Under the pieces are notes generated by a model. It had not been told where the DNA came from. It ran no database searches and saw only the letters and a program-made list of their open reading frames with translations. Shown here one piece after another: positions 1-64,000 of a stretch of 64,000 bases of DNA; within the stretch, counting starts at the first letter, position 1, and each line of letters starts with the position of its first letter. The position numbers and the translations under genes are program-made. Location: NCBI RefSeq assembly GCF_021390475.1, contig NZ_JAJUWS010000007.1, forward strand, positions 1 to 64,000, written 5' to 3'. Origin of the DNA: Streptomyces sp. ST2-7A (lineage in GTDB: Bacteria; Actinomycetota; Actinomycetes; Streptomycetales; Streptomycetaceae).

Positions 1-1
1 C

Positions 2-1135
2 CCTGCGACCCTGCTGCCGGAGGCCGCACCCCACCGCGTCCTCTCCGGCGACACCGAGCCCACCGGGAAGATCGACGCCGACCTGTGGCGCCTGCTCCAC
101 CGCCGTCTGGTCGTCGGCCGCCGGTACAACACCGCCGCCACCGCCCTCACCCGCCAGGGCCGACTCGCCGTCTACCCCTCCTCCACAGGCCAGGAGGCCT
201 GCCAGGTCGCCTCCGCACTCGCCCTCGCCGACCGCGACTGGCTCTTCCCCAGCTACCGCGACACCCTCGCCGTCGTCAGCCGGGGCGTCGATCCGGTCGA
301 GACGCTGACCCTGCTGCGCGGCGACCGCCACAGCGGATGGGACCCCCGCCGACGGCGCGTCGCCCCCCTCTCCACCCCGCTGGCCACCCAGCTCCCGCAC
401 GCCGTCGGCCTCGCCCGGGCCGCCCGGCTGCGCGGCGACGACATCGTCGCCCTGGCCATGGTCGGCGACGGTGGCACCTCCGAGGGCGACTTCCACGAGG
501 CGCTGAACTTCGCCGCCGTCTGGCGCGCCCCCGTGGTCTTCCTCGTGCAGAACAACCGCTTCGCGATCTCCGTGCCGCTCGCCAAGCAGACCGCCGCCCC
601 CACCCTCGCCCACAAGGCCGTCGGTTACGGCATGCCCGGCCGCCTGGTCGACGGCAACGACGCCCCCGCCGTCCACGAGGTGCTGGTCGAGGCCGTCGAA
701 CGCGCCCGCGCCGGCGGCGGCCCGACCCTCGTCGAGGCCCTCACCTACCGCATCGACGCCCACACCAACGCCGACGACGCCGGCCGCTACCGCGACGACG
801 CCGAGGTCGAGGTCTGGCGCGAGCGCGACCCGCTGCGCCTGCTGGAGGACGAGTTGCGCGCCCGCGGTGAACTCGGCGAGGACCACCTGCGCCGCGCCGA
901 GGAGGAGGCGGAGGTCCTGATCGGCCGGATGCGCGAACAACTCGGCGGCGAACCCGCCCTGGACCCCGACGACCTCTTCGCCCACGTCTTCGCCGAGCCC
1001 ACCCCCCAACTTCTCGAACAGCGCGAACTGCTGCGCGCCGAACTGGCCGCCGGCACCCCGGATCCGGCCCCCGGCGCCGGGAACACCGCGGGCCGGAACG
1101 CGACCGCCGACGCCCCATCGGAGCGTGCCGCATGA
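2..1135 (+). CDS. 2-oxoacid dehydrogenase E1 component, alpha subunit (5' partial)
   Basis: This is the thiamine-diphosphate-binding alpha half of the E1 decarboxylase of a branched-chain 2-oxoacid or pyruvate dehydrogenase complex. The reading frame is open from the left edge, so the true start lies outside the window. The TPP-binding signature GDGGTSEGDF, with NN about 30 residues on, begins near visible residue 155. The stretch around YPSSTGQEA and FPSYRD is typical of E1 alpha. The stop codon overlaps the E1 beta start (ATGA), so the two chains are translationally coupled, and E2 follows directly. The acyl-CoA made would feed branched fatty acid or polyketide starters if the substrate is branched. 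The sequence alone does not separate a branched-chain from a pyruvate preference, so I give no gene symbol. The Ala/Pro-rich tail after about residue 350 looks unstructured. Confidence 0.93.
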   Translation, partial: PATLLPEAAPHRVLSGDTEPTGKIDADLWRLLHRRLVVGRRYNTAATALTRQGRLAVYPSSTGQEACQVASALALADRDWLFPSYRDTLAVVSRGVDPVETLTLLRGDRHSGWDPRRRRVAPLSTPLATQLPHAVGLARAARLRGDDIVALAMVGDGGTSEGDFHEALNFAAVWRAPVVFLVQNNRFAISVPLAKQTAAPTLAHKAVGYGMPGRLVDGNDAPAVHEVLVEAVERARAGGGPTLVEALTYRIDAHTNADDAGRYRDDAEVEVWRERDPLRLLEDELRARGELGEDHLRRAEEEAEVLIGRMREQLGGEPALDPDDLFAHVFAEPTPQLLEQRELLRAELAAGTPDPAPGAGNTAGRNATADAPSERAA

Positions 1136-2235
1136 CCACCCGCGCCGAATCCGCCGCCGCGCCCGCCCCCACCGGCCCGCGCCCCGTCACCATGGCCGCC
1201 GCCCTCAACCGCGCCCTGCGCGACGCCCTCGCCGAGGACCCCGATGTCCTGGTGATGGGCGAGGACGTCGGCACCCTGGGCGGCGTCTTCCGCATCACCG
1301 ACGGTCTCGCCGCCGAGTTCGGCGAGGACCGCTGCTCCGATACGCCCCTCGCCGAGGCGGGCATCCTCGGCACCGCCGTCGGCATGGCCATGTACGGGCT
1401 GCGGCCGGTGGTCGAGATGCAGTTCGACGCCTTCGCCTATCCCGCCTTCGAACAACTCGTCTCGCACGTCGCCAAGATGCGCAACCGCACCTCCGGCGCC
1501 CTCAACCTGCCGTTGACCATCCGCATCCCCTACGGCGGTGGCATCGGCGGGGTCGAGCACCACAGCGACTCCTCCGAGATCTACTGGATGGCGACCCCCG
1601 GTCTGCACGTCGTCGCCCCGGCCACCGTCGCCGACTCCTACGGTCTGCTGCGCCGGGCCATCGCCTCCGACGACCCGGTGGTGTTCCTGGAACCCAAGCG
1701 GATGTACTGGTCCAAGGACACCTTCGACCCCGACGCCCCGTCGGCCGTGGAACCCTTCGGTCGCGCGGTGGTGCGCCGCCCCGGCACCTCCCTCACCCTC
1801 ATCACCTACGGGACCGGCCTGCCGGTCTGTCTGGAGGCCGCCGAGGCCGCCCGTGGCGAGGGCTGGGACGTCGAGGTCGTCGACCTGCGCACCCTGGTGC
1901 CCTTCGACGACGGGACGGTCTGCGCCTCCGTGCGCCGCACCGGACGCGCCATCGTCGTCCACGAGGCGTCCGGCTTCGCCGGCCCCGGCGCGGAGATCGC
2001 CGCCCGGATCACCGAGCGCTGCTTCCACCACCTGCACGCCCCCGTGCTGCGGGTCACCGGCTTCGACACCCCCTATCCGCCACCGATGCGGGAACACCAC
2101 CACCTGCCCGACACGGAGCGGATCCTGGACGCGATGGCCCGCCTGCAGTGGGAGGCGGAATACCGCGAGTCCGGCGACGGCATCGTCCCCGGGCGTCCGG
2201 CGGGTCGCCGGGACGGGGGTGGCGGCCGTGGCTGA
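1132..2235 (+). CDS. 2-oxoacid dehydrogenase E1 component, beta subunit
   Basis: This is the second chain of the alpha2beta2 E1 decarboxylase. It supplies the part of the active site that contacts the TPP pyrimidine ring and the lipoyl arm of E2. The 367 residues comprise a transketolase-like pyrimidine domain (about 20-195, with MGEDVGTLGGVFR and DTPLAEAGI) and a C-terminal transketolase domain (about 210-335, with VEVVDLRTLVPFD). Both are at normal family length. The start codon overlaps the E1 alpha stop by 4 bases and the stop overlaps the E2 start region. This dictates a three-gene operon. A closely similar paralogue lies at 18655-19644. The last 20 residues are a Gly/Arg-rich tail without homology to the core. 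Confidence 0.95.
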   Translation: MTTRAESAAAPAPTGPRPVTMAAALNRALRDALAEDPDVLVMGEDVGTLGGVFRITDGLAAEFGEDRCSDTPLAEAGILGTAVGMAMYGLRPVVEMQFDAFAYPAFEQLVSHVAKMRNRTSGALNLPLTIRIPYGGGIGGVEHHSDSSEIYWMATPGLHVVAPATVADSYGLLRRAIASDDPVVFLEPKRMYWSKDTFDPDAPSAVEPFGRAVVRRPGTSLTLITYGTGLPVCLEAAEAARGEGWDVEVVDLRTLVPFDDGTVCASVRRTGRAIVVHEASGFAGPGAEIAARITERCFHHLHAPVLRVTGFDTPYPPPMREHHHLPDTERILDAMARLQWEAEYRESGDGIVPGRPAGRRDGGGGRG

Positions 2236-3655
2236 GGTGCGTGAATTCCTGCTACCCGACCTCGGTGAGGGCCTGCCCGGAGCCGAGATCGTGCGCTGGC
2301 TGGTCGAGGTCGGCGACGAGGTCGTCGTCGACCAGCCGGTGGTGGAGGTCGAGACCGCGAAGGCGCAGGTCGAGGTGCCCTGTCCGTGGGCCGGGGTGAT
2401 CACCGCACGGCACGGCGCGGAGGGCGAGGAGGTGCCGGTGGGCGCCCCACTGGTGGCCGTGGCGGTGGAAGTCGCTCCCGGGGCGGCCCCCGCCACCGAC
2501 CCGACCGAGGGGCCCGGCGCCGACACCGACGCCTCGCGGGGCGGCTCGGGACGGGTGCTGGTCGGGTACGGCACCGCCGACCCCGCCTCCCGCGACGGCT
2601 CCGGCGGACGTCGGGCCCGCCGCTCCCGGGCGTTCGCCCTCGTCGGGGCGGCCACGGGGGACGGTACGGGTCCGGCCGTAGGCGCGAACGGCTCGCGCCC
2701 CGCCCCCGCACACCCCGTCGACACACGCCCCTTCGACCCCCCGACCCGCACCGCCGACACCCCGCCCCCGCGCGGGGGCGCCGGACCGGCGGTCATCTCG
2801 CCCCTGGTCCGCCGCCTCGCCCGGGAACGCGGCGTCGACCTCACCCGCCTGCGCGGCACCGGCCCCGACGGGCTCATCCTGCGGGCCGATGTCGAACGTG
2901 CCTCCACCCGATCGCGGACGCCACCCGCTCCGGACGCCACCCGTCTGCCGGCCGCCCCGGCGATCGAACGGGCGGGTGAGACCCGCATCCCGCTGCGCGG
3001 CCTCCTCGGCACCATGGCCGACCACCTCACCCGCAGCCGCGCCGAGATCCCCGACGCGACCTGCTGGGTGGACGCCGACGCCACCGCCCTGGTGGAGCTG
3101 CGACGTGAGCTGGGTGAGCCGCGTGTTCCGCTGCTCGCCCTCCTGGCCCGCATCTGCACCGCCGTGCTCGCCCGCCGACCGGAGCTGAACGCGACCGTGG
3201 ACACCGAACGCCGCGAGATCGTGCGGCTGTCGTCCGTCCACCTCGGTCTCGCCGCGCAGACCCCGCGCGGCCTGGTGGTCCCGGTCGTCCGCGACGCGCA
3301 CACCCTCACCACCGGTGGGCTCGCGACCGAGATCGCCCGACTCACCGAAGCCGCGCGCGCCGGGACCCTCCCGCCGGCCCAACTCACCGGAGGCACCTTC
3401 ACGCTCAACAACTACGGCGTCTTCGGCGTCGACGGCTCCACCCCGATCATCAACCACCCCCAGGCCGCCATGCTCGGGGTCGGGCGGATCGTGGAGAAGC
3501 CCTGGGCGCACAACGGCGAACTCGCCCTGCGCCACGTGGTGCAACTGTCCCTGACCTTCGACCACCGGGTCTGCGACGGTGCCGCCGCCGGCGGCTTCCT
3601 GCGGGACGTCGCCGACCGGGTCGAACGGCCGGGGTTGCTGCTCCGCGATCTGTGA
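2228..3655 (+). CDS. dihydrolipoamide acyltransferase (E2) of a 2-oxoacid dehydrogenase complex
   Basis: This is the core acyltransferase that carries the acyl group on a lipoyl lysine and passes it to CoA. With a GTG start at 2228 it has 475 residues: one lipoyl domain (about 4-78) with lipoylation site ETAKAQVEV (Lys45), a long Pro/Ala/Gly linker, an E3-binding domain (about 180-215, SPLVRRLARERGVDL), and a catalytic domain ending with the DHRVCDG active-site motif (from about residue 445). A second in-frame GTG at 2219 is possible. The gene overlaps the end of E1 beta and is followed at once by a 15-bp perfect hairpin. No E3 (dihydrolipoamide dehydrogenase) gene is present in the window. 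It could serve branched-chain oxoacids or pyruvate. Confidence 0.93.
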   Translation: MAEVREFLLPDLGEGLPGAEIVRWLVEVGDEVVVDQPVVEVETAKAQVEVPCPWAGVITARHGAEGEEVPVGAPLVAVAVEVAPGAAPATDPTEGPGADTDASRGGSGRVLVGYGTADPASRDGSGGRRARRSRAFALVGAATGDGTGPAVGANGSRPAPAHPVDTRPFDPPTRTADTPPPRGGAGPAVISPLVRRLARERGVDLTRLRGTGPDGLILRADVERASTRSRTPPAPDATRLPAAPAIERAGETRIPLRGLLGTMADHLTRSRAEIPDATCWVDADATALVELRRELGEPRVPLLALLARICTAVLARRPELNATVDTERREIVRLSSVHLGLAAQTPRGLVVPVVRDAHTLTTGGLATEIARLTEAARAGTLPPAQLTGGTFTLNNYGVFGVDGSTPIINHPQAAMLGVGRIVEKPWAHNGELALRHVVQLSLTFDHRVCDGAAAGGFLRDVADRVERPGLLLRDL

Positions 3656-3704
3656 CCGGTCTCCGACCGGGGCCGGGGCCCGTGTGGCGCCGGTCGGAGA
3701 CCGG
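3656..3704 (+). terminator. hairpin terminator of the first 2-oxoacid dehydrogenase operon
   Basis: A perfect 15-bp inverted repeat, CCGGTCTCCGACCGG at 3656-3670 and its complement at 3690-3704, starts on the base after the E2 stop codon. The loop is 19 bases. There is no T-run, which is usual for streptomycete terminators. Confidence 0.8.
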
Positions 3705-3771
3705 GGGTGGGGCGGTGGGCACCACGTCGACGGGCGTCGTGGCGATCGTTCCCGCCCCGAACCGTCCCGCT

Positions 3772-3798
3772 CGGCGTATCCGGCGTATCCGGCGTATC
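3772..3798 (+). repeat. three tandem copies of CGGCGTATC
   Basis: The 9-mer CGGCGTATC is repeated exactly three times, then broken after CGGCG. It lies in the 498-base gap between the E2 terminator and mobA. In that gap I see no convincing gene; reading frames there have no family resemblance. The repeat may be a slippage tract or part of the mobA promoter region. Confidence 0.7.
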
Positions 3799-4153
3799 CG
3801 GCGCGCCGACGGGAGGCGGTTCGACCGTTCACGCACCGATCGACGCCGGGTGGTGACGCCGATCCGGGTACCCCCGGGCTTTCCCGGGTCGGCCGGCCCC
3901 CGGACGGCCTTCAGCCGATTCCCGGGGCCCTCGCCGTTCCCGAACGGGGTCGGGCCCGCCGACGGCGCGGTTCCGCGTCGGGACGCCGGAGGCTTCGGCC
4001 CGGTGCCCCGTGCCCGTCCAGCCGTCCCGCCGGACCAGATCGGCGACCGTTCCGGACCCCGGCCCGGCGACGTGAGCGGGGGCGCGCTTTCGGAACGCGC
4101 CGAAAGCCGACACACCGACGCGCCGGACGCCCCCGGGGGCGATACTCGGGAGC

Positions 4154-5179
4154 ATGGCCGCCCAGTCCCGTCGCGAAGACCCCCTCCCGACCGCGCGGCA
4201 CACCCCGTCACCCCCCTCCGGGGGACGGACCCAGCCGTACACCGCAGTGATCCTCGCCGGCGGAGCCGCCCGCCGGCTCGGTGGCGTCGACAAGCCCTCG
4301 CTCACCATCGGGGGACGCACCCTCCTGGACCGGGTGCTCGCCGCCTGCCCCGACGCCGTGGACACCGTCGTCGTCGGACCGCCCCGACCCACCTGTCGAC
4401 CCGTGCGCTGGACCCGTGAGGAACCGCCCGGCGGCGGGCCGTTGCCCGCCCTCGAGGCGGGCCTGCGCGAGGTGCGCACTCCCCGGTTGCTGCTGCTCGC
4501 CGCCGACCTCCCCTTCCTCACCAGGAAGGACCTGCACCCGCTGCTCGACTTCCCCGTCGACGACGGCCCCGACGCGCCCCGTGCCCTGATCCTCACCGAC
4601 CCCGACGGGCGCGACCAGCCGCTCGTCGGGGCCTACCGCACCGAGTCCGTGCGCCAGGCACTCGCCGTGATAGCCGCCTCACCCGGTCCGCACGGCACGC
4701 CCGCCGGCAGCCTGCGCGACCGTCCGTTGCGCACCCTTCTGGACACCTTCCGGGTCCGCCGCCTGCCCGGCCCGCCCTGCCCCGACTGCGACACCCGGGG
4801 GGATCTCGCCGCCGCCCGGGAGCGGATCAGGGAGCATGGCAGGGTGATGGACGAATGGATCGCCGCGGTCCGGGTGGAGCTCGGCCTCGCCGAGGACGAA
4901 CCCGGCATGGATACCGGCCTGTTGTTGGACGCCGCCCGGGACGCCGCCCACGGCGTCACCCGACCCGCCGCGCCCCTGACCACCTTTCTCATCGGCTGGG
5001 CCGCCGGGCGCCACGGCCTGGACATCGAGGAGGCCGCCCGCCGGGTCGGGGCCCTGGCCGCACGCTGGGAGAGCGAGCGCGCCCCCGGGGGCGCGCCCCC
5101 GGAGACCTGGGCGGGACCGGGCACCCCCGGCGTCCCCGGCGATCCCGGTCGGGGAACCCCCGAACCGGGGCGGCCGTGA
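4154..5179 (+). CDS. mobA: molybdenum cofactor guanylyltransferase MobA with C-terminal DUF6457-like domain
   Basis: MobA attaches GMP to molybdopterin to give the bis-MGD cofactor of molybdoenzymes such as nitrate reductase and formate dehydrogenase. Of 341 residues, about 30-220 form the nucleotidyltransferase domain, with the signature VILAGGAARRLGG followed by the lysine of DKPSL, and AADLPFL as the metal-binding loop. The segment from about 228 to 310 (MDEWIAAVRVELGL onward) is an extra helical domain of the kind often fused to or found beside actinobacterial mobA. A Gly/Pro-rich tail ends the protein. The stop overlaps the moeA start (GTGA), so the two steps of cofactor assembly are coupled. 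Assignment is firm for the first domain; the role of the second is unknown. Confidence 0.9.
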   Translation: MAAQSRREDPLPTARHTPSPPSGGRTQPYTAVILAGGAARRLGGVDKPSLTIGGRTLLDRVLAACPDAVDTVVVGPPRPTCRPVRWTREEPPGGGPLPALEAGLREVRTPRLLLLAADLPFLTRKDLHPLLDFPVDDGPDAPRALILTDPDGRDQPLVGAYRTESVRQALAVIAASPGPHGTPAGSLRDRPLRTLLDTFRVRRLPGPPCPDCDTRGDLAAARERIREHGRVMDEWIAAVRVELGLAEDEPGMDTGLLLDAARDAAHGVTRPAAPLTTFLIGWAAGRHGLDIEEAARRVGALAARWESERAPGGAPPETWAGPGTPGVPGDPGRGTPEPGRP

Positions 5180-6906
5180 CGGTCCGCCCCGGTTCCGCCC
5201 GGTCGGAAGGGGCCCCCGGCCGGGACCACGCCGCCGAAGCCGCCGCTCCCGCCGGTACGCCTTCCGACCCGGTGGCGGTGGCCGCCGAGTACGCCACCGG
5301 GCCCGCCCGCGGCGGTCCCCGTCACGCGGAGGACGGGCCCGAGGACGACTTCGCCGACGCGCTGGCGCTGGCCAACAGCTCCGGGCCCCGGCCGTCCGTG
5401 TCCGTCACGGGCCACGGGCCGGCGGGGGATGACGGAGCCACGGCGCGGACCCGCGGCGACTCCGGTGCCCGGGGCGGGGGGAGGGCCGGGACCGTCCGCG
5501 GTGCGCCGGACCCCGACGAGCCCGCCGCCGACCGCGCGTCCCCCCGGCCGGACGCCCGCCGGGGGGACGATGGCGGGGGGGACGGCGATCGGTGTACCGG
5601 GCACACCGATCGGGGCGACCACATCCCCGTCGGTGACCACGGCACCGACTGGGAGTCCGCTCACCGGGCGGCACGCCGCGCCGGTCGGGAACTGCGCACC
5701 CGCGCCGTGCCCCTGGGAGAGGCGATCGGTCACACTCTCGCCGAACCGCTCACCGCCCTCACCGACCTCCCGGCCTTCGACACCGCCGCCATGGACGGCT
5801 GGGCCGTCTCCGGTCCCGGACCGTGGGGCCTGGAGTCCGGTGGTGCCGTCCTCGCCGGTCACGACCGGCCCGCCCCTCTCGCCGACGGCCTCGCCGTGCC
5901 CATCGCGACCGGCGCCCGCGTCCCGCCGGGCACCACCGCCGTTCTGCGGCGGGAACGCGGTCGCACCGTCGCCGACCGCCTGCGCGGCCCCAACCCCGCC
6001 CCGGGCGCCGACATCCGACCGCGCGGACAGGAGTGCCGCACCGGGGCCGCACTGCTACCGGTCGGCACATCGGTCACCCCCGCCGTGCTCGGCCTGGCCG
6101 CCGCCGCCGGTTATGACCGACTGACCGTGCGGCCCCGCCCCCGGGTGGCGGTGCTGGTGCTCGGTGACGAGTTGCTGCACCGGGGTCTGCCCACCGGCGG
6201 GCGGATCCGTGACGCCATAGGACCCATGATCGGCCCCTGGCTGACCGCGCTCGGCGCCGACCCGATCTCCGTCCGCCTCCTCGGCGACCTGCCCGCCGGG
6301 CCGGGAACCGACGGGACCGACGGGGCCGTGTCCCCGGACTCCGGCGGGATGCGGGAGAACTCCGCCGAGACTTCCGGGGAACCCGCCGACACCCTGGTGG
6401 AGGCGCTGAACGCGGCCGCCGACGGCGCCGACCTCGTCCTCACCAGCGGTGGCACCGGCGCGGGCCCCGTGGATCGCGTGCACCCCGCGCTGCGGGCGCT
6501 CGGTGCCCGGGTCGTCGTGGACGGTGTCGCCGTGCGCCCGGGCCACCCGATGCTGCTCGCCGAGTTGCCGGGCGGGGTCCCCCTGGTGGGGCTGCCGGGC
6601 AACCCGTTGGCAGCCGTCTCCGCCGTGCTGCTCCTGGTGGCGCCGGTGCTGCGCGGCCTCACCGGCCGCCCCGAACCGGAGTCCGATCCCGCCCGTGCCC
6701 GGCTGATCGCGCCGGTCTCCCGGCACCCCCGGGACACCCGGCTGGTGCCGGTGCGGCTCCCAGCCCCCGGGGAGGCCGAGCCGGTGGGCTGGGCGGGTCC
6801 GGCTATGCTGCGCGGGATCGCCGTCGCCGATGCCGTGGCGGTCATTCCCCCCGGGCCGGCATCGGCAGCCGGTCGGGTCCGTCTGCTGGAGCTGCCCCGA
6901 CCATGA
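5176..6906 (+). CDS. moeA: molybdopterin molybdotransferase MoeA
   Basis: MoeA inserts molybdate into adenylated molybdopterin. I place the start at the GTG overlapping the mobA stop, giving 576 residues. About the first 150 are a low-complexity Gly/Arg/Asp-rich extension with no visible fold. Then comes the MoeA N-terminal region with DTAAMDGWA, the second domain with PRGQECRTG, the MoCF-binding domain with LTSGGTGAGPVDRV, and the C-terminal domain. The binding loop GLPGNPLAA is intact. An alternative start closer to EAIGHTLAE would remove the odd extension, but no ribosome site clearly favours it. The stop overlaps the next gene (ATGA), placing a potassium channel in the same operon. Confidence 0.9.
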   Translation: MTVRPGSARSEGAPGRDHAAEAAAPAGTPSDPVAVAAEYATGPARGGPRHAEDGPEDDFADALALANSSGPRPSVSVTGHGPAGDDGATARTRGDSGARGGGRAGTVRGAPDPDEPAADRASPRPDARRGDDGGGDGDRCTGHTDRGDHIPVGDHGTDWESAHRAARRAGRELRTRAVPLGEAIGHTLAEPLTALTDLPAFDTAAMDGWAVSGPGPWGLESGGAVLAGHDRPAPLADGLAVPIATGARVPPGTTAVLRRERGRTVADRLRGPNPAPGADIRPRGQECRTGAALLPVGTSVTPAVLGLAAAAGYDRLTVRPRPRVAVLVLGDELLHRGLPTGGRIRDAIGPMIGPWLTALGADPISVRLLGDLPAGPGTDGTDGAVSPDSGGMRENSAETSGEPADTLVEALNAAADGADLVLTSGGTGAGPVDRVHPALRALGARVVVDGVAVRPGHPMLLAELPGGVPLVGLPGNPLAAVSAVLLLVAPVLRGLTGRPEPESDPARARLIAPVSRHPRDTRLVPVRLPAPGEAEPVGWAGPAMLRGIAVADAVAVIPPGPASAAGRVRLLELPRP

Positions 6907-8051
6907 GGATTCCCCCCGCTCTCAACCCCGGTTCCGGGGCCTCCCCGAACGGCCTCGAACGGGACCGGCAGGCACTGGGGGTCTCCCTGCCCCGGCACAT
7001 CGCCGGGCCGCTCATCCAGGTGCTCAAGCGGCTGGCCCTGGCCAACCTGGTCCTGTTCACCGCCTTCCTCGTGGTCTACCTGGACCGGGAGGGTTACACC
7101 GACAGCAAGGACGGGGAGGTCGGGGCGCTCGACGCCCTCTACTACGTCACGGTGTCGCTCTCCACCACCGGCTACGGCGACATCGCCCCTTACACGGACC
7201 TCGCCCGGCTGCTCACGACGTTCATCATCACGCCCCTGCGGGTGGCGTTCCTGATCATCCTGGTCGGCACCACGCTCGAGGTGCTGACCGAGCGCACCCG
7301 CGAACAGTGGCGGGTCGGGCACTGGAGGAAGACCTTGCGCGACCACACCGTCATCGTCGGCTTCGGCACGAAGGGCCGTTCCGCCGCCGAAACCCTCATG
7401 CGCACCGGTGTCACCCAGGACCGCATCGTGGTGGTCGATCCCAGTACCGAGGTCGTGGAGCAGGCCAACGCGGAGGGCTACGCGGGCGTTGTCGGCGACG
7501 CCACCCGCAGCAACGTGCTCCTGCGGGCCCGGACGGACCGGGCCCGGCAGGTGGTGATCTCCACCCAGCGGGACGACACCGCCGTGCTGGTCACGCTCAC
7601 CGCCCGGCAGCTGAGCAAGTCCGTCCGGATCGTGGCCTCGGTCCGGGAGGAGGAGAACGTGCCGCTGCTGCGGCAGTCCGGCGCGGACTCGGTGATCACC
7701 AGTGCCTCCGCCGTCGGTCGACTGCTGGGCCTGTCGATGGTCAGCCCCAGTTCGGGGTCGGTGATGGAGGACCTGATCCAGCAGGGGTCGGGGCTCTCCC
7801 TGAAGGAGCGGCCGGTCACCCGGGCGGAGGCCGGGAAATCGCCGCGCGAGTGCGACGACCTGGTCGTCTCGGTCATACGGGGGCACCGCCTGCTGCCCTT
7901 CGACGATCCCGACGCCACGACTTTGCAGTTGCAGGACCGGGTGGTGGTGATCCGCCGCACCAGCGGTGACGAGGACAAGACGAACCCGACGAAGCAGAAG
8001 GAAGGGCGGCCGGAGCACGGCCCGGGGTCCTGGCGCATCCCACGCCGCTGA
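6903..8051 (+). CDS. two-TM potassium channel with TrkA-type RCK domains
   Basis: This is a membrane ion channel gated by nucleotides through its cytoplasmic RCK module. Two hydrophobic helices (about 48-62 and 98-120) flank the potassium selectivity filter TTGYGD at residues 88-93. A Rossmann RCK_N domain starts at DHTVIVGFGTKG (about 145), and an RCK_C-like domain with a Thr/Lys/Arg-rich tail follows. At 382 residues it has the usual length for MthK/Kch-like channels. The start codon overlaps the moeA stop. A link between potassium transport and molybdenum cofactor synthesis is not obvious and may only reflect shared transcription. Confidence 0.92.
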   Translation: MRIPPALNPGSGASPNGLERDRQALGVSLPRHIAGPLIQVLKRLALANLVLFTAFLVVYLDREGYTDSKDGEVGALDALYYVTVSLSTTGYGDIAPYTDLARLLTTFIITPLRVAFLIILVGTTLEVLTERTREQWRVGHWRKTLRDHTVIVGFGTKGRSAAETLMRTGVTQDRIVVVDPSTEVVEQANAEGYAGVVGDATRSNVLLRARTDRARQVVISTQRDDTAVLVTLTARQLSKSVRIVASVREEENVPLLRQSGADSVITSASAVGRLLGLSMVSPSSGSVMEDLIQQGSGLSLKERPVTRAEAGKSPRECDDLVVSVIRGHRLLPFDDPDATTLQLQDRVVVIRRTSGDEDKTNPTKQKEGRPEHGPGSWRIPRR

Positions 8052-8364
8052 TCCATCCGCCGTCGCGGGCGTCGCCCATACGGCTGGTCCGACCGTTCCC
8101 TCCGACCGGGCCATCCTGTCGGTCCCGGCCGTCGCCCGGCTTCGCCCCGTCCGGCCAGGTGTCCGGATCGCGACACCGGGAGCGGCCGGTCGAGGGGCGC
8201 CCGGTCCCGCCCGGCCCCGCCCGGCCGGATCGTGGCACGCCGGGCACCGGATCGGTTCGATGGCGGGTGGGTAGAGGACGGTGGGGTGACGGTCGTCGGG
8301 CCGACGCGCCCGGCCGAACGGGGCCGCCGTCGTCCGGCGCCCGCCGCCGCTTACCCTCGCGCCC
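8052..8364. other. intergenic gap with a possible leaderless promoter
   Basis: The 313 bases hold no recognisable gene. TACCCT at 8352-8357 lies 7 bases before the ATG of the quinone oxidoreductase and fits a -10 box for a leaderless mRNA. No matching -35 box or strong ribosome site is visible. Confidence 0.4.
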
Positions 8365-9342
8365 ATGCGAGCCATCACTGTTTCCGAGCCCGGCGGTCCC
8401 GAGGTCCTGCGGATGGAGGAGGTTCCCGACCCCGAACCCGGCCCCGGCGAGGTACTGATCGATGTCACCGCCTGCGCCGTCAACCGCGCGGATGTTCTGC
8501 AACGGCAGGGACACTACGACCCGCCGCCCGGCGCGAGCCCGTATCCGGGGCTGGAGTGCTCGGGGACGGTCGCCGCCCTCGGCCCCGGTACGGCGGGCCC
8601 GAAGCCGGGGGAGAAGGTGTGCGCGCTGCTGGCCGGCGGGGGGTACGCGGAGAGGGTCGTGGTGCCGACCGGTCAGGTGCTGCCGCTTCCCGCCGGGATC
8701 GATTCGGTAACGGCTGCCGCCGTCCCCGAGGTGGCGTGCACGGTGTGGTCGAACGTCTTCATGGCGGCCGGTCTGCGTCCGGGGGAGACCCTGCTGGTGC
8801 ATGGTGGGGCCAGTGGTATCGGCACGATGGCGGTCCAACTCGCCCGTGCTGTGGGGGCCCGGCCGGCGGTCACCGCAGGCAGCGCCGCGAAGCTGGAGCG
8901 GTGCCGGGAATTGGGGGCCGAGATCCTCATCGACTACCGGGAGCAGGACTTCGAGGAGGAGATGCGCAAGGCCACCGACGGGCGGGGAGCGGACGTCATC
9001 CTCGACATCATGGGTGCCTCCTACCTGCGACGGAACGTCCGAACCCTGGCCACGGGTGGTCGTTTGGTGGTGATCGGCCTCCAAGGGGGTGTGCGAGGGG
9101 AACTGGAACTGGGACGGCTCCTGGCGAAGCGGGGAACGATCATCGCGACCTCGCTGCGGGCCCGCCCGGTCGAGGAGAAGTCCGTGATCGTGGCGGCGGT
9201 GCGCGAGCACGTGTGGCCGATGCTCGCCGACGGTCGGGTCCGGCCGGTGATCGACCGCGTGATGCCACTGGAGGAGGTGGCCGACGCACACCGGGCGATG
9301 GAGGCGGGGGAGCATGTGGGAAAGATCGTCCTCACCACCTGA
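8365..9342 (+). CDS. NADPH:quinone oxidoreductase of the PIG3/zeta-crystallin type
   Basis: This is a zinc-independent medium-chain dehydrogenase/reductase that likely moves electrons from NADPH to quinones or reactive carbonyls in the cytosol. The 325 residues show the GroES-like N-terminal half with AVNRADVLQRQG and PYPGLECSGTV, and the nucleotide-binding half with HGGASGIGTMAVQLA (about 143-157). The family-specific DYR and DIMGASYLRRN segments follow. Zinc-binding cysteines are absent, as expected. The gene stands alone and a hairpin with a T-rich tail follows. Confidence 0.92.
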   Translation: MRAITVSEPGGPEVLRMEEVPDPEPGPGEVLIDVTACAVNRADVLQRQGHYDPPPGASPYPGLECSGTVAALGPGTAGPKPGEKVCALLAGGGYAERVVVPTGQVLPLPAGIDSVTAAAVPEVACTVWSNVFMAAGLRPGETLLVHGGASGIGTMAVQLARAVGARPAVTAGSAAKLERCRELGAEILIDYREQDFEEEMRKATDGRGADVILDIMGASYLRRNVRTLATGGRLVVIGLQGGVRGELELGRLLAKRGTIIATSLRARPVEEKSVIVAAVREHVWPMLADGRVRPVIDRVMPLEEVADAHRAMEAGEHVGKIVLTT

Positions 9343-9392
9343 GAGGGTGTTCATCTGACGGCTCACCAAAGGACGTATGGTCGTGTGACCTT

Positions 9393-9430
9393 CGGTTCGT
9401 TCGGGCGGTGAAAGGGCGAACCGTCCTTTT
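9393..9430 (+). terminator. hairpin with T-rich tail after the quinone oxidoreductase gene
   Basis: CGGTTCG (9393-9399) pairs with CGAACCG (9417-9423), and TCCTTTT follows, which resembles an intrinsic terminator. The rest of the 321-base gap to 9663 shows no recognisable gene. Confidence 0.55.
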
Positions 9431-9663
9431 CGTGTGATTCGCATGGAGTGGGGCAGGCGAAGGTTGGCAGGGCGCGGACTCCTTTCCGAAATTCCTCGGT
9501 ACCCCCGGGCGACCCCCGGGCGACCGGGACGCGCGGAGAGAACGTGGTGCGGATGCGGGGCCCCGATGAAGGCCACGGCTTTCGGGTGCCTGAAGATGCC
9601 GGATTCGCACCACTATGTGAATCTGATAGCCCTGCCGGTCGGTGCCGGAGCGTGTTGAACTCC

Positions 9664-10494
9664 ATGCGGAGGGTGGGAATCGTGCGGATACGGGTGGGCG
9701 TCACGATGTGCGGAACCGCACTGGCGGTGCTGCTGCCGGTGGGGGTCATCCAGTCGGCCGAGGCGGTGACCGGTGACCCCCTTCCTCCGCTGGCCCCCCC
9801 GGCCAACCAGGCGACCGGTGGTGGGCCGCCCACCACGGGGGCCGAGGTCATCAGCGCACTTCTCGCCGAACTGCCCGCCGGCGCGGTGGGCATCCCCCCG
9901 AGGCGACCGCCCGGCGACCTCCCGGGGGGCACCGAGTCGGGGCAGCCGGTCGACGATCCCATGACCGGGCCCGGAGCCTCCCCCGTCCCGGACGCGGAGG
10001 AGCGCCCCGGAGGTGTCGGCACCGGCATGGTGCCCATGGGCTCCGCCAACTCGCCCGGGGTGGCCGCCCACGGCCCCGATGCCCCCGGTTCCCCGGGAGG
10101 GGGCGGGTCGGGTGTCGCGGCCGAGCGGCAGGTCCTCTGGTCCGCCGGCGGAGGAACCATCGCCGGTGGACCCGCCGATGGCGAAGCCATCACCCTTTCG
10201 GGGCAATTCCCCGGCGGGGGGCCCGGGGCGGGCGACCACATGGAACCGGCCGTGGCGGGCGGGGACGGGGTCGTCGCCGACTCCACCGCCACCCGGGGCT
10301 CCGAACCCACCGGCTCGGCCGCCCCCGGTACCGCCGGGCAGGAGGATGGAACGGATGTGGCCTCCGAGGCATTCCGGCCCCCGTCCGGCGGCGGGGCGGT
10401 TCTGCCGGTGCTGCCCCTGGGGACCGGCTTGACCTGCCTGGGGCTCGGACTGGCCATCCTCGCCTGGCATCTGCGCAGGGCCGCCCGGCTCTGA
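9664..10494 (+). CDS. secreted or membrane-anchored Pro/Gly-rich protein of unknown function
   Basis: I do not recognise this 276-residue protein. From the ATG at 9664 it begins with a basic stretch and a hydrophobic signal-like segment (about 10-30, ending near SAEAV). A long Pro/Gly/Ala-rich, low-complexity middle follows. The last 30 residues contain a single hydrophobic helix followed by arginines (GLGLAILAWHLRRAARL). This is the topology of an exported protein held in the membrane by a C-terminal anchor. No LPXTG-type sortase signal is visible. In-frame starts further upstream exist, but the signal-like segment favours 9664. Genes on either side appear unrelated. Confidence 0.6.
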   Translation: MRRVGIVRIRVGVTMCGTALAVLLPVGVIQSAEAVTGDPLPPLAPPANQATGGGPPTTGAEVISALLAELPAGAVGIPPRRPPGDLPGGTESGQPVDDPMTGPGASPVPDAEERPGGVGTGMVPMGSANSPGVAAHGPDAPGSPGGGGSGVAAERQVLWSAGGGTIAGGPADGEAITLSGQFPGGGPGAGDHMEPAVAGGDGVVADSTATRGSEPTGSAAPGTAGQEDGTDVASEAFRPPSGGGAVLPVLPLGTGLTCLGLGLAILAWHLRRAARL

Positions 10495-11139
10495 GGACCT
10501 CGTTCTCCCCGGGCAGCGCCTCCTCTCGGCGGGGCCGACAGCCCCCTCCTCTCCCGCCGGCTCCGCTCCCCTTCCCCGCGGTGTCGCCTCACACCTTCGG
10601 TCAGTGGCCCGCTGTCGGTCGAGCCTTCCGGACACCCCCGGGCACCTTTCGGGTGTCCTTGCCGCCGGGGATCGACGGTCCCGATTTCTTTCGCCCCGTC
10701 CCGCGCCTCTTCGCCACCCTCGGCGGAGTCCGTGGCATCGGTCTCCCGACCGGGCCGACCCCGGAGGCCACGCCTCTCCCGGACGCTCCCCCCGCGGGCT
10801 GTTTCCTCCCGGCCCCGCTCGGGGTCTGTTTCGTTCCGGCGTCTTCCGCCAGGCCTTCGATGGGCTTCTCCGCGGGATCCCGTCTCCCGCTCCACGCCGA
10901 CCGGGCCACTTGGGATTCCCGCGCCGAGCACCGCCGTCGGCTCCGGGGTGCCGACCCCCGACTCCTGCCTCGCGGCCTCCTTCCCCCTCGCCAATCCCCG
11001 TGGGCTCTCCCCCGGGGCCCGGACGGGCCTTCCGACCCGTCGATCCGGTGATCCCACCCGGGGAGAGTCGCCAACCCTTTCCCCGGCATCGACCACCCAT
11101 TCGAGTGAGTGCCCCGATCGCTTCTTGCGACTACCGACA
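10495..11139. other. long gap without a recognisable gene
   Basis: About 645 bases separate the anchored protein from padR. Frames are open only because of the base composition, and none resembles a known family. GGACACCC (10630-10637) and GGGTGTCC (10651-10658) form a small hairpin that could stop transcription. Confidence 0.4.
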
Positions 11140-11163
11140 ATACTCGGTATACATACTGGGTAT
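11140..11163 (+). promoter_or_regulatory. twin ATAC-N3-GTAT operator at the padR start
   Basis: Two inverted-repeat units, ATACTCGGTAT (11140-11150) and ATACTGGGTAT (11153-11163), sit 13 bases apart. The second covers the ATG of padR (11162). PadR proteins commonly bind AT-rich palindromes in their own promoters, so this is a likely autoregulatory operator. It also contains -10-like TATACATACT. Confidence 0.65.
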
Positions 11164-11791
11164 GTCGATCCGTTACGGGCTCCTCGCCCTCCTCGAGCAC
11201 GGTCCGCGCTACGGCTCCCAGTTGCGCACCGAGTTCGAGTCCCGCACCGGCTCCACCTGGCCGCTGAACATCGGTCAGGTCTACACCACCCTCGGTCGTC
11301 TGGAGCGGGACGGGTTGATCATCGCGGTGGAGGAGGACATCGAGACCCGCCAGCAGCCCTACGCCATAACGGAAGAGGGGAAGTGCCGCCTCGCCGAGTG
11401 GTACGAGCGACCCGTGGACCGTACCCAGCCCGCCCGCGATGAGCTGGCCATCAAGCTCGCCATGGCCGTCACCGCCCCGGGGGTGGACGTGGCGGCCATC
11501 GTCCAGGCACAGCGTCGTCACACCCTGCGTGCCATGCAGGACTACACCCGCCTCAAGGCTCGTGCGCTGGCGGGCGATCGGGATGGGCGGGAAGGGAGCC
11601 CGGCCGACACCGCCTGGCTGCTCGTACTGGAGCAGCTGATCTTCCAGGCCGAGGCGGAGGCCCGCTGGCTGGACCACTGCGAGTCCCGCCTGCTGCGGAT
11701 CGCCGGTCGTCGCCCGACCTCCGTCGGGGAGGAGTTCCCGACCGAGGTCGAGAAGGAGCCCGACAGGGTTGTCCCCGGTCGCCCCCACTGA
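11162..11791 (+). CDS. PadR-family transcriptional regulator
   Basis: This is a winged-helix repressor, likely controlling itself and the downstream ABC exporter. Residues 1-75 carry the PadR DNA-binding domain (ALLEHGPRYGSQL, GQVYTTLGRLERDGLI). Residues about 95-175 form the helical dimerisation arm of the longer PadR-s2 type, with DTAWLLVLEQLIFQAEAEARWLD split over two helices. The length of 209 residues fits. I chose ATG 11162 because the family begins immediately before the helix-turn-helix. The twin palindrome covers this start. The ABC ATPase gene begins 307 bases downstream on the same strand, the classic padR-exporter layout. Confidence 0.9.
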   Translation: MSIRYGLLALLEHGPRYGSQLRTEFESRTGSTWPLNIGQVYTTLGRLERDGLIIAVEEDIETRQQPYAITEEGKCRLAEWYERPVDRTQPARDELAIKLAMAVTAPGVDVAAIVQAQRRHTLRAMQDYTRLKARALAGDRDGREGSPADTAWLLVLEQLIFQAEAEARWLDHCESRLLRIAGRRPTSVGEEFPTEVEKEPDRVVPGRPH

Positions 11792-12098
11792 CACGTCACG
11801 ACCCCGGGCGGGGTGGTTCCGGACCGGAGACGGTTCGGCCACGCGGGAAGGCCCCATCCGTAGTCCGCGCCACAGCCCATCGGTCGAGGGCGGCGCCGAT
11901 ATCGCGTGTGGCTCTCGGAGCTCGGTCCCCGGCGCTCGAATCCCGGAACCCGCACCCCGGGGACCGGCGGGCTCGCCGCCACCGTGTCCATCCGATTCCC
12001 ACCATCATCATCCGACTTTTCGTGCCCGAGACCCGGGTGCCCACCCGCCCCATCGGCGAGGTGGAGCGACACCCGAACCGCTCACAGGGGGAGAACAC
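11792..12098. other. gap between padR and the ABC ATPase gene
   Basis: These 307 bases hold no recognisable gene, and I see no clear promoter. A GGGGGAG ribosome site closes the gap just before the ATG at 12099. Confidence 0.4.
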
Positions 12099-12905
12099 AT
12101 GGCCGACACCGGCCGCCAACACACCGACGCCCCCGCGTCGCCCACCACGGAGGACACCCCCTCCGAGGCGGGGAAGCCCGACCTCGTGCCGATCCTGGAG
12201 CTGCGGTCCCTCACCCGCGTCCACGGCAGCGGCGTCGCGACCGTGAACGCCCTGCGCGAGATCAACCTCACCGTCCGGGCCGGTGAGCTGGTCGCCGTCA
12301 TGGGTCCCTCCGGCTCGGGGAAGTCCACCCTGCTGACCCTCGCCGGTGGCCTGGACACCGCCACCTCCGGCCAGGTCCTGGTCGAGGGCGTCGACCTGGG
12401 TTCCCTCTCCCGCTCGGCCCTGGCCCGGGTACGTCGCAACCGGGTGGGTTACGTCTTCCAGGACTACAACCTCATCCCGGCCCTGACCGCCGCGGAGAAC
12501 GTCTCCCTGCCCCGCGAGTTGGACGGCGCCTCCACCCGTACCGCGCGCCGTGAAGCACTGGCGGCCCTGGAGGAGATCGGCCTGCCGGAGGTGGCCGACC
12601 GCTTCCCCGACGAGATGTCGGGCGGCCAGCAGCAGCGGGTGGCGATCGCCCGGGCGTTGGTCGGGGACCGCCGTCTGGTCCTGGCCGACGAACCCACCGG
12701 GGCCCTGGACTCCGAGACCGGCGAGAGCGTCCTCGCACTGCTGAGAAGCCGTTGCGACGCCGGAGCCGGCGGGGTGATGGTCACCCACGAGCCCCGCTTC
12801 GCCGCCTGGGCGGACCGGGTGGTCTTCCTGCGCGACGGCATGATGGTCGACGAAGCCGCCGGAAACGGCCCGGAGTCCCTCCTCTCGCCGGGAGCCCTCC
12901 GATGA
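12099..12905 (+). CDS. ABC transporter ATP-binding protein (MacB/LolD type)
   Basis: This is the ATPase of a two-component exporter. The 268 residues start with a polar 30-residue tail, then the ABC domain with Walker A GPSGSGKST, Q-loop VFQDYN, signature MSGGQQQRVAIARAL, Walker B LVLADEPTGALD and the H-loop HEP. The subfamily features (LTRVHGSGVATVNAL, LDTATSG) match ATPases paired with FtsX-type permeases for antimicrobial peptide or lipid export. The start follows a GGGGGAG ribosome site. The stop overlaps the permease start by 4 bases. Confidence 0.95.
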   Translation: MADTGRQHTDAPASPTTEDTPSEAGKPDLVPILELRSLTRVHGSGVATVNALREINLTVRAGELVAVMGPSGSGKSTLLTLAGGLDTATSGQVLVEGVDLGSLSRSALARVRRNRVGYVFQDYNLIPALTAAENVSLPRELDGASTRTARREALAALEEIGLPEVADRFPDEMSGGQQQRVAIARALVGDRRLVLADEPTGALDSETGESVLALLRSRCDAGAGGVMVTHEPRFAAWADRVVFLRDGMMVDEAAGNGPESLLSPGALR

Positions 12906-15871
12906 AACGGCTCCACATGTGGCGGGCGACCCTGCGCATCGCGCGTCGCGACGCATGGCGGGCCAAGGGGCGCAGCGCGCTGGTGGTCGCGATGATCGCC
13001 TTGCCGATCATCGGTGCCACGGGCCTGGACGTCGCTCTGCGGTCCGCCGAGTTGGACACGGGGGAGCGGCTCGCCCGTGAGATGGGTACGGCCGACGCCC
13101 ATCTTCTCAACCTCGGTTTCGGTGAGCCCATCGAGCAGGAACCCCTGGACCGGGTGAGCGTCCATGGGATTTCCAGCGATCGGGAGGCGACCACCGAGGA
13201 GGACGCGCGACGCGAGCTGGACATCGCGCTCGCCGGCGCCCTGACCGACCCCCCGGAACGGGTCGTCACCGATGCCTCCGCCGCCCCCGTGGTGGTCACC
13301 ACCGCCACCGGCGTCACCACGGTCGAGGTACGCGAACTGCCCGCGGAAGATCCGCTGACCAAGGGAATGCTCACGCTGCTGGACGGCCGTTTCCCCTCGG
13401 CCGCCGGTGAGGTGGCCGTCACCGAGGCGTTCCTGAAGCACGGTGGTTTGAAGCTCGACTCCACAATCCGATTCCCCGATTTGGGAGACGGGGCCCACCG
13501 CATCACCGGTGTCTACGAGATGCCCTCGGAACTGAACCGGGTTCAGCTGCTGACCCCTCCCGGAACCCTGATCCCCGAACTGTCCGAGCACGAGCTGCTC
13601 GAAGAAATCGACTTCCGGTTCCTGGTGTCGGTGCCGGGCGGCGTGCCGTGGGACGAGGTGCTGAAGGCCAACGAGGCGGGCTGGTTGGTGACCTCTCGCC
13701 TGGTGCACCACGACCCCCCGCCGGACGACCAGGTTCCCGCTTACTCCCAGGGCCGTTGGCAGGGTCCGGGCCTCGGGACCGAGGCATTCGCCGTGGTGGG
13801 CGTCGTCGTGGCGCTGGTCATCATGGAGATCTGCCTGCTCGCCGGGCCCGCCTTCGCGGTCGGGGCACGTCGATCGCGACGCATGCTCGGTCTGGTCGGC
13901 GCGAACGGCGGTGACCGTCGACACATCCGGGCGATCATGCTCGGCGGTGGTCTGGTGCTGGGTCTTGTCGCCGCGGTGGTGGGTGTGGTGCTCGGCATTC
14001 TGCTGATGCTCGTCACCCGGCCGTGGTTGGAGGGCCAGGTGGGCACCCGGTTCGGTTCCTTGGACCTGCGGCCCCTGGAACTGGCGGGTATCGGTGCCCT
14101 CGCCGTGCTCACCGGTCTGATCGCCGCGCTGATACCGGCCCTCCTGGCCGCCCGCACGCCGGTGCTGCAGTCGCTCACCGGACGCCGGGGAGTGCGTCGG
14201 GCCGGTCGGGTGCTACCCCTGGTGGGCGCCGCCGCCTTCGTGCTGGGCGCGGCGCTGGCCCTCCTCGGTGGCTTTGCCCTCAACGACCCCGTCGCCGTCG
14301 GCGCGGGGGCGATAGTGGCCCAGTTGGGTCTGGTGGCCATGACGCCGGTGCTGGTCGGGATGTTCGGTCGGCTGGGCCGCTTCCTGCCGCTCGGCGGACG
14401 CCTGGCGCTGCGGGACGCGGTCCGCAATCGGTCGCGTACCGCCCCGGCGGTGGCGGCGGTCCTCGCGGCGGTCGCCGGGTCCGTCACCCTGGCCACCTAC
14501 TACGGCTCCGACGAGGCGCAGCGGGAGGCGGGTTACAAATTCCTGGTGCCGTACGGGACGGTGATCCTGTCGGCCGGGGACGAGCGGGCCCTGCCTGCCC
14601 TGTCGAGGGCCAGGGAGACGGTGGAGGCACACGTCGAGACGACCATGCGCGCGGACCTGGGCCGTCTGGTGGCGGATGAGAAGTTCTGCGAGGAGTGGGA
14701 GAGGGGCCAGGCCGGCTGTGGTCTGGTCCGCCTCATGATCCCGGTGGAGAACCGATGCGATGAGGAGATGATGCGACGGGCCGGGGAATCGATCCCGTGG
14801 CTATGCGAGAGGGAGAACGGCTATCACTCCGCTTTCTCGGATCAGGTGCTGGTCGGTGGACCGGAGGTGCTCCGTGCCCTCGGCATGGACGATCGCCGGG
14901 CGCTGGACGCCGTGGGGAAGGGGAAAGCGGTCGTCTTCCACCCGAAGGCCCTGTGGACCGACACTCCGGGAAACGAGCCAGTGGACGGCATCGGGGGCGA
15001 GGTGGTTGTGGCGCTCAGCTCTGCCGAGACCATCCGGGCCGAGACGGAGATGCGGCACGCCCATTGGGAGGCGATGGACACCGAAACATCCTCTGCCGAC
15101 ACTCCCGCAGCACACACGGTAACCGTTCCCGGAAAGGGGGAGTCGGTGCCCCTGGGCGACGGAGAGGCGAATGCGCCGACGCTGCCCGCGGAGCGGATGG
15201 AGCCGCTCCCTGCCGTATATGTGGACCCCGGGGAGGACATGGTCGAAACCTTCTCCCGGCTCACCGTCCTCGTGCCTCCGACGATGGTGTACGAGGCGGA
15301 GCTTCCCGTGGTCGACTACGCCACCCTCTGGAGCACGGGCGAACCACCTACGGATGCCCAGTGGCAGGCGGTGGAGGAGGCGCTCCGGAGCATCCCCCAC
15401 GGGCCGGAGACCTTCGTCGAACGCGGGTATCTCGGTGAGACCGAGATCGTGCTGCTGATCATCGCCCTGTTCGCGGGCGTGGTGACCGTCGGGGCGGCGG
15501 GCATCGCGACCGGGCTCGCCCGGGCCGACTCGGAGGCCGACCTGGCGACCCTGGCCGCGGTCGGGGCCCCGCCGGGGGTGCGGCGCACCCTGATGGGGAT
15601 GCAGTGCGCCGTCATAGCGGGCATGGGTGTGGTGCTGGGGTCGATGTCGGGGCTGATTCCCGGTATCGCCCTGGTCGTGGCGGAGCACCGCGAAAGGTTC
15701 GCGATGTGGGAGGAGAACGGCTTCCGCTGGAATATGGACGCCCCGGAGCTGGTCGTCGTTCCGCCCTTCGGTCTGTTGGCGCTGATGATCCTCGTCCTGC
15801 CGCTGCTGGCCGGGGTGTTGGCCGCCGTGCTGACGCGTTCGGGTACCGGGCTCGTCCGTCGGGCGGAGTGA
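12902..15871 (+). CDS. FtsX-family ABC transporter permease
   Basis: This is the membrane partner of the preceding ATPase. Its 989 residues carry an N-terminal helix (about 25-45), a large extracytoplasmic domain, three helices around 300-470 (FtsX domain 1), and a further helix pair around 430-530. A second extracytoplasmic segment follows, then a C-terminal FtsX domain with three helices in the last 150 residues. This 10-TM arrangement is typical of actinobacterial permeases that act with a single ATPase. ATGA overlap gives strict coupling. PadR upstream suggests induction by a toxic lipid or peptide; the cargo cannot be read from sequence. Confidence 0.93.
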   Translation: MKRLHMWRATLRIARRDAWRAKGRSALVVAMIALPIIGATGLDVALRSAELDTGERLAREMGTADAHLLNLGFGEPIEQEPLDRVSVHGISSDREATTEEDARRELDIALAGALTDPPERVVTDASAAPVVVTTATGVTTVEVRELPAEDPLTKGMLTLLDGRFPSAAGEVAVTEAFLKHGGLKLDSTIRFPDLGDGAHRITGVYEMPSELNRVQLLTPPGTLIPELSEHELLEEIDFRFLVSVPGGVPWDEVLKANEAGWLVTSRLVHHDPPPDDQVPAYSQGRWQGPGLGTEAFAVVGVVVALVIMEICLLAGPAFAVGARRSRRMLGLVGANGGDRRHIRAIMLGGGLVLGLVAAVVGVVLGILLMLVTRPWLEGQVGTRFGSLDLRPLELAGIGALAVLTGLIAALIPALLAARTPVLQSLTGRRGVRRAGRVLPLVGAAAFVLGAALALLGGFALNDPVAVGAGAIVAQLGLVAMTPVLVGMFGRLGRFLPLGGRLALRDAVRNRSRTAPAVAAVLAAVAGSVTLATYYGSDEAQREAGYKFLVPYGTVILSAGDERALPALSRARETVEAHVETTMRADLGRLVADEKFCEEWERGQAGCGLVRLMIPVENRCDEEMMRRAGESIPWLCERENGYHSAFSDQVLVGGPEVLRALGMDDRRALDAVGKGKAVVFHPKALWTDTPGNEPVDGIGGEVVVALSSAETIRAETEMRHAHWEAMDTETSSADTPAAHTVTVPGKGESVPLGDGEANAPTLPAERMEPLPAVYVDPGEDMVETFSRLTVLVPPTMVYEAELPVVDYATLWSTGEPPTDAQWQAVEEALRSIPHGPETFVERGYLGETEIVLLIIALFAGVVTVGAAGIATGLARADSEADLATLAAVGAPPGVRRTLMGMQCAVIAGMGVVLGSMSGLIPGIALVVAEHRERFAMWEENGFRWNMDAPELVVVPPFGLLALMILVLPLLAGVLAAVLTRSGTGLVRRAE

Positions 15872-15891
15872 TCGGCGTGCATGATGGAACC

Positions 15892-16455
15892 ATGACGCAG
15901 CCGAGGAATGAACCGTCGAAGGAGAGCCCGCAGGTCCTGATCGTGGGGCCGGACGGAATGGCGCTCGGCAGCGCCGGTCCGCGGGCGAACGTCGAGGGCG
16001 AGCGCGGGGAGAACGCCGAGACCCCGGTGACGGAGATGGTCGAGCAGCCGGCCAAGGTGATGCGGATCGGCAGCATGATCAAGCAGTTGTTGGAGGAGGT
16101 GAAGGCGGCACCGCTGGATGAGGCCAGTCGGGCGCGGTTGAAGGAGATCCACTCCAGTTCGGTCAAGGAGCTGGAGGAGGGTTTGGCCCCGGAGCTGGTG
16201 GCGGAGCTGGAGCGGCTGTCCCTGCCGTTCACCGACGACCAGTTGCCCACGGACGCGGAGCTGCGCATCGCGCAGGCCCAGTTGGTGGGCTGGTTGGAGG
16301 GTTTGTTCCACGGAATCCAGACGGCGTTGTTCGCGCAGCAGATGGCGGCCCGGGCCCAGTTGGAGCAGATGCGTCGGGCGTTGCCCGCGGGGCTCGGTGC
16401 CGAGGAGCAGGGCGCCGAGGGACGCGGGGATATCCGCTCCGGCCCCTACCTCTGA
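15892..16455 (+). CDS. bpa: bacterial proteasome activator Bpa (PafE)
   Basis: Bpa is an ATP-independent ring that opens the 20S proteasome gate and feeds it unfolded proteins. The 187 residues contain the conserved core, with VEQPAKVMRIGSMIKQLLEE (about 45-65), PLDEASRARLKEIH and AELRIAQAQLVGWLEGLFHG. The last residues are GPYL, the C-terminal hydrophobic-Tyr-X type motif that docks in proteasome pockets (GQYL in Mycobacterium). I chose ATG 15892. An in-frame GTG at 15877 has a slightly better ribosome site and would add five residues. The gene starts 20 bases after the permease stop but probably has an unrelated role. Confidence 0.93.
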   Translation: MTQPRNEPSKESPQVLIVGPDGMALGSAGPRANVEGERGENAETPVTEMVEQPAKVMRIGSMIKQLLEEVKAAPLDEASRARLKEIHSSSVKELEEGLAPELVAELERLSLPFTDDQLPTDAELRIAQAQLVGWLEGLFHGIQTALFAQQMAARAQLEQMRRALPAGLGAEEQGAEGRGDIRSGPYL

Positions 16456-16714
16456 CGGTCCCGGGCGCCCGGTCCCTCCGACGACCGGTCCGATCCCCCG
16501 GCCCTCCGGGTTCCTCGGTCTTCGGCCCGGGGACCGGCGGGCTCCCCGGGGACGGCCCGGGGACCGGGGCCGGGAATGAGCGGGAACGGCCGGCGCCATT
16601 CCCGGGTATCACTCTCGTGCCGGGGTGCCTGTTCCACGGTGATCGGCCCGGGTCGATCACGCGTCCCGGGGCGGGCGGGGCGGTTGATGCCGTCGCCCCG
16701 TTCCGGCTCGAACT

Positions 16715-16753
16715 CCCGGTGACGGCCGGCACGGGGGACCGGCCGTCACCGGG
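16715..16753 (+). terminator. hairpin between bpa and the second E2 gene
   Basis: CCCGGTGACGGCCGG (16715-16729) is perfectly complementary to 16739-16753 with a 9-base loop. It lies in a 590-base gap (16456-17045) that shows no recognisable gene. Confidence 0.65.
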
Positions 16754-16941
16754 TCCCCCATCGGGGCCCGGTCCGATGGGGTCGGGACAACCGGTCCCGG
16801 TCCTCCCCGCATCCGCCTTTCGGCGCAGGCTTCCAGCTCTGCCGTCCGGCTTCCGTCGTCCGGCCTCCGGTTCCCGCTTTCGCCACCCGGTCTCCGTCGG
16901 CCCGCCCCGGTGCCCACCGCGTGGTGGGCCCGGAACGCGAG

Positions 16942-16981
16942 GCGCCCCGCCGTCCGGTGGGAAAACCGGGCGGCGGGGCGC
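16942..16981. terminator. strong bidirectional hairpin between convergent genes
   Basis: A 17-bp stem with one mismatch (GCGCCCCGCCGTCCGGT at 16942-16958, partner 16965-16981) and a 6-base loop lies 65 bases past the end of the minus-strand E2 gene. It can stop transcription arriving from either side. Confidence 0.75.
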
Positions 16982-17045
16982 GTGGCCCGCGGGTGTCCCC
17001 GTGCCGTCCGGGGTCGGAGGGCACGGGGGTGGATCGGGGTCGGGG

Positions 17046-18638
17046 TCAGGTCCAGGAGATCAGCCGCTGCGGGTACTCCAGTACCGCTGCGGTGTCCGCC
17101 AGAACCTTCGAGCCGAGTTCGCCGTCCACCAGGCGGTGGTCGAAGGACATCGCCAACGTGGTGACCTGACGAGGCTTGACCTTGCCCTTGTGGACCCAGG
17201 GCTGCGGCTTGATCGTGCCCACCGCCAGGATCGCGGACTCACCCGGATTGAGGATCGGCGTGCCGGTGTCCACGCCGAACACCCCGATGTTGGTGATGGT
17301 CACCGTGCCGCCCCGCATGTCGGCGGGGGAGGTACGCCCCTCCCGGGCGGTGGCCACCAGATCGGTCAGGGCCCGGGACAGATCGGGAAGGGTCTTGCTG
17401 CCGGCGTCCTTGATGTTGGGCACCAGCAGCCCCCGCGGAGTGGCCGCCGCGATCCCGAGGTTGACGTAGTCCTTGAACACGATCTCCTGGCGCTCCTCGT
17501 CCCAGGAGGCGTTGATCTCCGGGTGACGGCGAATCGCGACCAGGAACGCCCGCGCGACCATGAGCAGCGGGTTGATGCGCAGACCCTCCAGCGAGGGGTC
17601 CTTGCGCAGCTTGTCCACCAACTTCATCGTGCGCGTCACGTCGACGGTCACGAACTCGGTGACGTGCGGGGCGGTGAAGGCGCTGGTGACCATTGCCTTG
17701 GCGGTGGCCTTGCGCACCCCCTTGATCGGCACCCGGCGCTCGCGGATCAGCTCCATCGACTGGGGTTCCACGGCCGGGGCCTCGGTCCGACCGCTCTCGC
17801 CGCTCTCGCCGCTCTCGCCGACGATGCCGGCGGCACCCGTCTCCGGGCCGGCCGGGGCGACCGACGCGGCGGTGGTCCCGGTGGCGGTTCCGGCGGTGCC
17901 CACCGGCGCGGCGACACGTTCGGCGTGGGCACGCACGTCCTCGCGGGTGATGATCCCGTCGCCGCCGCTCGGGGTCACCTCGGTCAGCTCGATGCCCAGG
18001 TCACGGGCGAGCTTGCGCACCGGCGGCTTGGCCAGGGGCCGGCCGGTAGCCGCGACTCCGGTTACGGGTTCGGCGAGGGTCTCGGCCACCGGTTCCGCCG
18101 GTTCCGCCACGGCCTCCACCGCCGGAGCGGTGCCGTTGGCACCGGCACGACCGACCCCCTTGCGGGGGCGACGTCGGGTGGCCCCGGCGGAGACGCCGTA
18201 GCCCACCAGCACGGGCTCGCGGGTCTCCTTGGCACCGGACCCCGAGCCGCTCCCGGAGCCCGGGGCGGGCGCCCCGGGCGAGGTGCTCGCGTCCGCCGGC
18301 ACGGCGGTCGCGGCATCGGCGTCCCCGGCCACCGCGCCCGGGTCGGTCGCCACCGGCGGCGCGGCGGGCCCGGCCGAGGGGTCGGTGTCCACACTGATGA
18401 TGGCGGTGCCCACGTCCACCGTGGCGCCCTCGCCGAACAACAATTCGGCCACCACCCCGTCGTACGGGATGGGCAGTTCCACGGCGGCCTTGGCGGTCTC
18501 GACCTCCACCACGACCTGTCCGTCGGTGACCGTGTCCCCCGGCTTCACCAGCCAGCTGAGGATCTCGGCCTCGGTCAGTCCCTCGCCCACGTCGGGCATG
18601 CGGAACTCGCGGAATCGCTCCGCGGCGTTCGTCGTCAC
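17046..18638 (-). CDS. dihydrolipoamide acyltransferase (E2), second complex
   Basis: This is a second E2 core enzyme. With the GTG start at 18638 it has 530 residues: a single lipoyl domain with site ETAKAAVEL (Lys50), a long Ala/Pro/Gly linker, an E3-binding domain (about 205-245, VRKLARDLGIELTEV), another linker, and a catalytic domain ending in SFDHRLVDG (from about residue 499). The linker shows Ser/Gly/Glu repeats (ESGESGESG). The longer upstream frame has no homology and overlaps E1 beta, so I reject it. E1 beta and E1 alpha lie immediately upstream in the same direction. Relative to the first E2 it has longer linkers and only moderate similarity, which suggests distinct substrates. 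Confidence 0.94.
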   Translation of the reverse strand: MTTNAAERFREFRMPDVGEGLTEAEILSWLVKPGDTVTDGQVVVEVETAKAAVELPIPYDGVVAELLFGEGATVDVGTAIISVDTDPSAGPAAPPVATDPGAVAGDADAATAVPADASTSPGAPAPGSGSGSGSGAKETREPVLVGYGVSAGATRRRPRKGVGRAGANGTAPAVEAVAEPAEPVAETLAEPVTGVAATGRPLAKPPVRKLARDLGIELTEVTPSGGDGIITREDVRAHAERVAAPVGTAGTATGTTAASVAPAGPETGAAGIVGESGESGESGRTEAPAVEPQSMELIRERRVPIKGVRKATAKAMVTSAFTAPHVTEFVTVDVTRTMKLVDKLRKDPSLEGLRINPLLMVARAFLVAIRRHPEINASWDEERQEIVFKDYVNLGIAAATPRGLLVPNIKDAGSKTLPDLSRALTDLVATAREGRTSPADMRGGTVTITNIGVFGVDTGTPILNPGESAILAVGTIKPQPWVHKGKVKPRQVTTLAMSFDHRLVDGELGSKVLADTAAVLEYPQRLISWT

Positions 18639-18654
18639 GACTTCCCTCACCCTC

Positions 18655-19644
18655 TCAGAACGCCAGCACGCGGTCGATGCCGTCCAGGACCCGGTCGAGT
18701 CCGGGCAGGTACTCCTCCTCCAGACGCGCCGGCGGGTACGGGGCGTGGAAGCCCCCGACCCGCAGCACCGGCGCCTCCAGATGGTAGAAGCAGCGCTCCG
18801 TGATGCGGGCGGCGATCTCCGCGCCCGCACCGAAGAAGACCGGTGCCTCGTGCACGACCACCAGCCGGCCGGTGCGCTCCACCGAGGCCTGCAGGGTGTC
18901 GAAGTCCATGGGGGAGATGGACCGCAGGTCCACCACCTCCACCGAACGGCCCTCCTCCGCCATCGCCTCGGCGGCGCGCAGCGCGGTGCGCACGGTCGGG
19001 CCGTAGACGGCGAGGGTGAGGTCGGTGCCCTCCCGCAGCACCCGGGCGCGGTGCAGGGGGCCCGGAACGCCGGCGGTGGTCACCTCGCCCTTGTCCCAGT
19101 AGCGGGACTTGGGCTCGAAGAAGATCACCGGGTCGTCGCACTCGATGGACTGCCGCAGCATCCAGTAGGCGTCCTGCGGGGTGGAGGGTGTGACGACCTT
19201 CAGGCCGGCGACGTGCGCGAAAAGCGCCTCCGGCGACTCGCTGTGGTGCTCCACGGCGCCGATGCCGCCCGCGTAGGGGATGCGGATGACGACCGGCAGC
19301 TTCACGGTTCCCAGGGCGCGGGCGTGCATCTTCGCGAGCTGGGTGACGATCTGGTCGTACGCCGGGAAGACGAAGCCGTCGAACTGGATCTCGCACACCG
19401 GCCGGTAGCCGCGCAGGGCGAGGCCGATGGCGGTGCCGATGATGCCGGATTCGGCGAGCGGGGTGTCGATGACCCGCTCCTCGCCGAAGTCCTTCTGCAG
19501 CCCGTCGGTGATGCGGAAGACGCCACCGAGTCGGCCGACGTCCTCCCCCATGATCAGGACCTTGGGGTCGGTCTCCATGGCGTGGCGCAGCGAGGTGTTC
19601 AGCGCCTTCGCCATCGGCATGGTGCGGGTGTCGGTGGTCGTCAT
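18655..19644 (-). CDS. 2-oxoacid dehydrogenase E1 beta subunit, second complex
   Basis: This 329-residue protein pairs with the E1 alpha encoded just upstream. It shows MGEDVGRLGGVFRITDG, DTPLAESGI and the C-terminal transketolase domain with VEVVDLRSISPMD and HEAPVFFGAGAEI. I chose ATG 19644 because the family starts there and because it sits 2 bases from the E1 alpha stop; longer frames run into E1 alpha. The gap to the E2 start is 16 bases, so the three genes form one operon read toward the left. It is a clear paralogue of the gene at 1132-2235. Confidence 0.95.
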   Translation of the reverse strand: MTTTDTRTMPMAKALNTSLRHAMETDPKVLIMGEDVGRLGGVFRITDGLQKDFGEERVIDTPLAESGIIGTAIGLALRGYRPVCEIQFDGFVFPAYDQIVTQLAKMHARALGTVKLPVVIRIPYAGGIGAVEHHSESPEALFAHVAGLKVVTPSTPQDAYWMLRQSIECDDPVIFFEPKSRYWDKGEVTTAGVPGPLHRARVLREGTDLTLAVYGPTVRTALRAAEAMAEEGRSVEVVDLRSISPMDFDTLQASVERTGRLVVVHEAPVFFGAGAEIAARITERCFYHLEAPVLRVGGFHAPYPPARLEEEYLPGLDRVLDGIDRVLAF

Positions 19645-19645
19645 G

Positions 19646-21001
19646 TCAGTTGCCCTCCCCATCGGTGTCCTCGAAGGAGGCCAGGTAGGCGGCGAACTGC
19701 GCCCGCTCCTCGTCGACCAGTGCGTGCCCGTCGGCGTAGGCGTTCTCGAAGATGGCCATGACATCCGGGTTCGGCATGGTCCGGATGGCGTCCCGGACGC
19801 GGCGGCCCAGCGCGTCACTCTCCTCCTCGATGCCGGCGAGGGCGTCGGCATCCATCAGCCCCTCGTTCTCGAGGTGGGTGCGCAGGCGCAGGATGGGGTC
19901 CCGGGACTCCCAGGCGCGACGCTCGTCGTCGGAGCGGTATCGGGTGGGGTCGTCGGAGGTGGTGTGGGCGCCCATGCGGTAGGTGAAGGCCTCGACCAGC
20001 ATGGGGCCGCCACCGGTGCGGGCGCGTTCGACGGCGGCGCGGGTGACGGCGAGGACCGCCAGCACGTCGTTGCCGTCCACGCGGACGCCGGGGAAGCCGT
20101 AGCCGGCGGCGCGCTGGTACAGCGGGACGCGGGTCTGCCGTTCGGTGGGCTCGGAGATGGCCCACTGGTTGTTCTGGCAGAAGAACACCACCGGCGCGTT
20201 GTACACCGCCGAGTAGGTGAACGCCTCGGCCACGTCGCCCTGGCTGGAGGCGCCGTCGCCGAAGTAGGCGACCACCGCCGACTCCGCGCCGTCCTTGGCG
20301 ATGCCCATGGCGTAGCCGGTGGCGTGCAGGGTCTGCGAGCCGATGACGATGGTGTACAGGTGGAAGTTGTTGCCGTTGGGGTCCCAGCCGCCGTTGTTCA
20401 CGCCCCGGAACATGCCGAGGAGCTGGGCGGGGTCCACGCCCCGGCACCAGGCGACGCCGTGCTCGCGGTAGGTGGGGAAGACGTAGTCGTCGTCCCGCAG
20501 CGCGCGGGCGGAGCCGATCTGAGCGGCCTCCTGGCCGAGCAGCGAGGGCCACAGGCCCAGCTCGCCCTGGCGCTGGAGGGAGGTGGCCTCGGCGTCGAAG
20601 CGGCGGGTGAGCACCATGTCGCGGTACAGGCCGCGCAGCTCGTCGGCGTCGAGGTCGATGGCGTAGTCGGGGTGTTCGACGCGTTCCCCCTCGGGGGTCA
20701 GCAGCTGCACCATGTCGGGGCCGCCGAACTCGTCGCGATGGTCCGCGTTCCCGGTGTTCCCCGTCTTCGCGGCGGTCCGGCCGGTGCCGGTGCGACCGGA
20801 CGCGGTCTTCTTCGCGGCGCCCTTCCGTGCGCCGCCCGTGCTCTTCGCGCGGCTCCCACCGGTGCTCGCGGCGGTCTTCCCGCCGGTCGTCCGCTTCGCC
20901 GGGCCGGCCTTCTTACCGTCGGCGGTGTGCTCGGAGGAACCGTCGGTTCCTCCACCGCCCTCTCGTGGCCGGCTGCGCGCGGCAGTGCTCTCCACGGTCA
21001 C
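19646..21001 (-). CDS. 2-oxoacid dehydrogenase E1 alpha subunit with Lys/Ala-rich N-terminal tail
   Basis: This is the TPP-binding E1 chain of the second complex. From GTG 21001, preceded by GGAGGAG at ideal spacing, it has 451 residues. About residues 28-82 form a Lys/Ala/Gly/Thr-rich tail (AKRTTGGKTAAS, ARKGAAKKTASG) resembling histone H1 or HU tails. The catalytic body begins near residue 100. TPP motif GDGASSQGDVAEAF lies near 245, with QNNQWA after it. The phosphorylation-loop region (YRMGAHTTSDDPTRYR) is conserved. The tail is not part of the enzyme fold and could bind nucleic acid, acidic protein or the complex core. Divergent from a DevR-like regulator across 363 bases. Confidence 0.93.
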   Translation of the reverse strand: MTVESTAARSRPREGGGGTDGSSEHTADGKKAGPAKRTTGGKTAASTGGSRAKSTGGARKGAAKKTASGRTGTGRTAAKTGNTGNADHRDEFGGPDMVQLLTPEGERVEHPDYAIDLDADELRGLYRDMVLTRRFDAEATSLQRQGELGLWPSLLGQEAAQIGSARALRDDDYVFPTYREHGVAWCRGVDPAQLLGMFRGVNNGGWDPNGNNFHLYTIVIGSQTLHATGYAMGIAKDGAESAVVAYFGDGASSQGDVAEAFTYSAVYNAPVVFFCQNNQWAISEPTERQTRVPLYQRAAGYGFPGVRVDGNDVLAVLAVTRAAVERARTGGGPMLVEAFTYRMGAHTTSDDPTRYRSDDERRAWESRDPILRLRTHLENEGLMDADALAGIEEESDALGRRVRDAIRTMPNPDVMAIFENAYADGHALVDEERAQFAAYLASFEDTDGEGN

Positions 21002-21190
21002 GTGTGCTCCTCCGTCGGTCCGGCCCCCGGGGTCCACCGGGTACCAGGGCGGCTCGCCCGGTGCCGTGCGGCGCACGGGGTGGGTGCGGCGCGGACGGCC
21101 CGAGCGTGACAGGTGTCCCGTTCGACGGCCCGCTTGACAGCACCGTACCCAGTGTTCCGGGGAACCGTTAAACGCCCTGACCTGCGGATT

Positions 21191-21208
21191 TACCTGGATG
21201 TCCAAGTA
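21191..21208. promoter_or_regulatory. palindromic operator candidate in the divergent E1 alpha/regulator gap
   Basis: TACCTGGA and TCCAAGTA flank a TG centre, 7 of 8 positions pairing. The element lies in the 363-base divergent region (21002-21364). That region also holds a TTGACA at 21134-21139 without a good -10, and TGACACTGTCA at 21352-21362 just before the regulator start. No gene is seen in the gap. Confidence 0.45.
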
Positions 21209-21364
21209 TCTTCCGCCGGGCCGGGAACGACACTGGTCACAGCCTTGCGAGTCGCGGAGGGACTTTCCCCGCACGGTAACGCGCTCGACCGGGTTACGGG
21301 AAGAGCAACGGGGCCGGCGGCCCGGGGCTCGGCATCGGGGGCGACGCTGTGTGACACTGTCAAC

Positions 21365-22051
21365 GTGCGCAAAGAAGGCGAAAGCGGAGCAATCACCGTA
21401 TTCCTCGTCGACGACCATGAGGTGGTCCGACGCGGCGTGCACGAGATGTTGTCGTTGGAGGAGGACATCGAGGTGGTCGGCGAGGCCGGGACGGCGGCCG
21501 ACGCGGTGGCCCGCATTCCCGCCACCCGTCCGGACGTCGCGGTCCTGGACGTGCGGCTGCCCGACGGCAGCGGGGTGGAGGTCTGCCGCGAGATCCGCTC
21601 CCGCGACGAGGACATCCGCTGCCTGATGCTGACCTCCTACGCCGACGACGAGGCGCTGTTCGACGCGATCATGGCCGGCGCCTCCGGATACGTCCTCAAG
21701 GCGATTCGCGGCTCCGAACTGTTGTCGGCGGTGCGGGACGTGGCGGCGGGCAAGTCGCTGCTGGACCCGGTGGCCACCCAGCGGGTGTTGGAGCGGCTGC
21801 GGGACGGCGGCGCGGCGCGCGGCGACGAACGGTTGGGCCGACTCACCGAGCAGGAGCGCCGCATCCTCGACCTCATCGGTGAGGGGCTGACCAACCGCGC
21901 CATCGGTGAGCGGCTGCACCTGGCGGAGAAGACCATCAAGAACTATGTCTCCAGCCTGCTCGCCAAGCTGGGCATGGAACGGCGCTCGCAGGCCGCCGCC
22001 TACGTGGCCCGCCTACAGGCGGAGCAGGGTCAGCGGCACGGCAACGACTGA
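21365..22051 (+). CDS. NarL/FixJ response regulator of the DevR (DosR) type, orphan
   Basis: This DNA-binding response regulator has 228 residues from GTG 21365. The receiver domain starts at [15 protein letters not shown], with phosphoacceptor Asp62 ([10 protein letters not shown]) and the conserved Thr and Lys (LTSYADD, GYVLKAI). The LuxR-type helix-turn-helix lies around 155-215 ([40 protein letters not shown]). The wording of both domains is very close to mycobacterial DevR/DosR, the hypoxia regulator. No histidine kinase is adjacent, so it is an orphan here. GACACT at 21353-21358 lies 6 bases before the start and may drive a leaderless mRNA. Its divergent placement next to a pyruvate-type dehydrogenase suggests control of oxidative metabolism, which is inference. 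Confidence 0.93.
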
Positions 22052-22608
22052 ATCGGTGTCCCGGGGCCGGAGCCACGGTGTTCCGCCGCTCCCGCCTGCC
22101 GGTACGCGGAGTCGGGACGTACCCGACGTCCCGGGGCGGGCGCCGCGCGGGCGGCGACGGCACCTGGCGGGCGCGGGGCGGGCGGCGTGCGGGGTACCGG
22201 CCGATACGGGGAGGACGACCTCCGGCATCCGGGGTCGGCGCGGGCCCCGTCGTGTGTTCCCCGGCATGCGGACGCGGCGCGAGCCCCCCCAGGGGGGGCG
22301 GGCAGGGGCATCGGGGGGCGCGGCCGGGCAGGGCCCACCGCCACCGCCCACCACCTCCGCCCCATGGGCACGGCGCGCTCCCCGGGCCCGGTCCGCCGGT
22401 GGCTTCGGACGGCCCGGATCGATGCCTCGGGTGTTCCCGCCCATCCGGGATGCGGCGGGTTCGTCGGTTTGTCGTCGATCGGTGCTTTCGGGCCGGTGGT
22501 TCCGGGCCGGGGGTCCCGGTCGGGGACCCGTTTCGCGGGGACCTGTGGCCGCGTGTCGGGGACCTTTCCCGCTTCCGGGCCGTACCGCCGGCCGGGCAGG
22601 CTGGGCCC
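22052..22608. other. gap without a recognisable gene
   Basis: These 557 extremely GC-rich bases follow the DevR-like gene. Open frames occur on both strands but none shows family features, and no clear promoter or terminator is visible. Confidence 0.4.
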
Positions 22609-23568
22609 ATGCCCGTCCCTTCCCGGTCCGGCCCCGGCGTGCCCGGGCACCGGCCCCCGTCGTCGTCCGCGCCGACCCTCCCGGCCCGGGGGGCGGCGGC
22701 GGAGGCGATCGTCGACATCCCCGACGAGGACGGTACCGATGTCACTGCCCGTCCCACCGGCCCCGGTGCGGGGAGGCCCGCCGCGCCCGGTGGCCGCGCG
22801 GTCCTCTCCACGGACGTGGCGGAGGCGCTGCGCCTGCTGCCCTCCCTGCCGGCCGGTCAGGCGGCGGTGACCCGGCGGGCCCTGCCCTTCCTGCTCCCCG
22901 CCGAGCACCTGGTGACCGGTGGGGGTGTGCTGCTGCGGGTGATCGACGGCGGGGAGGTGCCGCACGGCGCGGACGGCGGGGTGCTGGCCTACCGGGCGGC
23001 GACCGGCGAGGGGCCCGCCACCGGCGGACTCCGCAGCGTGCAGGTGATCGGGACGGCCCGCCGGGTGGTGCCGGAGCCCGCCGAACGGGCTGCCTTCGTT
23101 CCGCCTCCGGGGGCGGGACGAACGCATGGCGCGCCCCCGGGGCGCGAGCCCGCCGCGCCGGCCGGGTCCGTCCCGTCCGACGCCCTCGGTACGCGGGGTG
23201 TTCGCTCGACCCCGATCGAATCCGGCGTCGCCGTCCCCACCGGGTTCGCCGCGCCGGATGCTCCGGGTGCTCCCGGATCGCCCGGGGCGTTCGACGAATC
23301 CGCCCGGCGCGGCCCGTCCGCTCCGTCCGACACGCCCGTGGGACCCGCTGCCGAGCCCGACACCGCCGTCTACCTGCGGTTGTTCCCGCACCTGGCCGAG
23401 GTGCGGGGCGGCGGAGTTCCGGCACGGCACCCGGCCGGGGCCCGAACCGTCCCGCCGGTTCAGGCGCGGAACGCGTCCCGGACCGCCGCCGCGTTCCGAC
23501 TCCACCAGGGCACCAGCGCGGAGGTGGCGGGGAGTTGCGGGTCCACCCGGGGGTCCTCCCGCTCGTAG
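22609..23568 (+). CDS. probable PPOX/FMN-binding split-barrel family protein, overlapping a convergent gene
   Basis: The segment about residues 60-155 resembles pyridoxamine 5'-phosphate oxidase-like proteins of actinobacteria (EALRLLPSLPAGQAAVTRR, LPFLLPAEHLV, VQVIGTARRVV), which bind FMN, F420 or haem. Residues 1-60 and 165-250 are Pro/Ala/Gly-rich linkers. YLRLFPHLAEVRGG near residue 250 looks like a conserved C-terminal piece. The natural end would be expected near there, but the frame continues for about 45 residues and overlaps the convergent phosphotransferase by 109 bases. A frameshift near the end or true overlap would explain this. The start at ATG 22609 is the best available but lacks a clear ribosome site. 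Confidence 0.55.
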   Translation: MPVPSRSGPGVPGHRPPSSSAPTLPARGAAAEAIVDIPDEDGTDVTARPTGPGAGRPAAPGGRAVLSTDVAEALRLLPSLPAGQAAVTRRALPFLLPAEHLVTGGGVLLRVIDGGEVPHGADGGVLAYRAATGEGPATGGLRSVQVIGTARRVVPEPAERAAFVPPPGAGRTHGAPPGREPAAPAGSVPSDALGTRGVRSTPIESGVAVPTGFAAPDAPGAPGSPGAFDESARRGPSAPSDTPVGPAAEPDTAVYLRLFPHLAEVRGGGVPARHPAGARTVPPVQARNASRTAAAFRLHQGTSAEVAGSCGSTRGSSRS

Positions 23569-24575
23569 TGCCAGCGCAGGATCCAGAAGTCGTTCAGCCG
23601 CTCCCACCACACCCGGTGCGCGCCGGCGGCCAGTTCGTCGGCGTCCACGTCGGCGGCGGCGCGGTAGCCGCGCGCGTAGGCGCGGACGCGGGGCAGGTCG
23701 AGTGTGCCGTCGGGGAGCAGGAAGAAGATCGCGGCGGCCCGGACCACCTCCTCGGCGCGCGGTCCGGTGCCCAGCCGGTCCCAGTCGATGACGGCGAGCG
23801 CCTCGCGCCCGGGAGGGCCTCCTCGACCGGTGGGGGGGAGGCCGCGCGGGACCCGGGGTTCCGGGGAGTAGAGGACGTTCAGGGGGTGGAAGTCGCCGTG
23901 CACCCAGCCGGTGGGTGGGATGACCGACCGGTCGGGGCGGTCACCGGCGTGGTGGTCGAGGAGTACCAGGCGTTCGCGCAGGCGGCGTTCGGCGAGGAGG
24001 TCGAAGTCGGTGCGGTGCCGCGCCTGCCGGGTGCGGGCGATGAGTCTTTCGGCGGTGCGTCGGGTCCGTTCGGGGTCGGCGGCCTCCAGGCCGAGGCCGG
24101 GGAGCGGGCCGATCGGGCGGGGGAGCAGTCGGTCCAGGGCGAGGTGGAGGCGGCCGAGGAGGTCGCCGAGGCGGTGCGCCTCGTGGAGGGTGAGCGCGGC
24201 GCCCTCGAGGTGGTGACCCGGGACCCAGGGGTGGACGGCGTAGGAGCGGTCACCGAGGAGGACGACGGTCTTCCCGTCACGGTCGGTGAGTGGGGGGCAG
24301 ACGGGGAGGTCGGCCCCGTCGAGGGCGGTGACGACGCGATGGGCGGTCTCCACGGGGAGAACGGATTGGTCGTCGCCCCCCAGATGATGTTTGAGGAAGA
24401 AACGACCACGGGTGGTGACGAGGTGGTATCCGCGATTGAGCAACCCTCGGGTGAGGCGGGTACACGTGTGGGGGTCACCGATGTCGAATCGGCGCAGGAT
24501 GGAGCGGAGATCCCGCCTCTGGGGCGGCGCGAGGGTGAGCGGCACGCCGGCATCGTAGATCACTCTCGGCAACAC
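23460..24575 (-). CDS. aminoglycoside phosphotransferase-like kinase (APH/choline kinase fold)
   Basis: This is a small-molecule kinase of unknown substrate. The 371 residues show the APH fold: lysine of FFLKHHLGG in the N-lobe, the catalytic loop GWVHGDFHPLNVLY (about 235-248) with the Brenner HGD motif, and the metal-binding Asp in VIDWDRLG. A C-terminal helical segment with a WWERLNDFW run follows. I give the longest start (GTG 24575). GTG at 24563 or 24545 would fit the family equally well. It converges with the PPOX-like gene and overlaps it. There is no sign that it confers antibiotic resistance; many such kinases act on sugars or amino alcohols. Confidence 0.85.
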   Translation of the reverse strand: MLPRVIYDAGVPLTLAPPQRRDLRSILRRFDIGDPHTCTRLTRGLLNRGYHLVTTRGRFFLKHHLGGDDQSVLPVETAHRVVTALDGADLPVCPPLTDRDGKTVVLLGDRSYAVHPWVPGHHLEGAALTLHEAHRLGDLLGRLHLALDRLLPRPIGPLPGLGLEAADPERTRRTAERLIARTRQARHRTDFDLLAERRLRERLVLLDHHAGDRPDRSVIPPTGWVHGDFHPLNVLYSPEPRVPRGLPPTGRGGPPGREALAVIDWDRLGTGPRAEEVVRAAAIFFLLPDGTLDLPRVRAYARGYRAAADVDADELAAGAHRVWWERLNDFWILRWHYEREDPRVDPQLPATSALVPWWSRNAAAVRDAFRA

Positions 24576-24841
24576 TCGTGACGTGTGCAGCTAATATTAC
24601 CAGCACAGTGGCTCGGCACTTCGGGAGATCGACGTCACCCCTCGAACTCCTGATCCCTGGTGGTGGGAAGCTCGGACGGGTTGTTCCGCGGGGCCCTTTC
24701 CGCCGGTGGACACCCCGGTCGGAGGCCCTCGGACAGCCGGCCGGGAACCGAAAATTGTGACACAGAGTGTTCGAATGGGCGTCCCTGTCTCCGGTCGCCG
24801 TCATCCGCCCCGATCCGCCGTCATCCGCCCGTTCCCGGCGC

Positions 24842-24882
24842 CCGGGCTCATGGCACCGTGCCGGACGGTGCCGTGAGCCCGG
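24842..24882 (-). terminator. 18-bp hairpin downstream of the first kinase gene
   Basis: CCGGGCTCATGGCACCGT (24842-24859) pairs with 24865-24882 except for one G-T position, closing a 5-base loop. It sits in the 613-base gap between two minus-strand genes and is the likely terminator of the Ser/Thr kinase. No gene is seen in that gap. Confidence 0.75.
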
Positions 24883-24905
24883 CCGCCGGGAACGGCCCCG
24901 GACCG

Positions 24906-24933
24906 CCCCGTGCCCCGTGCCCCGTGCCCCGTG
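24906..24933 (+). repeat. four tandem copies of CCCCGTG
   Basis: The heptamer is repeated exactly four times just beyond the hairpin. Related CCCCGCACCGG pieces recur over the next 80 bases. It is probably a slippage-prone tract. Confidence 0.75.
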
Positions 24934-25188
24934 CCGGATGGTGCGCCCCACCCCGCTCCGTGCCCCGCACCGGCCCGGACCGCGCTCCACGCCCCGCACC
25001 GGCCATGGCCTCGTGCCGGCGTCGCGCCCCACCCCGCATCACCGGGCCCCGGTCCCCCCGGCGCAGCGCCCGGTCCGCGCCGAACGGGGCTCCCCGCGCC
25101 CCGACCCGCCACCCTCCCGGCGTGGGAACGCCGGGGCCCCGGGTGCGGTTCTCCGCCCCCGGGGCCCCGGCGAAAGCCGTGCTCCGTG

Positions 25189-27024
25189 TCAGCCCCCGCT
25201 GCCATCCGGGGGAACGTCGCCGCCGCCGCCCGCCGCCGCACCGGCGTCACCACCGGTGGCGCCCTGGTCGCCGCCACCGGTCGCCGGGTTGCCGGGCGCG
25301 CCCCCGTCGCCGCCGGGGTTCCCCGGCTCTCCGGTGGTGGTCCCCGGGTCGCCGGGATTGCCGGGCGGCTCGACGCCGCCGGTGTCCTCACCGCCGGTGT
25401 CCCCGCCGTCGGTGCCCTCGGCGGTGCCCTCGGTGGTCGCGCCCTCGTCGACACCCTCGTCGCCGCCGGTGCTCCCCCCGCCGTTCTGCCAGCCGTTCGA
25501 CCCCTGGCCGCCGGAGGACGATCCGCCGCCGGACTGGCTTCCCCCGGGGGCGGGCGAGAACGGTCCGGTGTTCTCCTCCTCCGGCTCCTCGGTCTCCTCC
25601 GGCTCCTCCGGCTCCTCGGTCTCCTCCGGCTCCTCGGTCTCCACCGGGGCCGTGGGGGTCGGATCCGGGGCGACCGGGGACTCCTCGCCGCCGGCGGCGT
25701 TGAACGCCACCAGCACGCCCAGGCCCACCGCCGCCACCGCCAGCACGGCGGGCAGCGCCCAGCGCGGGACCTGTCGCCGGCCGGCCCGGCCGTCACCCGG
25801 GCCGCCGACCCGGCTCTCCCCGTGCGGCGGGGTGCCGAGCAGCAGTGGTGGGCCCAGCCGGCTGGTCTCCGCGACGCGGTGGGCGGAGGTCGCGGCGGGC
25901 ATCGCCGCCGTGGCGGCGGCCGAGCCCGTGGCGGCCGTGCCCATCGCCGGGGTGTCGGCGGTCAGCGAACCGGTGTTCCACAGCCCACCGGTGTGGCTGC
26001 CGTGCTCGCGCAGCATCCGCTGCGCGTGCTGCACCAGCGCCCGCATCTCCTCGGAGGACTGGAAACGGTCGTCCGGGTTCTTCGCCAGCGCCCGCAGCGC
26101 CAGACCGTCCAGCTCCGGCGGAACCTCCGGCGACACCGTCGACGGCGGCTGCGGGATGTCCTGCACGTGCTGGTAGACCACCGACAACGGGGTCTCCCCG
26201 GTGAACGGCGGGCGCAGTGTCAGCAACTCGTACAGCAGACAGCCCACGGCGTACAGGTCGGAGCGGGTGTCCACGGCCTTGCCGAGGGCCTGCTCCGGCG
26301 ACAGGTACTGCGGGGTGCCCATCACCATGCCGGTCTGCGTCATGGTGGACTGCGCGCCGTGCAGAGCGCGGGCGATGCCGAAGTCCATCACCTTGACCGA
26401 GCCGGTCTCGTTGATGATCACGTTGGCGGGCTTGATGTCACGGTGCACGATGCCGTGCTGGTGGCTGTAGGCCAATGCCTCCAGCACTCCGGAGACGATG
26501 TCCAGCGCCCGGTCGGTGCGCGCCGGGCCGTCGGGCCCCCGGCCCTCCTCCGCCGCGTCCGCGTCGTCGTTGAGCATCTCGCGGATGGTGCGGCCGTTGA
26601 CCAACTCCATCACCATGTACGGCACGACCTGGCCGCCCATCCGCTCCTCGCCGGAGTCGAAAACGGCGACCACCGCGTGGTGGTTCAACCCGGCGACGGA
26701 CTGCGCCTCGCGCGTGAAGCGCGCCTTGGCGATGGGGTCCTCGGCGAGGTCGGAGCGCAGCAGCTTGACCGCGACCACCCGGCCCAGGCGCACGTCCTCG
26801 GCGGCGAACACCTCGGCCATACCGCCGCGGCCGAGCCGGCGCAGGATGCGGTAGCGGCCGTCGCCGACCAGCCCCCGGTGCCCCCACGAATCCGAGCCGT
26901 CCGGGGCCCCGCGATCGTTCCGCGCACCGCCGGATGCCGGGGGGCCCGAGGGGCCGGGGGGCGTCCCGCCGCCGGTAGCGTCCGCCCCGCCGGCGCCGCC
27001 CGCGGCGTCCCGTTCCTCAGCCAT
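25189..27024 (-). CDS. membrane Ser/Thr protein kinase (PknB-like) with acidic Pro/Gly-rich outer domain
   Basis: This is a eukaryotic-type kinase. From ATG 27024 (GAGG 5 bases upstream) it has 611 residues. A 45-residue Gly/Pro-rich lead is followed by the kinase domain (about 50-310), with GRGGMAEVFAA, VKLL lysine, catalytic HRDIKPANVI, DFGIARA and activation loop MTQTGMVMGTPQYLSPEQ. A linker follows, then one transmembrane helix near residue 405 (WALPAVLAVAAVGLGVLVAF). The outer part begins with Glu/Pro repeats (ETEEPEETEEPEEPEE) and ends in Gly/Asp/Thr-rich low complexity, without PASTA domains. It is divergent from the second kinase across 397 bases. The outer region may sit in the wall as a spacer or sensor; this is inference. 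Confidence 0.93.
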   Translation of the reverse strand: MAEERDAAGGAGGADATGGGTPPGPSGPPASGGARNDRGAPDGSDSWGHRGLVGDGRYRILRRLGRGGMAEVFAAEDVRLGRVVAVKLLRSDLAEDPIAKARFTREAQSVAGLNHHAVVAVFDSGEERMGGQVVPYMVMELVNGRTIREMLNDDADAAEEGRGPDGPARTDRALDIVSGVLEALAYSHQHGIVHRDIKPANVIINETGSVKVMDFGIARALHGAQSTMTQTGMVMGTPQYLSPEQALGKAVDTRSDLYAVGCLLYELLTLRPPFTGETPLSVVYQHVQDIPQPPSTVSPEVPPELDGLALRALAKNPDDRFQSSEEMRALVQHAQRMLREHGSHTGGLWNTGSLTADTPAMGTAATGSAAATAAMPAATSAHRVAETSRLGPPLLLGTPPHGESRVGGPGDGRAGRRQVPRWALPAVLAVAAVGLGVLVAFNAAGGEESPVAPDPTPTAPVETEEPEETEEPEEPEETEEPEEENTGPFSPAPGGSQSGGGSSSGGQGSNGWQNGGGSTGGDEGVDEGATTEGTAEGTDGGDTGGEDTGGVEPPGNPGDPGTTTGEPGNPGGDGGAPGNPATGGGDQGATGGDAGAAAGGGGDVPPDGSGG

Positions 27025-27361
27025 CGGTCCTCGCCTGCGTCGCCCTGTTGAGAGCAGCAATCAAACCGGTTTCCGTCCCGCACCGCAAAGTCGCCGGAAG
27101 CGAACCCCCGCCGCCCCGCCCCGTTCCGGGGCCGTGCCGTCGGGGCTCCGGGCGTCCGGTGACGGGCCGCGGAGGGGTGGGGGGACGGCCCGGGAGGTCC
27201 CGGGGTCGTCGGTCCGCACCCGCGCCACGGGCCGGGTGACGGCTCCCACCGGGGTCAACGTCCTCCGCCCCGTCCCGGGTTCCCCACCCGGGGCCCCGAA
27301 TCCCGAATGTCCGACCCGTCACACCCCCGCCACCCAAGCAGTCACGGAACGGACAACGGGC

Positions 27362-27389
27362 TTGACGCGTCATACCCCTGAGGCAGACT
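27362..27389 (+). promoter_or_regulatory. candidate promoter of the second kinase gene
   Basis: TTGACG (27362-27367) and CAGACT (27384-27389) with a 16-base spacer lie 33 bases before the ATG at 27422. They sit within the 397-base divergent region between the two kinase genes; no gene was seen there. Confidence 0.5.
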
Positions 27390-27421
27390 TGGCCTGTTAC
27401 CACCGCCCACGGGGGAGAGCC

Positions 27422-29182
27422 ATGACAGAGCACGCGCAGCCGCCGGCCGACCGCACGGGCCGCGCGGTGGGCGCCGGTCGTTACCGGCTGCAGCAGCTGC
27501 TCGGCACCGGCGGCATGGCCTCGGTGCACCTGGCGCACGACTCGATCCTGGACCGGCAGGTAGCCGTCAAGACGATGCACGGGGATCTGGGCCGGGAGGA
27601 CTCCTTCCGCGAGCGCTTCAAGCGCGAGGCGCAGTCCGTGGCGAAGCTGACCCACACCACCATCGTGTCGGTCTACGACACCGGTGAGGACGTCATCGAC
27701 GGGCAGCCGGTGCCGTACATCGTCATGGAGTACGTCGACGGCCGCCCGCTGCGCAACGAACTGGACGAGGACATCGCCCGTCACGGCGCGATGCCCGCCG
27801 ACAAGGCCCTGCACGTCACCATGGAGGTCTGCGCGGCGCTGGACGTCTCGCACGAGATGGGCCTGGTCCACCGGGACATCAAGCCGGGCAACGTCATGCT
27901 GACCCGACGCGGCGGCGTGAAGGTGATGGACTTCGGCATCGCCCGCGCGATGCAGTCCGGCGTGACCGCGATGACCCAGACCGGCATGGTCGTGGGAACC
28001 CCGCAGTACCTGTCGCCGGAGCAGGCGCTGGGGCGGGCCGTGGACGCCCGCTCCGACCTGTACTCGCTCGGCATCATGCTCTTCGAGCTGCTCACCGGCC
28101 GGTTGCCGTTCGACGCGGACTCCCCGTTGGCGATCGCCTACGCGCACGTGCAGGAGGAGCCGCCGACCCCTTCCTCGATCAACGCCTCGGTGCCGCCGGC
28201 GCTGGACGCCCTGGTGGCCCGGGTGCTGCGCAAGAACCCCAACGAGCGGTTCCGGTCGGCCGAGGAGTTCCGCCGCGCCTGCGAGGAGGTGCGTTCGGGG
28301 CTGACCGGCGCGGCCCCCCGGATCACCGGGGCCGCCCCGCCGCCCAGCGGCGCGGCGGTCTCGCAGGCCGTCTTCCCCGAATACGGCTCGGCGGCGCCCT
28401 CGCCCTACGGCACGCCGCCCCCGGCCGGTGCCTACGGCTACCCGCACACCGGGCACGGCGCCCCCACCGCTCCGCCGGTGGGCCTGTCCACCCCGCCGCC
28501 GTACCACATGGCGCCCGCCGCGCACGGGGCCGCGGCCGGCTCCCGGCGGGCGGCCCGCTCCGGCGGGAGCCGGGTACTGCCCGCGGTCCTCGGCGTCCTG
28601 GGGGTGCTCCTGGCCGGTGGTCTGATCGCCGGCTTCTTCCTGGTCGGCGGTGGGGACGACGGGGAGACCGCCGGCGGGGGGACCGAGCGGACCGACACCG
28701 CCGGCGCGAGCGGTGGCGAGGGCACCGACGCCGGTACCGAGCCGGGTTCCTCCGGCGGTGACGACACGGGCGACACCGGCGGCGGGTACGGCGGCGACGA
28801 CGCCCCCGCGGTCGCCGGCGACGCCGGTACCGAGGGCGACGCCGGTACCGAGGACGAGCCCACCGAGCGCGAGCCGCGCTACAAGGAGGGCGACCCGGGC
28901 AAGACCGTCGACAGCAACCAGTGCACCGCCGCTCGCGAGTACTGGGACCAGGAGGGCGAGAACGAGGGCACGGTCACCATGCCCGACTTCTACGACAAGC
29001 ACTTCGAGTCGGTGAAGGAGTGCATCCAGGCCGCCGGGTGGGACTACGACCCCGACGAGAAGGTGAACGAGGTCCTCAAGGGCGACGGCATGGTCGTGAA
29101 CCAGTCGCCCAAGGCCCACCAGGCCTTCAACCCGGAGACCGACAAGATCACCCTTTACATCTCCACCGGCTACGAGGGCTGA
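27422..29182 (+). CDS. membrane Ser/Thr protein kinase with a PASTA-like outer domain
   Basis: The 586 residues begin at ATG 27422 after a GGGGGAG ribosome site. The kinase domain (about 18-290) has GTGGMASVHLA, VKTMHGD lysine, HRDIKPGNVML, DFGIARAM and MTQTGMVVGTPQYLSPEQ. A Pro/Tyr/Gly-rich juxtamembrane segment leads to one helix near residue 385 (VLPAVLGVLGVLLAGGL). The outer part has a Gly/Thr/Asp-rich spacer and then about 90 residues (VTMPDFYDKHFESVKECI, VVNQSPKAHQAFNP, ITLYISTGYEG) that match the beta-alpha-beta pattern of a PASTA domain, which in PknB binds muropeptides. Two cysteines in this region may form a disulfide. It probably monitors the cell wall. Confidence 0.93.
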   Translation: MTEHAQPPADRTGRAVGAGRYRLQQLLGTGGMASVHLAHDSILDRQVAVKTMHGDLGREDSFRERFKREAQSVAKLTHTTIVSVYDTGEDVIDGQPVPYIVMEYVDGRPLRNELDEDIARHGAMPADKALHVTMEVCAALDVSHEMGLVHRDIKPGNVMLTRRGGVKVMDFGIARAMQSGVTAMTQTGMVVGTPQYLSPEQALGRAVDARSDLYSLGIMLFELLTGRLPFDADSPLAIAYAHVQEEPPTPSSINASVPPALDALVARVLRKNPNERFRSAEEFRRACEEVRSGLTGAAPRITGAAPPPSGAAVSQAVFPEYGSAAPSPYGTPPPAGAYGYPHTGHGAPTAPPVGLSTPPPYHMAPAAHGAAAGSRRAARSGGSRVLPAVLGVLGVLLAGGLIAGFFLVGGGDDGETAGGGTERTDTAGASGGEGTDAGTEPGSSGGDDTGDTGGGYGGDDAPAVAGDAGTEGDAGTEDEPTEREPRYKEGDPGKTVDSNQCTAAREYWDQEGENEGTVTMPDFYDKHFESVKECIQAAGWDYDPDEKVNEVLKGDGMVVNQSPKAHQAFNPETDKITLYISTGYEG

Positions 29183-29206
29183 GCCGCCGTCCGGGTCGTC
29201 GAAACG

Positions 29207-29241
29207 CGCCGCCCGCGACCGTGCGGGGGTCGCGGGCGGCG
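29207..29241. terminator. bidirectional hairpin between convergent genes
   Basis: CGCCGCCCGCGACC (29207-29220) is perfectly complementary to 29228-29241 with a 7-base loop. It lies 25 bases past the kinase stop and 66 bases past the end of the convergent gene. Confidence 0.8.
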
Positions 29242-29306
29242 AGCCGGCTTCGTTCGGCACGGGCCCGCCGCGCCGGAGGACCGGGCCCCGACCGGGATCC
29301 GGCCCC

Positions 29307-30131
29307 TCAGGGCGTGACGGAGAAGTTCGCCAGGATGCGCCCGGCGAGGTCCGCGTCGCCGTCCACCTTGACCAGCTCGGCCACCCGCCGGGGCCGGACG
29401 CGCCCGCACGCCAGCCGGGAGTAGCTCTCCCAGTCGGTGGTGAGGGTGACCAGCGGGCCCAGCGAGGGGCTGGAGGTGAGGGTGCCGCGTCCCTCCTCGT
29501 CCACCCGGACCGTGCGCAGGAATTCCAGCGGACCGCTCACGTCGAAGACCACGGCGGACTTCGGCGGGGCGCCCGCGTCCTTCGCCACCACCTTCGGCAG
29601 CCGCTCCAGCATGATGTCGCGGGCGATGTGCGCGGCCGGGGAGTCGATGTTGCCCGGCCGGTCGAGGGACTGTCGCAGGTCCTGTTCGTGCGCCCAGATG
29701 TCGAAGACCCGCGTCCGCAGGTACTGCTCCAGCGTCATCCTGCCGAGGAGGGGGTGGCTGATCACGTGGTCGGGGGCGCGGCGTTCGTTCCGCAGCTGGC
29801 GCGCGCGGCGGATGATCGTGTACTCCAGCTCGGAGGTCATCTCCGGGCCGGTGTGGTGGCGGCGCACGTCCACCTGGACCTCGGTGTAGCGGCTGGGCTC
29901 ATCGGTCACGTGGTAGAGGTCGCGCGGCAGGGTGTGGATGGGGCGGGGGTCGCCCAACGCCTCGCACTCGCCACCGATGACGTGGGAGACGACGTCCCGC
30001 ACCGACCAGCCGGGGCACGGGGTGCGGCGGTTCCACTCCCCATCGACCAGCGGCGTGACCAGTTCGGATATCGCCTCGATGGACTGCGTCCAGGCGTCGA
30101 TGTACGGCTGCATGCTGGAGTGCACAGACAC
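29307..30131 (-). CDS. maleylpyruvate isomerase-fold (MDMPI/DinB-like) protein
   Basis: This cytosolic protein likely uses a metal and mycothiol. From GTG 30131 (GAGGGG upstream) it has 274 residues. The N-terminal part (about 7-150) is the mycothiol-dependent maleylpyruvate isomerase fold (GEWNRRTPCPGWSVRDVVSH, FDIWAHEQDLRQ), with the histidines expected to bind zinc (in VVSHVIGGE and WAHEQD). The C-terminal part (about 175-270) resembles the SCP2-like domain often attached (VFDVSGPLEF, LAGRILANFSVTP). The substrate is unknown. Longer upstream frames cross a GC-rich gap and lack homology. It converges with the second kinase. Confidence 0.85.
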   Translation of the reverse strand: MSVHSSMQPYIDAWTQSIEAISELVTPLVDGEWNRRTPCPGWSVRDVVSHVIGGECEALGDPRPIHTLPRDLYHVTDEPSRYTEVQVDVRRHHTGPEMTSELEYTIIRRARQLRNERRAPDHVISHPLLGRMTLEQYLRTRVFDIWAHEQDLRQSLDRPGNIDSPAAHIARDIMLERLPKVVAKDAGAPPKSAVVFDVSGPLEFLRTVRVDEEGRGTLTSSPSLGPLVTLTTDWESYSRLACGRVRPRRVAELVKVDGDADLAGRILANFSVTP

Positions 30132-30328
30132 GGGACCCCTCGGCGGATCGTTCGCTGGATGGGTGCTCACACGGTACGCCGCGCCATGGCGTCGGGTGAA
30201 CGGTTTACCGGCTTCAGATCCTAGGGCGCGGAACGCCCCCGCTTCGAGGGGGCTTCCCGTGATCGCGTGCCTTTCGGCGGCTTCGCGCGGGGATGTCCGG
30301 ACCGGATCGTGTCCCGACCGTTCCCGCC

Positions 30329-30363
30329 GGTGCGGTGCGGTGCGGTGCGGTGCGGTGCGGTGC
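30329..30363 (+). repeat. pentanucleotide microsatellite (GGTGC)x7
   Basis: Seven exact tandem GGTGC units lie in the 381-base gap between the MDMPI gene start (30131) and the end of the M18 peptidase gene (30513). Nothing else recognisable is in that gap. Copy number is likely to vary between strains. Confidence 0.9.
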
Positions 30364-30512
30364 GCGGGGCCCGGCGCCGGCGGTCCGGGATCCGGCGGGG
30401 GAGAGGTCGGGCGCCCCGGGCGCCCCGGGCACACCGCGCGCCCCGACAGCGCGCGGGCGCGCGCCGGGGCGGGTGCGACCGGAGGGCGGACGGGGCACGG
30501 ACGCCGGGGCGC

Positions 30513-31886
30513 TCAGCGCACCCCGCCCGCCGGCCCCGGCGCGGAGACGAACGCCTCCAGTGCCCGGGTGAGCAGGTACGGATCGGCCGTCCCGCACAGC
30601 TCCCGGGCGGAGTGCATCGACAGGATCGCCACCCCGATGTCCACGGTGGCGATGCCGTGCCGGGCGGCGGTGATCGGCCCGATCGTCGTCCCGCACGGCA
30701 TGGCGTTGCTCGAGACGAAGCTCTGCCACGGCACGCCGGCCCGTTCGCAGGCGTCGGCGAAGACCGCCCGGCCGACGCCGTCGGTGGCGTACCGCTGGTT
30801 CACGTTCACCTTGAGGATGGGGCCGCCGCCCGCGACCGGACGGTGGTCCGGGTCGTGCCGCTCCGGGTAGTTGGGGTGCACGGCGTGGCCGGTGTCGGAG
30901 GAGAGGCACACGCTCCCCGCGAACGCCCGGGCGCGGTCCTCGGGGGAGCCGCCGCGAGCCGCGATCATCCGATCCAACACGCCGCCGAGCAGGGGTCCCT
31001 CGGCGCCGGTGTCGGCCTGGCTGCCGTTCTCCTCGTGGTCGAAGGCGGCCAGCACCGGGATCACCGGGCCGTCCTCCCCGGCACCACCGGTGGTCGTGGC
31101 GTTCACCAGGGCGGTGGTGCCGGCGTGCACGGACAGCAGGTTGTCCAGGCGCGGCGCGGCCAGCAGTTCACGGTCCCGGCCCAGGAAGGCGGGAGGCTCG
31201 ACGCTGTGCACCATCAGGTCCCAGCCCGCCACCTCGTCGGCGGCGACCCCCGCCTCGCCGGCGACGAAGGCGATCAGCTCGCCCTCCACGGGCCGGCCCA
31301 GGCCCCAGATCGGCATCAGGTGCTGCTGGCGGTCCAGCTTCAGACCGTCGTTGACCTGCCGGTCCAGGTGGATGGCGAGCTGCGGCACGCGCAGCAGCGG
31401 CCGGTCCACCAGCACGTTCACGGGGGTGCCGTCGCGCAGCACCAGCCGCCCGGACAGGCCCAGGTCGCGGTCGAGCCAGGTGTTGAGCAGTGTGCCGCCG
31501 TAGATCTCCACGGCGACCTGCTTCCAGCCGGCCCGCCCGGTGTCGGGCAGGGGCTTGACCCGCAGGTTGGGGGAGTCGGTGTGGGCACCGACGATCCTGA
31601 ACGGGGTGGCGGGCCCCGCGCCCTCCGGCACCCACCAGGCGATCAACGCGCCACCGCGGATGACGTACCGGCCGCCGGCCTCGGCGGCGGCGCCGTCCCA
31701 GGCGTCGGTCTCCAGCAGTCGGCGGAACCCGGCCTTCTCCAACCGCGCGGCGGCGTTGGCCACCGCGTGGTACGGCGAGGTGGAGACGGCCAGCCAGGCG
31801 GCCAGGTCCTCGGCGTGCGCCCGGGCCGCCGCGTCAAGGGTGGAGAGGGCCTGTTCGGAATCACCGGTGTGGGGGGTGTGCGCCAT
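30513..31886 (-). CDS. apeB: M18 family aspartyl aminopeptidase
   Basis: This zinc aminopeptidase removes N-terminal acidic residues from peptides in the cytosol. From ATG 31886 (MAHTPHTG) it has 457 residues, normal for M18. Metal and active-site segments are GAHTDSPN, AAFDHEENGSQ and SSDTGHAVHPNY, plus a histidine near the C-terminus (AILSMHSARE). TATGCT lies 7 bases before the start codon, which suggests a leaderless transcript. An in-frame ATG at 31898 within that box would add four residues. A 48-base perfect palindrome begins 28 bases before the start. Confidence 0.93.
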   Translation of the reverse strand: MAHTPHTGDSEQALSTLDAAARAHAEDLAAWLAVSTSPYHAVANAAARLEKAGFRRLLETDAWDGAAAEAGGRYVIRGGALIAWWVPEGAGPATPFRIVGAHTDSPNLRVKPLPDTGRAGWKQVAVEIYGGTLLNTWLDRDLGLSGRLVLRDGTPVNVLVDRPLLRVPQLAIHLDRQVNDGLKLDRQQHLMPIWGLGRPVEGELIAFVAGEAGVAADEVAGWDLMVHSVEPPAFLGRDRELLAAPRLDNLLSVHAGTTALVNATTTGGAGEDGPVIPVLAAFDHEENGSQADTGAEGPLLGGVLDRMIAARGGSPEDRARAFAGSVCLSSDTGHAVHPNYPERHDPDHRPVAGGGPILKVNVNQRYATDGVGRAVFADACERAGVPWQSFVSSNAMPCGTTIGPITAARHGIATVDIGVAILSMHSARELCGTADPYLLTRALEAFVSAPGPAGGVR

Positions 31887-31913
31887 GCGTCTCAGCATAC
31901 GGAAAGCGCCCCC

Positions 31914-31961
31914 GGCGCCCCCACCGCGCCTTCGGGCGCCCGAAGGCGCGGTGGGGGCGCC
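31914..31961 (-). terminator. 48-bp perfect palindrome upstream of the M18 gene
   Basis: The 24 bases 31914-31937, beginning GGCGCCCCCACCGCG, are the exact complement of 31938-31961 with no loop bases. It is most likely the terminator of the acyl-CoA dehydrogenase (which ends at 32299), but it is only 28 bases from the next start codon. The rest of the 412-base gap holds no recognised gene. Confidence 0.75.
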
Positions 31962-32298
31962 GAACGCCGTCCGGTCCTCCGGGTCCGGCCGAAGGCCGTA
32001 TGCGGGTTCACCCCCGGCTCACGCGCCACCGCGATCACGTTCCCCACGACATCCGGTCGTGCGGGGAAACGCTCCCGTGACCCCGGAAGGTCACCGCGTC
32101 CGACGCCAACGGTCCCCGCGACTCCCACGGATCGCGGGTGTTGCGAGGACCGTTGGAACCCGGGTCCGCGGGGAGGTGCCGGAGCCCGCCGCAAGGCCGG
32201 CCCGCCGCCCGGCCGGCCCGCCGCCCGGGCGGGCCGGCCACGGGGTGTCCGTGGGGGAACGAGCGGGACGACCCGGGCGGGCGGGCCGGACCGACCGA

Positions 32299-34125
32299 TC
32301 AGAAGGCCGCCTCGTCCAGCTCCATGATCGACAGGTCGGTGCCCTCGGCGATCGCCCGGGCCACGGCCACCTGCGGCAGCACCTCGCGGGTGAAGTGCTG
32401 GGCGGCGGCGATCTTGCCGGCGTAGAACGCCTTGTCCTTCCCGCTCGCCGACGGCAGCTTCTGCGCGGCCACGGCGGCGCCGCGCAGCAGCAGGTAGCCG
32501 ACCACCACGTCGCCCGCCGCCATCAGGAAGCGGGTGGTGTTCAGGCCCACCTTGTAGAGGGACTTCACGTCCTTCTCGGTGGCGGCCAGGTCGGTCAGCA
32601 GGATGCCGACCAGGCCCTCCAGGTCACCGGCGGCGCGGGCCAGCGCGTCGCGCGCCCCGGCCAGCTCCTCGCCGCCCGCGGCCTCGGCCAGGAAGCCCTT
32701 GATCCGGTCGGACAGGGCGGTCAGGGCCTGGCCCTGGTTGCGGACGATCTTCCGGAAGAAGAAGTCCTGGCCCTGGATGGCGGTGGTGCCCTCGTAGAGG
32801 GTGTCGATCTTGGCGTCCCGGATGTACTGCTCGATCGGGTACTCCTGCAGGTAGCCGGAGCCACCCAGGGTCTGCAGCGACTGCGCGAGCTGCTCGTAGG
32901 AGCGCTCCGAGCCGTAGCCCTTGACGATCGGCAGCAGCAGGTCGTTCAGCGCCTCGGCGGCGGTCGCGTCCTCGCCGGCGGCCTCCTTGATCATCACCTC
33001 GTCCTGCACGGTCGCGGTGTAGAGCACCAGCGAGCGCATCCCCTCGGCGTACGCCTTCTGGGTGAGCAGGGAGCGGCGCACGTCCGGGTGGTGGGTGATG
33101 GTGACACGAGGGGCGGTCTTGTCGGTGGACCGGGTCAGGTCCGCGCCCTGGACGCGCTCCTTGGCGTACTCCAGCGCGTTGAGGTAGCCGGTGGAGAGGG
33201 TGGCGATGGCCTTCGTGCCGACCATCATCCGCGCGAACTCGATGATCTTGAACATCTGGCGGATGCCGTCGTGCCTGCCGCCGAGCAGCCACCCCACGGC
33301 GGGCTCGTTGGCGCCGAAGGTCATCTCGCAGGTGTTGGAGACCTTCAGGCCCATCTTGTGCTCGACGTTGGTGGCGTACGCGCCGTTGCGCTCGCCGAGC
33401 TCACCGTTCTCGGTGTCGAAGCGGAACTTCGGCACCAGGAAGAGGGACAGGCCCTTGGTGCCCGGCCCGTGCCCCTCGGGGCGGGCGAGTACGAAGTGCA
33501 TGATGTTCTCCGACATGTCGTGCTCGCCGGAGGTGATGAAGCGCTTGACGCCCTCGATGTGCCAGGTGCCGTCCGCCTGCTCGACGGCCTTGGTGCGACC
33601 GGCGCCCACGTCGGAACCGGCGTCCGGCTCGGTGAGCACCATGGTGGCGCCCCACTGGCGGTCCACCATCAGCTGTGCGATGTGCCGCTGCTCGTCGGTG
33701 CCCTCGTCCTGGATGACGCTGGCGAAGGCCGGGCCGCAGGCGTACATCCACACGGCGGGGTTGGAGCCCAGGATGGTCTCGGCGAAGGCCCACAGGAGGG
33801 AGCGGGGGGCGACGGTGCCGCCGAGCTCCTCGGACAGGCCCAGCCGCCACCACTCGGCGTCCATGTAGGCCTGGTAGCTCTTGCGGAACGCCTCCGGTAC
33901 CGGTGCGGTGCGGGTCTCCGGGTCGTAGACCGGCGGGTTGCGGTCGCCCTCGGTGTAGGAGGCGGCCAGCTCGTTCTCCGCCATGCGGGCGATCTCGCTC
34001 AGCACGTTCTTCGCCGTGTCCACGTCCATCTCGGCGAAGGGACCCGTGCCGTACACCTCGTCACGGCCGAGGACCTCGAACAGGTTGAACTCGATGTCCC
34101 GAAGATTCGACTTGTAGTGCCCCAT
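32299..34125 (-). CDS. long-chain acyl-CoA dehydrogenase, FadE5-like
   Basis: This flavoenzyme introduces the first double bond in beta-oxidation. The 608 residues place it with the long FadE5-type group, which has extra N- and C-terminal helices. It shows [15 protein letters not shown] and [12 protein letters not shown] (FAD and substrate contacts), and [13 protein letters not shown] with the likely catalytic Glu445. A C-terminal helical domain (about 475-608) completes it. The N-terminus [17 protein letters not shown] is characteristic and fixes the start. The gene is divergent from the SseB-family gene across a palindromic site, and followed by a long gap and the large hairpin. Confidence 0.93.
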
Positions 34126-34200
34126 GGCAGCGACTCCGTTGGTGTCGGGGGTGTGTGCTCGTCGGTGCGGCTGCCGGGGGCGGTGGTGGGCGCCGGCAGT

Positions 34201-34235
34201 ACCGGTAGGTAACCACCATCATGCTACCCACCGGT
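34201..34235. promoter_or_regulatory. inverted-repeat operator between the acyl-CoA dehydrogenase and SseB-family genes
   Basis: ACCGGTAGGTA (34201-34211) and TACCCACCGGT (34225-34235) pair at 10 of 11 positions around a 13-base centre. They sit 75 bases before the dehydrogenase start and 52 bases before the divergent start. TetR-family fatty-acid repressors bind sites of this size, so a FadR-type operator is likely; the repressor itself is not in the window. Confidence 0.6.
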
Positions 34236-34286
34236 AATAAGACGCAAGCGATTCCCGGGCGGATGTGAGTCGTTACGCTTTCGTCC

Positions 34287-34883
34287 ATGTACGGCTATGA
34301 CCAGACCGCGTACGGCTCCCCGCACGGCCAGCCCGGTCGGCCGGGCCACCACCAGCACGGACAGGGCGGGGTGTCGGGGCCGCAGGAACAGCCCCCCTAC
34401 GGGGGACAGCAGCCCTCCGGCTACGGCGACCACGGTGGCTACCCCCAACAGGCGCACCACGGCTACGGCGCCCCCGAGACCCGGGAGCAGAGCCGGCAGT
34501 CCGACGCGGGCGGTGCCGCCCCGGCGGCGCCCTCGCTCGCCGACGCCCTGCGCGCCTACGTCTCCGGGGGTATGTCCACCGAGGAGTTCCAGGACATCTT
34601 CTGGGGCGCGAAGGTCTACTGCCCGCGTGGTGAGACGCCCGGCTTCCTCGCCGTCCAGACCACGCAGGAGCCGGTGATCCCGCTGTTCACCTCGCTGCGC
34701 GAGCTGCGCCGCTACGCGGGCAAGGAGTCGCGGTACTTCACCGTCACCGGCGGCGAGGTGCTCGACCTGCTGCCCGCCGGATACGGCTTCGCCATGGACA
34801 TGGAGGGCGAGCACCGCATCGTCTTCGACGCCAAGGCGGTCGTCGACATGACCGACTACGCCATGCGCCGCGTCTACGGCTGA
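34287..34883 (+). CDS. SseB-family protein
   Basis: Of 198 residues, the first 85 are a Gly/His/Gln/Tyr-rich disordered region. The rest is an SseB N-terminal-type domain (SLADALRAYVSGGMSTEEF, FWGAKVYCPRGETPGFLA, IPLFTSLRELRRYAGK, VLDLLPAGYGFAMDM). Family members are small cytosolic proteins of unclear function, once linked to serine sensitivity and to secretion chaperones. ATG 34287 is the first start after the divergent operator. A hairpin follows directly. The disordered head with repeated HHQHGQ-like elements could bind metal or mediate phase separation; that is speculation. Confidence 0.8.
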   Translation: MYGYDQTAYGSPHGQPGRPGHHQHGQGGVSGPQEQPPYGGQQPSGYGDHGGYPQQAHHGYGAPETREQSRQSDAGGAAPAAPSLADALRAYVSGGMSTEEFQDIFWGAKVYCPRGETPGFLAVQTTQEPVIPLFTSLRELRRYAGKESRYFTVTGGEVLDLLPAGYGFAMDMEGEHRIVFDAKAVVDMTDYAMRRVYG

Positions 34884-34884
34884 C

Positions 34885-34923
34885 CGACGCCGGGGCCCGG
34901 CCCCGGGCCGGGGATCGGCGTCG
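34885..34923 (+). terminator. terminator hairpin after the SseB-family gene
   Basis: CGACGCCG (34885-34892) pairs with CGGCGTCG (34916-34923), and an inner CCCGGC/GCCGGG stem extends it. It begins two bases after the stop codon. The remaining about 400 bases to the pirin gene hold no recognisable gene. Confidence 0.75.
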
Positions 34924-35335
34924 TGTCGGGGGAGTGATCCGGCCGGTTGGCCGGCGCGGGAGTCCGCGCCGGGTGCCCGGTTCGGTCCCGATCAACCGGG
35001 GGTGGATTCCCCGCCGGGTGGCGGTGTCCGCGCCGGGGGTCGGCCCGGTTCCGGCTACAGGTGCCCGGTTCCGCGCCCGCTCCGACCGGGCCCCGGCACG
35101 CCCCCCGGCTGCCCGGCCGCGTCACTCCTCCGCCGTCCGGGCCGCGTCGGTTCGGGGCGGTCCCGGCGCGCTCCCTCGCTCCCCCGGGCGCCACCGCTCC
35201 CCCGGGCGCCGCCCGTACCCCGGCGCCGGGGCGGGGTCGGCACGCCCCCGGCGCCCCCCGAGTCGGCCGAGCGCGCGGCCGGCCGCCCTCTCCGCCCCCT
35301 TTCGGGAATACCCGGGCTCGGGCATGATGTTTACC

Positions 35336-35351
35336 ATTCAACTAAATGAAT
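35336..35351 (+). promoter_or_regulatory. AT-rich palindromic operator upstream of the pirin gene
   Basis: ATTCAACTAAATGAAT has inverted ATTCA/TGAAT arms around a 6-base AT-rich centre, unusual in this GC-rich context. It lies 33 bases before the GTG start. MarR-type regulators bind such sites. Confidence 0.6.
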
Positions 35352-35384
35352 GAGTCGAACACCCAGCCAACGAGGAGGCCGACC

Positions 35385-36353
35385 GTGCCCGCCATCACCG
35401 TGGAGAACCCCCTGACGCTGCCCCGCGTCGCGGAGCCCACCGCCGAGACCCCCGCCCGGCCGGTCCTGGGCGTCACCACCGCCCCCGGCGGCTTCGAGGG
35501 CGAGGGCTTCCCCGTCCGCCGCGCCTTCGCCGGCATCCACTACCGGCACCTGGACCCGTTCATCATGATGGACCAGATGGGAGAGGTGGAGTACGCCGCC
35601 GGTGAGCCGAAGGGCACCCCGTGGCACCCCCACCGCGGCTTCGAGACCGTCACCTACCTCCTCGACGGCACCTTCATCCACCAGGACTCCGAGGGCGGCG
35701 GTGGCGTCATCAACGACGGCGACACCCAGTGGATGACCGCCGGCTCCGGCCTCCTGCACATCGAGGCCCCGCCGGAGGAGATGGTCGTGAAGGGCGGGCT
35801 TTTCCACGGCATCCAGCTGTGGGTGAATCTCCCCGCCAAGGACAAGATGAGCACCCCCCGCTACCAGGACATCGGCGGCGGCAACGTCAAGCTGCTCACC
35901 TCCCCCGACGGCGGCGCCGTGATCCGCCTGATCGCCGGTGACCTCGACGGGCACAACGGCCCCGGTGCCACCCACACCCCCATCACCCTCGTCCACGCCA
36001 CTCTCACCCCGGGCGCCGAGATCACCCTGCCGTGGCGGCAGGACTTCAACGCCCTGGCCTACGTCCTCGCCGGACGCGGCACGGTCGGCACCGACCGTCG
36101 CCCGCTCGAGCTGGGACAGACCGCCGTCTTCGGCGCCGGCGGCAGCCTCACCGTCCGCGCCGACGAGAAGCAGGACGGCCACATCCCCAACCTGGAGGTC
36201 ATCCTGCTCGGCGGTCGGCCCATCCGCGAGCCGATGGCCCACTACGGCCCGTTCGTCATGAACAGCCACGCCGAGCTCCAGCAGGCGTTCGAGGACTTCC
36301 AGGCCGGCCGGCTGGGCCGCATACCCGCCGAGCGCACCGTCTCCGAGCGCTGA
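35385..36353 (+). CDS. pirin family protein
   Basis: Pirins are bicupin metalloproteins, some with quercetinase activity and others acting as redox-linked regulators. I chose GTG 35385 because AGGAGG lies 6 bases upstream; an earlier ATG at 35346 lies inside the operator. This gives 322 residues. The N-terminal cupin holds the metal-binding set HPHRGFETVTYLLDG, with a later His and Glu (LLHIEAP). The C-terminal cupin (about 210-290) is conserved. The motif DPFIMMDQMG is diagnostic. It is a monocistronic gene under a likely MarR-type operator. Confidence 0.92.
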   Translation: MPAITVENPLTLPRVAEPTAETPARPVLGVTTAPGGFEGEGFPVRRAFAGIHYRHLDPFIMMDQMGEVEYAAGEPKGTPWHPHRGFETVTYLLDGTFIHQDSEGGGGVINDGDTQWMTAGSGLLHIEAPPEEMVVKGGLFHGIQLWVNLPAKDKMSTPRYQDIGGGNVKLLTSPDGGAVIRLIAGDLDGHNGPGATHTPITLVHATLTPGAEITLPWRQDFNALAYVLAGRGTVGTDRRPLELGQTAVFGAGGSLTVRADEKQDGHIPNLEVILLGGRPIREPMAHYGPFVMNSHAELQQAFEDFQAGRLGRIPAERTVSER

Positions 36354-36374
36354 TCCCGACCCTCCGCCGTCACC

Positions 36375-36413
36375 CGTCCGCCCGGTCCCGTCCCCGACGG
36401 CACCGGGCGGACG
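36375..36413. terminator. hairpin between the pirin and deacetylase genes
   Basis: CGTCCGCCCGGT (36375-36386) pairs perfectly with 36402-36413. The same right-arm sequence recurs as an exact 21-base direct repeat (36395-36415 and 36459-36479). The other bases of this 369-base convergent gap show no gene. Confidence 0.65.
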
Positions 36414-36722
36414 CGCGTGAGGGGGCTCGGTGGTCGGGTGGTTCCACCGAACCGATTCCGACGGCACCGGGCGGACGCGGACCCCGGCTTCCCCGGCGCC
36501 TTCCCCCGGGCACGGACGTCGGGGAGCACCGGGCCCTCCCGGCCCCGGGAGCGTCCTTCCCCGACCGCTCTCCTCCGCGGGGAGGGGGTCGGGACCCGGT
36601 GACGCGGTGGGGCACGCCCCCCGGGGCCCCGGGAGCGCGGCGTGTTCCCCGGGTCGGGTCTCCCGCCCGGGCTCCCGGTCGCCGCTTGCGACGAGATGCC
36701 GTGGCGTACCGGGTGCCGCCGG

Positions 36723-37433
36723 TCACAGCGGGGCGAAAACCGTTCCACGACGCAGGAGCCGCCCGAGTGCCGTGTCGAGTGCGGCGATGGTTCCCGACCG
36801 GTCGCCACCACCGTCGTGGCAGAGCACGATGTCACCGTGCCGGGCGCTTGCCACGATCCGTGCGATACGGGCCGCCGGCGGGGGACGCCAGTCCTTGGGA
36901 TCCACACTCCAATCGACGGGCACCAACCCCTGGTCGCGCACGGCCCCGAGCACGGTCCGTGACCAACCACCGGCGGGGGCGCGGAAGAAGGTCGGTGTGA
37001 AGCCGGTTTCCTCCGAGACGACGTGCTGGGTGCGTCGGATCTCCTCCCGGAGCAGCGCCGTGGGCAGGGCCGCGAAAGGTTGCGGGTGTCCGTAAGTGTG
37101 GTTGCCGATCGTGTGCCCCGCCGCGAGGAGCCGCCGCAGAAGTTCCGGATGCCGGGCCGCCCGTTCGCCGATGACGAAGAAGGTCGCCCGCACGCCGTGG
37201 GCGTCCAGCACGTCCAGCAGTCGCGGTGTCCATCGGGGGTCCGGCCCGTCGTCGACGGTCAGCGCCACCGGCCGGGTCACCCCCGGCCCCGGCCCCCCGG
37301 CCGGAACGTGGAACAACGGCCCCCGGGCGAACAGCGGGCGCCGGCCACCCGTGGCACCGGCCCGCCAGGTCTCCGCGCGGCGCACGAGGCTCCAGGCCGC
37401 TTGCGCGACATGGGCGCTCAGGGGATCGGTCAC
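36723..37433 (-). CDS. NodB-type polysaccharide deacetylase
   Basis: This carbohydrate esterase 4 protein removes acetyl groups from N-acetylated glycans. From GTG 37433, with a GAGGGGGTGG ribosome site, it has 236 residues. Motif 1 is TVDDGPDPRWT (catalytic base and metal Asp), motif 2 HTYGHPQPF (two metal His), motif 3 RAPAGGWS, and motif 5 LCHDGGGDRSG. No signal peptide is obvious, so it may act inside the cell on lipid-linked sugars, though a non-classical signal is possible. It ends the run of minus-strand surface-glycan genes, 136 bases after the GT2 gene stop. Confidence 0.9.
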   Translation of the reverse strand: MTDPLSAHVAQAAWSLVRRAETWRAGATGGRRPLFARGPLFHVPAGGPGPGVTRPVALTVDDGPDPRWTPRLLDVLDAHGVRATFFVIGERAARHPELLRRLLAAGHTIGNHTYGHPQPFAALPTALLREEIRRTQHVVSEETGFTPTFFRAPAGGWSRTVLGAVRDQGLVPVDWSVDPKDWRPPPAARIARIVASARHGDIVLCHDGGGDRSGTIAALDTALGRLLRRGTVFAPL

Positions 37434-37569
37434 CGGCGCCCCACCCCCTCGCCCCGCGCCCCCGGGGCACTCGATCGGTGCGGCCCGGTCCTCCGCGTCA
37501 CCGCGCTCCCCGTCACCGCCCTCCGCGACCCGGCCGCGGTTCCGACGCGGTCGGTACCCGTCGTGTACC

Positions 37570-38676
37570 TCATCCCGTCCTCGTTCCCGGCAGGTCGGCG
37601 GTGCTCGAATCCGACAGGGGAGCGAGGTCGGCCGCGACGGTGGGGCGGGACACGCGCCCCGCGCGGGCACCGAAGTCGCGGTCGAAACGGCCGCGCACCC
37701 ATCCGGTCGCGGCTCCCAGGGCTATCTGGACGTTGACCAGGAGGTGAAGGCCGACGAACAGGGGGAGGAATCCGACGCCCCGCTTGCGACGGACGAACCC
37801 GAGCAGGGCGGGGTCCGCCATGGCGAAGGCCGCCACGCCGAGCACCGGGAGCGCCAACAGTCCGGCGTGGAGTACGGCCAGGGGCGTGACGGCCACCGTG
37901 AAGAGCGCCGCCAGCATCCCGAACCCGCTGTTGGCCCGTAGCGCGCCGGGACGCCGACGATGCGCGGCGGCGAACGGAAGCAGGTACTGGGCCCGCCGGA
38001 ACTGTTCGCCCAGCATTCGGCCGAGCCGGTGCTCCTCGTCGTGGGCCGCCACGATCCGGTCGGTGAGTCGAATGGAGTATCGGGCGGAGAGGCGTTCGCT
38101 GTACTCCACGTCCTCGCTGTCGCGCAACGTCGGTTCGAACGGCCCCACTTCCTCGAACACCCGGCGGGGCAGAGCCGCCGCGGCGAAGTACGCCGTGGGG
38201 GTGGGACCGACCCCCTTGAGCCGCCAGTGGTGCGCGTGCAGTGTCCGGTACCACTCCACCGGGCCGTCGTCCACGAGTGGTTCGGCGGCGATGATGCCGT
38301 GGACACAGCCCAGCCCCGGGTCCGCGGAGAGCAACCGGACGGCGTTCTCCAGGGAGTCGGGGGACAACGCCTGGTCCGAGTCGAGGAAGAACAGGATGTC
38401 GCCCCGTGCGGCGGCGGCGCCCCTGTTGCGCGCGGCGGAGACGCCCGCGTTGCGCTCGGCCCGCAGGACGCGGCACCCGAAGCGGCGGGCCACCTCCACG
38501 GAGTCGTCGGTGCTCGCGTCATCCGAGACGATCACCTCGTACGGCCGGAGGGTCTGCGCGTCGAGGGACGCGAGGCACAGCTCCAGGGGACCCGCGTAGT
38601 TGTAGTTGGGAATCACGACGGAGACCCGGGGCAGGGAAAGGGAACCGTCCGCGGCGGGCGGGGAGTGCGCGGTCAC
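37570..38676 (-). CDS. membrane-bound GT2 family glycosyltransferase (first)
   Basis: This inverting glycosyltransferase has a GT-A fold in the N-terminal part and C-terminal helices. From GTG 38676 (GGAGGTG 5 bases upstream) it has 368 residues. VSVVIPNYNYAG, the VSDDASTDDS nucleotide-sugar segment and the DxD motif FFLDSDQA (about 110) are clear. Two or three hydrophobic helices lie near residues 255-330. It is about as long as, and similar in order to, the other GT2 in the cluster, suggesting duplication. The acceptor is likely a polyprenyl-phosphate or lipid glycan. Confidence 0.9.
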   Translation of the reverse strand: MTAHSPPAADGSLSLPRVSVVIPNYNYAGPLELCLASLDAQTLRPYEVIVSDDASTDDSVEVARRFGCRVLRAERNAGVSAARNRGAAAARGDILFFLDSDQALSPDSLENAVRLLSADPGLGCVHGIIAAEPLVDDGPVEWYRTLHAHHWRLKGVGPTPTAYFAAAALPRRVFEEVGPFEPTLRDSEDVEYSERLSARYSIRLTDRIVAAHDEEHRLGRMLGEQFRRAQYLLPFAAAHRRRPGALRANSGFGMLAALFTVAVTPLAVLHAGLLALPVLGVAAFAMADPALLGFVRRKRGVGFLPLFVGLHLLVNVQIALGAATGWVRGRFDRDFGARAGRVSRPTVAADLAPLSDSSTADLPGTRTG

Positions 38677-38698
38677 GGGGACACCTCCAGGGCGGGAT

Positions 38699-38743
38699 GC
38701 GATCGGATCGGCGCACGCCGGCGGGGCGCGCCGATCCGATCGC
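38699..38743 (-). terminator. 16-bp perfect hairpin after the aldo/keto reductase gene
   Basis: GCGATCGGATCGGCGC (38699-38714) is the exact complement of 38728-38743, with a 13-base loop. It lies between the reductase stop (38800) and the GT2 start (38676), so the GT2-deacetylase pair probably has its own promoter or relies on read-through. Confidence 0.75.
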
Positions 38744-38799
38744 ACGACCGGCCGGGCGCCGCTCGCCGGCGCGACCGGCGGACTGGTGGGACGTCGGCG

Positions 38800-39753
38800 T
38801 CAGACGGCCTCGTCGAGGGTCCGACGCAGTTCCCGGGGCAGTTCCAGGTCGGCGGCCGAGAGGCATTCGTCGAGCTGGGCGACCGAACTGACACCGATGA
38901 TCGGCACCACGGGGGGCTCGCCACCGATCAGCCAGGCCAGGACGACCTGGATCGGTGTCACCCCCAGTTCCTCGGACACCTTGGTGAGCGCCCGCAGCCG
39001 ACGCTCGGTGCCGGGGTGGTCGTAGTGCTCCGGGAGCGGCTGTCCCGGGCGGCTGTAGGCGCCCCAGAGCAGCGTGGTGTAGGCGAACATGGTGAGACGG
39101 TGGCTGTGCACGTAGTCCAGCAGTTCGTCACCGGCGTGCACGTGGCCGCCCTCGGGCAGGGTGGTGTTCGGGCGGGGCCGGAGGTAGGAGTAACGCTGCT
39201 GCACGGCGGCGTACGGGGTCCAGCCGTGCCGCTCGGCCAGGGAGCGGGTTTCCGCCAACCGCCAGGCGGCGTGATTGCTGGCGCCCAGCGTCCGGGTCCT
39301 GCCGTCGGCCACGGCCTCGTGGAACGCGGAGAGCGTCTCCTCGTCGGGGGTGACGCGGTCCTCGCGGTGCGCGTAGTAGAGGTCCAGGTGGTCCGTCCCC
39401 AACCTGCTCAGGCTCCCCTCGAGCTGGGTCCGGATGACCGTCGGCGCGAGCCCCTCCGCCCCACCGTCCGGGCCGGGGCCGGAACCCACCTTGGAGGCGA
39501 TGGTGAGCCGGTCACGGCCGCCGCGGTCCTTCAACCAGTGGCCGAGCACGCGCTCGCTCTCGCCGCCCTCGCCGCCGGGAACCCAGAACGAGTAGCAGTT
39601 CGCGGTGTCGATGGTGGTGCCGCCCGCCTCCACGAAGCGGTCCAGGATGGCGAAGGACGTCTCCTCGTCCACGGTGGTGCCGAACGGCATGGCGCCCAGA
39701 CAGAGCGCGCTGACCCGTGTGCCGGTGGCCTCGTCCAGGATTCGCTGCTGCAT
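38800..39753 (-). CDS. aldo/keto reductase
   Basis: This is a NADPH-dependent TIM-barrel reductase, related to voltage-gated potassium channel beta/YajO types. From ATG 39753 (GGAG upstream) it has 317 residues. The catalytic tetrad is visible as Asp/Tyr in TIDTANCYSFW, Lys in IASKVGS and His in YYAHRED. The C-terminal cofactor loop IIGVSSVAQLDECL is present. Its neighbours are carbohydrate genes, but 218 bases separate it from the next gene upstream and a hairpin follows, so it may only be a passenger. The substrate is unknown. Confidence 0.9.
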   Translation of the reverse strand: MQQRILDEATGTRVSALCLGAMPFGTTVDEETSFAILDRFVEAGGTTIDTANCYSFWVPGGEGGESERVLGHWLKDRGGRDRLTIASKVGSGPGPDGGAEGLAPTVIRTQLEGSLSRLGTDHLDLYYAHREDRVTPDEETLSAFHEAVADGRTRTLGASNHAAWRLAETRSLAERHGWTPYAAVQQRYSYLRPRPNTTLPEGGHVHAGDELLDYVHSHRLTMFAYTTLLWGAYSRPGQPLPEHYDHPGTERRLRALTKVSEELGVTPIQVVLAWLIGGEPPVVPIIGVSSVAQLDECLSAADLELPRELRRTLDEAV

Positions 39754-39970
39754 CGTTTCTCCGGGAGTTCTCGTGTACGGGACGGCGGTGGTGGAATCCG
39801 TCGACACCGCCGCGGACTGATGGTTGGGGACACCGTAGGAGGACCGGTGGGACGCCGGGGCCCTTCCGGGGGGATTCGGGCGCTTCGGCGCGCTCGTCCT
39901 ACGACCTACGTCGTACGTATCCGGCCACCGGCTACGACCCCTCCCGATGGGGGCGGTCGGCGCGGTGGGG

Positions 39971-41155
39971 TCATTCGGTGTCGAAGGACAGGGTGAGCGC
40001 CTGCGCCCGATGGTCGGACATGCCCCCGCTGTCCACCATCCGGTAGTCGTGGACCGTTACCGACTCGCCGGTGAACGCCCGGTCGAGCCGCCACATCCCC
40101 GGGAGGGCGGTGGGCCAGGAGACGGGATAGAGCTCGTCGGAGGCGTGCAGCGCGTCCCGCAACCGCTCGCCCAACCGTCGCACCTCACCCATGGCCGAGG
40201 TGCCGTTCAGGTCCCCCGCCACCACCACGGGCAGCCGGTTGTCGTCCAGGTCCTCCTCCAGCGCGCGGTAGGTGGCCTGCCGGCGGACCTCCTGGGCCCT
40301 CATGAAGGTGACGAATCGTGAGGAGAAGGGGTTCATCGAGATGTCGAGCTGGACCGGGATGTGAACGTTGTAGAACGTCGTCACCCGCCCGTCGATCCGC
40401 AGATCGGTGCGCAGCACCTTGTACCGGTAGTAGTCCGGGAACCTGCCGTCGGGTGGCATACCGATGGCGGGGTCGGAGAGGTGTGGCCAGCTGTCCAGCC
40501 CTCGCCAGTCGTCGATCGGGTACCGGGAGAGGGTCAGCAACTCACCGACGGCCACCACGTGGAAACCGGGAAAGTGTTCGCGGAGTTCGCCCACGTGGTC
40601 CGCGGGGATCGGGCGGTGCGCGTCGAGGTCCCAGGAGACGTGCTCCTGCAACAGGTAGACATCGGCCCGTTGCGCGCGCAGGTACGCGTAGAACTCGTCC
40701 GGGTCGTCGCCGTCGGTCCAGTACTCGGTGTTCCAGGAGAACACCCGGACCGCTTCCGGTGGTGCGTCCGGCACGCCACCGACACCCGGCAGCGCGTGGA
40801 CGTTCAGCCCCACCAGTGGCAGCCCGAGCAGCCCGCAGCACAGCGTGGCCGCCGCCAGGCGGAGCCGGGCGGTGCGCGCCAGCGGGGTGAGGAGCAGCAG
40901 GAGCAGCGGTACCACCAGGAAGACCGGGGGAGGCATCAACTCCATCGGCCTCCACCACCAGTGCCGACCGGTGAGGATCCAGAACACCGAGACGAACAGG
41001 GTCCAGGACAGGATCGCCGTGCCGAGCAACCGGGCCGCCCGTACCCGCGGTCGCGGTGGGGAGGGCTCCGGTTCGGGGGTCTCCCGCCCCACCGCGCTCC
41101 CCCCGACCGTCCCGGCCTCCACGGTTGCCCCGACCTCCCCGACACGCCCGCTCAC
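39971..41155 (-). CDS. membrane endonuclease/exonuclease/phosphatase-domain protein, VanJ-like
   Basis: The EEP fold covers nucleases and phosphodiesterases/phosphatases. From GTG 41155 (GTGA overlap with the upstream GT2 stop) it has 394 residues. Three hydrophobic helices (about 42-62, 72-92, 98-118) form a membrane anchor, followed by an EEP domain with VFSWNTEYWTD, YLLQEHV, VVAGDLNGTSA and GGMSDHRAQ. This topology matches VanJ, an extracytoplasmic teicoplanin-resistance protein of Streptomyces coelicolor thought to act on undecaprenyl-linked intermediates. In this operon a polyprenyl-phosphate substrate would be sensible. That assignment is by analogy. Confidence 0.85.
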   Translation of the reverse strand: MSGRVGEVGATVEAGTVGGSAVGRETPEPEPSPPRPRVRAARLLGTAILSWTLFVSVFWILTGRHWWWRPMELMPPPVFLVVPLLLLLLTPLARTARLRLAAATLCCGLLGLPLVGLNVHALPGVGGVPDAPPEAVRVFSWNTEYWTDGDDPDEFYAYLRAQRADVYLLQEHVSWDLDAHRPIPADHVGELREHFPGFHVVAVGELLTLSRYPIDDWRGLDSWPHLSDPAIGMPPDGRFPDYYRYKVLRTDLRIDGRVTTFYNVHIPVQLDISMNPFSSRFVTFMRAQEVRRQATYRALEEDLDDNRLPVVVAGDLNGTSAMGEVRRLGERLRDALHASDELYPVSWPTALPGMWRLDRAFTGESVTVHDYRMVDSGGMSDHRAQALTLSFDTE

Positions 41156-42228
41156 GCCGTCATCCCGGGCATCCCGGGCCTCTGCTCCGACCTCGCCACG
41201 TGCGCCTCGCGGGTGTGCTCCTCGGCGGACGACCAGGGGAAGTCGTAGAGCCGGCGGAACCGACCGGAGACCAGCCACTGCAGGGCGCCCGCCACGATGC
41301 CCGCCGAGATGGCGACGTTCGTGGCGAAGGCCACCGCGGTGAAGACCAGGAGGAAGCGTGCCCCACGCCGCTTCAGCACGTAGCGGTACATGGAGGGGTC
41401 ACCGGCGATCGAGAGCCCCACGAGTACCGTCGGCACCACCGACCAGGCGGGACCGAGCAGCACGAGCGGCAGGGTGAGGACCGCGCCGAGGGCGGCCACC
41501 GCGGCCATGGACCGGGAGGCGGTCTCGAAGCCCTTGGCGAAGCGCCGGCGACGGGCGAACAGCGGCACCCTCAGCCGGGCGCGGCGGAACAGCTTGTGCA
41601 GCAGGGACCACAGCTTCTCGTCGTCGTCGTGCCGTCCGAGCACATGCGGGCTCACCATGATCCGGTACCGCTCCGACATTCGTTCGCCGTACTCGACCTC
41701 CTCGGTCTGCCGCAGCCGCGGGTTGAACGGACCGACTTCCCGGAAGACCCGACGCGGGATCGCGGTGAGCGAGGAGAACAGGAAGCTGACGGTGCCGAGC
41801 GACTCCATCCGCCAGCAGTAGGCCTGCAGCACCCGGCACTCCTCGACCACGCTGTCCCGGATCAGCGGCTGGTCCTCGTAGATGCCGCAGACCGCGCCGT
41901 ACTCCGGGTGGGCGAGCAACTCCTCGACGGCTTTCTCCACCGCGTCGGGTCGCAGCGCCACGTCCGAGTCGACGAAGAACAGGATCTCGCCGTCGGCCGC
42001 CTCCGCACCTGTGTTGCGGGCCACGGCCACGCCGCTGTTGCGCGGGGTCCGCAGAACCGTCACATCGCGACGCCGGGCGATCTCCAGGGAGTCGTCGGTG
42101 CTGTGGTCATCGACCACGATGACCTCGAGCGGCTCGTACGTCTGCTGCAGGGCCGCGTCGATACAGAGCCCTATGGAGTTGCGGTAGTTGTAGTTGGGGA
42201 TGACGACCGACACGAGGGGTCGGGACAC
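41152..42228 (-). CDS. membrane-bound GT2 family glycosyltransferase (second)
   Basis: From GTG 42228, preceded by AGGAGG at 6 bases, it has 358 residues. VSVVIPNYNYRN, VVDDHSTDDS, DxD in FFVDSDVA and the acceptor-side ED-like motif (QTEEVEYGERM) are present. Three hydrophobic helices (about 235-300) end the protein. It resembles the GT2 encoded at 37570-38676 throughout. The stop overlaps the VanJ-like start and the UbiA gene lies 23 bases upstream, so it is within a tight operon. It likely transfers a sugar onto a membrane lipid carrier. Confidence 0.92.
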   Translation of the reverse strand: MSRPLVSVVIPNYNYRNSIGLCIDAALQQTYEPLEVIVVDDHSTDDSLEIARRRDVTVLRTPRNSGVAVARNTGAEAADGEILFFVDSDVALRPDAVEKAVEELLAHPEYGAVCGIYEDQPLIRDSVVEECRVLQAYCWRMESLGTVSFLFSSLTAIPRRVFREVGPFNPRLRQTEEVEYGERMSERYRIMVSPHVLGRHDDDEKLWSLLHKLFRRARLRVPLFARRRRFAKGFETASRSMAAVAALGAVLTLPLVLLGPAWSVVPTVLVGLSIAGDPSMYRYVLKRRGARFLLVFTAVAFATNVAISAGIVAGALQWLVSGRFRRLYDFPWSSAEEHTREAHVARSEQRPGMPGMTA

Positions 42229-42251
42229 GACGTGCCTCCTTGGGGAGATGA

Positions 42252-43241
42252 CTAGTGGTGGGCGAGGAGCGTGCCACCGAGAAGCAGCGCCCACAGCAGC
42301 GAATTGATGAGCATGGCGCGATCACGCAGCAGGATGCGGGTGGGCTCACCGCCCCGGTCGCCGTGGACTTGGAGCAGTTGCAGGTACCTGGCCATGGCGA
42401 AGAGCGCGAAGGGCGCGGAGCCGTAGACGGCCAGGTCGGCGGACCGGGTGTCGACCGCCTGCTGGAGGTGGATCAGGAAGGTGGTCACGGACACGGCGGC
42501 GCACAGCACGATCAGGTGGTCGAGGTACTGGACGGAATAGCCGCGCAGCGCCGGTCGGTGGGAGACCCCGCCCCTCTCCATCTCGTGCCTGCGTTTCCCC
42601 AGGACGAAGATCAGGCAGAGCGAGAACACCGAGACCAGCATCCAACTGCGGATCCCGGTGCCGGCGGCCAGGTGCCCCTGGACCACGCGCAGGGCGAACC
42701 CCGAGGCCACCAGGAAGACGTCCAGCAGGGGGACGTGCTTCAGGCCGGAACTGTAGGCGGCGTTGATGCAGAGATAGGCGACGATCGGCCACCACGCCGT
42801 GACGGGACCGAGGAGCGCCGCGGCCGCCAGCAGGAGCGCGAGGACGCCCCCGAAGGCGATGGCGGTCGGCACGCCGACCCGCCCCGAGGCGATCGGCCGG
42901 TCGCACTTGGTGGGGTGCATGCGGTCGCGGTCGCGGTCACGAAGGTCGTTCCAGACGTACACCAGGGACGACGCGAGGGTGAACAGCAGGATGGCCCAGG
43001 CGATGCGCACCGGCAGTCCCTCCGGCGCCGCCTCCGCGTCCAACAGGGCGAGGGGCACCACCAGCAGGTTCTTCGGTAACTGACCGGGGCGTACGAGGGC
43101 CAGGAGGTCGCGCGGCAGGCTGCGGCGCCGGTATATCGGTCCCGGGGGCGGGACGTCGGCCACCGGCCGTTCCGGTACTCGGAGCCGTGCCGGTTTCACG
43201 GGAAGTGTGGTGTCGAGGGGCTGGTCGGCACTGGTCGTCAC
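42252..43241 (-). CDS. UbiA-family prenyltransferase, decaprenyl-phosphate phosphoribosyltransferase-like
   Basis: It resembles mycobacterial DPPR synthase (Rv3806c), which joins phosphoribosyl pyrophosphate to a polyprenyl phosphate. From GTG 43241 it has 329 residues and about eight membrane helices. Shared features are NDLRDRDRDRMHPTK (98-112) continuing to RPIASG, then SGLKHVPLLD, GKRRHEME and a late EPTRILLRDR. Leu55 is encoded by TTA (43077-43079), making it a likely bldA target. It is followed by GT2 at 23 bases and preceded by the SDR gene at 14 bases. It would provide the lipid-linked pentose that the rest of the cluster modifies; product identity is inferred. Confidence 0.9.
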   Translation of the reverse strand: MTTSADQPLDTTLPVKPARLRVPERPVADVPPPGPIYRRRSLPRDLLALVRPGQLPKNLLVVPLALLDAEAAPEGLPVRIAWAILLFTLASSLVYVWNDLRDRDRDRMHPTKCDRPIASGRVGVPTAIAFGGVLALLLAAAALLGPVTAWWPIVAYLCINAAYSSGLKHVPLLDVFLVASGFALRVVQGHLAAGTGIRSWMLVSVFSLCLIFVLGKRRHEMERGGVSHRPALRGYSVQYLDHLIVLCAAVSVTTFLIHLQQAVDTRSADLAVYGSAPFALFAMARYLQLLQVHGDRGGEPTRILLRDRAMLINSLLWALLLGGTLLAHH

Positions 43242-43255
43242 GATGGTCTCCTCGG

Positions 43256-44299
43256 TCAGAAGAAGGCTTTGGCCAGTCCCAGGGCACCCTGTTTCCATGG
43301 TTCCCGGCTGGTCCGACCCGTGGATCCCGGCGCGTGGGAGGTGGCCCTGTTGTCGCGCCACCACTGGTAGGTGCCGAGGATGGCGTCACGGTTGGAGTGG
43401 CGGGGCGACCAGCCCAGCACCTCGCGCACCTTGTCGATGCTGACGTAGGAGTCCGCGCGCAGTTTGTGGATCAGCCTCCCGTAGACCGGTGACAGCCGCA
43501 GCCGGCTCAGCGCGTCCAGGGCCAGGACCGCTGGCGCGGCCGGGATGGACACCACGCGTTTGCCGTGACCCGCGGCGTCCAACACGGCCTGGAAGTCCTC
43601 TCGCAGGGTGCCGAACCGGGCGGCCGCCAGGTTGAAGGTGTCGTCGGCGATCTCCGCCGGCGCGGCGAGCGTGGCCGCGACCGCGTCGACCAGGTCCTCG
43701 ACCGCGAACATCTGGATGCGGACGTCCCCCCGGCCCAGGACCGGGAAGTTGCGACCCTCCTCGGCCCACTCGAAGAGCATGGCGAACAGGCCCATGCGGC
43801 CGGGACCGACGAACGTCTTGGGCCGCAGGATGGGGACGCACAGTCCGCCGGCCCGGAATTCCTCGGCGACCTCCTCGGCACCCGCCTTGGCCCGGCTGTA
43901 GGCGTCGACCGGTCGGCGGGGATGGTCCTCCGTGGTGGGCACGGTTTCCGGCAGTCCGTAGACCGCGGTGGAGGAGATGTGCACCGCGCGTTCCAGCCCG
44001 GCGTCCCGCGCGGCCCGCAGAACGCTCCGGGTGCCGTCGACGATGATCGAGCGGATCTCGTCCTCCGGATAGCTGGGCAGCGCCGCCGCGGTGTGCACCA
44101 CGGCGTCGGCGCCGGTCAGAGCGGCCCGCATCCGGTCCGTGTCCCGCACGTCGGCCGTCAGGTGCTCCACATCCGGTACCCGTTCCACCGGCGGGCGCAG
44201 GTCGACGCTCCGCACCCGCGTCCCCGTCGCGGCCAACGAGCGGACCAGGTTTCCGCCGAGCATGCCGCTGCCACCCGTTACCACCACTGTTCTCACCAC
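43256..44299 (-). CDS. NAD(P)-dependent extended SDR (epimerase/3-beta-HSD type)
   Basis: This is a nucleotide-sugar or lipid-sugar oxidoreductase/epimerase. From GTG 44299 it has 347 residues, with an alternative GTG at 44296. The Rossmann motif is TGGSGMLGGNL (about 8-18). The catalytic pair is Tyr134 and Lys138 in YSRAK, with ISSTAVYG supplying the Ser/Thr. A later PKTFVGPGRMG loop and C-terminal SPVYGRLIHK segment resemble 3-beta-hydroxysteroid dehydrogenase-like epimerases. It overlaps the aminotransferase stop and lies 14 bases before the UbiA gene, so it is likely to oxidise or epimerise the sugar in the same pathway. Confidence 0.9.
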   Translation of the reverse strand: MVRTVVVTGGSGMLGGNLVRSLAATGTRVRSVDLRPPVERVPDVEHLTADVRDTDRMRAALTGADAVVHTAAALPSYPEDEIRSIIVDGTRSVLRAARDAGLERAVHISSTAVYGLPETVPTTEDHPRRPVDAYSRAKAGAEEVAEEFRAGGLCVPILRPKTFVGPGRMGLFAMLFEWAEEGRNFPVLGRGDVRIQMFAVEDLVDAVAATLAAPAEIADDTFNLAAARFGTLREDFQAVLDAAGHGKRVVSIPAAPAVLALDALSRLRLSPVYGRLIHKLRADSYVSIDKVREVLGWSPRHSNRDAILGTYQWWRDNRATSHAPGSTGRTSREPWKQGALGLAKAFF

Positions 44300-45720
44300 A
44301 GCGACGACACCTTCTGTCGGACGAAACGGGTGACCAGGCGGGACAGCCCGGACGCGAGGGTTTGGTCGAGCCGCTCCAGGAAGATCTCGACCTCGGACGT
44401 GGTGGCGACCAGCGGTGGGCCGACGACGAGCGGGTTCTTGCCGTTGAGGGTGTAGTAGGCGTAGGTGTCGTGGTCGTGGTAGAGCGCGTTGATCACGGCG
44501 CAGGTGACCAGTTTGGTGCCGAACTGCGGGTCCTTCGCCAGTCCGCCCGGGGCGACCTTCGAGACGAGGTCGAGGATGCCGGGACTGCCCAGGAAGCAGC
44601 CCCATAGGGCTCCGGCGCCGCGGACGTCGGTGACGATGTCGGAGTGTTCCTTGGCGATGCGTTCGAGGCCGGGGCCGAGCACCCCCTCGATGGCCCGGGC
44701 ACGGGCCGGGAAGTCCTCCTCGACGGCGATGTTGATCGCCTCGACGGCGGTGGCGCACTCCTCGCCGAAGCCGTAGTAGGTGGTGCTGGTGCTCTGCAGC
44801 AGGGCGTCCTGGAGGTTGTCGTAGGCCTTTCGGAAGACGGGCCGGCGGGCGACATACGCGGAGATGGAGGACTTGCCGCCGCCGAAGGACTTGGACGTCG
44901 TCACCACGTCGGGGACGAGACCGGGGTGGCGCATGAAGTGGAACATCGTTCCCGTCTTGCCCCAGCCGCTGTAGATCTCGTCGAAGATGAGGATGATGTC
45001 CTCCCGGGTGCACAGGTCCCGCAGGCCGCGCAGGAACTCCTCGGAGCACCATCGGATGGTGGAGGCGCTGAACGGCTCGATGAGCAGGGCGTAGACGTCC
45101 GACCTGCCCTTGGCGTCGCGGCTCGCTTCGACGGCGGCCCTGACGGATTCCAGGTCGTCGTAGGTGAAGCCGACCACGCCGGGGATCCCGGGGAAGGCGA
45201 AGTGGTTCTGCGAGCCACCGGTGAGGCTGCCGGAGCCGAGGAGCTTGCCGTGGAAGCTGATATCGCTGCGCAGGATGGTGTTCCGCCGACCACCGTGGTA
45301 CTTGTACGCGAGCTTGACCGCGCCCTCGACGGCCTCCGCGCCCGAGTTGGGCAGGAAGGACATGTCGAGGTCCCCCGGAAGCACGGCGGCCAGGTTGTGC
45401 GACAGCGCGGCCAGGTACGGCGAGAAGTAGGTCTTGTGGACCTCCATCCGCCCGCGCTCGGCGAACTTCCTGCGTGCCTCGAGGATCCGCGGGTGGTTGT
45501 GGCCGTGGTTGAGGACCCCGACACCACCCGTGAAGTCGAGGATCCGGCGGCCGTCCCGCGTGTAGACGTAGACGCCCTCGGCCCGGTCCACGAGCTCCCG
45601 ACCGAATCCGAACGAGGTCATCAGGGAGACCTGGCTCTTGTTGACGTACCGACGGTACAGATCGTGCACTTGGTCGACGGTGAGTCTTTCGGCGTCCTCG
45701 ATGCCCATGAGCTCTGTCAT
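44293..45720 (-). CDS. class III PLP-dependent aminotransferase
   Basis: The 475 residues form a fold-type I aminotransferase. PLP-binding features are SGAEAVEGAVKLA (phosphate clamp), FDEIYSGWGKTG, and the Schiff-base lysine Lys277 in TTSKSFGGGK. The N-terminus (VDQVHDLYRRYVNKSQ) and the C-terminal part with HDHDTYAYYTLNGKNPLVV are unlike common GABA or ornithine enzymes. The gene is coupled at both ends by overlap (ATGA with the flippase-like gene, 7 bases with the SDR). In this setting it may aminate a keto-sugar or a lipid aldehyde made by the SDR. Confidence 0.92.
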   Translation of the reverse strand: MTELMGIEDAERLTVDQVHDLYRRYVNKSQVSLMTSFGFGRELVDRAEGVYVYTRDGRRILDFTGGVGVLNHGHNHPRILEARRKFAERGRMEVHKTYFSPYLAALSHNLAAVLPGDLDMSFLPNSGAEAVEGAVKLAYKYHGGRRNTILRSDISFHGKLLGSGSLTGGSQNHFAFPGIPGVVGFTYDDLESVRAAVEASRDAKGRSDVYALLIEPFSASTIRWCSEEFLRGLRDLCTREDIILIFDEIYSGWGKTGTMFHFMRHPGLVPDVVTTSKSFGGGKSSISAYVARRPVFRKAYDNLQDALLQSTSTTYYGFGEECATAVEAINIAVEEDFPARARAIEGVLGPGLERIAKEHSDIVTDVRGAGALWGCFLGSPGILDLVSKVAPGGLAKDPQFGTKLVTCAVINALYHDHDTYAYYTLNGKNPLVVGPPLVATTSEVEIFLERLDQTLASGLSRLVTRFVRQKVSSLW

Positions 45721-46769
45721 GTGGTGCTCTCCTCTCGGAAGGGTGTGGGAACAGCGGGGCGGTCCCGGAGGGCGACAACGCCCAGGGCGACGCCGGAGGT
45801 GGCGAGTTCGGCGATCAGGGTCAGGACCCGGCTGCCGAGAGCCGCGGCGACGGCGGCGTGCAACGGCAGGACCGGGGCGAGGGCGGGCACCAACAGCAGC
45901 TCGCGGACGCCGATGCCGTCGGGGGCGAACACGGCGAGGGACCCGACCACCACGGCGAGGGCGAAACCACCGATCGCCGCGGGTAGCGCGGGCAGCGGCT
46001 CGGCACCCAGCAGCACCGCGATCACCCAGACGTGCAGGCCCGAGAGCACCCAGGCGGCGGTCTGGAACACGATGGCCAGGCGCAGATTCCCCGACCGCCC
46101 GGGTGGCGGGGGCGGCTGCCGCCCGGCGACCCGGGCCGCCAGGCCCGCGAGCACGTGGATGAGGTCGGGCCGCACCACCAGGACGAGCAGCAGAGCCGGG
46201 GGAAGCAGCAGCCACACGGCGCCGTCCGCCGGCAGGGTCCGCGCGACAAGCAGACCGACCACACCACCCGTGAGCAGCACGATCACGAGGTTGACCAGGT
46301 ACGTTCCGGCCATCTGGGTCTTGGTGACCCCGGCCTGCTCGGCCATCCGCATCTGTGCGATGAGGCCCCACACGCGCCCCGGTACGAATTTGCCCAGGAA
46401 GCCGACGAAGAACATGCGGATCCCGGTGCGGGCGGGCACCGGCGCCGCGATCGCCGACAACGTCAGCAACCAGGCCCTGGTGCCGCAGAGCAGGCCGACC
46501 GCGGTGACCAGGCAGGCACCCAGCAGCGCGGCGGCCGAACCACCGTGGAGCAGCTCGGCGAGCACGGACCAGTCCTGTCCCCGCAGGGCGACGAGGACAC
46601 CGGCCACCACGGCCACCGCGAAGATCACCGTCAGGGCGCGGCGCCACGCGACAGCCGCGCCGTGTCGCGGTCGCGCGGGGGCGGTTTCGCGGCCCACGGT
46701 GCCGGCGTCGTCGCTCCCCGGGGCGGGGCCGGCGGGCGGGAGTGCCGCGTCGGGGTGTTCGGTGGTCAT
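45717..46769 (-). CDS. flippase-like membrane protein (lysylphosphatidylglycerol synthase TM / UPF0104 type)
   Basis: The 350 residues contain about eight hydrophobic helices. Hallmarks of the family are FFVGFLGKFVPGRVWGLI, the MAEQAGVTKTQMAG segment and FAPDGIGVRELLL near the end. The family covers MprF membrane domains and AglD-type proteins and is often placed with lipid-linked sugar pathways as a candidate flippase. A 45-residue polar head precedes the first helix. I chose ATG 46769 as the first likely start. It is the first gene of the minus-strand operon and stands opposite the NarL-type regulator across a 552-base gap. Confidence 0.88.
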   Translation of the reverse strand: MTTEHPDAALPPAGPAPGSDDAGTVGRETAPARPRHGAAVAWRRALTVIFAVAVVAGVLVALRGQDWSVLAELLHGGSAAALLGACLVTAVGLLCGTRAWLLTLSAIAAPVPARTGIRMFFVGFLGKFVPGRVWGLIAQMRMAEQAGVTKTQMAGTYLVNLVIVLLTGGVVGLLVARTLPADGAVWLLLPPALLLVLVVRPDLIHVLAGLAARVAGRQPPPPPGRSGNLRLAIVFQTAAWVLSGLHVWVIAVLLGAEPLPALPAAIGGFALAVVVGSLAVFAPDGIGVRELLLVPALAPVLPLHAAVAAALGSRVLTLIAELATSGVALGVVALRDRPAVPTPFREESTT

Positions 46770-47271
46770 GGGCGATCCGTGGTCATGACTGGTCCGTTTC
46801 GGTGGGGGCGGGTCGGCGGACGCGAGGGAACGGGCGGGCCACGGACACACTCGTGGCCGCCGGCCGCCGGGGGAACCGATTCACCGGCATCGTGGGCGAA
46901 AGTGCAGGAGGGGGTACGACCATGAGCGCACCGGGGTACGGCCTCCGCTACGACCGCGGGACGGAAGGTCGTAATCCGTGGCGTCGGCGGAGGGGACCCC
47001 GTTTCCGCGGTCCCCGGGCGGGCCCGGGGACCGCGCCCGTCCCCCGACCCGCTCCCGACGGTTCGTCTCCCGCGCACGGCCACCGTGTCCCCCGGCGGGC
47101 GCGGCGTGCCGGTGACTTTCCCACCACGAGTGTTCGCACCGCGTTGCTCGGGGCGCTCTGGCGAAAGGTCGGAGGGAGGGCTTACTGTGACAATCAATGA
47201 CCATGCGTTGATCCGGGAGAAATCCGCGGGGTGGATCACGCTTCCGCAACTGGGAAGAACTGTTCTGTAGG

Positions 47272-47297
47272 CCGATTTGGGAGCGCTCCCAAATCGG
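47272..47297. promoter_or_regulatory. 26-bp perfect palindrome containing the CebR-type operator TGGGAGCGCTCCCA
   Basis: The 14-mer TGGGAGCGCTCCCA occupies 47278-47291 and is extended symmetrically by CCGATT on the left and AATCGG on the right. The 14-mer is the recognised binding site of CebR, the LacI-family cello-oligosaccharide repressor of streptomycetes. It lies 25 bases before the likely regulator start. AGAACTGTTCT (47256-47266), a second palindrome, is adjacent. The remainder of the 46770-47321 gap shows no gene. Confidence 0.8.
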
Positions 47298-47321
47298 TGT
47301 GGAGCCAAGGGGGACCCACTG

Positions 47322-48185
47322 TTGAAGGCTCGTAGCGCACCTACCGATTCACATCCATCCACTTCCGGCGTTCACTCCCGCATCCGCGGGGAAATCGACG
47401 TTCCGGCACTTCGCGAACCGGGCCGGCACGGCGATGGGGCCGACGCCCGGGTCCGGGGCGCGGCCGAACGCGTCGTCCGTATCTGCCTCGCCGACGACCA
47501 CTCCCTCATGCGGGACGGCCTCAAGGAGGTTCTCCGCGCCGTTCCGGAGTTCGCCGTGGTGGGGGAGGCGTCGACCGGCACCGAGGCCGTGATGCTCGCG
47601 GCCCGGTTACGCCCCGACGTCCTCCTGTTGGACATCGGGATGCCCGGCCCCCGGGCCTCCGAGACGATCCGGCAGATCACCCGCGTCGCGCCGGAGACGC
47701 ATGTGCTCGTCCTGACCATGAACGACGAGCCGGAGATGGTGCACGACCTGCTCGAAGCGGGCGCGACCGGATACCTGCTGAAGTCCATCCTTCGGGAGGA
47801 GTTGATCGCCGTCATCCGGTCGGTCACCAGCCGGCCCCCGAACACCGTCGTGCTCATCGTCTCCCGGCAGACGGCGGCACGATTGAAAAGTCGGCCGACG
47901 CACCCGGTGGAACCTCTTCTGACGGAACGGGAGGCGGTGCTTCTGGGGTTGGTCGCCGAAGCCATGAGCAACGCCCAGATAGCGTCCCGGCTGTTCATCA
48001 CCGAGGCCACCGTCAAACGGCACCTCACGAACATCTACGCCAAACTCAACGCGGTGTCGCGGGTGGACGCCCTGCGCAAGGCCCGTGCCGTCGGTCTGCT
48101 CGACGCCGGGCGGAACGGCGGTCGTCCACAGCGTTATCCCTCCCTCCCGGTCGCCGACGCCGCCGTCGTCCGACCCGGCCGCTGA
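47322..48185 (+). CDS. NarL-type LuxR response regulator with a TTA codon
   Basis: This is a receiver-HTH protein. Only rare starts exist in frame. I favour TTG 47322, preceded by AAGGGGG, giving 287 residues with a 50-residue disordered head; TTG 47277 overlaps the palindrome. The receiver domain starts at VRICLADDHSLMRDG, with phosphoacceptor Asp104 (LLLDIGMPGP) and GYLLKSI. The LuxR HTH lies around 205-265 (LTEREAVLLGLVAEAMSNA, TEATVKRHLTNIYAKL). Leu96 is encoded by TTA (47607-47609), suggesting bldA-dependent translation. There is no partner kinase in the window. It is divergent from the surface-glycan operon and may control it. Confidence 0.9.
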   Translation: MKARSAPTDSHPSTSGVHSRIRGEIDVPALREPGRHGDGADARVRGAAERVVRICLADDHSLMRDGLKEVLRAVPEFAVVGEASTGTEAVMLAARLRPDVLLLDIGMPGPRASETIRQITRVAPETHVLVLTMNDEPEMVHDLLEAGATGYLLKSILREELIAVIRSVTSRPPNTVVLIVSRQTAARLKSRPTHPVEPLLTEREAVLLGLVAEAMSNAQIASRLFITEATVKRHLTNIYAKLNAVSRVDALRKARAVGLLDAGRNGGRPQRYPSLPVADAAVVRPGR

Positions 48186-48317
48186 GGCCATCCGCTGAGG
48201 CCATCCGCCTCCCGGTGACGCGTCACCGCCCCGCCCGGTCGTGCCCGGCGGGGTGGTGACGAGGCCCGCTCCCGTCGGGCGGCCCCGCCGGAACCGGGAC
48301 GGTTCGGGCGGCGGGAT

Positions 48318-48353
48318 CGTCTTCCCCGGCGGAGGTCTCCGCCGGGGAAGACG
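48318..48353 (+). terminator. 17-bp perfect hairpin
   Basis: CGTCTTCCCCGGCGGAG (48318-48334) is the exact complement of 48337-48353. It lies 130 bases after the regulator stop and 80 bases before the next gene, so it most likely ends the regulator transcript. Confidence 0.75.
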
Positions 48354-48432
48354 ACCGTACGCGGGCGGTTCGGGCGGGAGCGGGGCGGCCCTCGCGGGCC
48401 CGATGGAGGCACCCGACGCAGGGGTGAGCTGT

Positions 48433-48822
48433 ATGAACCGCATGGTGGGGATGTGGCGGGAGGGGCGCCTGTTCATCCGGGACGCCCTCCACCTGGTGTC
48501 CACCGGCACGTCGTTCGCCGTCGCGGTGGACCCCGGGGCCCCCGGCGGACTGCGGCTCGGCGACACGTTCGACCTCGACGCCGAAGCGACGGCGCACCCG
48601 GAATGGTTCACCTCGATCGACATCACCAGCACCCACCCTCTGCCCGACGGCGGAACACTCCGGTGGGGAGAGGGCTCCCACGGCTCCGAGGGATTCGCCG
48701 CCCGGGTCGCTCCGGACGGGAACCCGGTGTGGATCCTGTACCTCGAGGAGTCGAACCCCTTCGTCGCGACCTCCGTGACCGCCGACGAGGCGACCTTGAG
48801 TCGAGCTCCGGTGTGCGGGTGA
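48433..48822 (+). CDS. 129-residue protein of unknown function
   Basis: I do not recognise it. From ATG 48433 the protein is acidic and beta-rich in appearance (GRLFIRDALHLVSTGTSFAV, RLGDTFDLDAE, GGTLRWGEGSHGSEGF, WILYLEESNPFV). There is no signal peptide or membrane helix, so it is probably cytosolic. Codon use is typical of the genome. The next gene (two S1 domains) starts 31 bases later on the same strand, so the two likely share a transcript and perhaps a role. It could be an immunity-type or adaptor protein. Confidence 0.6.
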   Translation: MNRMVGMWREGRLFIRDALHLVSTGTSFAVAVDPGAPGGLRLGDTFDLDAEATAHPEWFTSIDITSTHPLPDGGTLRWGEGSHGSEGFAARVAPDGNPVWILYLEESNPFVATSVTADEATLSRAPVCG

Positions 48823-48853
48823 CCGTGGACCTCGACGCCCCCGGAGGCGTCGG

Positions 48854-50392
48854 ATGACCGCCGACACCGTGCCGGAGAATGAGGGGGTGCCGCTCCACGT
48901 CCACCGCGTCACCAGGTACGACCCCGCCGACCGGGACGAACACGGTCACTGGATCGGTCCGGAGGACACCGTCTCCGACCACGGGCCGGTCGAGGCGGCG
49001 TACCTCCGCGCGGTCGGGCTGTTCGCGGCGCACGCCGGGGTCGATCACCTGGTCGTGCGCGAGCCGTCGGTGTCCCCCACCGTGCGCTTCGGCCTCGAAC
49101 CCTCTTTGCCGGAGTCCGGGTTGGGCGCGTTCTTCCCGGCGGACCCGGACGGCTTCCACCGCGGTTTCCACGACGGGGCGAAAGTACCCCTGGCCACCGG
49201 CCAGGGACTCGTCCGCGCCATGCTCCGTGATCACGGCCTGTGGTGCCGACTGGAGGTGGAGGACGTGCTCACCGTGCACGTCGGGTGGGACCAGTACCTG
49301 TACATCGGCACCCGGCGACCGTGCGATGAGGGGTTGGCCGACCGCGTGCGCGCCCTCGGTCTGTTCCCGGAGCCCCTGCCCGCCTCCCCCTACGACATGG
49401 AGCTCGGGGCCGACGAGCAGCGGTACCCCGCCGACGACGCCTTCTGGGACCGTCTGCGGCGGGCGGTGACCGCGAACCGCGCGGGCGTACTGGAGGAACG
49501 CCCCGTTCTGAACATGTCCCGGTGGCACCGCCTCACGCCCGACACCCTCGACACCGTCCGCGCCGACCTCACCCCGCGCGCCCCGTTGGCCGTGTGGCCG
49601 CCGCTGTCCACCGACATTCCGGCCGTCCTCGACGCCCTCACCGGCGAGGAGGAGGTGGAATGCGTTCTGGAGGAGGACGGGCGGCTCCACGGAGTCATCG
49701 CCCATGACGAGGACTTTCCGCACCTGACCGTGCTGCTCTCCCGCGCCCGCGCCGCCCTGCTCCTGCCCCGCCGGGAGGGCGGGGCCGAACCACTGTTCAC
49801 AGGAGTGCTCCCCGACCCCGACGGGGTACTGCGCGCCCGGTGGGGCACCGAGCCGTCCCGGGGCAACCACACCCCTCTCCTCCTCACCACCCTGCGCCGG
49901 GGACAGGTCGTCGGGGGAACGGTCACCCGGATCGCCGACTTCGGCGTCACCTTCGTGGACATCGGAGGGTTCGAGGCGATGATCAACATTCCCGAACTCT
50001 CGCGGCGCCCCTTCGACCACCCCTCCGAGATCGTCTCGCCGGGACAGGAGGTCATGGCCGAGATCCTCGATGTCGATCCGATGCGCGAGCGGGTGTCGCT
50101 CTCCCCCCGGAGTCTGTGCGAGGACCCCGTTCGGAAGCTCACCGAATGGGTCGGTCGGACCGTCACCGGCCGCGTCACCAAGTCCGTTCCGATGGGGGTA
50201 CTCGTGCGCGTCGGGGACGGGAGGAAAGGCGTCGAAGGGCTGCTGCCCCTCGCCGAGTCGGGCGAGGAGTACCCCGATCCGTCCCGACACCCCCTCCGGC
50301 GGGGCGACACCGTCCGGGTCACGATCGTCGACGTGGATCCAAAGCGGCGTCGCATCACGCTCTCGTGGCGAGGAGCGACACCCGACGGATGA
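48854..50392 (+). CDS. protein with two C-terminal S1 RNA-binding domains and an unknown N-terminal half
   Basis: The start ATG follows GGAGGCG at 6 bases. Of 512 residues, about 346-418 form the first S1 domain (GQVVGGTVTRIADFGVTFVD, MINIPELS, VMAEILDVDPMRERVSLS). About 428-508 form the second (GRTVTGRVTKSVPMGVLVRV, GLLPLAES, VRVTIVDVDPKRRRITLS). The N-terminal 340 residues (VTRYDPADRDEHGHWIGPED, LVRAMLRDHGLWCRLEVED) match no family I know; they are acidic and soluble. It is not ribosomal protein S1, which has four to six domains. It may bind RNA in a stress or surface-control setting. Confidence 0.85.
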   Translation: MTADTVPENEGVPLHVHRVTRYDPADRDEHGHWIGPEDTVSDHGPVEAAYLRAVGLFAAHAGVDHLVVREPSVSPTVRFGLEPSLPESGLGAFFPADPDGFHRGFHDGAKVPLATGQGLVRAMLRDHGLWCRLEVEDVLTVHVGWDQYLYIGTRRPCDEGLADRVRALGLFPEPLPASPYDMELGADEQRYPADDAFWDRLRRAVTANRAGVLEERPVLNMSRWHRLTPDTLDTVRADLTPRAPLAVWPPLSTDIPAVLDALTGEEEVECVLEEDGRLHGVIAHDEDFPHLTVLLSRARAALLLPRREGGAEPLFTGVLPDPDGVLRARWGTEPSRGNHTPLLLTTLRRGQVVGGTVTRIADFGVTFVDIGGFEAMINIPELSRRPFDHPSEIVSPGQEVMAEILDVDPMRERVSLSPRSLCEDPVRKLTEWVGRTVTGRVTKSVPMGVLVRVGDGRKGVEGLLPLAESGEEYPDPSRHPLRRGDTVRVTIVDVDPKRRRITLSWRGATPDG

Positions 50393-50502
50393 CCCTACCC
50401 CGGACCCTTGGACGTCCCGTGCGCGAGGGAGGTAACTCTCCGCAATCGTCGCACCACGGCGACGCCCAGTCCCCGAGGCTTCCCCCCGGTGGGGCGCCGC
50501 AT

Positions 50503-50522
50503 CTTAAACGCACCTTAAGCGC
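50503..50522 (+). promoter_or_regulatory. 11-bp-spaced direct repeat CTTAAACGC / CTTAAGCGC
   Basis: The two 9-mers (50503-50511, 50514-50522) lie one helical turn apart, a spacing used by OmpR/SARP-type activators. They sit 139 bases before the -35 box of the GH81 promoter. Confidence 0.4.
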
Positions 50523-50635
50523 GGCTGAGCCGTCGCTGATCCCTACCGGGAATCCGATTCCCGACAGGCCCCCGGGAGCCCCCCTCGCACCGCTTCCCAC
50601 CTGCGCTTTGGCATGAAACACCCCCGAAAATGACG

Positions 50636-50649
50636 CGGTTCCGGAACCG
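50636..50649. promoter_or_regulatory. palindrome CGGTTCCGGAACCG upstream of the GH81 promoter
   Basis: A perfect 14-bp palindrome ends 12 bases before the -35 hexamer and shares the CCGGAACC core with the two downstream operators. Confidence 0.5.
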
Positions 50650-50660
50650 TGCGAGCCGCG

Positions 50661-50689
50661 TTGACAGGTCGTCCCGCCGCTCCTAACTT
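50661..50689 (+). promoter_or_regulatory. strong housekeeping-type promoter of the GH81 gene
   Basis: TTGACA (50661-50666) and TAACTT (50684-50689) are separated by 17 bases, a near-consensus arrangement. The expected transcription start falls next to the first operator at 50697. The 50393-50774 gap contains no gene. Confidence 0.75.
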
Positions 50690-50696
50690 CGCAAAC

Positions 50697-50734
50697 CCGG
50701 AACCGCTTCCGGCGTTCACCGGAACCGCTTCCGG
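50697..50734 (+). promoter_or_regulatory. twin CCGGAACCGCTTCCGG operators
   Basis: Two identical 16-mers (50697-50712 and 50719-50734) with CCGGAA/TTCCGG arms lie 22 bases apart, just downstream of the predicted start of transcription. That position suits repression by a LacI-type sugar regulator. Confidence 0.75.
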
Positions 50735-50774
50735 TGGAGCCCGTCCCCCCACACCCCCCACCCCGAGGTAGCAG

Positions 50775-53057
50775 ATGAGTCAGCATCGTGTGAACCGGCG
50801 ACGGCGCCGGATCGCCCTGAGCACCATGGCCGCGGCGACGGCGGCGGCCGTCACCGGAGTCGTGCTGATCCCCTCCGCCGGGGCCGCGGAGATACCGGTC
50901 GGGGAGGGCGGTTACTCCGACACCCGCCCGGCCGGCACGCAGGGCCCCACCGACAACATGGGTACCCCGGTCCTGCCGCAGGTCACCGACGCGGTCGCCG
51001 GGGAGCCGGTCCCCACCAACGACTGGTGGTCCTCGCTGGTCTTCAAGCGTTACGCGGACAACCCGTACTCCCAGCCGATGTACGGGCACCCCCTCACCTA
51101 CCAGGCCGTCGCCGAGGGCCTCCAGGTCGGCCACCCCACCAACCACGCCATCGTGGGCGAGGGCCGGCAGTACGAGTTCGTCCACACCGCCGACCTCACC
51201 CTGAGCGTCGCCGGCCTCGACTCGCCCGACGTCAAGGCCGACGGCTGGTCCGACTGGACCGTCACCCCCTACTGGGGCGACGGCGACCGCGAACTGCGCG
51301 CCACCATCGGCCACGGCCTGCCGTACGTGTACGCGGAGGCCAACGGCGGCGACGCCGAGATCATCACCAACGGCACCCCCGAGGTCTTCGCCGACGAGGG
51401 CAACGTCCTCGGCGTGACCGTCGCCGGCAACGACTACGCGCTGTTCGCCCCCACCGGCAGCGACTGGAACGTCTCCGGCACCTCGGTGACCGCCGCCCTC
51501 GGCGACAACGACTACTACTCCGTCGCCCTGCTGCCCGACCGGGACGCGCTGGGCACCTTCGAGCGGTACGCCTTCAGCTTCGTCACCGGCTCCGAGGTCT
51601 CCTGGGACTACGATCCCGCCGCCGGCGAGGTCGCCGCCACCTACACGCTTCGGACCGAGGCCCGCGAGGGCTCCGAGACCGGCGCGCTTCAAGCGCTGTA
51701 CCGCCACCAGTGGATGCACACCGACGACGCGCTGCTGGACCACGAGTACGTCTCGCCGCGCGGCGCCATGAAGCTCCGCGAGGGCAACTCCTTCACCACC
51801 ACCCAGACCGTCCCCGGCGTCCTGCCCGTGCTGCCGGAGAGCGACGGCGTCGACGAGGGTCGCCTCGGCGGCCACATCGCCGATGTCCTCGGCTCCGCCG
51901 ACCCCTTCGAGGGCGCCACCGACACCTACTGGACCGGCAAGCAGCTCGGCAAGCTCGCCCAGCTCGCCACCATCGCCGACCAGGCCGGTGACGACGCCTC
52001 CCGCGACCAACTGCTGACCCTGGTCAAGGACCGGCTCCAGGAGTGGTTCACGGTCGGCGGCGCGGCCGAGTTCTCCTACGACGCCGACTGGTCCACCCTC
52101 ACCGGGTACCCGGCGTCCTACGGCAGCGACACCGAGCTGAACGACCACCACTTCCACTACGGCTACTTCGTGATCGCCGCCGCGATCGTCGCGCAGTTCG
52201 ACCCCGAGTGGGCCGAGGAGTCCGCGTGGGGCGGCATGGTCCACGAGCTGATCCGCGACACCGCCAACCCGGCGCGAGATGACGACCGCTACCCGTTCCT
52301 GCGCGGCTTCGACATCTACGCCGGTCACAGCTGGGCCGCCGGTCACCAGGGCTTCGCCGCCGGCAACAACCAGGAGTCCTCCTCCGAGTCGATCAACCTC
52401 AGCGCCGGCCTCATCCTGTGGGGCTCGGCCACCGGTGACGACGAACTGCGTGACCTGGGCGTCTACCTGTTGACCACCGAGGCCGAGTCGATCCGCCAGT
52501 ACTGGTTCGACGCCGACCAGGAGGTCTACCCGGCGGACTACGAGCACCCGATCGTCGGCATGGTCTGGGGCTCCGGCGGCGCCTACGCCACCTGGTGGAC
52601 CGCCAACCCGGAGGAGATCCACGGCATCAACGTGCTGCCCCTGACCGGCGGTTCGCTGCACCTGGCCGCCCACCCGGAGGCCGTCAACCGCAACCTCGAC
52701 CACCTCGTCGAGCAGAACGGCGGGCCCTTCGAGGAGTGGCGCGACCTGCTGTGGCAGTTCCAGGCGCTCGTGGACCCGGAGACCGCCAAGGCCTCCTACG
52801 ACGCCGACGGTGACGCCTACGAGCCGGAGGCCGGCGCCACCCGCGCGCACACCTACCACTGGATCAACACCCTCGCCGTCGTCGGCACGCCCAACCTGGA
52901 CGTGACCGCCGACATCCCGACCGCGGCGGTCTTCGAGAAGGACGGCACGCGCACCTACACCGCGCACAACCACGCCGACGCCGAGCGCACGGTGACCTTC
53001 TCCGACGGCACCACGCTCACCGTCCCGGCCCGCTCGTCCGCCACCTCCACCGGCTGA
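50775..53057 (+). CDS. secreted GH81 endo-beta-1,3-glucanase
   Basis: This enzyme cleaves beta-1,3-glucans such as laminarin, callose or fungal wall glucan outside the cell. Of 760 residues the first about 38 are a signal peptide (basic VNRRRRRIA, hydrophobic stretch, cleavage near AGAAEI). The rest matches glycoside hydrolase 81: N-terminal beta-sandwich (TNDWWSSLVF, YGHPLTYQA) and an alpha/alpha barrel with FDIYAGHSWAAGHQGF (Asp513, His518) and NNQESSSESIN (Glu534, Glu538), which are the catalytic pair region. A beta-rich tail of about 60 residues ends it; no separate carbohydrate-binding module is evident. Promoter, twin operators and terminator all surround this single gene. Confidence 0.95.
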   Translation: MSQHRVNRRRRRIALSTMAAATAAAVTGVVLIPSAGAAEIPVGEGGYSDTRPAGTQGPTDNMGTPVLPQVTDAVAGEPVPTNDWWSSLVFKRYADNPYSQPMYGHPLTYQAVAEGLQVGHPTNHAIVGEGRQYEFVHTADLTLSVAGLDSPDVKADGWSDWTVTPYWGDGDRELRATIGHGLPYVYAEANGGDAEIITNGTPEVFADEGNVLGVTVAGNDYALFAPTGSDWNVSGTSVTAALGDNDYYSVALLPDRDALGTFERYAFSFVTGSEVSWDYDPAAGEVAATYTLRTEAREGSETGALQALYRHQWMHTDDALLDHEYVSPRGAMKLREGNSFTTTQTVPGVLPVLPESDGVDEGRLGGHIADVLGSADPFEGATDTYWTGKQLGKLAQLATIADQAGDDASRDQLLTLVKDRLQEWFTVGGAAEFSYDADWSTLTGYPASYGSDTELNDHHFHYGYFVIAAAIVAQFDPEWAEESAWGGMVHELIRDTANPARDDDRYPFLRGFDIYAGHSWAAGHQGFAAGNNQESSSESINLSAGLILWGSATGDDELRDLGVYLLTTEAESIRQYWFDADQEVYPADYEHPIVGMVWGSGGAYATWWTANPEEIHGINVLPLTGGSLHLAAHPEAVNRNLDHLVEQNGGPFEEWRDLLWQFQALVDPETAKASYDADGDAYEPEAGATRAHTYHWINTLAVVGTPNLDVTADIPTAAVFEKDGTRTYTAHNHADAERTVTFSDGTTLTVPARSSATSTG

Positions 53058-53135
53058 CGAACCCCGGTCGGAACCCGACCCGGCCCGCCGGGGCCGTCCC
53101 CCCACACGCACCACGACGGCCCCGGCCCGTCCCCC

Positions 53136-53186
53136 CACACCCCGGTGCCCGCCACCTCCCCCACAGGTGGCGGGCACCGGGGTGTG
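53136..53186 (+). terminator. 22-bp perfect terminator hairpin after GH81
   Basis: The arm 53136-53157, starting CACACCCCGGTGCCCG, is the exact complement of 53165-53186, with a 7-base loop CCCCCAC. It lies 79 bases after the stop codon and insulates the CRISPR region to its right. Confidence 0.85.
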
Positions 53187-53243
53187 CGGGGGCGGGTCTC
53201 CGGTCGGGTACGAACCCCTCGCTGCCCGACGTACGATGGCGCC

Positions 53244-53282
53244 CCGGATTTCAGCGACACGCCGGGGTTTCACGCGCTACCG
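53244..53282 (+). repeat. second copy of the CRISPR leader motif, upstream of the cas operon
   Basis: This 39-base stretch, starting CCGGATTTCAGCGAC, matches 62232-62270 next to the CRISPR array at 34 of 39 positions and in the same orientation. It suggests that a CRISPR array once began here. Confidence 0.7.
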
Positions 53283-53285
53283 ATA

Positions 53286-53521
53286 CCAACGCCGCCAGAC
53301 ACTGTGAGTCGGGTGGGGTGGACGGGCGGCCAGGGGCCGGCTGTGAGGGGTCCCAACGCCGCCAGACGCTCCCTCCATGGAGGGAGACCGAGGCACCCAC
53401 AATCCCTCGAAGGGAGAATGAAGACTTGTAGCTGTGTGGGTGGAGGAGTCGGCCACGGCACTCACAAGTTGCTACCCCTCGATTGCGCATGAACAGTGGT
53501 CCCGTCGCAAGGGGCATGAAT
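53286..53521 (+). repeat. decayed CRISPR-like repeats
   Basis: CCAACGCCGCCAGAC occurs at 53286-53300 and again at 53353-53367, exactly 67 bases apart, the unit length of the intact array. Beyond lie degenerate relatives of the complement of the array repeat: CCCTCGAAGGGAGAATGAAG near 53404, and GTTGCTACCCCTCG at 53468-53481, matching the repeat complement at 13 of 14. The stretch is less GC-rich than its surroundings. Read as a relic array; repeats are too degraded to function. Confidence 0.5.
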
Positions 53522-53572
53522 GAGTGGATGCCTCGGGAGAGCCACCCTATGTCATCCCCGCTTGCTGTTCTC

Positions 53573-53806
53573 CTAGGGAGGTGGCGCTGCGGCGGGGGTC
53601 ACGTACACAGTCAAGTGGGTGATCTGAACCACCAATTGAGCTCCCTCGGTTGCCCCCTCGCTTGATGCTTCACCTTCGCTGGGGTCGCTTCTTTCGCTCA
53701 CCGAAGGGCGACGCCCTATTTGTCCGATTAGCTGTCGTAAGGCTTCGGACCATCTCACCCCCCTGAGGGCTTCTCTGGCCTCTTCGCTTGTCGGGAGCCA
53801 ATCCAT
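53573..53806 (-). CDS. possible 77-residue protein with a TTA codon
   Basis: The frame starts at ATG 53806, with GGAGG about 9 bases upstream. It begins MDWLPTSEEAREALRGVRW and has a likely helix up to residue 32, then a Ser/Glu-rich stretch and a Pro/Ala end. Codon use is unlike the rest of the window: third positions are mixed, with TTA, CTA and ATA codons, so it is either recently acquired or not a gene. It stands between the decayed repeats and cas6 on the opposite strand. No family is recognised. Confidence 0.35.
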   Translation of the reverse strand: MDWLPTSEEAREALRGVRWSEALRQLIGQIGRRPSVSERSDPSEGEASSEGATEGAQLVVQITHLTVYVTPAAAPPP

Positions 53807-54062
53807 CACCACGAGCCTCCGGTTGGGAGTCGAGTACGGAGCGAGGCTAGCACCTCACGAGGCTTCGTAGGATCAAGATTCCCGAGTGGGACACAGCACG
53901 CACAACGAAGAAGATGCGAGGGTGATCATGGAGCATGGGGAGCTCCGCTCCTCTGATCTGCTGTTTCTCGGTTCTGGGTACGTTCCGTGATGACAGGTGC
54001 TTGAATGTATAGCCGCAAGGGGGCCGTGTCAGCGTCCCTCGACCTTTGGGGGGTGATCCGCG
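53807..54062. other. region upstream of the cas operon
   Basis: It holds no convincing gene. TATAGC at 54008-54013 could be a -10 box for the cas operon, but the -35 match is weak. GGGGGGT just before 54063 is a good ribosome site for the cas6 GTG start. Confidence 0.35.
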
Positions 54063-54791
54063 GTGCGATTGATGCTGTCCGTGACTACGACGGCGGGGGA
54101 GATTCCCTGGTCCGAGGTGCTGGCTCCGGGCCGCTCGCTCGTCTACGACGTGCTCGGTCGACAGGCTGCCGACCTTGGTGCACGCCTGCACGACACCGGC
54201 TGGGGCCCTCACCGGATGGTCCCCTTCGGGTACTCGGCCCCCGTGTTCCCCCGTGCGCCCCGCCGTCGCGGCAGTTACACGGCCGGTGGCCCCGGCACGA
54301 TCGAGATCGGCAGTCCGCTGCCGGAGGTCCTGGAGCCGCTGGCGCGCGGGCTGGCGGGTCGCGAACTGCTCGACTGGGGCGGGGTCGCGCTGCGCGTCAC
54401 CGGCCTGAAGGCGGTGGAGCCGCCGTCGTTCGACTCCGGCCGGGCCGTCTTCCGTACCGCCACGCCCGTGCTGATGAAGGGCTCGGGGCGGGACGACAGC
54501 GGCGAGCGCGTCACCCGGCAGGACTGGCTGCTGCCGGGTGATCCGGGCTGGCCGGAGTACCTGCAGCGGAACCTGGAGCGCAAGGCGGAGACGTTGGGGC
54601 TCAAGCCGGACATCCAGTTGGACTCGGTGGGCCGGATCGGCCCCAAGCGGTCGTTCTCCGTGGGGAAGGGCATGAAGCCCGGCTGCGCGGTGGAGGTCAC
54701 GCTCTCCGGTGATCCGGAGCTGCTGGCGGCTCTGTGGAGTTGGGGGCTGGGCCAGGGGAACTCCGCCGGTTTCGGATGGATCGCCGCATGA
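54063..54791 (+). CDS. cas6: CRISPR endoribonuclease Cas6
   Basis: Cas6 cuts the precursor RNA within each repeat to release crRNAs. The 242 residues start at GTG 54063 behind GGGGGGT; ATG 54072 is the alternative. Two RAMP-type halves are apparent, and the glycine-rich loop GLGQGNSAGFGWI lies at the extreme C-terminus, as in family members. His47/His50-region residues (WGPHRMVPFGY) may serve catalysis. It is the first gene of the operon, overlapping cas8 by 4 bases. Length and order fit type I-B of the Tneap variety. Confidence 0.9.
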   Translation: MRLMLSVTTTAGEIPWSEVLAPGRSLVYDVLGRQAADLGARLHDTGWGPHRMVPFGYSAPVFPRAPRRRGSYTAGGPGTIEIGSPLPEVLEPLARGLAGRELLDWGGVALRVTGLKAVEPPSFDSGRAVFRTATPVLMKGSGRDDSGERVTRQDWLLPGDPGWPEYLQRNLERKAETLGLKPDIQLDSVGRIGPKRSFSVGKGMKPGCAVEVTLSGDPELLAALWSWGLGQGNSAGFGWIAA

Positions 54792-56278
54792 GCCACACCG
54801 AATCGCACACCACGGAGGTTGCCCCGGACGCGGCCGAGCAGTACCGCCTGACGCTCACCCCGCATCCGCTCCAGCGGATCGGCGCGTACGCGCTGGCGGC
54901 GCTGGTGGAGTCCACCCCCGCCGAACTCACCCCCGACGACTTCCGTGCCGCCGTGGAGCGGATGACCGGTGACGCCGTCCGCGCCTCCGTCCGGGAGAGC
55001 AAGGCGCCGGACGGGTTCTGGCAGAAGGCCAGCCTCTCGTTCTTCCCCAACGCCCCGATGAATCACCCCGGTCGGTACAAGGGGAAGAACGAGGAGGGCG
55101 AACCGAAGACCGCCCGGGACGTACAGGAGGCCACCCGTCGCTGGCTCTCCCTGCCGGACCCGGCGACCTGGCCGGGCGCCGACTGCGCGCTCTGCGGGCG
55201 TCGGGCCATCGGGTGGTACGGCAAGCAGGACATGCCGTTGGCGGAGAGCCAGGCGTACCGCAACACCACGCCGCGCGGGCACGAGGGCACCGCGTTGTGC
55301 CACCCCTGCCTGTGCAGTTTCCACGCCCTGCCGTACGGCAGTCAGCTGACCGGCGGCACCTCCACCGCGCTGCACAGCTGGGACGAGAGGTTCACCGCGT
55401 ACACGGTCGGCCGGCGTGCCGCCCTCAACACGGGCGTCGCGGCGACCGGGGCCGCCCCGGGGAAGGAGCACACGCGCGAGGTCGTGGCGCTGAGGGCCCT
55501 GCGCGGTTACGCCGAGCCGCTGCGGGCCGGGGTGGATCTGCTGGTCTTCAACAACAACAACCGTGGCCAGGTGCTGGAGCGCCACCACCTGGACCAGCCG
55601 CTGGCGGAGTGGTTGAGCGGTCGGCACGCGGCGGGCCCGGGTTTCCGCGTCCTGGTGCGCGCCCACGCCACCGCCCGTACCTCCGGTTACGTCGTGCTCG
55701 GCCGCAACGCCTTCCGTGCCCCGGAACGCATCCTCGGCGCCTCCGCCCGTTGGCTGTTGCGCGCCGCCGCCGTGCCGGAGCTGCGCGAGGACCGCCGGCT
55801 GCTGTCGGCGCTGTTGAGAACGTTCGCTGAAAAGGTGATGCAGGTGCAGGAGAAGGACCTGGACGAGATCCGGGCGGTCGCCCGCAAGCTCGCGTACCAG
55901 CTGGGCAAGGAGGAGAGCTGGTCGGGGCTGAAACAACTGCGCAGGTATTCGCGGGAGCCCGCCGGTCTGCGGCGTTGGCTGACCAACCAGGGCATCAAGT
56001 GGGCCTGTCTCGACCCCGGGCTTCCCGAGAACGGCGTCAAGAAGGAACTCGAAGGCCCTCTGGTGAGCGAGCGGGCCTACCTCCTGCTGCTCGACCCGTC
56101 GCCGAACTCCCGGGCCTGGCTGCACCGGGACCTGCTCCTGGTCGGCGTGCTGGAGGAGTTGGACCGGCTCGGTTGGCACCTGAAGGGGGACCGGGCGCAG
56201 GAGGCCATGAAGGAACTCCACCGGGACACGAACGACGAGGACAACGAGCTGCTGTCGGATGAGGAGGGGGAGCGATGA
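54788..56278 (+). CDS. cas8b1: type I-B Cascade large subunit Cas8b1 (Cst1 type)
   Basis: Cas8 recognises the PAM and seeds target unwinding in Cascade. From ATG 54788, overlapping the cas6 stop, it has 496 residues. A four-cysteine zinc-binding site (Cys133/Cys136 in CALC and Cys171/Cys174 in CHPC) is the mark of the Cst1/Cas8b group. NNNNRGQVLERHHLDQPL and SARWLLRAAAVPEL lie in the middle, and the last 120 residues are helical. Large subunits diverge fast, so the family call also rests on position between cas6 and cas7. Confidence 0.85.
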   Translation: MSHTESHTTEVAPDAAEQYRLTLTPHPLQRIGAYALAALVESTPAELTPDDFRAAVERMTGDAVRASVRESKAPDGFWQKASLSFFPNAPMNHPGRYKGKNEEGEPKTARDVQEATRRWLSLPDPATWPGADCALCGRRAIGWYGKQDMPLAESQAYRNTTPRGHEGTALCHPCLCSFHALPYGSQLTGGTSTALHSWDERFTAYTVGRRAALNTGVAATGAAPGKEHTREVVALRALRGYAEPLRAGVDLLVFNNNNRGQVLERHHLDQPLAEWLSGRHAAGPGFRVLVRAHATARTSGYVVLGRNAFRAPERILGASARWLLRAAAVPELREDRRLLSALLRTFAEKVMQVQEKDLDEIRAVARKLAYQLGKEESWSGLKQLRRYSREPAGLRRWLTNQGIKWACLDPGLPENGVKKELEGPLVSERAYLLLLDPSPNSRAWLHRDLLLVGVLEELDRLGWHLKGDRAQEAMKELHRDTNDEDNELLSDEEGER

Positions 56279-57300
56279 CGTTCCTGGTGGGCAAGATCGT
56301 CGAGGACATCAACGCCGGCGCGCCGAACAACGGCGAGGGCGAGGACAACATCGGCGTGGTCAAGAGCCTGCGGGTGGGCCGGGACACCCACCCGTACGTC
56401 TCCGCGCAGGCGTTCCGCCGCTGGCTTCGGGATTCGCTCCCGGCCGCCGAGCCGCGTTCGGAGGTGACGCGCAGCGGCACCGGCAAGAACCAGCAGGCGT
56501 ACACCCGGGGCCGCCCGGACCACTTCCTGGACGACGATCTCTTCGGTTACATGGTCGCCGTCAAGAAGGAGAACTTCCAGCGGGACACCGTGCTGGCCAC
56601 CGGCACGCTGGTCTCCGTCGTTCCGCAGTCCATCACCAAGGACTTCGGCACCATGAGCCGGGGGTTCGCCGCCGGCGAGCACCCCGTGATCCACCAGCAC
56701 CAGCTGTACAGCGCCGTGCTGGCCGGGGATCTGCTGCTGGACCTGCCCCGGGTCGGGGTCTTCGAGACGGACGGCAGCGGCCTGCGCGTGGCCATGCCGA
56801 AGGCCGCCGCCGAGGAGGCGGTGAAGGCCGGGGCGCAGACCACGACCTTCCGGGGGAACGCCTCGGTGCGGCTGTCGCTGGAGGAGCGCCGCCGCCGGGT
56901 CGCGGTGCTGCTGCGGGCGCTGGCCTCGCTGCGCGGCGGCGCCAAGCGGTCCCTGCACTACGGTGACCGCACCCCCGCCCTGGTGTTGCTCGCCCCGATG
57001 AAGGGCGGTGTCAACCCGTTCACCCGCATCGTGGTCAACCGCGAGTCCGCCCCCTTCTTCGACACCGACGTGTTGCGGGAGGAGATGACGGCCTGGGCGG
57101 ACGAGATCGACGGTCCCGTCTCCATCGGCTGGGCCCCCGGCTTCCTGGGCGACCAGCGGGACCGGGTGAAGCGGGAGTTGAAGGACCTGATGGAGGCGGG
57201 GAGGTTGGTCGTGGACCATCCCCGGACGGTCCTCGGCGACCTGGCCCGCCGCTTCGAGGAGGGTGAGCTGGACGGCTGGTTCGAGGATCGGCCCGCATGA
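56275..57300 (+). CDS. cas7: Cascade backbone protein Cas7 (Cst2/DevR family)
   Basis: Cas7 polymerises along the crRNA to form the Cascade backbone. The 341 residues begin with MTFLVGKIVEDINAGAPNNG, followed by GVVKSLRVGRDTHPYVSAQAFRRWLR, diagnostic of the DevR/Cst2 family, where RRWLR lies in the conserved helix. A later LLDLPRVGVFE and RSLHYGDRTPALVLLAPM complete the fold. It overlaps cas8 and cas5 by 4 bases each. The DevR name comes from the Myxococcus dev CRISPR genes and has no link to the DevR-like response regulator in this window. Confidence 0.93.
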   Translation: MTFLVGKIVEDINAGAPNNGEGEDNIGVVKSLRVGRDTHPYVSAQAFRRWLRDSLPAAEPRSEVTRSGTGKNQQAYTRGRPDHFLDDDLFGYMVAVKKENFQRDTVLATGTLVSVVPQSITKDFGTMSRGFAAGEHPVIHQHQLYSAVLAGDLLLDLPRVGVFETDGSGLRVAMPKAAAEEAVKAGAQTTTFRGNASVRLSLEERRRRVAVLLRALASLRGGAKRSLHYGDRTPALVLLAPMKGGVNPFTRIVVNRESAPFFDTDVLREEMTAWADEIDGPVSIGWAPGFLGDQRDRVKRELKDLMEAGRLVVDHPRTVLGDLARRFEEGELDGWFEDRPA

Positions 57301-58046
57301 GCCCGATCGCGGACACGGCCGCCGTGGTGTCCACGGCGGCCGGCGACGCCCGGCCGACCGTCGCGGCCCGGGCCCTGGAGGTCACCGTCACGGCCCCCGT
57401 GGTCTCCTTCCGCGACCCGCTCTACTCGGGCGTGCAGGTCACCCTGCCTTGTCCGTCGCCCGCGACGGTCGGCGGCATGTTGGCCGCCGCGGCGGGCGGC
57501 TGGGACCGGGTGGACGAGAAGTTGGGGTTCGCGTTCACCTTCCGGGCCGGCGGGACGGGCGTGGACCTGGAGACGTACCACCCGCTGGAGCCCGGACGCG
57601 GGTCCGCGCAGCCCGCCCCGCGCAACCGGGAGTTCCTCGCGGACGTGACCCTGTGCCTGTGGCTGTGGGACGACCCGGAGCTGTGGCGGCGGCGCCTGCG
57701 GCGTCCCCGGTGGCCGCTGAGGCTGGGGCGCAGCCAGGATCTCATCGGCCTGTCGATCGCCGAGGACACCGTGCCGCTGTACGAGGAGCCGGGGCACCTG
57801 GGCGCCGCCCTGGCCGTGCACGGCCCCGACCTGGACCCGGCCGCCGGCAGGCAACTGCGCATGCCCTGCGCCGTCACGCCGGACCGCGACGCCACCCGCT
57901 GGGGCACCTTCAGGTTCGACGTCACCGGCCGGTCGCGCCACCCGGTGCCGGGCAGTTGGTCCACCGCCGACGGCCGGGCCGTTGTCCCGCTCCCCTCCCC
58001 GCATCCGGCGACCGTGCGGCGCCCCGGCCGGGAGGCGGCCGGGTGA
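57297..58046 (+). CDS. cas5: Cascade subunit Cas5 (Cas5t type)
   Basis: Cas5 caps the 5' handle of the crRNA and contacts Cas8. The 249 residues have a 20-residue lead, then the RAMP fold starting VTVTAPVVSFRDPLYSGVQV and the conserved PCPSPATVGGMLAAAAG glycine/proline turn. This opening is typical of Cas5 in type I-B. The C-terminal half is Pro/Arg-rich (RFDVTGRSRHPVPGSW). The start overlaps cas7 and the stop overlaps the cas3 GTG. Confidence 0.92.
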   Translation: MSPIADTAAVVSTAAGDARPTVAARALEVTVTAPVVSFRDPLYSGVQVTLPCPSPATVGGMLAAAAGGWDRVDEKLGFAFTFRAGGTGVDLETYHPLEPGRGSAQPAPRNREFLADVTLCLWLWDDPELWRRRLRRPRWPLRLGRSQDLIGLSIAEDTVPLYEEPGHLGAALAVHGPDLDPAAGRQLRMPCAVTPDRDATRWGTFRFDVTGRSRHPVPGSWSTADGRAVVPLPSPHPATVRRPGREAAG

Positions 58047-60481
58047 GTCTCCCCACCGGGCCGGTCGGCCCGCCGCTCGACCGCCTGCTGGCGAAGAGCG
58101 CCCGGGACGGCCGCCCGCCGGAAACCCTGGTCGAGCACCTGTGGGCCACTCTCCGCGCCGCCGAGGCGCTGTGCGCCCGCACCGGCCGGATCACGGCCGC
58201 GGAGGGGCCGCTGAACGGCGTGTTCCGGCAGGCCGTGGCGCTGGCCGCGCTCTGCCACGACGCCGGGAAGATCCCCGGCGGCTTCCAGGACATGGTGTGC
58301 GGGCGGGCGAAGACCTGGGGAGAGCGGCACGAGGTGCTGTCCCTGGGATTCCTGTCCCCGCTGATCGCGGACCCGGCGCTGCTCGAATGGGTCGCCCTCG
58401 GCGTGGTCACCCACCACCGCCCCCTGCACGACGACGAGGCGCGGGGCATCCAACGCCTCTACGGGAACGACGAGGTCACGGACCTGCGCGAGCGGTTCGA
58501 CCGGATCACCCCCGGTGCCCCCACCGCTCTCCTGGAGTGGCTGCGGGCCACGGCGGCGGAGTCCTCCCTCCCGGTGGGGACGGGCGACGCCGCGCCCTTC
58601 GCGGAGAACGACCTGTACGCACTGAGTCGGGAGCTGCTGGGAAAGGTCCTCAACCACTGGGTCAGGGAAGACGCCGCTCCCGGCGAGGGCCTGGCCGCCG
58701 TACTGCTCCAGGGCGCGGTGACGGCGGCCGACCGCCTGTCCTCCGCTCACGGCGACCTGCACTCCCACCAGCCGATCGGCGAGGGGTTCCGCGAACGGCT
58801 GGAGCACGGGTTCGCCGCCCGGGGCCGCACCCCGCGCGAACACCAGCTCCGCGCCGCCGACCACTCCGGCCACCTGCTGCTGCGTGCCCCCACCGGCAGC
58901 GGCAAGACCGAGGCGGCCCTGCTGTGGGCCGCCCGGCAGGTCCGGGACATCGCCGAGGACACCGGTGGTGTCCCGCGCCTCTACTACACCCTGCCGTACC
59001 TGGCCTCCATCAACGCCATGACCGAACGGCTCGGTGACCTCCTCGGGGACCACGAGGTGGTGGGCGTGGCACACTCGCGGGCTGCCTCCCACCACCTCGC
59101 GACCGCGATCACCCCCGAGGACGGACACACCGCGCGGGCCGGCGCCGCCGCCCGCGCCGTGGCCCGCGCGGAGGCGACCCGACTGTTCCGGGAGACGGTC
59201 CGGGTCGGTACCCCGTACCAACTGCTGCGGTCCGCCCTCGCCGGCCCGGAGAACGCCGGCGTGCTGCTCGACAGCTGCAACTCCGTCTTCGTCCTGGACG
59301 AACTGCACGCCTACGACTCCCAACGGCTCGGCTACGTGCTCGCCATGGCCGGCCTGTGGAAGGACCTCGGCGGACGCGTCGCCGTCCTGTCGGCCACCCT
59401 CCCGGACGCCCTCGCCGACGCCGTCGGCGAGGCGCTGGGGGAGCCCCCGCACCTCATCGACTGCCCCGACATCGGCTTGCCCCACCGCCACCGCGTCCGC
59501 ATCCGGGCGCACCACCTCACCGACGCCCCGGCGGTCGAGGAGATCGGCGAACGCCTGCGGGCCGGGGAGGCGGTCCTGGTGGTCGCCAACAACGTCGCGC
59601 ACGCCATCGACCTCTTCGGGACACTGGCACCCCTCGCGATCGAGGCGAATGACGACGACCCCGACGCCGCGACCCTCCTCCACTCCCGGTTCCGGCGCGG
59701 GGATCGCGGCGCCATCGAGAAACGGGTGCGCGAGCGCTTCGGCACCGGCCTCGCCCCCCGGCGGGGCGGACTGCTGGTGGCCACCCAGGTCGTGGAGGTC
59801 TCCCTGGACGTGGACTTCGAGGTCCTGTTCACCTCGGCCGCGCCGCTGGAGGCCATGCTGCAACGGTTCGGCCGGGTCAACCGCGTCGCGGCACGCCCAC
59901 CGGCCGACGTCATCGTGCACGAACCCGCCTGGACGAAACGGCGCGGCAAACAGGACGCGGCGAGAGGAGAGGAAGTCTTCGCCGACGGCGTCTACGAGCG
60001 GGAACCGGTGACCCTCGGCCTGGACATCCTCCGGGACCACGACGGGAAGCCGGCCGACGAGGCGGAGGCCACCCGCTGGCTCAACCGCGTCTACGCGAGC
60101 GACTGGGGAAACCACTGGCGGGAGCAGGTGAAGGAGCAACGGGACTCCTTCGCCTCCTCCTTCCTCCGCTTCCACCGGCCCTTCGACGACCGGTCGGGCC
60201 TGGCCGAGAGGTTCGACGAACTCTTCGACGGCACCGAGGCCATCCTCGACACCGACCGGGAGGCGTACGGGGAGGCGCTGGTCTCCGCCCATCGCCGGGC
60301 CGGTCGCCTGCTCGCCGACGACCTGCTGATCCCGCTTCCCCACTGGGCGGGCCCCACCGCCGGGTGGGACCGCCGCCTCAAGGTCCGTGTCGTCCAGGGC
60401 GACTACGACGAACGCCTCGGCCTGACCGCCGTGCACACCCGGGGTACCGAATCCGCCTACCAACCGGGAGAGGTGCTGTGA
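58043..60481 (+). CDS. cas3: CRISPR helicase-nuclease Cas3
   Basis: Cas3 is recruited by target-bound Cascade and degrades the DNA. I chose GTG 58043, overlapping the cas5 stop; the longer frame reads back through cas5. It has 812 residues. The N-terminal HD nuclease domain has LCHDAGKIPGGF (His72/Asp73) and THHRPLHDDEA. The SF2 helicase has Walker A APTGSGKT (Lys288), DELH (Asp419), SATLPDAL, and VVEVSLDVD with QRFGRVNR (Gln607 on). An accessory C-terminal region follows. HD and helicase are fused in one chain and all catalytic motifs are intact, so interference is expected to be active. Confidence 0.95.
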   Translation: MSLPTGPVGPPLDRLLAKSARDGRPPETLVEHLWATLRAAEALCARTGRITAAEGPLNGVFRQAVALAALCHDAGKIPGGFQDMVCGRAKTWGERHEVLSLGFLSPLIADPALLEWVALGVVTHHRPLHDDEARGIQRLYGNDEVTDLRERFDRITPGAPTALLEWLRATAAESSLPVGTGDAAPFAENDLYALSRELLGKVLNHWVREDAAPGEGLAAVLLQGAVTAADRLSSAHGDLHSHQPIGEGFRERLEHGFAARGRTPREHQLRAADHSGHLLLRAPTGSGKTEAALLWAARQVRDIAEDTGGVPRLYYTLPYLASINAMTERLGDLLGDHEVVGVAHSRAASHHLATAITPEDGHTARAGAAARAVARAEATRLFRETVRVGTPYQLLRSALAGPENAGVLLDSCNSVFVLDELHAYDSQRLGYVLAMAGLWKDLGGRVAVLSATLPDALADAVGEALGEPPHLIDCPDIGLPHRHRVRIRAHHLTDAPAVEEIGERLRAGEAVLVVANNVAHAIDLFGTLAPLAIEANDDDPDAATLLHSRFRRGDRGAIEKRVRERFGTGLAPRRGGLLVATQVVEVSLDVDFEVLFTSAAPLEAMLQRFGRVNRVAARPPADVIVHEPAWTKRRGKQDAARGEEVFADGVYEREPVTLGLDILRDHDGKPADEAEATRWLNRVYASDWGNHWREQVKEQRDSFASSFLRFHRPFDDRSGLAERFDELFDGTEAILDTDREAYGEALVSAHRRAGRLLADDLLIPLPHWAGPTAGWDRRLKVRVVQGDYDERLGLTAVHTRGTESAYQPGEVL

Positions 60482-60975
60482 TCGACACCGAGGACGTGGG
60501 CGGCGTCCACATCAAGTACCTCTACCACTGCCCCCGCCAACTCTGGCTCTACTTGCGCGGCATCCGCCCCGAACACCTCAACTCCGCCGTGCGGGTCGGC
60601 GAGGCCGTGCACGAGACCTCCTACACCCGGGGCACGCCGGTGGATCTCGGCGCAGCCCGACTGGACTTCGTGGACGGCCGACAGTGGGTCCACGAGGTGA
60701 AGTCCTCCGGCAAACCCAGCGAGGCCGACCGCGCGCAGGGCCGCCACTACTGCCACCGACTGCACCGCGTCGGCGTCGAGGCGCGGGGCACGATCCTGCA
60801 CTACCCCTCCACCCGCCGTACGGTGCGTCACCCGTACACCCAAGAGGAAGCCGAACAAGCCGAACGGGACATCGCCGAGGTACTGGCCGTGGCCGCCCGC
60901 CCCACCTCGCCGGACCGACTCGCCCGCAGCCGCTGCCGTGGCTGCTCGTTCACCGATTACTGCTGGACGGAATGA
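60478..60975 (+). CDS. cas4: CRISPR adaptation nuclease Cas4
   Basis: Cas4 trims prespacers and helps select the PAM side. From GTG 60478, overlapping the cas3 stop, it has 165 residues. The iron-sulfur cysteines are Cys18 (YHCPRQLWLY) and Cys153/Cys156/Cys162 (CRGCSFTDYCW). The RecB-type nuclease residues Asp63, Glu73 and Lys75 (HEVKSSGK), with the QGRHYCHRL segment, are present. The stop is one base away from the cas1 start. Confidence 0.95.
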   Translation: MIDTEDVGGVHIKYLYHCPRQLWLYLRGIRPEHLNSAVRVGEAVHETSYTRGTPVDLGAARLDFVDGRQWVHEVKSSGKPSEADRAQGRHYCHRLHRVGVEARGTILHYPSTRRTVRHPYTQEEAEQAERDIAEVLAVAARPTSPDRLARSRCRGCSFTDYCWTE

Positions 60976-60976
60976 G

Positions 60977-61957
60977 ATGCCCGCCGCCACCCGCACCTAC
61001 TGGCTGACCGGCCCCTGCCGCATCCGGCGCAAGGACCAGTCGCTGGTCATCGAACTCGAAGCCGGACGCAACGCGCACGTCCCGGTGACGGACGTGCGCG
61101 ACATCGTCGCCTGCGCCGAGACCGACATCAACACCTCGGTCATCTCCCTGCTCAACCGGAACCGGATCAACGTCCACTTCCTCAGCTACTACGGCGATTA
61201 CGCCGGCTCCCTCCTCACCTCGGAGGTCAACACCTCGGGCGAGACCGTCGCCGCCCAGGCCCGACTGTCAGCCGACCCGGCGGCGGCCCTGGCCGTCGCC
61301 CGCGCCATCGCCGAGGCGACCGCCTTCAACGTGCGACGGGTGGTGGACCGCTCACTGCTCGCCCGACCGTACGAGACGCTGCGGGCCTCACTCCCGGAGG
61401 CCGGCACACCCACGGCCGTCATGGGGGTGGAGGGCACCTTCCGGCGCTCGGCATGGGAAGTGCTGGACACCAAGCTGCCCGACTGGCTCCAACTCCACGG
61501 CCGCTCCCGCAAGCCCCCGGCCAACGCCGGTAACGCCTTCATCAGTTACGTCAACGGCATCGTCTACGCCAGGACCCTGACCGCTGTGCGTCTCACCGCC
61601 CTGCACAGCGGCCTCGCCTTCCTGCACAGCACGATGGAACGCCAACGACACTCGCTGGTCCTCGACCTCTCCGAGATGTTCAAGCCGCTCTTCGCGGAAC
61701 GCCTGTTGCTGCGCATGGCCAACCGGAAACAACTCAAGCCGGCGCACTTCGACAGCGGGGTCAACCAGGCGATGCTCAGCGAGACCGGGCGCAAGCTGGT
61801 CGTGCAGACCGTCCGCGACGAGTTCGCCACCACGGTCGCCCACCGCACGCTCAACCGGTCGGTCGCGTACGACGAACTGCTCTATCTCGACGCCCTCTCC
61901 CTGTCCCGGCACTGCCTGGAGGGCACCCCGTACAAGCCGTTCCGAATCTGGTGGTGA
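60977..61957 (+). CDS. cas1: CRISPR integrase Cas1
   Basis: Cas1 inserts new spacers into the array at the leader end. With ATG 60977 it has 326 residues. The catalytic triad is Glu152 (GVEGTFRRSAW), His217 (FLHSTMERQRHS) and Asp230 (LVLDLSE). The N-terminal beta domain shows ISLLNRNRINVHFLSYYGDY, the usual Cas1 wording. The C-terminal part ends normally (YKPFRIWW). It lies 6 bases before cas2, so the adaptation complex is produced together. Confidence 0.96.
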   Translation: MPAATRTYWLTGPCRIRRKDQSLVIELEAGRNAHVPVTDVRDIVACAETDINTSVISLLNRNRINVHFLSYYGDYAGSLLTSEVNTSGETVAAQARLSADPAAALAVARAIAEATAFNVRRVVDRSLLARPYETLRASLPEAGTPTAVMGVEGTFRRSAWEVLDTKLPDWLQLHGRSRKPPANAGNAFISYVNGIVYARTLTAVRLTALHSGLAFLHSTMERQRHSLVLDLSEMFKPLFAERLLLRMANRKQLKPAHFDSGVNQAMLSETGRKLVVQTVRDEFATTVAHRTLNRSVAYDELLYLDALSLSRHCLEGTPYKPFRIWW

Positions 61958-61963
61958 GCCCCG

Positions 61964-62227
61964 ATGCACGTGGTCGTCGTCTACGACACGGACGCCAAAC
62001 GCAACGCCCGCATCCTCCGCACCTGCCGCAAGTACCTGCACCACGTGCAGCGCAGCGTCTTCGAGGGACAACTCAGCCAGGCACAACTCCGCCTCTTCCG
62101 CGCGGAGGTCGAATCGGTCCTGGACCTGTCGTACGACAACGTCCTCGTCTACACCTTCCCGCCGGGAACCACCCCGGTGCGCATGGAGTGGGGAGCGGTC
62201 CGGGCAATGCCGACGGACGTACTCTGA
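61964..62227 (+). CDS. cas2: CRISPR adaptation protein Cas2
   Basis: Cas2 bridges two Cas1 dimers during spacer integration. The 87 residues begin MHVVVVYDTDAKRNARI with the conserved Asp8, then CRKYLHHVQRSVFEGQLS, and a ferredoxin-like ending. The length is standard. It is the last gene of the operon, 112 bases before the first repeat. Confidence 0.95.
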   Translation: MHVVVVYDTDAKRNARILRTCRKYLHHVQRSVFEGQLSQAQLRLFRAEVESVLDLSYDNVLVYTFPPGTTPVRMEWGAVRAMPTDVL

Positions 62228-62339
62228 GGACCCGGATTTCAGCGACTCTCCGGGGTTTCGTGCACTACCGGAGGTTCGCTGAAAAACCGCCCCCGATCCC
62301 GCCGCCTGGACCATGTCTGACCTGGACCTTCACAATGGG
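62228..62339 (+). promoter_or_regulatory. CRISPR leader with an extended hairpin
   Basis: The 112 bases between the cas2 stop and repeat 1 carry TTTCAGCGA (62237-62245) pairing with TCGCTGAAA (62276-62284), with inner TCCGG/CCGGA arms. The left part is duplicated upstream of cas6. It may be a leader element recognised during integration or a terminator for cas2. No clear -35/-10 pair is evident. Confidence 0.65.
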
Positions 62340-63169
62340 GTCCTCATCACCCCTACGAGGGGTAACAACAGGTGCCCGAGACCCGGATCCACCAGATCAC
62401 CGGCCTGTCCTCATCACCCCTACGAGGGGTAACAACTGCACTGCACGGGCGATCTGGGCGTGCGCCCGGACGGGTCCTCATCACCCCTACGAGGGGTAAC
62501 AACGACAGATCGACCCGGCGACCAGCCGCCCCGGTGAGGGTCCTCATCACCCCTACGAGGGGTAACAACGCGAAGTACAGCGCCTGGGCGTCGCAGATCA
62601 GAGCCGGGTCCTCATCACCCCTACGAGGGGTAACAACCGCACGGCGGCGGCCTGTAGGCCGCGCACGGTGCGGCGTCCTCATCACCCCTACGAGGGGTAA
62701 CAACCGCTCCTGGCCCGCGATGCCGGGGCCTCCGGACCGGTGTCCTCATCACCCCTACGAGGGGTAACAACGGGTGGGTGGATGCGGGTGATGGTCACGG
62801 TGGGGGGGTCCTCATCACCCCTACGAGGGGTAACAACAGCACGGCGACGGCTCTGCGGATCATCGTGACGGGTCCTCATCACCCCTACGAGGGGTAACAA
62901 CAGGCCGAGCGCCGCCGCAAGGAGGAGCGCGAGCGCCGTCCTCATCACCCCTACGAGGGGTAACAACAGGAGATGGGGCGGGACGGCGGGCGCATCACCG
63001 GCCGGGTCCTCATCACCCCTACGAGGGGTAACAACGCGGTACCGGGCCCCCGATCGGGCCGGGTGGTCTGGGTCCTCATCACCCCTACGAGGGGTAACAA
63101 CGTGGGGGAGGCGGCGGCTGGCCGGTCCTCGGGCAGGGGTCCTCATCACCCCCTGCAAGGGGTAACTAC
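62340..63169 (+). CRISPR. type I-B CRISPR array: 13 repeats, 12 spacers
   Basis: The repeat is 30 bases, beginning GTCCTCATCA, with palindromic core CCCCTACGAGGGG, and ending TAACAAC. Repeats begin at 62340, 62407, 62474, 62540, 62608, 62675, 62742, 62808, 62872, 62938, 63006, 63072 and 63139. The first 12 are identical. The last (63139-63169, 31 bases) is altered in its second half (CCCCCTGCAAGGGG, TAACTAC). Spacers are 34-38 bases, mostly 36-37. Degeneration at the right end and the leader-sized gap on the left favour a leader on the left. Cas6 is expected to cut at the base of the CCCCT/AGGGG hairpin. All spacers look different from one another. Confidence 0.97.
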
Positions 63170-63196
63170 CGGCCCTGCCCTGCGGGCTGGGAGTGG

Positions 63197-63991
63197 TCAG
63201 GCGGCAGTGGCCGCGAGGAACGCCCGCAGCCTCGCGTTGGAGGGCTCGGAGTCCCGTGCGCCGATCCGCGCGGTCCAGGATCGGCAGCGCACCTCGCACC
63301 ACGCGGACAGTGCCTCCGCCGTGGCGGTTCGCCAGGCCGGGACGGTGCGGGCCCACCGCACGGCGGCCGCCGCGTCGTGGCCCTCTTCCATCAACCGAAT
63401 TCCGGTGTCGGCGATATCGATCCACGCCGGGCCTCTCGCGGCGGCAGCCCAGTCCACCAACCACACCCGGTGACCAGCACTGTCCACAAGTGCGTTGTGC
63501 CGGTGAACGTCCCCGTGCACCAGCCACCCGCCCCGCAGCGGCACCAGTTCCTCCCGCGTGCCCCAGCGTTCCCACCGCTGCGCGTAGCAGGGCAGGGCTC
63601 CGGCGGGGAGGTGGCACCGTCCGGTCGCCAGCGCGTCCCCCATCAGGGGCAGATCCGGTGACCCCGGTGCCAGGCTCGGGTACCGGCCGGCGACCACCAT
63701 GCTCGCGAGCACGTGCCAACCGCAGGTCTCGAGGTGCCACAGCATCTCCGGTGCCATCGCAGGCGCGAGAGTCCCGGCGGCGACCTCCCGTAACTGCGCC
63801 GCGTGCCCCTCGCCGTCGGTGGTCGGCACACCCTTGGCGAACACCTCGCCTCCGCCGACCGTGTGCAGTCGGGCGATGAACGCGGCGGTCAAACCGTCCT
63901 CGATCGCTTCGGCGATCGCGACCCGACCGCCGAGACGCCGCTCAACGGCGGACCGTACCGGAGCCGGGAGTTCCTCCCACATCACCCGCAT
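63197..63991 (-). CDS. aminoglycoside phosphotransferase-like kinase with a TTA codon
   Basis: The 264 residues (if the ATG at 63991 is the start; an upstream start outside the window cannot be excluded) have the APH fold. FAKGVPTTDG carries the N-lobe lysine, LVHGDVHRHNALVD the Brenner catalytic loop, and VWLVDWAAAARGP the metal-binding Asp. The C-terminal helices are shorter than in the kinase at 23460-24575 and the two are only distantly alike. Leu67 is encoded by TTA (63791-63793), so bldA may limit its translation. It ends 27 bases from the last CRISPR repeat and is read toward the array. Substrate unknown. Confidence 0.85.
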   Translation of the reverse strand: MRVMWEELPAPVRSAVERRLGGRVAIAEAIEDGLTAAFIARLHTVGGGEVFAKGVPTTDGEGHAAQLREVAAGTLAPAMAPEMLWHLETCGWHVLASMVVAGRYPSLAPGSPDLPLMGDALATGRCHLPAGALPCYAQRWERWGTREELVPLRGGWLVHGDVHRHNALVDSAGHRVWLVDWAAAARGPAWIDIADTGIRLMEEGHDAAAAVRWARTVPAWRTATAEALSAWCEVRCRSWTARIGARDSEPSNARLRAFLAATAA

Positions 63992-64000
63992 CGCAGAGCC

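Follow-up and report, generated by a model that had tools for sequence, protein, structure and literature searches.

In cellulolytic Streptomyces (SirexAA-E, S. griseus and S. scabies), the CebR/CelR regulon is controlled by a LacI-type repressor, CebR, which acts through a 14-bp box; repression through this box, lifted by cellobiose, has been established in species other than the one described here (PMC4890002, PMC4898821). The number of genes predicted to be under CebR control is 18, 19, 19 and 30 in four cellulolytic strains, and 8 and 6 in two strains of low activity (PMC4898821). Besides its role in cellulose use, CebR is known to control a toxin in S. scabies; it does so through TxtR, a pathway-specific regulator that is encoded inside the thaxtomin biosynthetic cluster and is itself controlled by CebR (PMC4890002, PMC8914351, PMC12527672). 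A further described system, the NarL/LuxR-type two-component pairs of actinobacteria, combines a HisKA_3/HATPase kinase with a NarL-type response regulator.

In this study, a 64,000-nucleotide stretch of DNA of Streptomyces sp. ST2-7A (referred to below as the window) was analysed together with the whole genome of this strain and with related genomes. ST2-7A resembles the cellulolytic strains named above in having the same exact 14-bp box, a CebR-type LacI repressor, the same cebR-cebEFG-bglC locus, and boxes at GH48, GH6, GH9 and LPMO genes; its 17 exact sites compare with 18 CebR sites in S. scabiei and 19 in S. acidiscabies (PMC4898821). Unlike in the published regulon, one of its boxes also lies, to judge from sequence comparison, at a response regulator gene beside a glycan-type cluster. 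Set against the thaxtomin system, a NarL-type response regulator stands in for TxtR and a glycan-type cluster for the phytotoxin cluster, and the box is perfect and placed at -44, whereas the txt boxes of S. scabies are imperfect and lie at about -786/-900 or inside txtB. The relatives of ST2-7A share with the NarL/LuxR-type pairs both the kinase-regulator arrangement and an inverted-repeat operator candidate; unlike these pairs, the ST2-7A regulator has no kinase and appears to have been placed under a sugar repressor. We infer that cascades of the CebR-TxtR type may include one in which a response regulator without its kinase stands beside a glycan cluster. The titles and abstract openings found describe no CebR-controlled two-component regulator or glycan cluster, and the main text of PMC4898821, the supplementary site table of which may list such a case, contains none of the terms two-component, response regulator, exopolysaccharide and glycosyltransferase. 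The reading that we consider likely is that the box at 47278-47291 is the CebR operator of the regulator gene and that the regulator in turn acts on the glycan cluster (Table 1).

Table 1. Features of the box, regulator and glycan cluster region. Coordinates are those of the window; percentages are identities to the counterparts in the related genomes G133 and G225.
Feature	Coordinates	Strand	Remarks
Polysaccharide deacetylase	36723-37670 (start approximate)	-	PF01522
Second GT2 glycosyltransferase	37570-38745	-	PF00535
Aldo/keto reductase	38800-39807	-	PF00248
TACGAC-CTAC-GTCGTA, second candidate operator upstream of the aldo/keto reductase gene	39900-39915	.	Perfect inverted repeat
Endonuclease/exonuclease/phosphatase family protein	39971-41278	-	PF03372
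GT2 glycosyltransferase	41152-42294	-	PF00535
UbiA-family prenyltransferase	42252-43364 (start approximate)	-	PF01040
NAD-dependent epimerase/dehydratase	43256-44299 (start about 44299)	-	PF01370 (residues 498-718 of the 840-aa ORF 43256-45778, the first half of which is out of frame); 86% G133, 88% G225
Class-III aminotransferase	44293-45720 (likely ATG 45720)	-	PF00202; 88% G133, 90% G225
LPG_synthase_TM-family membrane protein, first cluster gene	45717-46769	-	PF03706; 71% G133, 68% G225
Imperfect inverted repeat TACGACCATGAGCGCA, candidate regulator operator upstream of the glycan operon	46915-46930	+	Conserved gap block
Perfect 26-bp palindrome containing the CebR box	47272-47297	.	Outer 6-bp arms absent in G133 and G225
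CebR box TGGGAGCGCTCCCA	47278-47291	.	Exact match to the published 14-bp consensus (PMC5332605, PMC4898821)
NarL/LuxR-type response regulator, orphan	47322-48185	+	Response_reg and GerE; TTG start inferred

The genome of ST2-7A (G000; 6,179,375 bases in 90 contigs) was scanned for the 14-mer, as the first-pass annotation of the window had proposed. Exact copies of TGGGAGCGCTCCCA were found at 17 places, against 0.087 expected from base composition; with up to one mismatch there were 22 places, and a single place matched a reversed control pattern. A Pfam scan of the nearest flanking genes, rather than of every flanking ORF, placed at least 11 of the 17 exact boxes at plant-polysaccharide genes. 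The boxes lie at: (i) GH6 (L016), GH6-CBM2 (L007), GH9 (L009 and L013) and GH10 (L004) genes and a divergent pair of GH48 and GH6 genes (L010), (ii) LPMO10 (L006) and LPMO10-CBM2 (L012) genes, (iii) a GDSL-CBM2 gene (L001), (iv) not counted among the 11, a gene for a ricin-B-lectin protein whose GH30 match is sub-threshold (L002), (v) genes for GHL10 and BNR/Sortilin-type proteins (L014), (vi) the LacI/SBP (cebE) gap of the cebEFG-bglC locus (L011), (vii) an ABC transporter gene pair (L003), (viii) a DoxX-like ORF (L008), (ix) the gap between the regulator and the glycan cluster (L005) and (x) two places with no clear gene among those scanned (L015 and L017). For five boxes (L003, L005, L008, L015 and L017), the genes scanned included no obvious neighbour for polysaccharide degradation, and the four of these outside the window are further candidate non-cellulase CebR targets.

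At L011, the exact box (C28:56844) is located between a LacI gene (L011:351-1463) and the SBP gene, the LacI gene being divergent to genes for the SBP, two permeases and a GH1 enzyme. This order matches the published cebR-cebEFG-bglC arrangement (PMC4890002), and a one-mismatch box is found at the bglC-type GH1 gene (L020:5001); a CebR box at S. scabies bglC is likewise listed in a table of PMC5332605. The best solved relative of the LacI protein is 5ysz_A (E 1e-105), which we take to be CelR of Thermobifida fusca. Since the genome combines a LacI-cebEFG-bglC locus that carries the box, boxes at polysaccharide genes and the match to 5ysz_A, a CebR and its regulon are predicted to be present in ST2-7A. 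The first-pass annotation had named the lack of a CebR homologue as grounds for giving up its reading; a CebR-like LacI gene with the same box does stand at the cebEFG-bglC locus. A second CRISPR system (Cse1, Cas3; L102:1-4564 on contig C28) adjoins this locus.

Within the window, the exact 14-mer is present in a single copy. Two matches were found there at up to two mismatches, against 0.70 expected, and at least two occurred in 17 of 100 shuffles, so that the window by itself is not decisive for the CebR box. The earlier description of the site agrees with the letters: CCGATTTGGGAGCGCTCCCAAATCGG is identical to its own reverse complement over 26 bp, it contains the exact consensus 14-mer, it lies in the divergent gap between the NarL-type regulator and the glycan operon, and no cellulase or ceb gene adjoins it within the window. 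The 26-bp palindrome is second in length among the perfect palindromes of the window to one of 50 bp (31913-31962), a G+C-rich sequence between predicted genes that is perhaps a terminator.

The length of the palindrome, given in the heading of the first-pass annotation, proved not to be conserved. Perfect symmetry spans 16 bp at the orthologous site of G133 and 14 bp at that of G225, and 14-20 bp at the remaining 16 exact CebR sites of the ST2-7A genome. The whole 26-bp palindrome was rejected as a functional unit because its outer arms vary between genomes and are not conserved in the relatives. In an alignment of the gap with those of G225 and G133, the CebR box is the best-conserved 14-column window, with 14 of 14 columns invariant. 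It is extremely improbable that the feature is mainly an RNA hairpin of a 5' UTR, or the site of a LacI-family protein other than CebR. The palindrome would, as RNA, form a hairpin of 12 bp (z -2.19; a fold as good in 3 of 200 shuffles), and the genome has 19 LacI-type HTH matches; against this, the 14-mer is invariant while the arms vary, and it is the published CebR consensus that also occupies the gap between cebR and cebE of this strain.

The distribution of the regulator was studied in several genome samples. At E <= 1e-30, a first search of the genus had matches in all 199 genomes, NarL-type paralogues being common, and thresholds of 1e-58 and 1e-62 were then used. At E <= 1e-58, orthologues were found in 4 of the 392 genomes of the genus sample (ST2-7A itself, G113, G133 and G225). 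A class sample and a family sample gave 2 of 394 genomes each (ST2-7A and G133), and the relatives of G225 gave 2 of 199 (G225 and G113), these three samples overlapping the genus sample. In G133 and G225 the orthologue follows a HisKA_3/HATPase kinase gene, and an exact box is located upstream of the inferred kinase start, at -49 and -44, respectively. In the window, where this kinase gene is absent, the exact box is found at -44 of the regulator itself, counted from a TTG at 47322, a start inferred from the likeness of the leaders (the longest frame opens at 47277, within the palindrome). This distance is in the range published for CebR sites, which lie at -13 to -311 from the start of most S. 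scabies genes (Table 1 of PMC5332605). A box within a given 100 bp is expected by chance at about 1e-4 per genome. Between G133 and the window, the leader that follows the box is similar (AGGGGGATTTACCGTTG, AGGGGGACCCACTGTTG); that of G225 resembles them less.

Among the genomes sampled, ST2-7A, G133 and G225 alone share the arrangement of box, regulator and cluster, and the link of the box to the regulator and the glycan cluster, which the first-pass annotation had drawn from the window, is kept in both relatives. On the other side of the pair from the cluster, G133 carries a second exact box at 7 kb from the first one, flanked by an SBP gene and by a LacI gene whose product is 69% identical to the CebR of ST2-7A; two permease genes, a GH1 gene and a one-mismatch box follow in the direction of the kinase-regulator pair, so this pair is adjoined in G133 by a predicted cellobiose-uptake locus. 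On the G113 contig (C344; L069 / L100), pieces of GT2, aminotransferase and kinase genes abut and no CebR box was found, an arrangement that may be either a real deletion or an assembly fault.

A scan of named genomes yielded 27 regulator loci, six of which are close (60-66% identity) and all six from Micromonosporaceae. None of the 27 has an exact box. Kinase and regulator genes are adjacent in each of the six, none of which has a box at 0-2 mismatches; matches at three mismatches occur in three of them (L041, L042 and L046). The one in Actinoplanes (L046:4868-4881), some 0.15 kb ahead of the kinase gene, is still palindrome-like (CGGGAGCGTTCCCG) and may be a chance match or a diverged site. 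That Actinoplanes genome contains 12 exact CebR boxes elsewhere and none at 0-2 mismatches at its orthologue.

No cognate histidine kinase gene is adjacent to the regulator in the window, and the ST2-7A genome has no orthologue of the kinase, the best matches being other kinases at 1.3e-15. A tblastn search of the window revealed no kinase remnant (best E 0.14), and local nucleotide alignments of the kinase genes with the stretch after the box gave scores no higher than those of shuffles. The regulator has an N-terminal extension of about 50 residues, which perhaps, as a weak suggestion, is what is left of the start of the lost kinase; its kinase-remnant scores were equalled or exceeded in 10 and 94 of 1000 shuffles. 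Since no kinase orthologue is found in the genome while an exact box stands at -44, the kinase gene appears to have been lost in the ST2-7A lineage and the box to have stayed, with the regulator as the survivor of a kinase-regulator pair.

The hallmark residues of receiver domains are the acidic residues, Asp, Thr and Lys. The receiver residues and the HTH of the regulator are conserved from Micromonospora to the window, and its divergence from the three relatives (dN 0.18-0.23, dS 0.61-0.77) is comparable to that between G133 and G225 (0.18/0.55). These values point to an intact gene under purifying selection. They speak, as do the still perfect box and the retention of the candidate operators described below, against the rather improbable reading that the box is a relic and the orphan regulator has been without function since the loss of the kinase; in favour of the latter are the missing kinase orthologue and the kinase-regulator pair of G113, which is broken as well. 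A functional kinase-less regulator could receive its phosphate from a different kinase or from a small donor, or could act by its abundance.

The genes opposite the regulator form a cluster of nine (Table 1), which is divergent to the regulator or kinase-regulator operon in the window, G133 and G225. Its description as a surface glycan cluster, which stems from the first-pass annotation, is a reading of the gene families, and a glycan is its presumed product. The UbiA-family protein is nearest, among curated models, to decaprenyl-phosphate phosphoribosyltransferase NF008978 (173 bits, below the cut-off of 207). G225 has counterparts of all nine genes (66-81% identity, and higher for the aminotransferase and the epimerase), and G133 has counterparts of seven (64-81%, again with the exception of these two), the G133 stretch compared ending before the place of the last two. 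The G133 gene nearest the gap encodes a GT2 protein (54%).

Homologues of the UbiA protein (E <= 1e-45) were detected in 36 of 382 genus genomes. Beyond the window, 76% identity is reached solely in G133 and G225, and the remaining homologues show at most 56%. Stretches from 20 of the 33 further genomes (L161-L180) were compared, and the same core gene set (GT2, LPG_synthase_TM, aminotransferase, epimerase, UbiA, GT2, endonuclease/exonuclease/phosphatase family and reductase genes) was found in 19, the twentieth being cut by a contig end; the aminotransferases of the 19 diverged clusters are 71-75% identical to that of the window. A box at 0-1 mismatch is missing from all 20 (one contains a site with 2 mismatches), as is a kinase gene at E <= 1e-15, and in one a regulator of 40% identity is encoded about 3 kb beyond the reductase gene. 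The three genomes that are informative here thus combine the box, the regulator and this type of cluster.

The box had been described as facing both the regulator and the glycan operon. The two do share the gap; the place of the box is fixed relative to one side, at -44 or -49 of the regulator or kinase-regulator operon. Because it keeps this place, the box probably acts on the regulator gene and reaches the glycan operon indirectly. Direct control of both divergent transcripts by CebR at the box is very improbable. The gap is common to both, and a published CebR site lies as far off as -786 relative to txtR and about -900 relative to txtA (PMC12527672, PMC5332605), but the distance to the start of the minus-strand glycan operon is 428-509 bp (longest frame from 46850; likely ATG at 46769) as against 44 to the regulator, boxes at 0-1 mismatch are missing from the diverged clusters, and the gap has a conserved block of its own between the box and the glycan start.

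This block includes TACGACCATGAGCG at 46915 (TACGACC...), the best non-overlapping window after the CebR box in the three-way gap alignment (12 of 14 columns). It belongs to an inverted repeat, TACGAC-N4-GTCGTA, from the perfect form of which the copy at 46915-46930 departs by 3 mismatches; its counterparts are at L111:10641 and L099:9304. The exact pattern TACGACNNNNGTCGTA is found once in the 6.18-Mb genome, at 39900-39915, and once in G133, at the corresponding place; in both genomes this is upstream of the cluster's reductase gene, and 0.10 copies are expected per genome. G225, G113 and six genomes of the genus that carry diverged clusters (G187, G203, G346, G115, G094 and G287) have no copy, and 389 kb of diverged clusters contained no copy at 0-1 mismatch and four at 2. 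Perfect repeats are present between the GT2 and kinase genes in L043, L044 and L045, and upstream of the gene preceding the kinase gene in L046; one mismatch was found in L041, in G225 and in the G133 gap, and two in L042. In each of two Micromonospora genomes (G1068 and G1070) a perfect copy adjoins a different kinase-regulator pair, and an Actinoplanes genome (G1069) has one elsewhere. A reversed control of TACGACNNNNGTCGTA occurred once each in G287 and G1068, and the counts are partly post hoc because the pattern was defined after the first part of the data had been seen. A further pattern, TACGACCWTGRKCGYA, was discarded, its matches at up to one mismatch being weakly above control (1 against 1 in the ST2-7A genome).

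TACGAC-N4-GTCGTA is a likely operator of the regulator. We regard as unlikely another explanation, namely that CebR controls the regulator gene alone, that the regulator has no action on the glycan cluster and that their proximity is inherited synteny. Such an explanation would fit the box being held at a fixed distance from the kinase or regulator start and not from the glycan operon some 0.5 kb away, the lack of an adjacent kinase-regulator pair in 20 of 20 diverged clusters, and the imperfect repeat at 46915. It fits less well with the UbiA proteins of 76% identity being confined, besides the window, to genomes in which regulator and box occur together, with the unique TACGACNNNNGTCGTA of the genome lying inside the glycan cluster, and with five Micromonospora loci that also link a kinase-regulator pair to GT2 and LPG_synthase_TM genes.

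In the reading that we prefer, a CebR operator for the regulator gene and a regulator acting on the cluster, CebR would, without cello-oligosaccharides, be bound 44 nt upstream of the start codon and hold down transcription of the regulator. Cellobiose would release CebR, the regulator would be made, and it would then act on the divergent polyprenyl/glycan cluster via the TACGAC-N4-GTCGTA-like sites at 46915-46930 and 39900-39915. The first step, control of the regulator by CebR, is well supported by the exact box, the CebR-type gene, the regulon context, the box position, the synteny and the missing kinase, all seen at sequence level; binding of CebR to the box, with repression as its sign, is presumed by analogy with other species. 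The second step, control of the cluster by the regulator, is an inference, with the conserved second motif as a candidate site. The conserved site suggests that plant-sugar sensing may also control a glycan pathway, which would be wired to cellulose through a second regulator as CebR is wired to thaxtomin through TxtR in S. scabies. More tentatively, and with our opinion close to evenly divided, a two-component regulator of a polyprenyl-linked glycan cluster, shared with Micromonospora, may have come under CebR in a few Streptomyces-like species and its kinase then been lost in ST2-7A, with intracellular cellobiose, through CebR, replacing the kinase signal.

If this is true, sensing of plant polymers is an input to envelope or glycan biosynthesis, and the locus is a natural case of a two-component regulator that exchanged a kinase for a metabolite-sensing repressor as its input, of which the intact and the kinase-less states both exist in sequenced relatives. 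Cellobiose would also be a condition that may switch an uncharacterised cluster family.

The first-pass annotation had further cited a beta-1,3-glucanase encoded in the window. This GH81-type gene (50775-53057) is not evidence for the proposed control because it has no nearby box, the nearest being that at the regulator, 3.5 kb away, and because the genes predicted in the G133 and G225 stretches (L099, L111) include no counterpart of it. Beyond it, the window contains a type I CRISPR-Cas operon (54063-62227) with genes for Cas6, a DevR/Csa2-like protein (below cut-off), Cas3, Cas4, Cas1 and Cas2.
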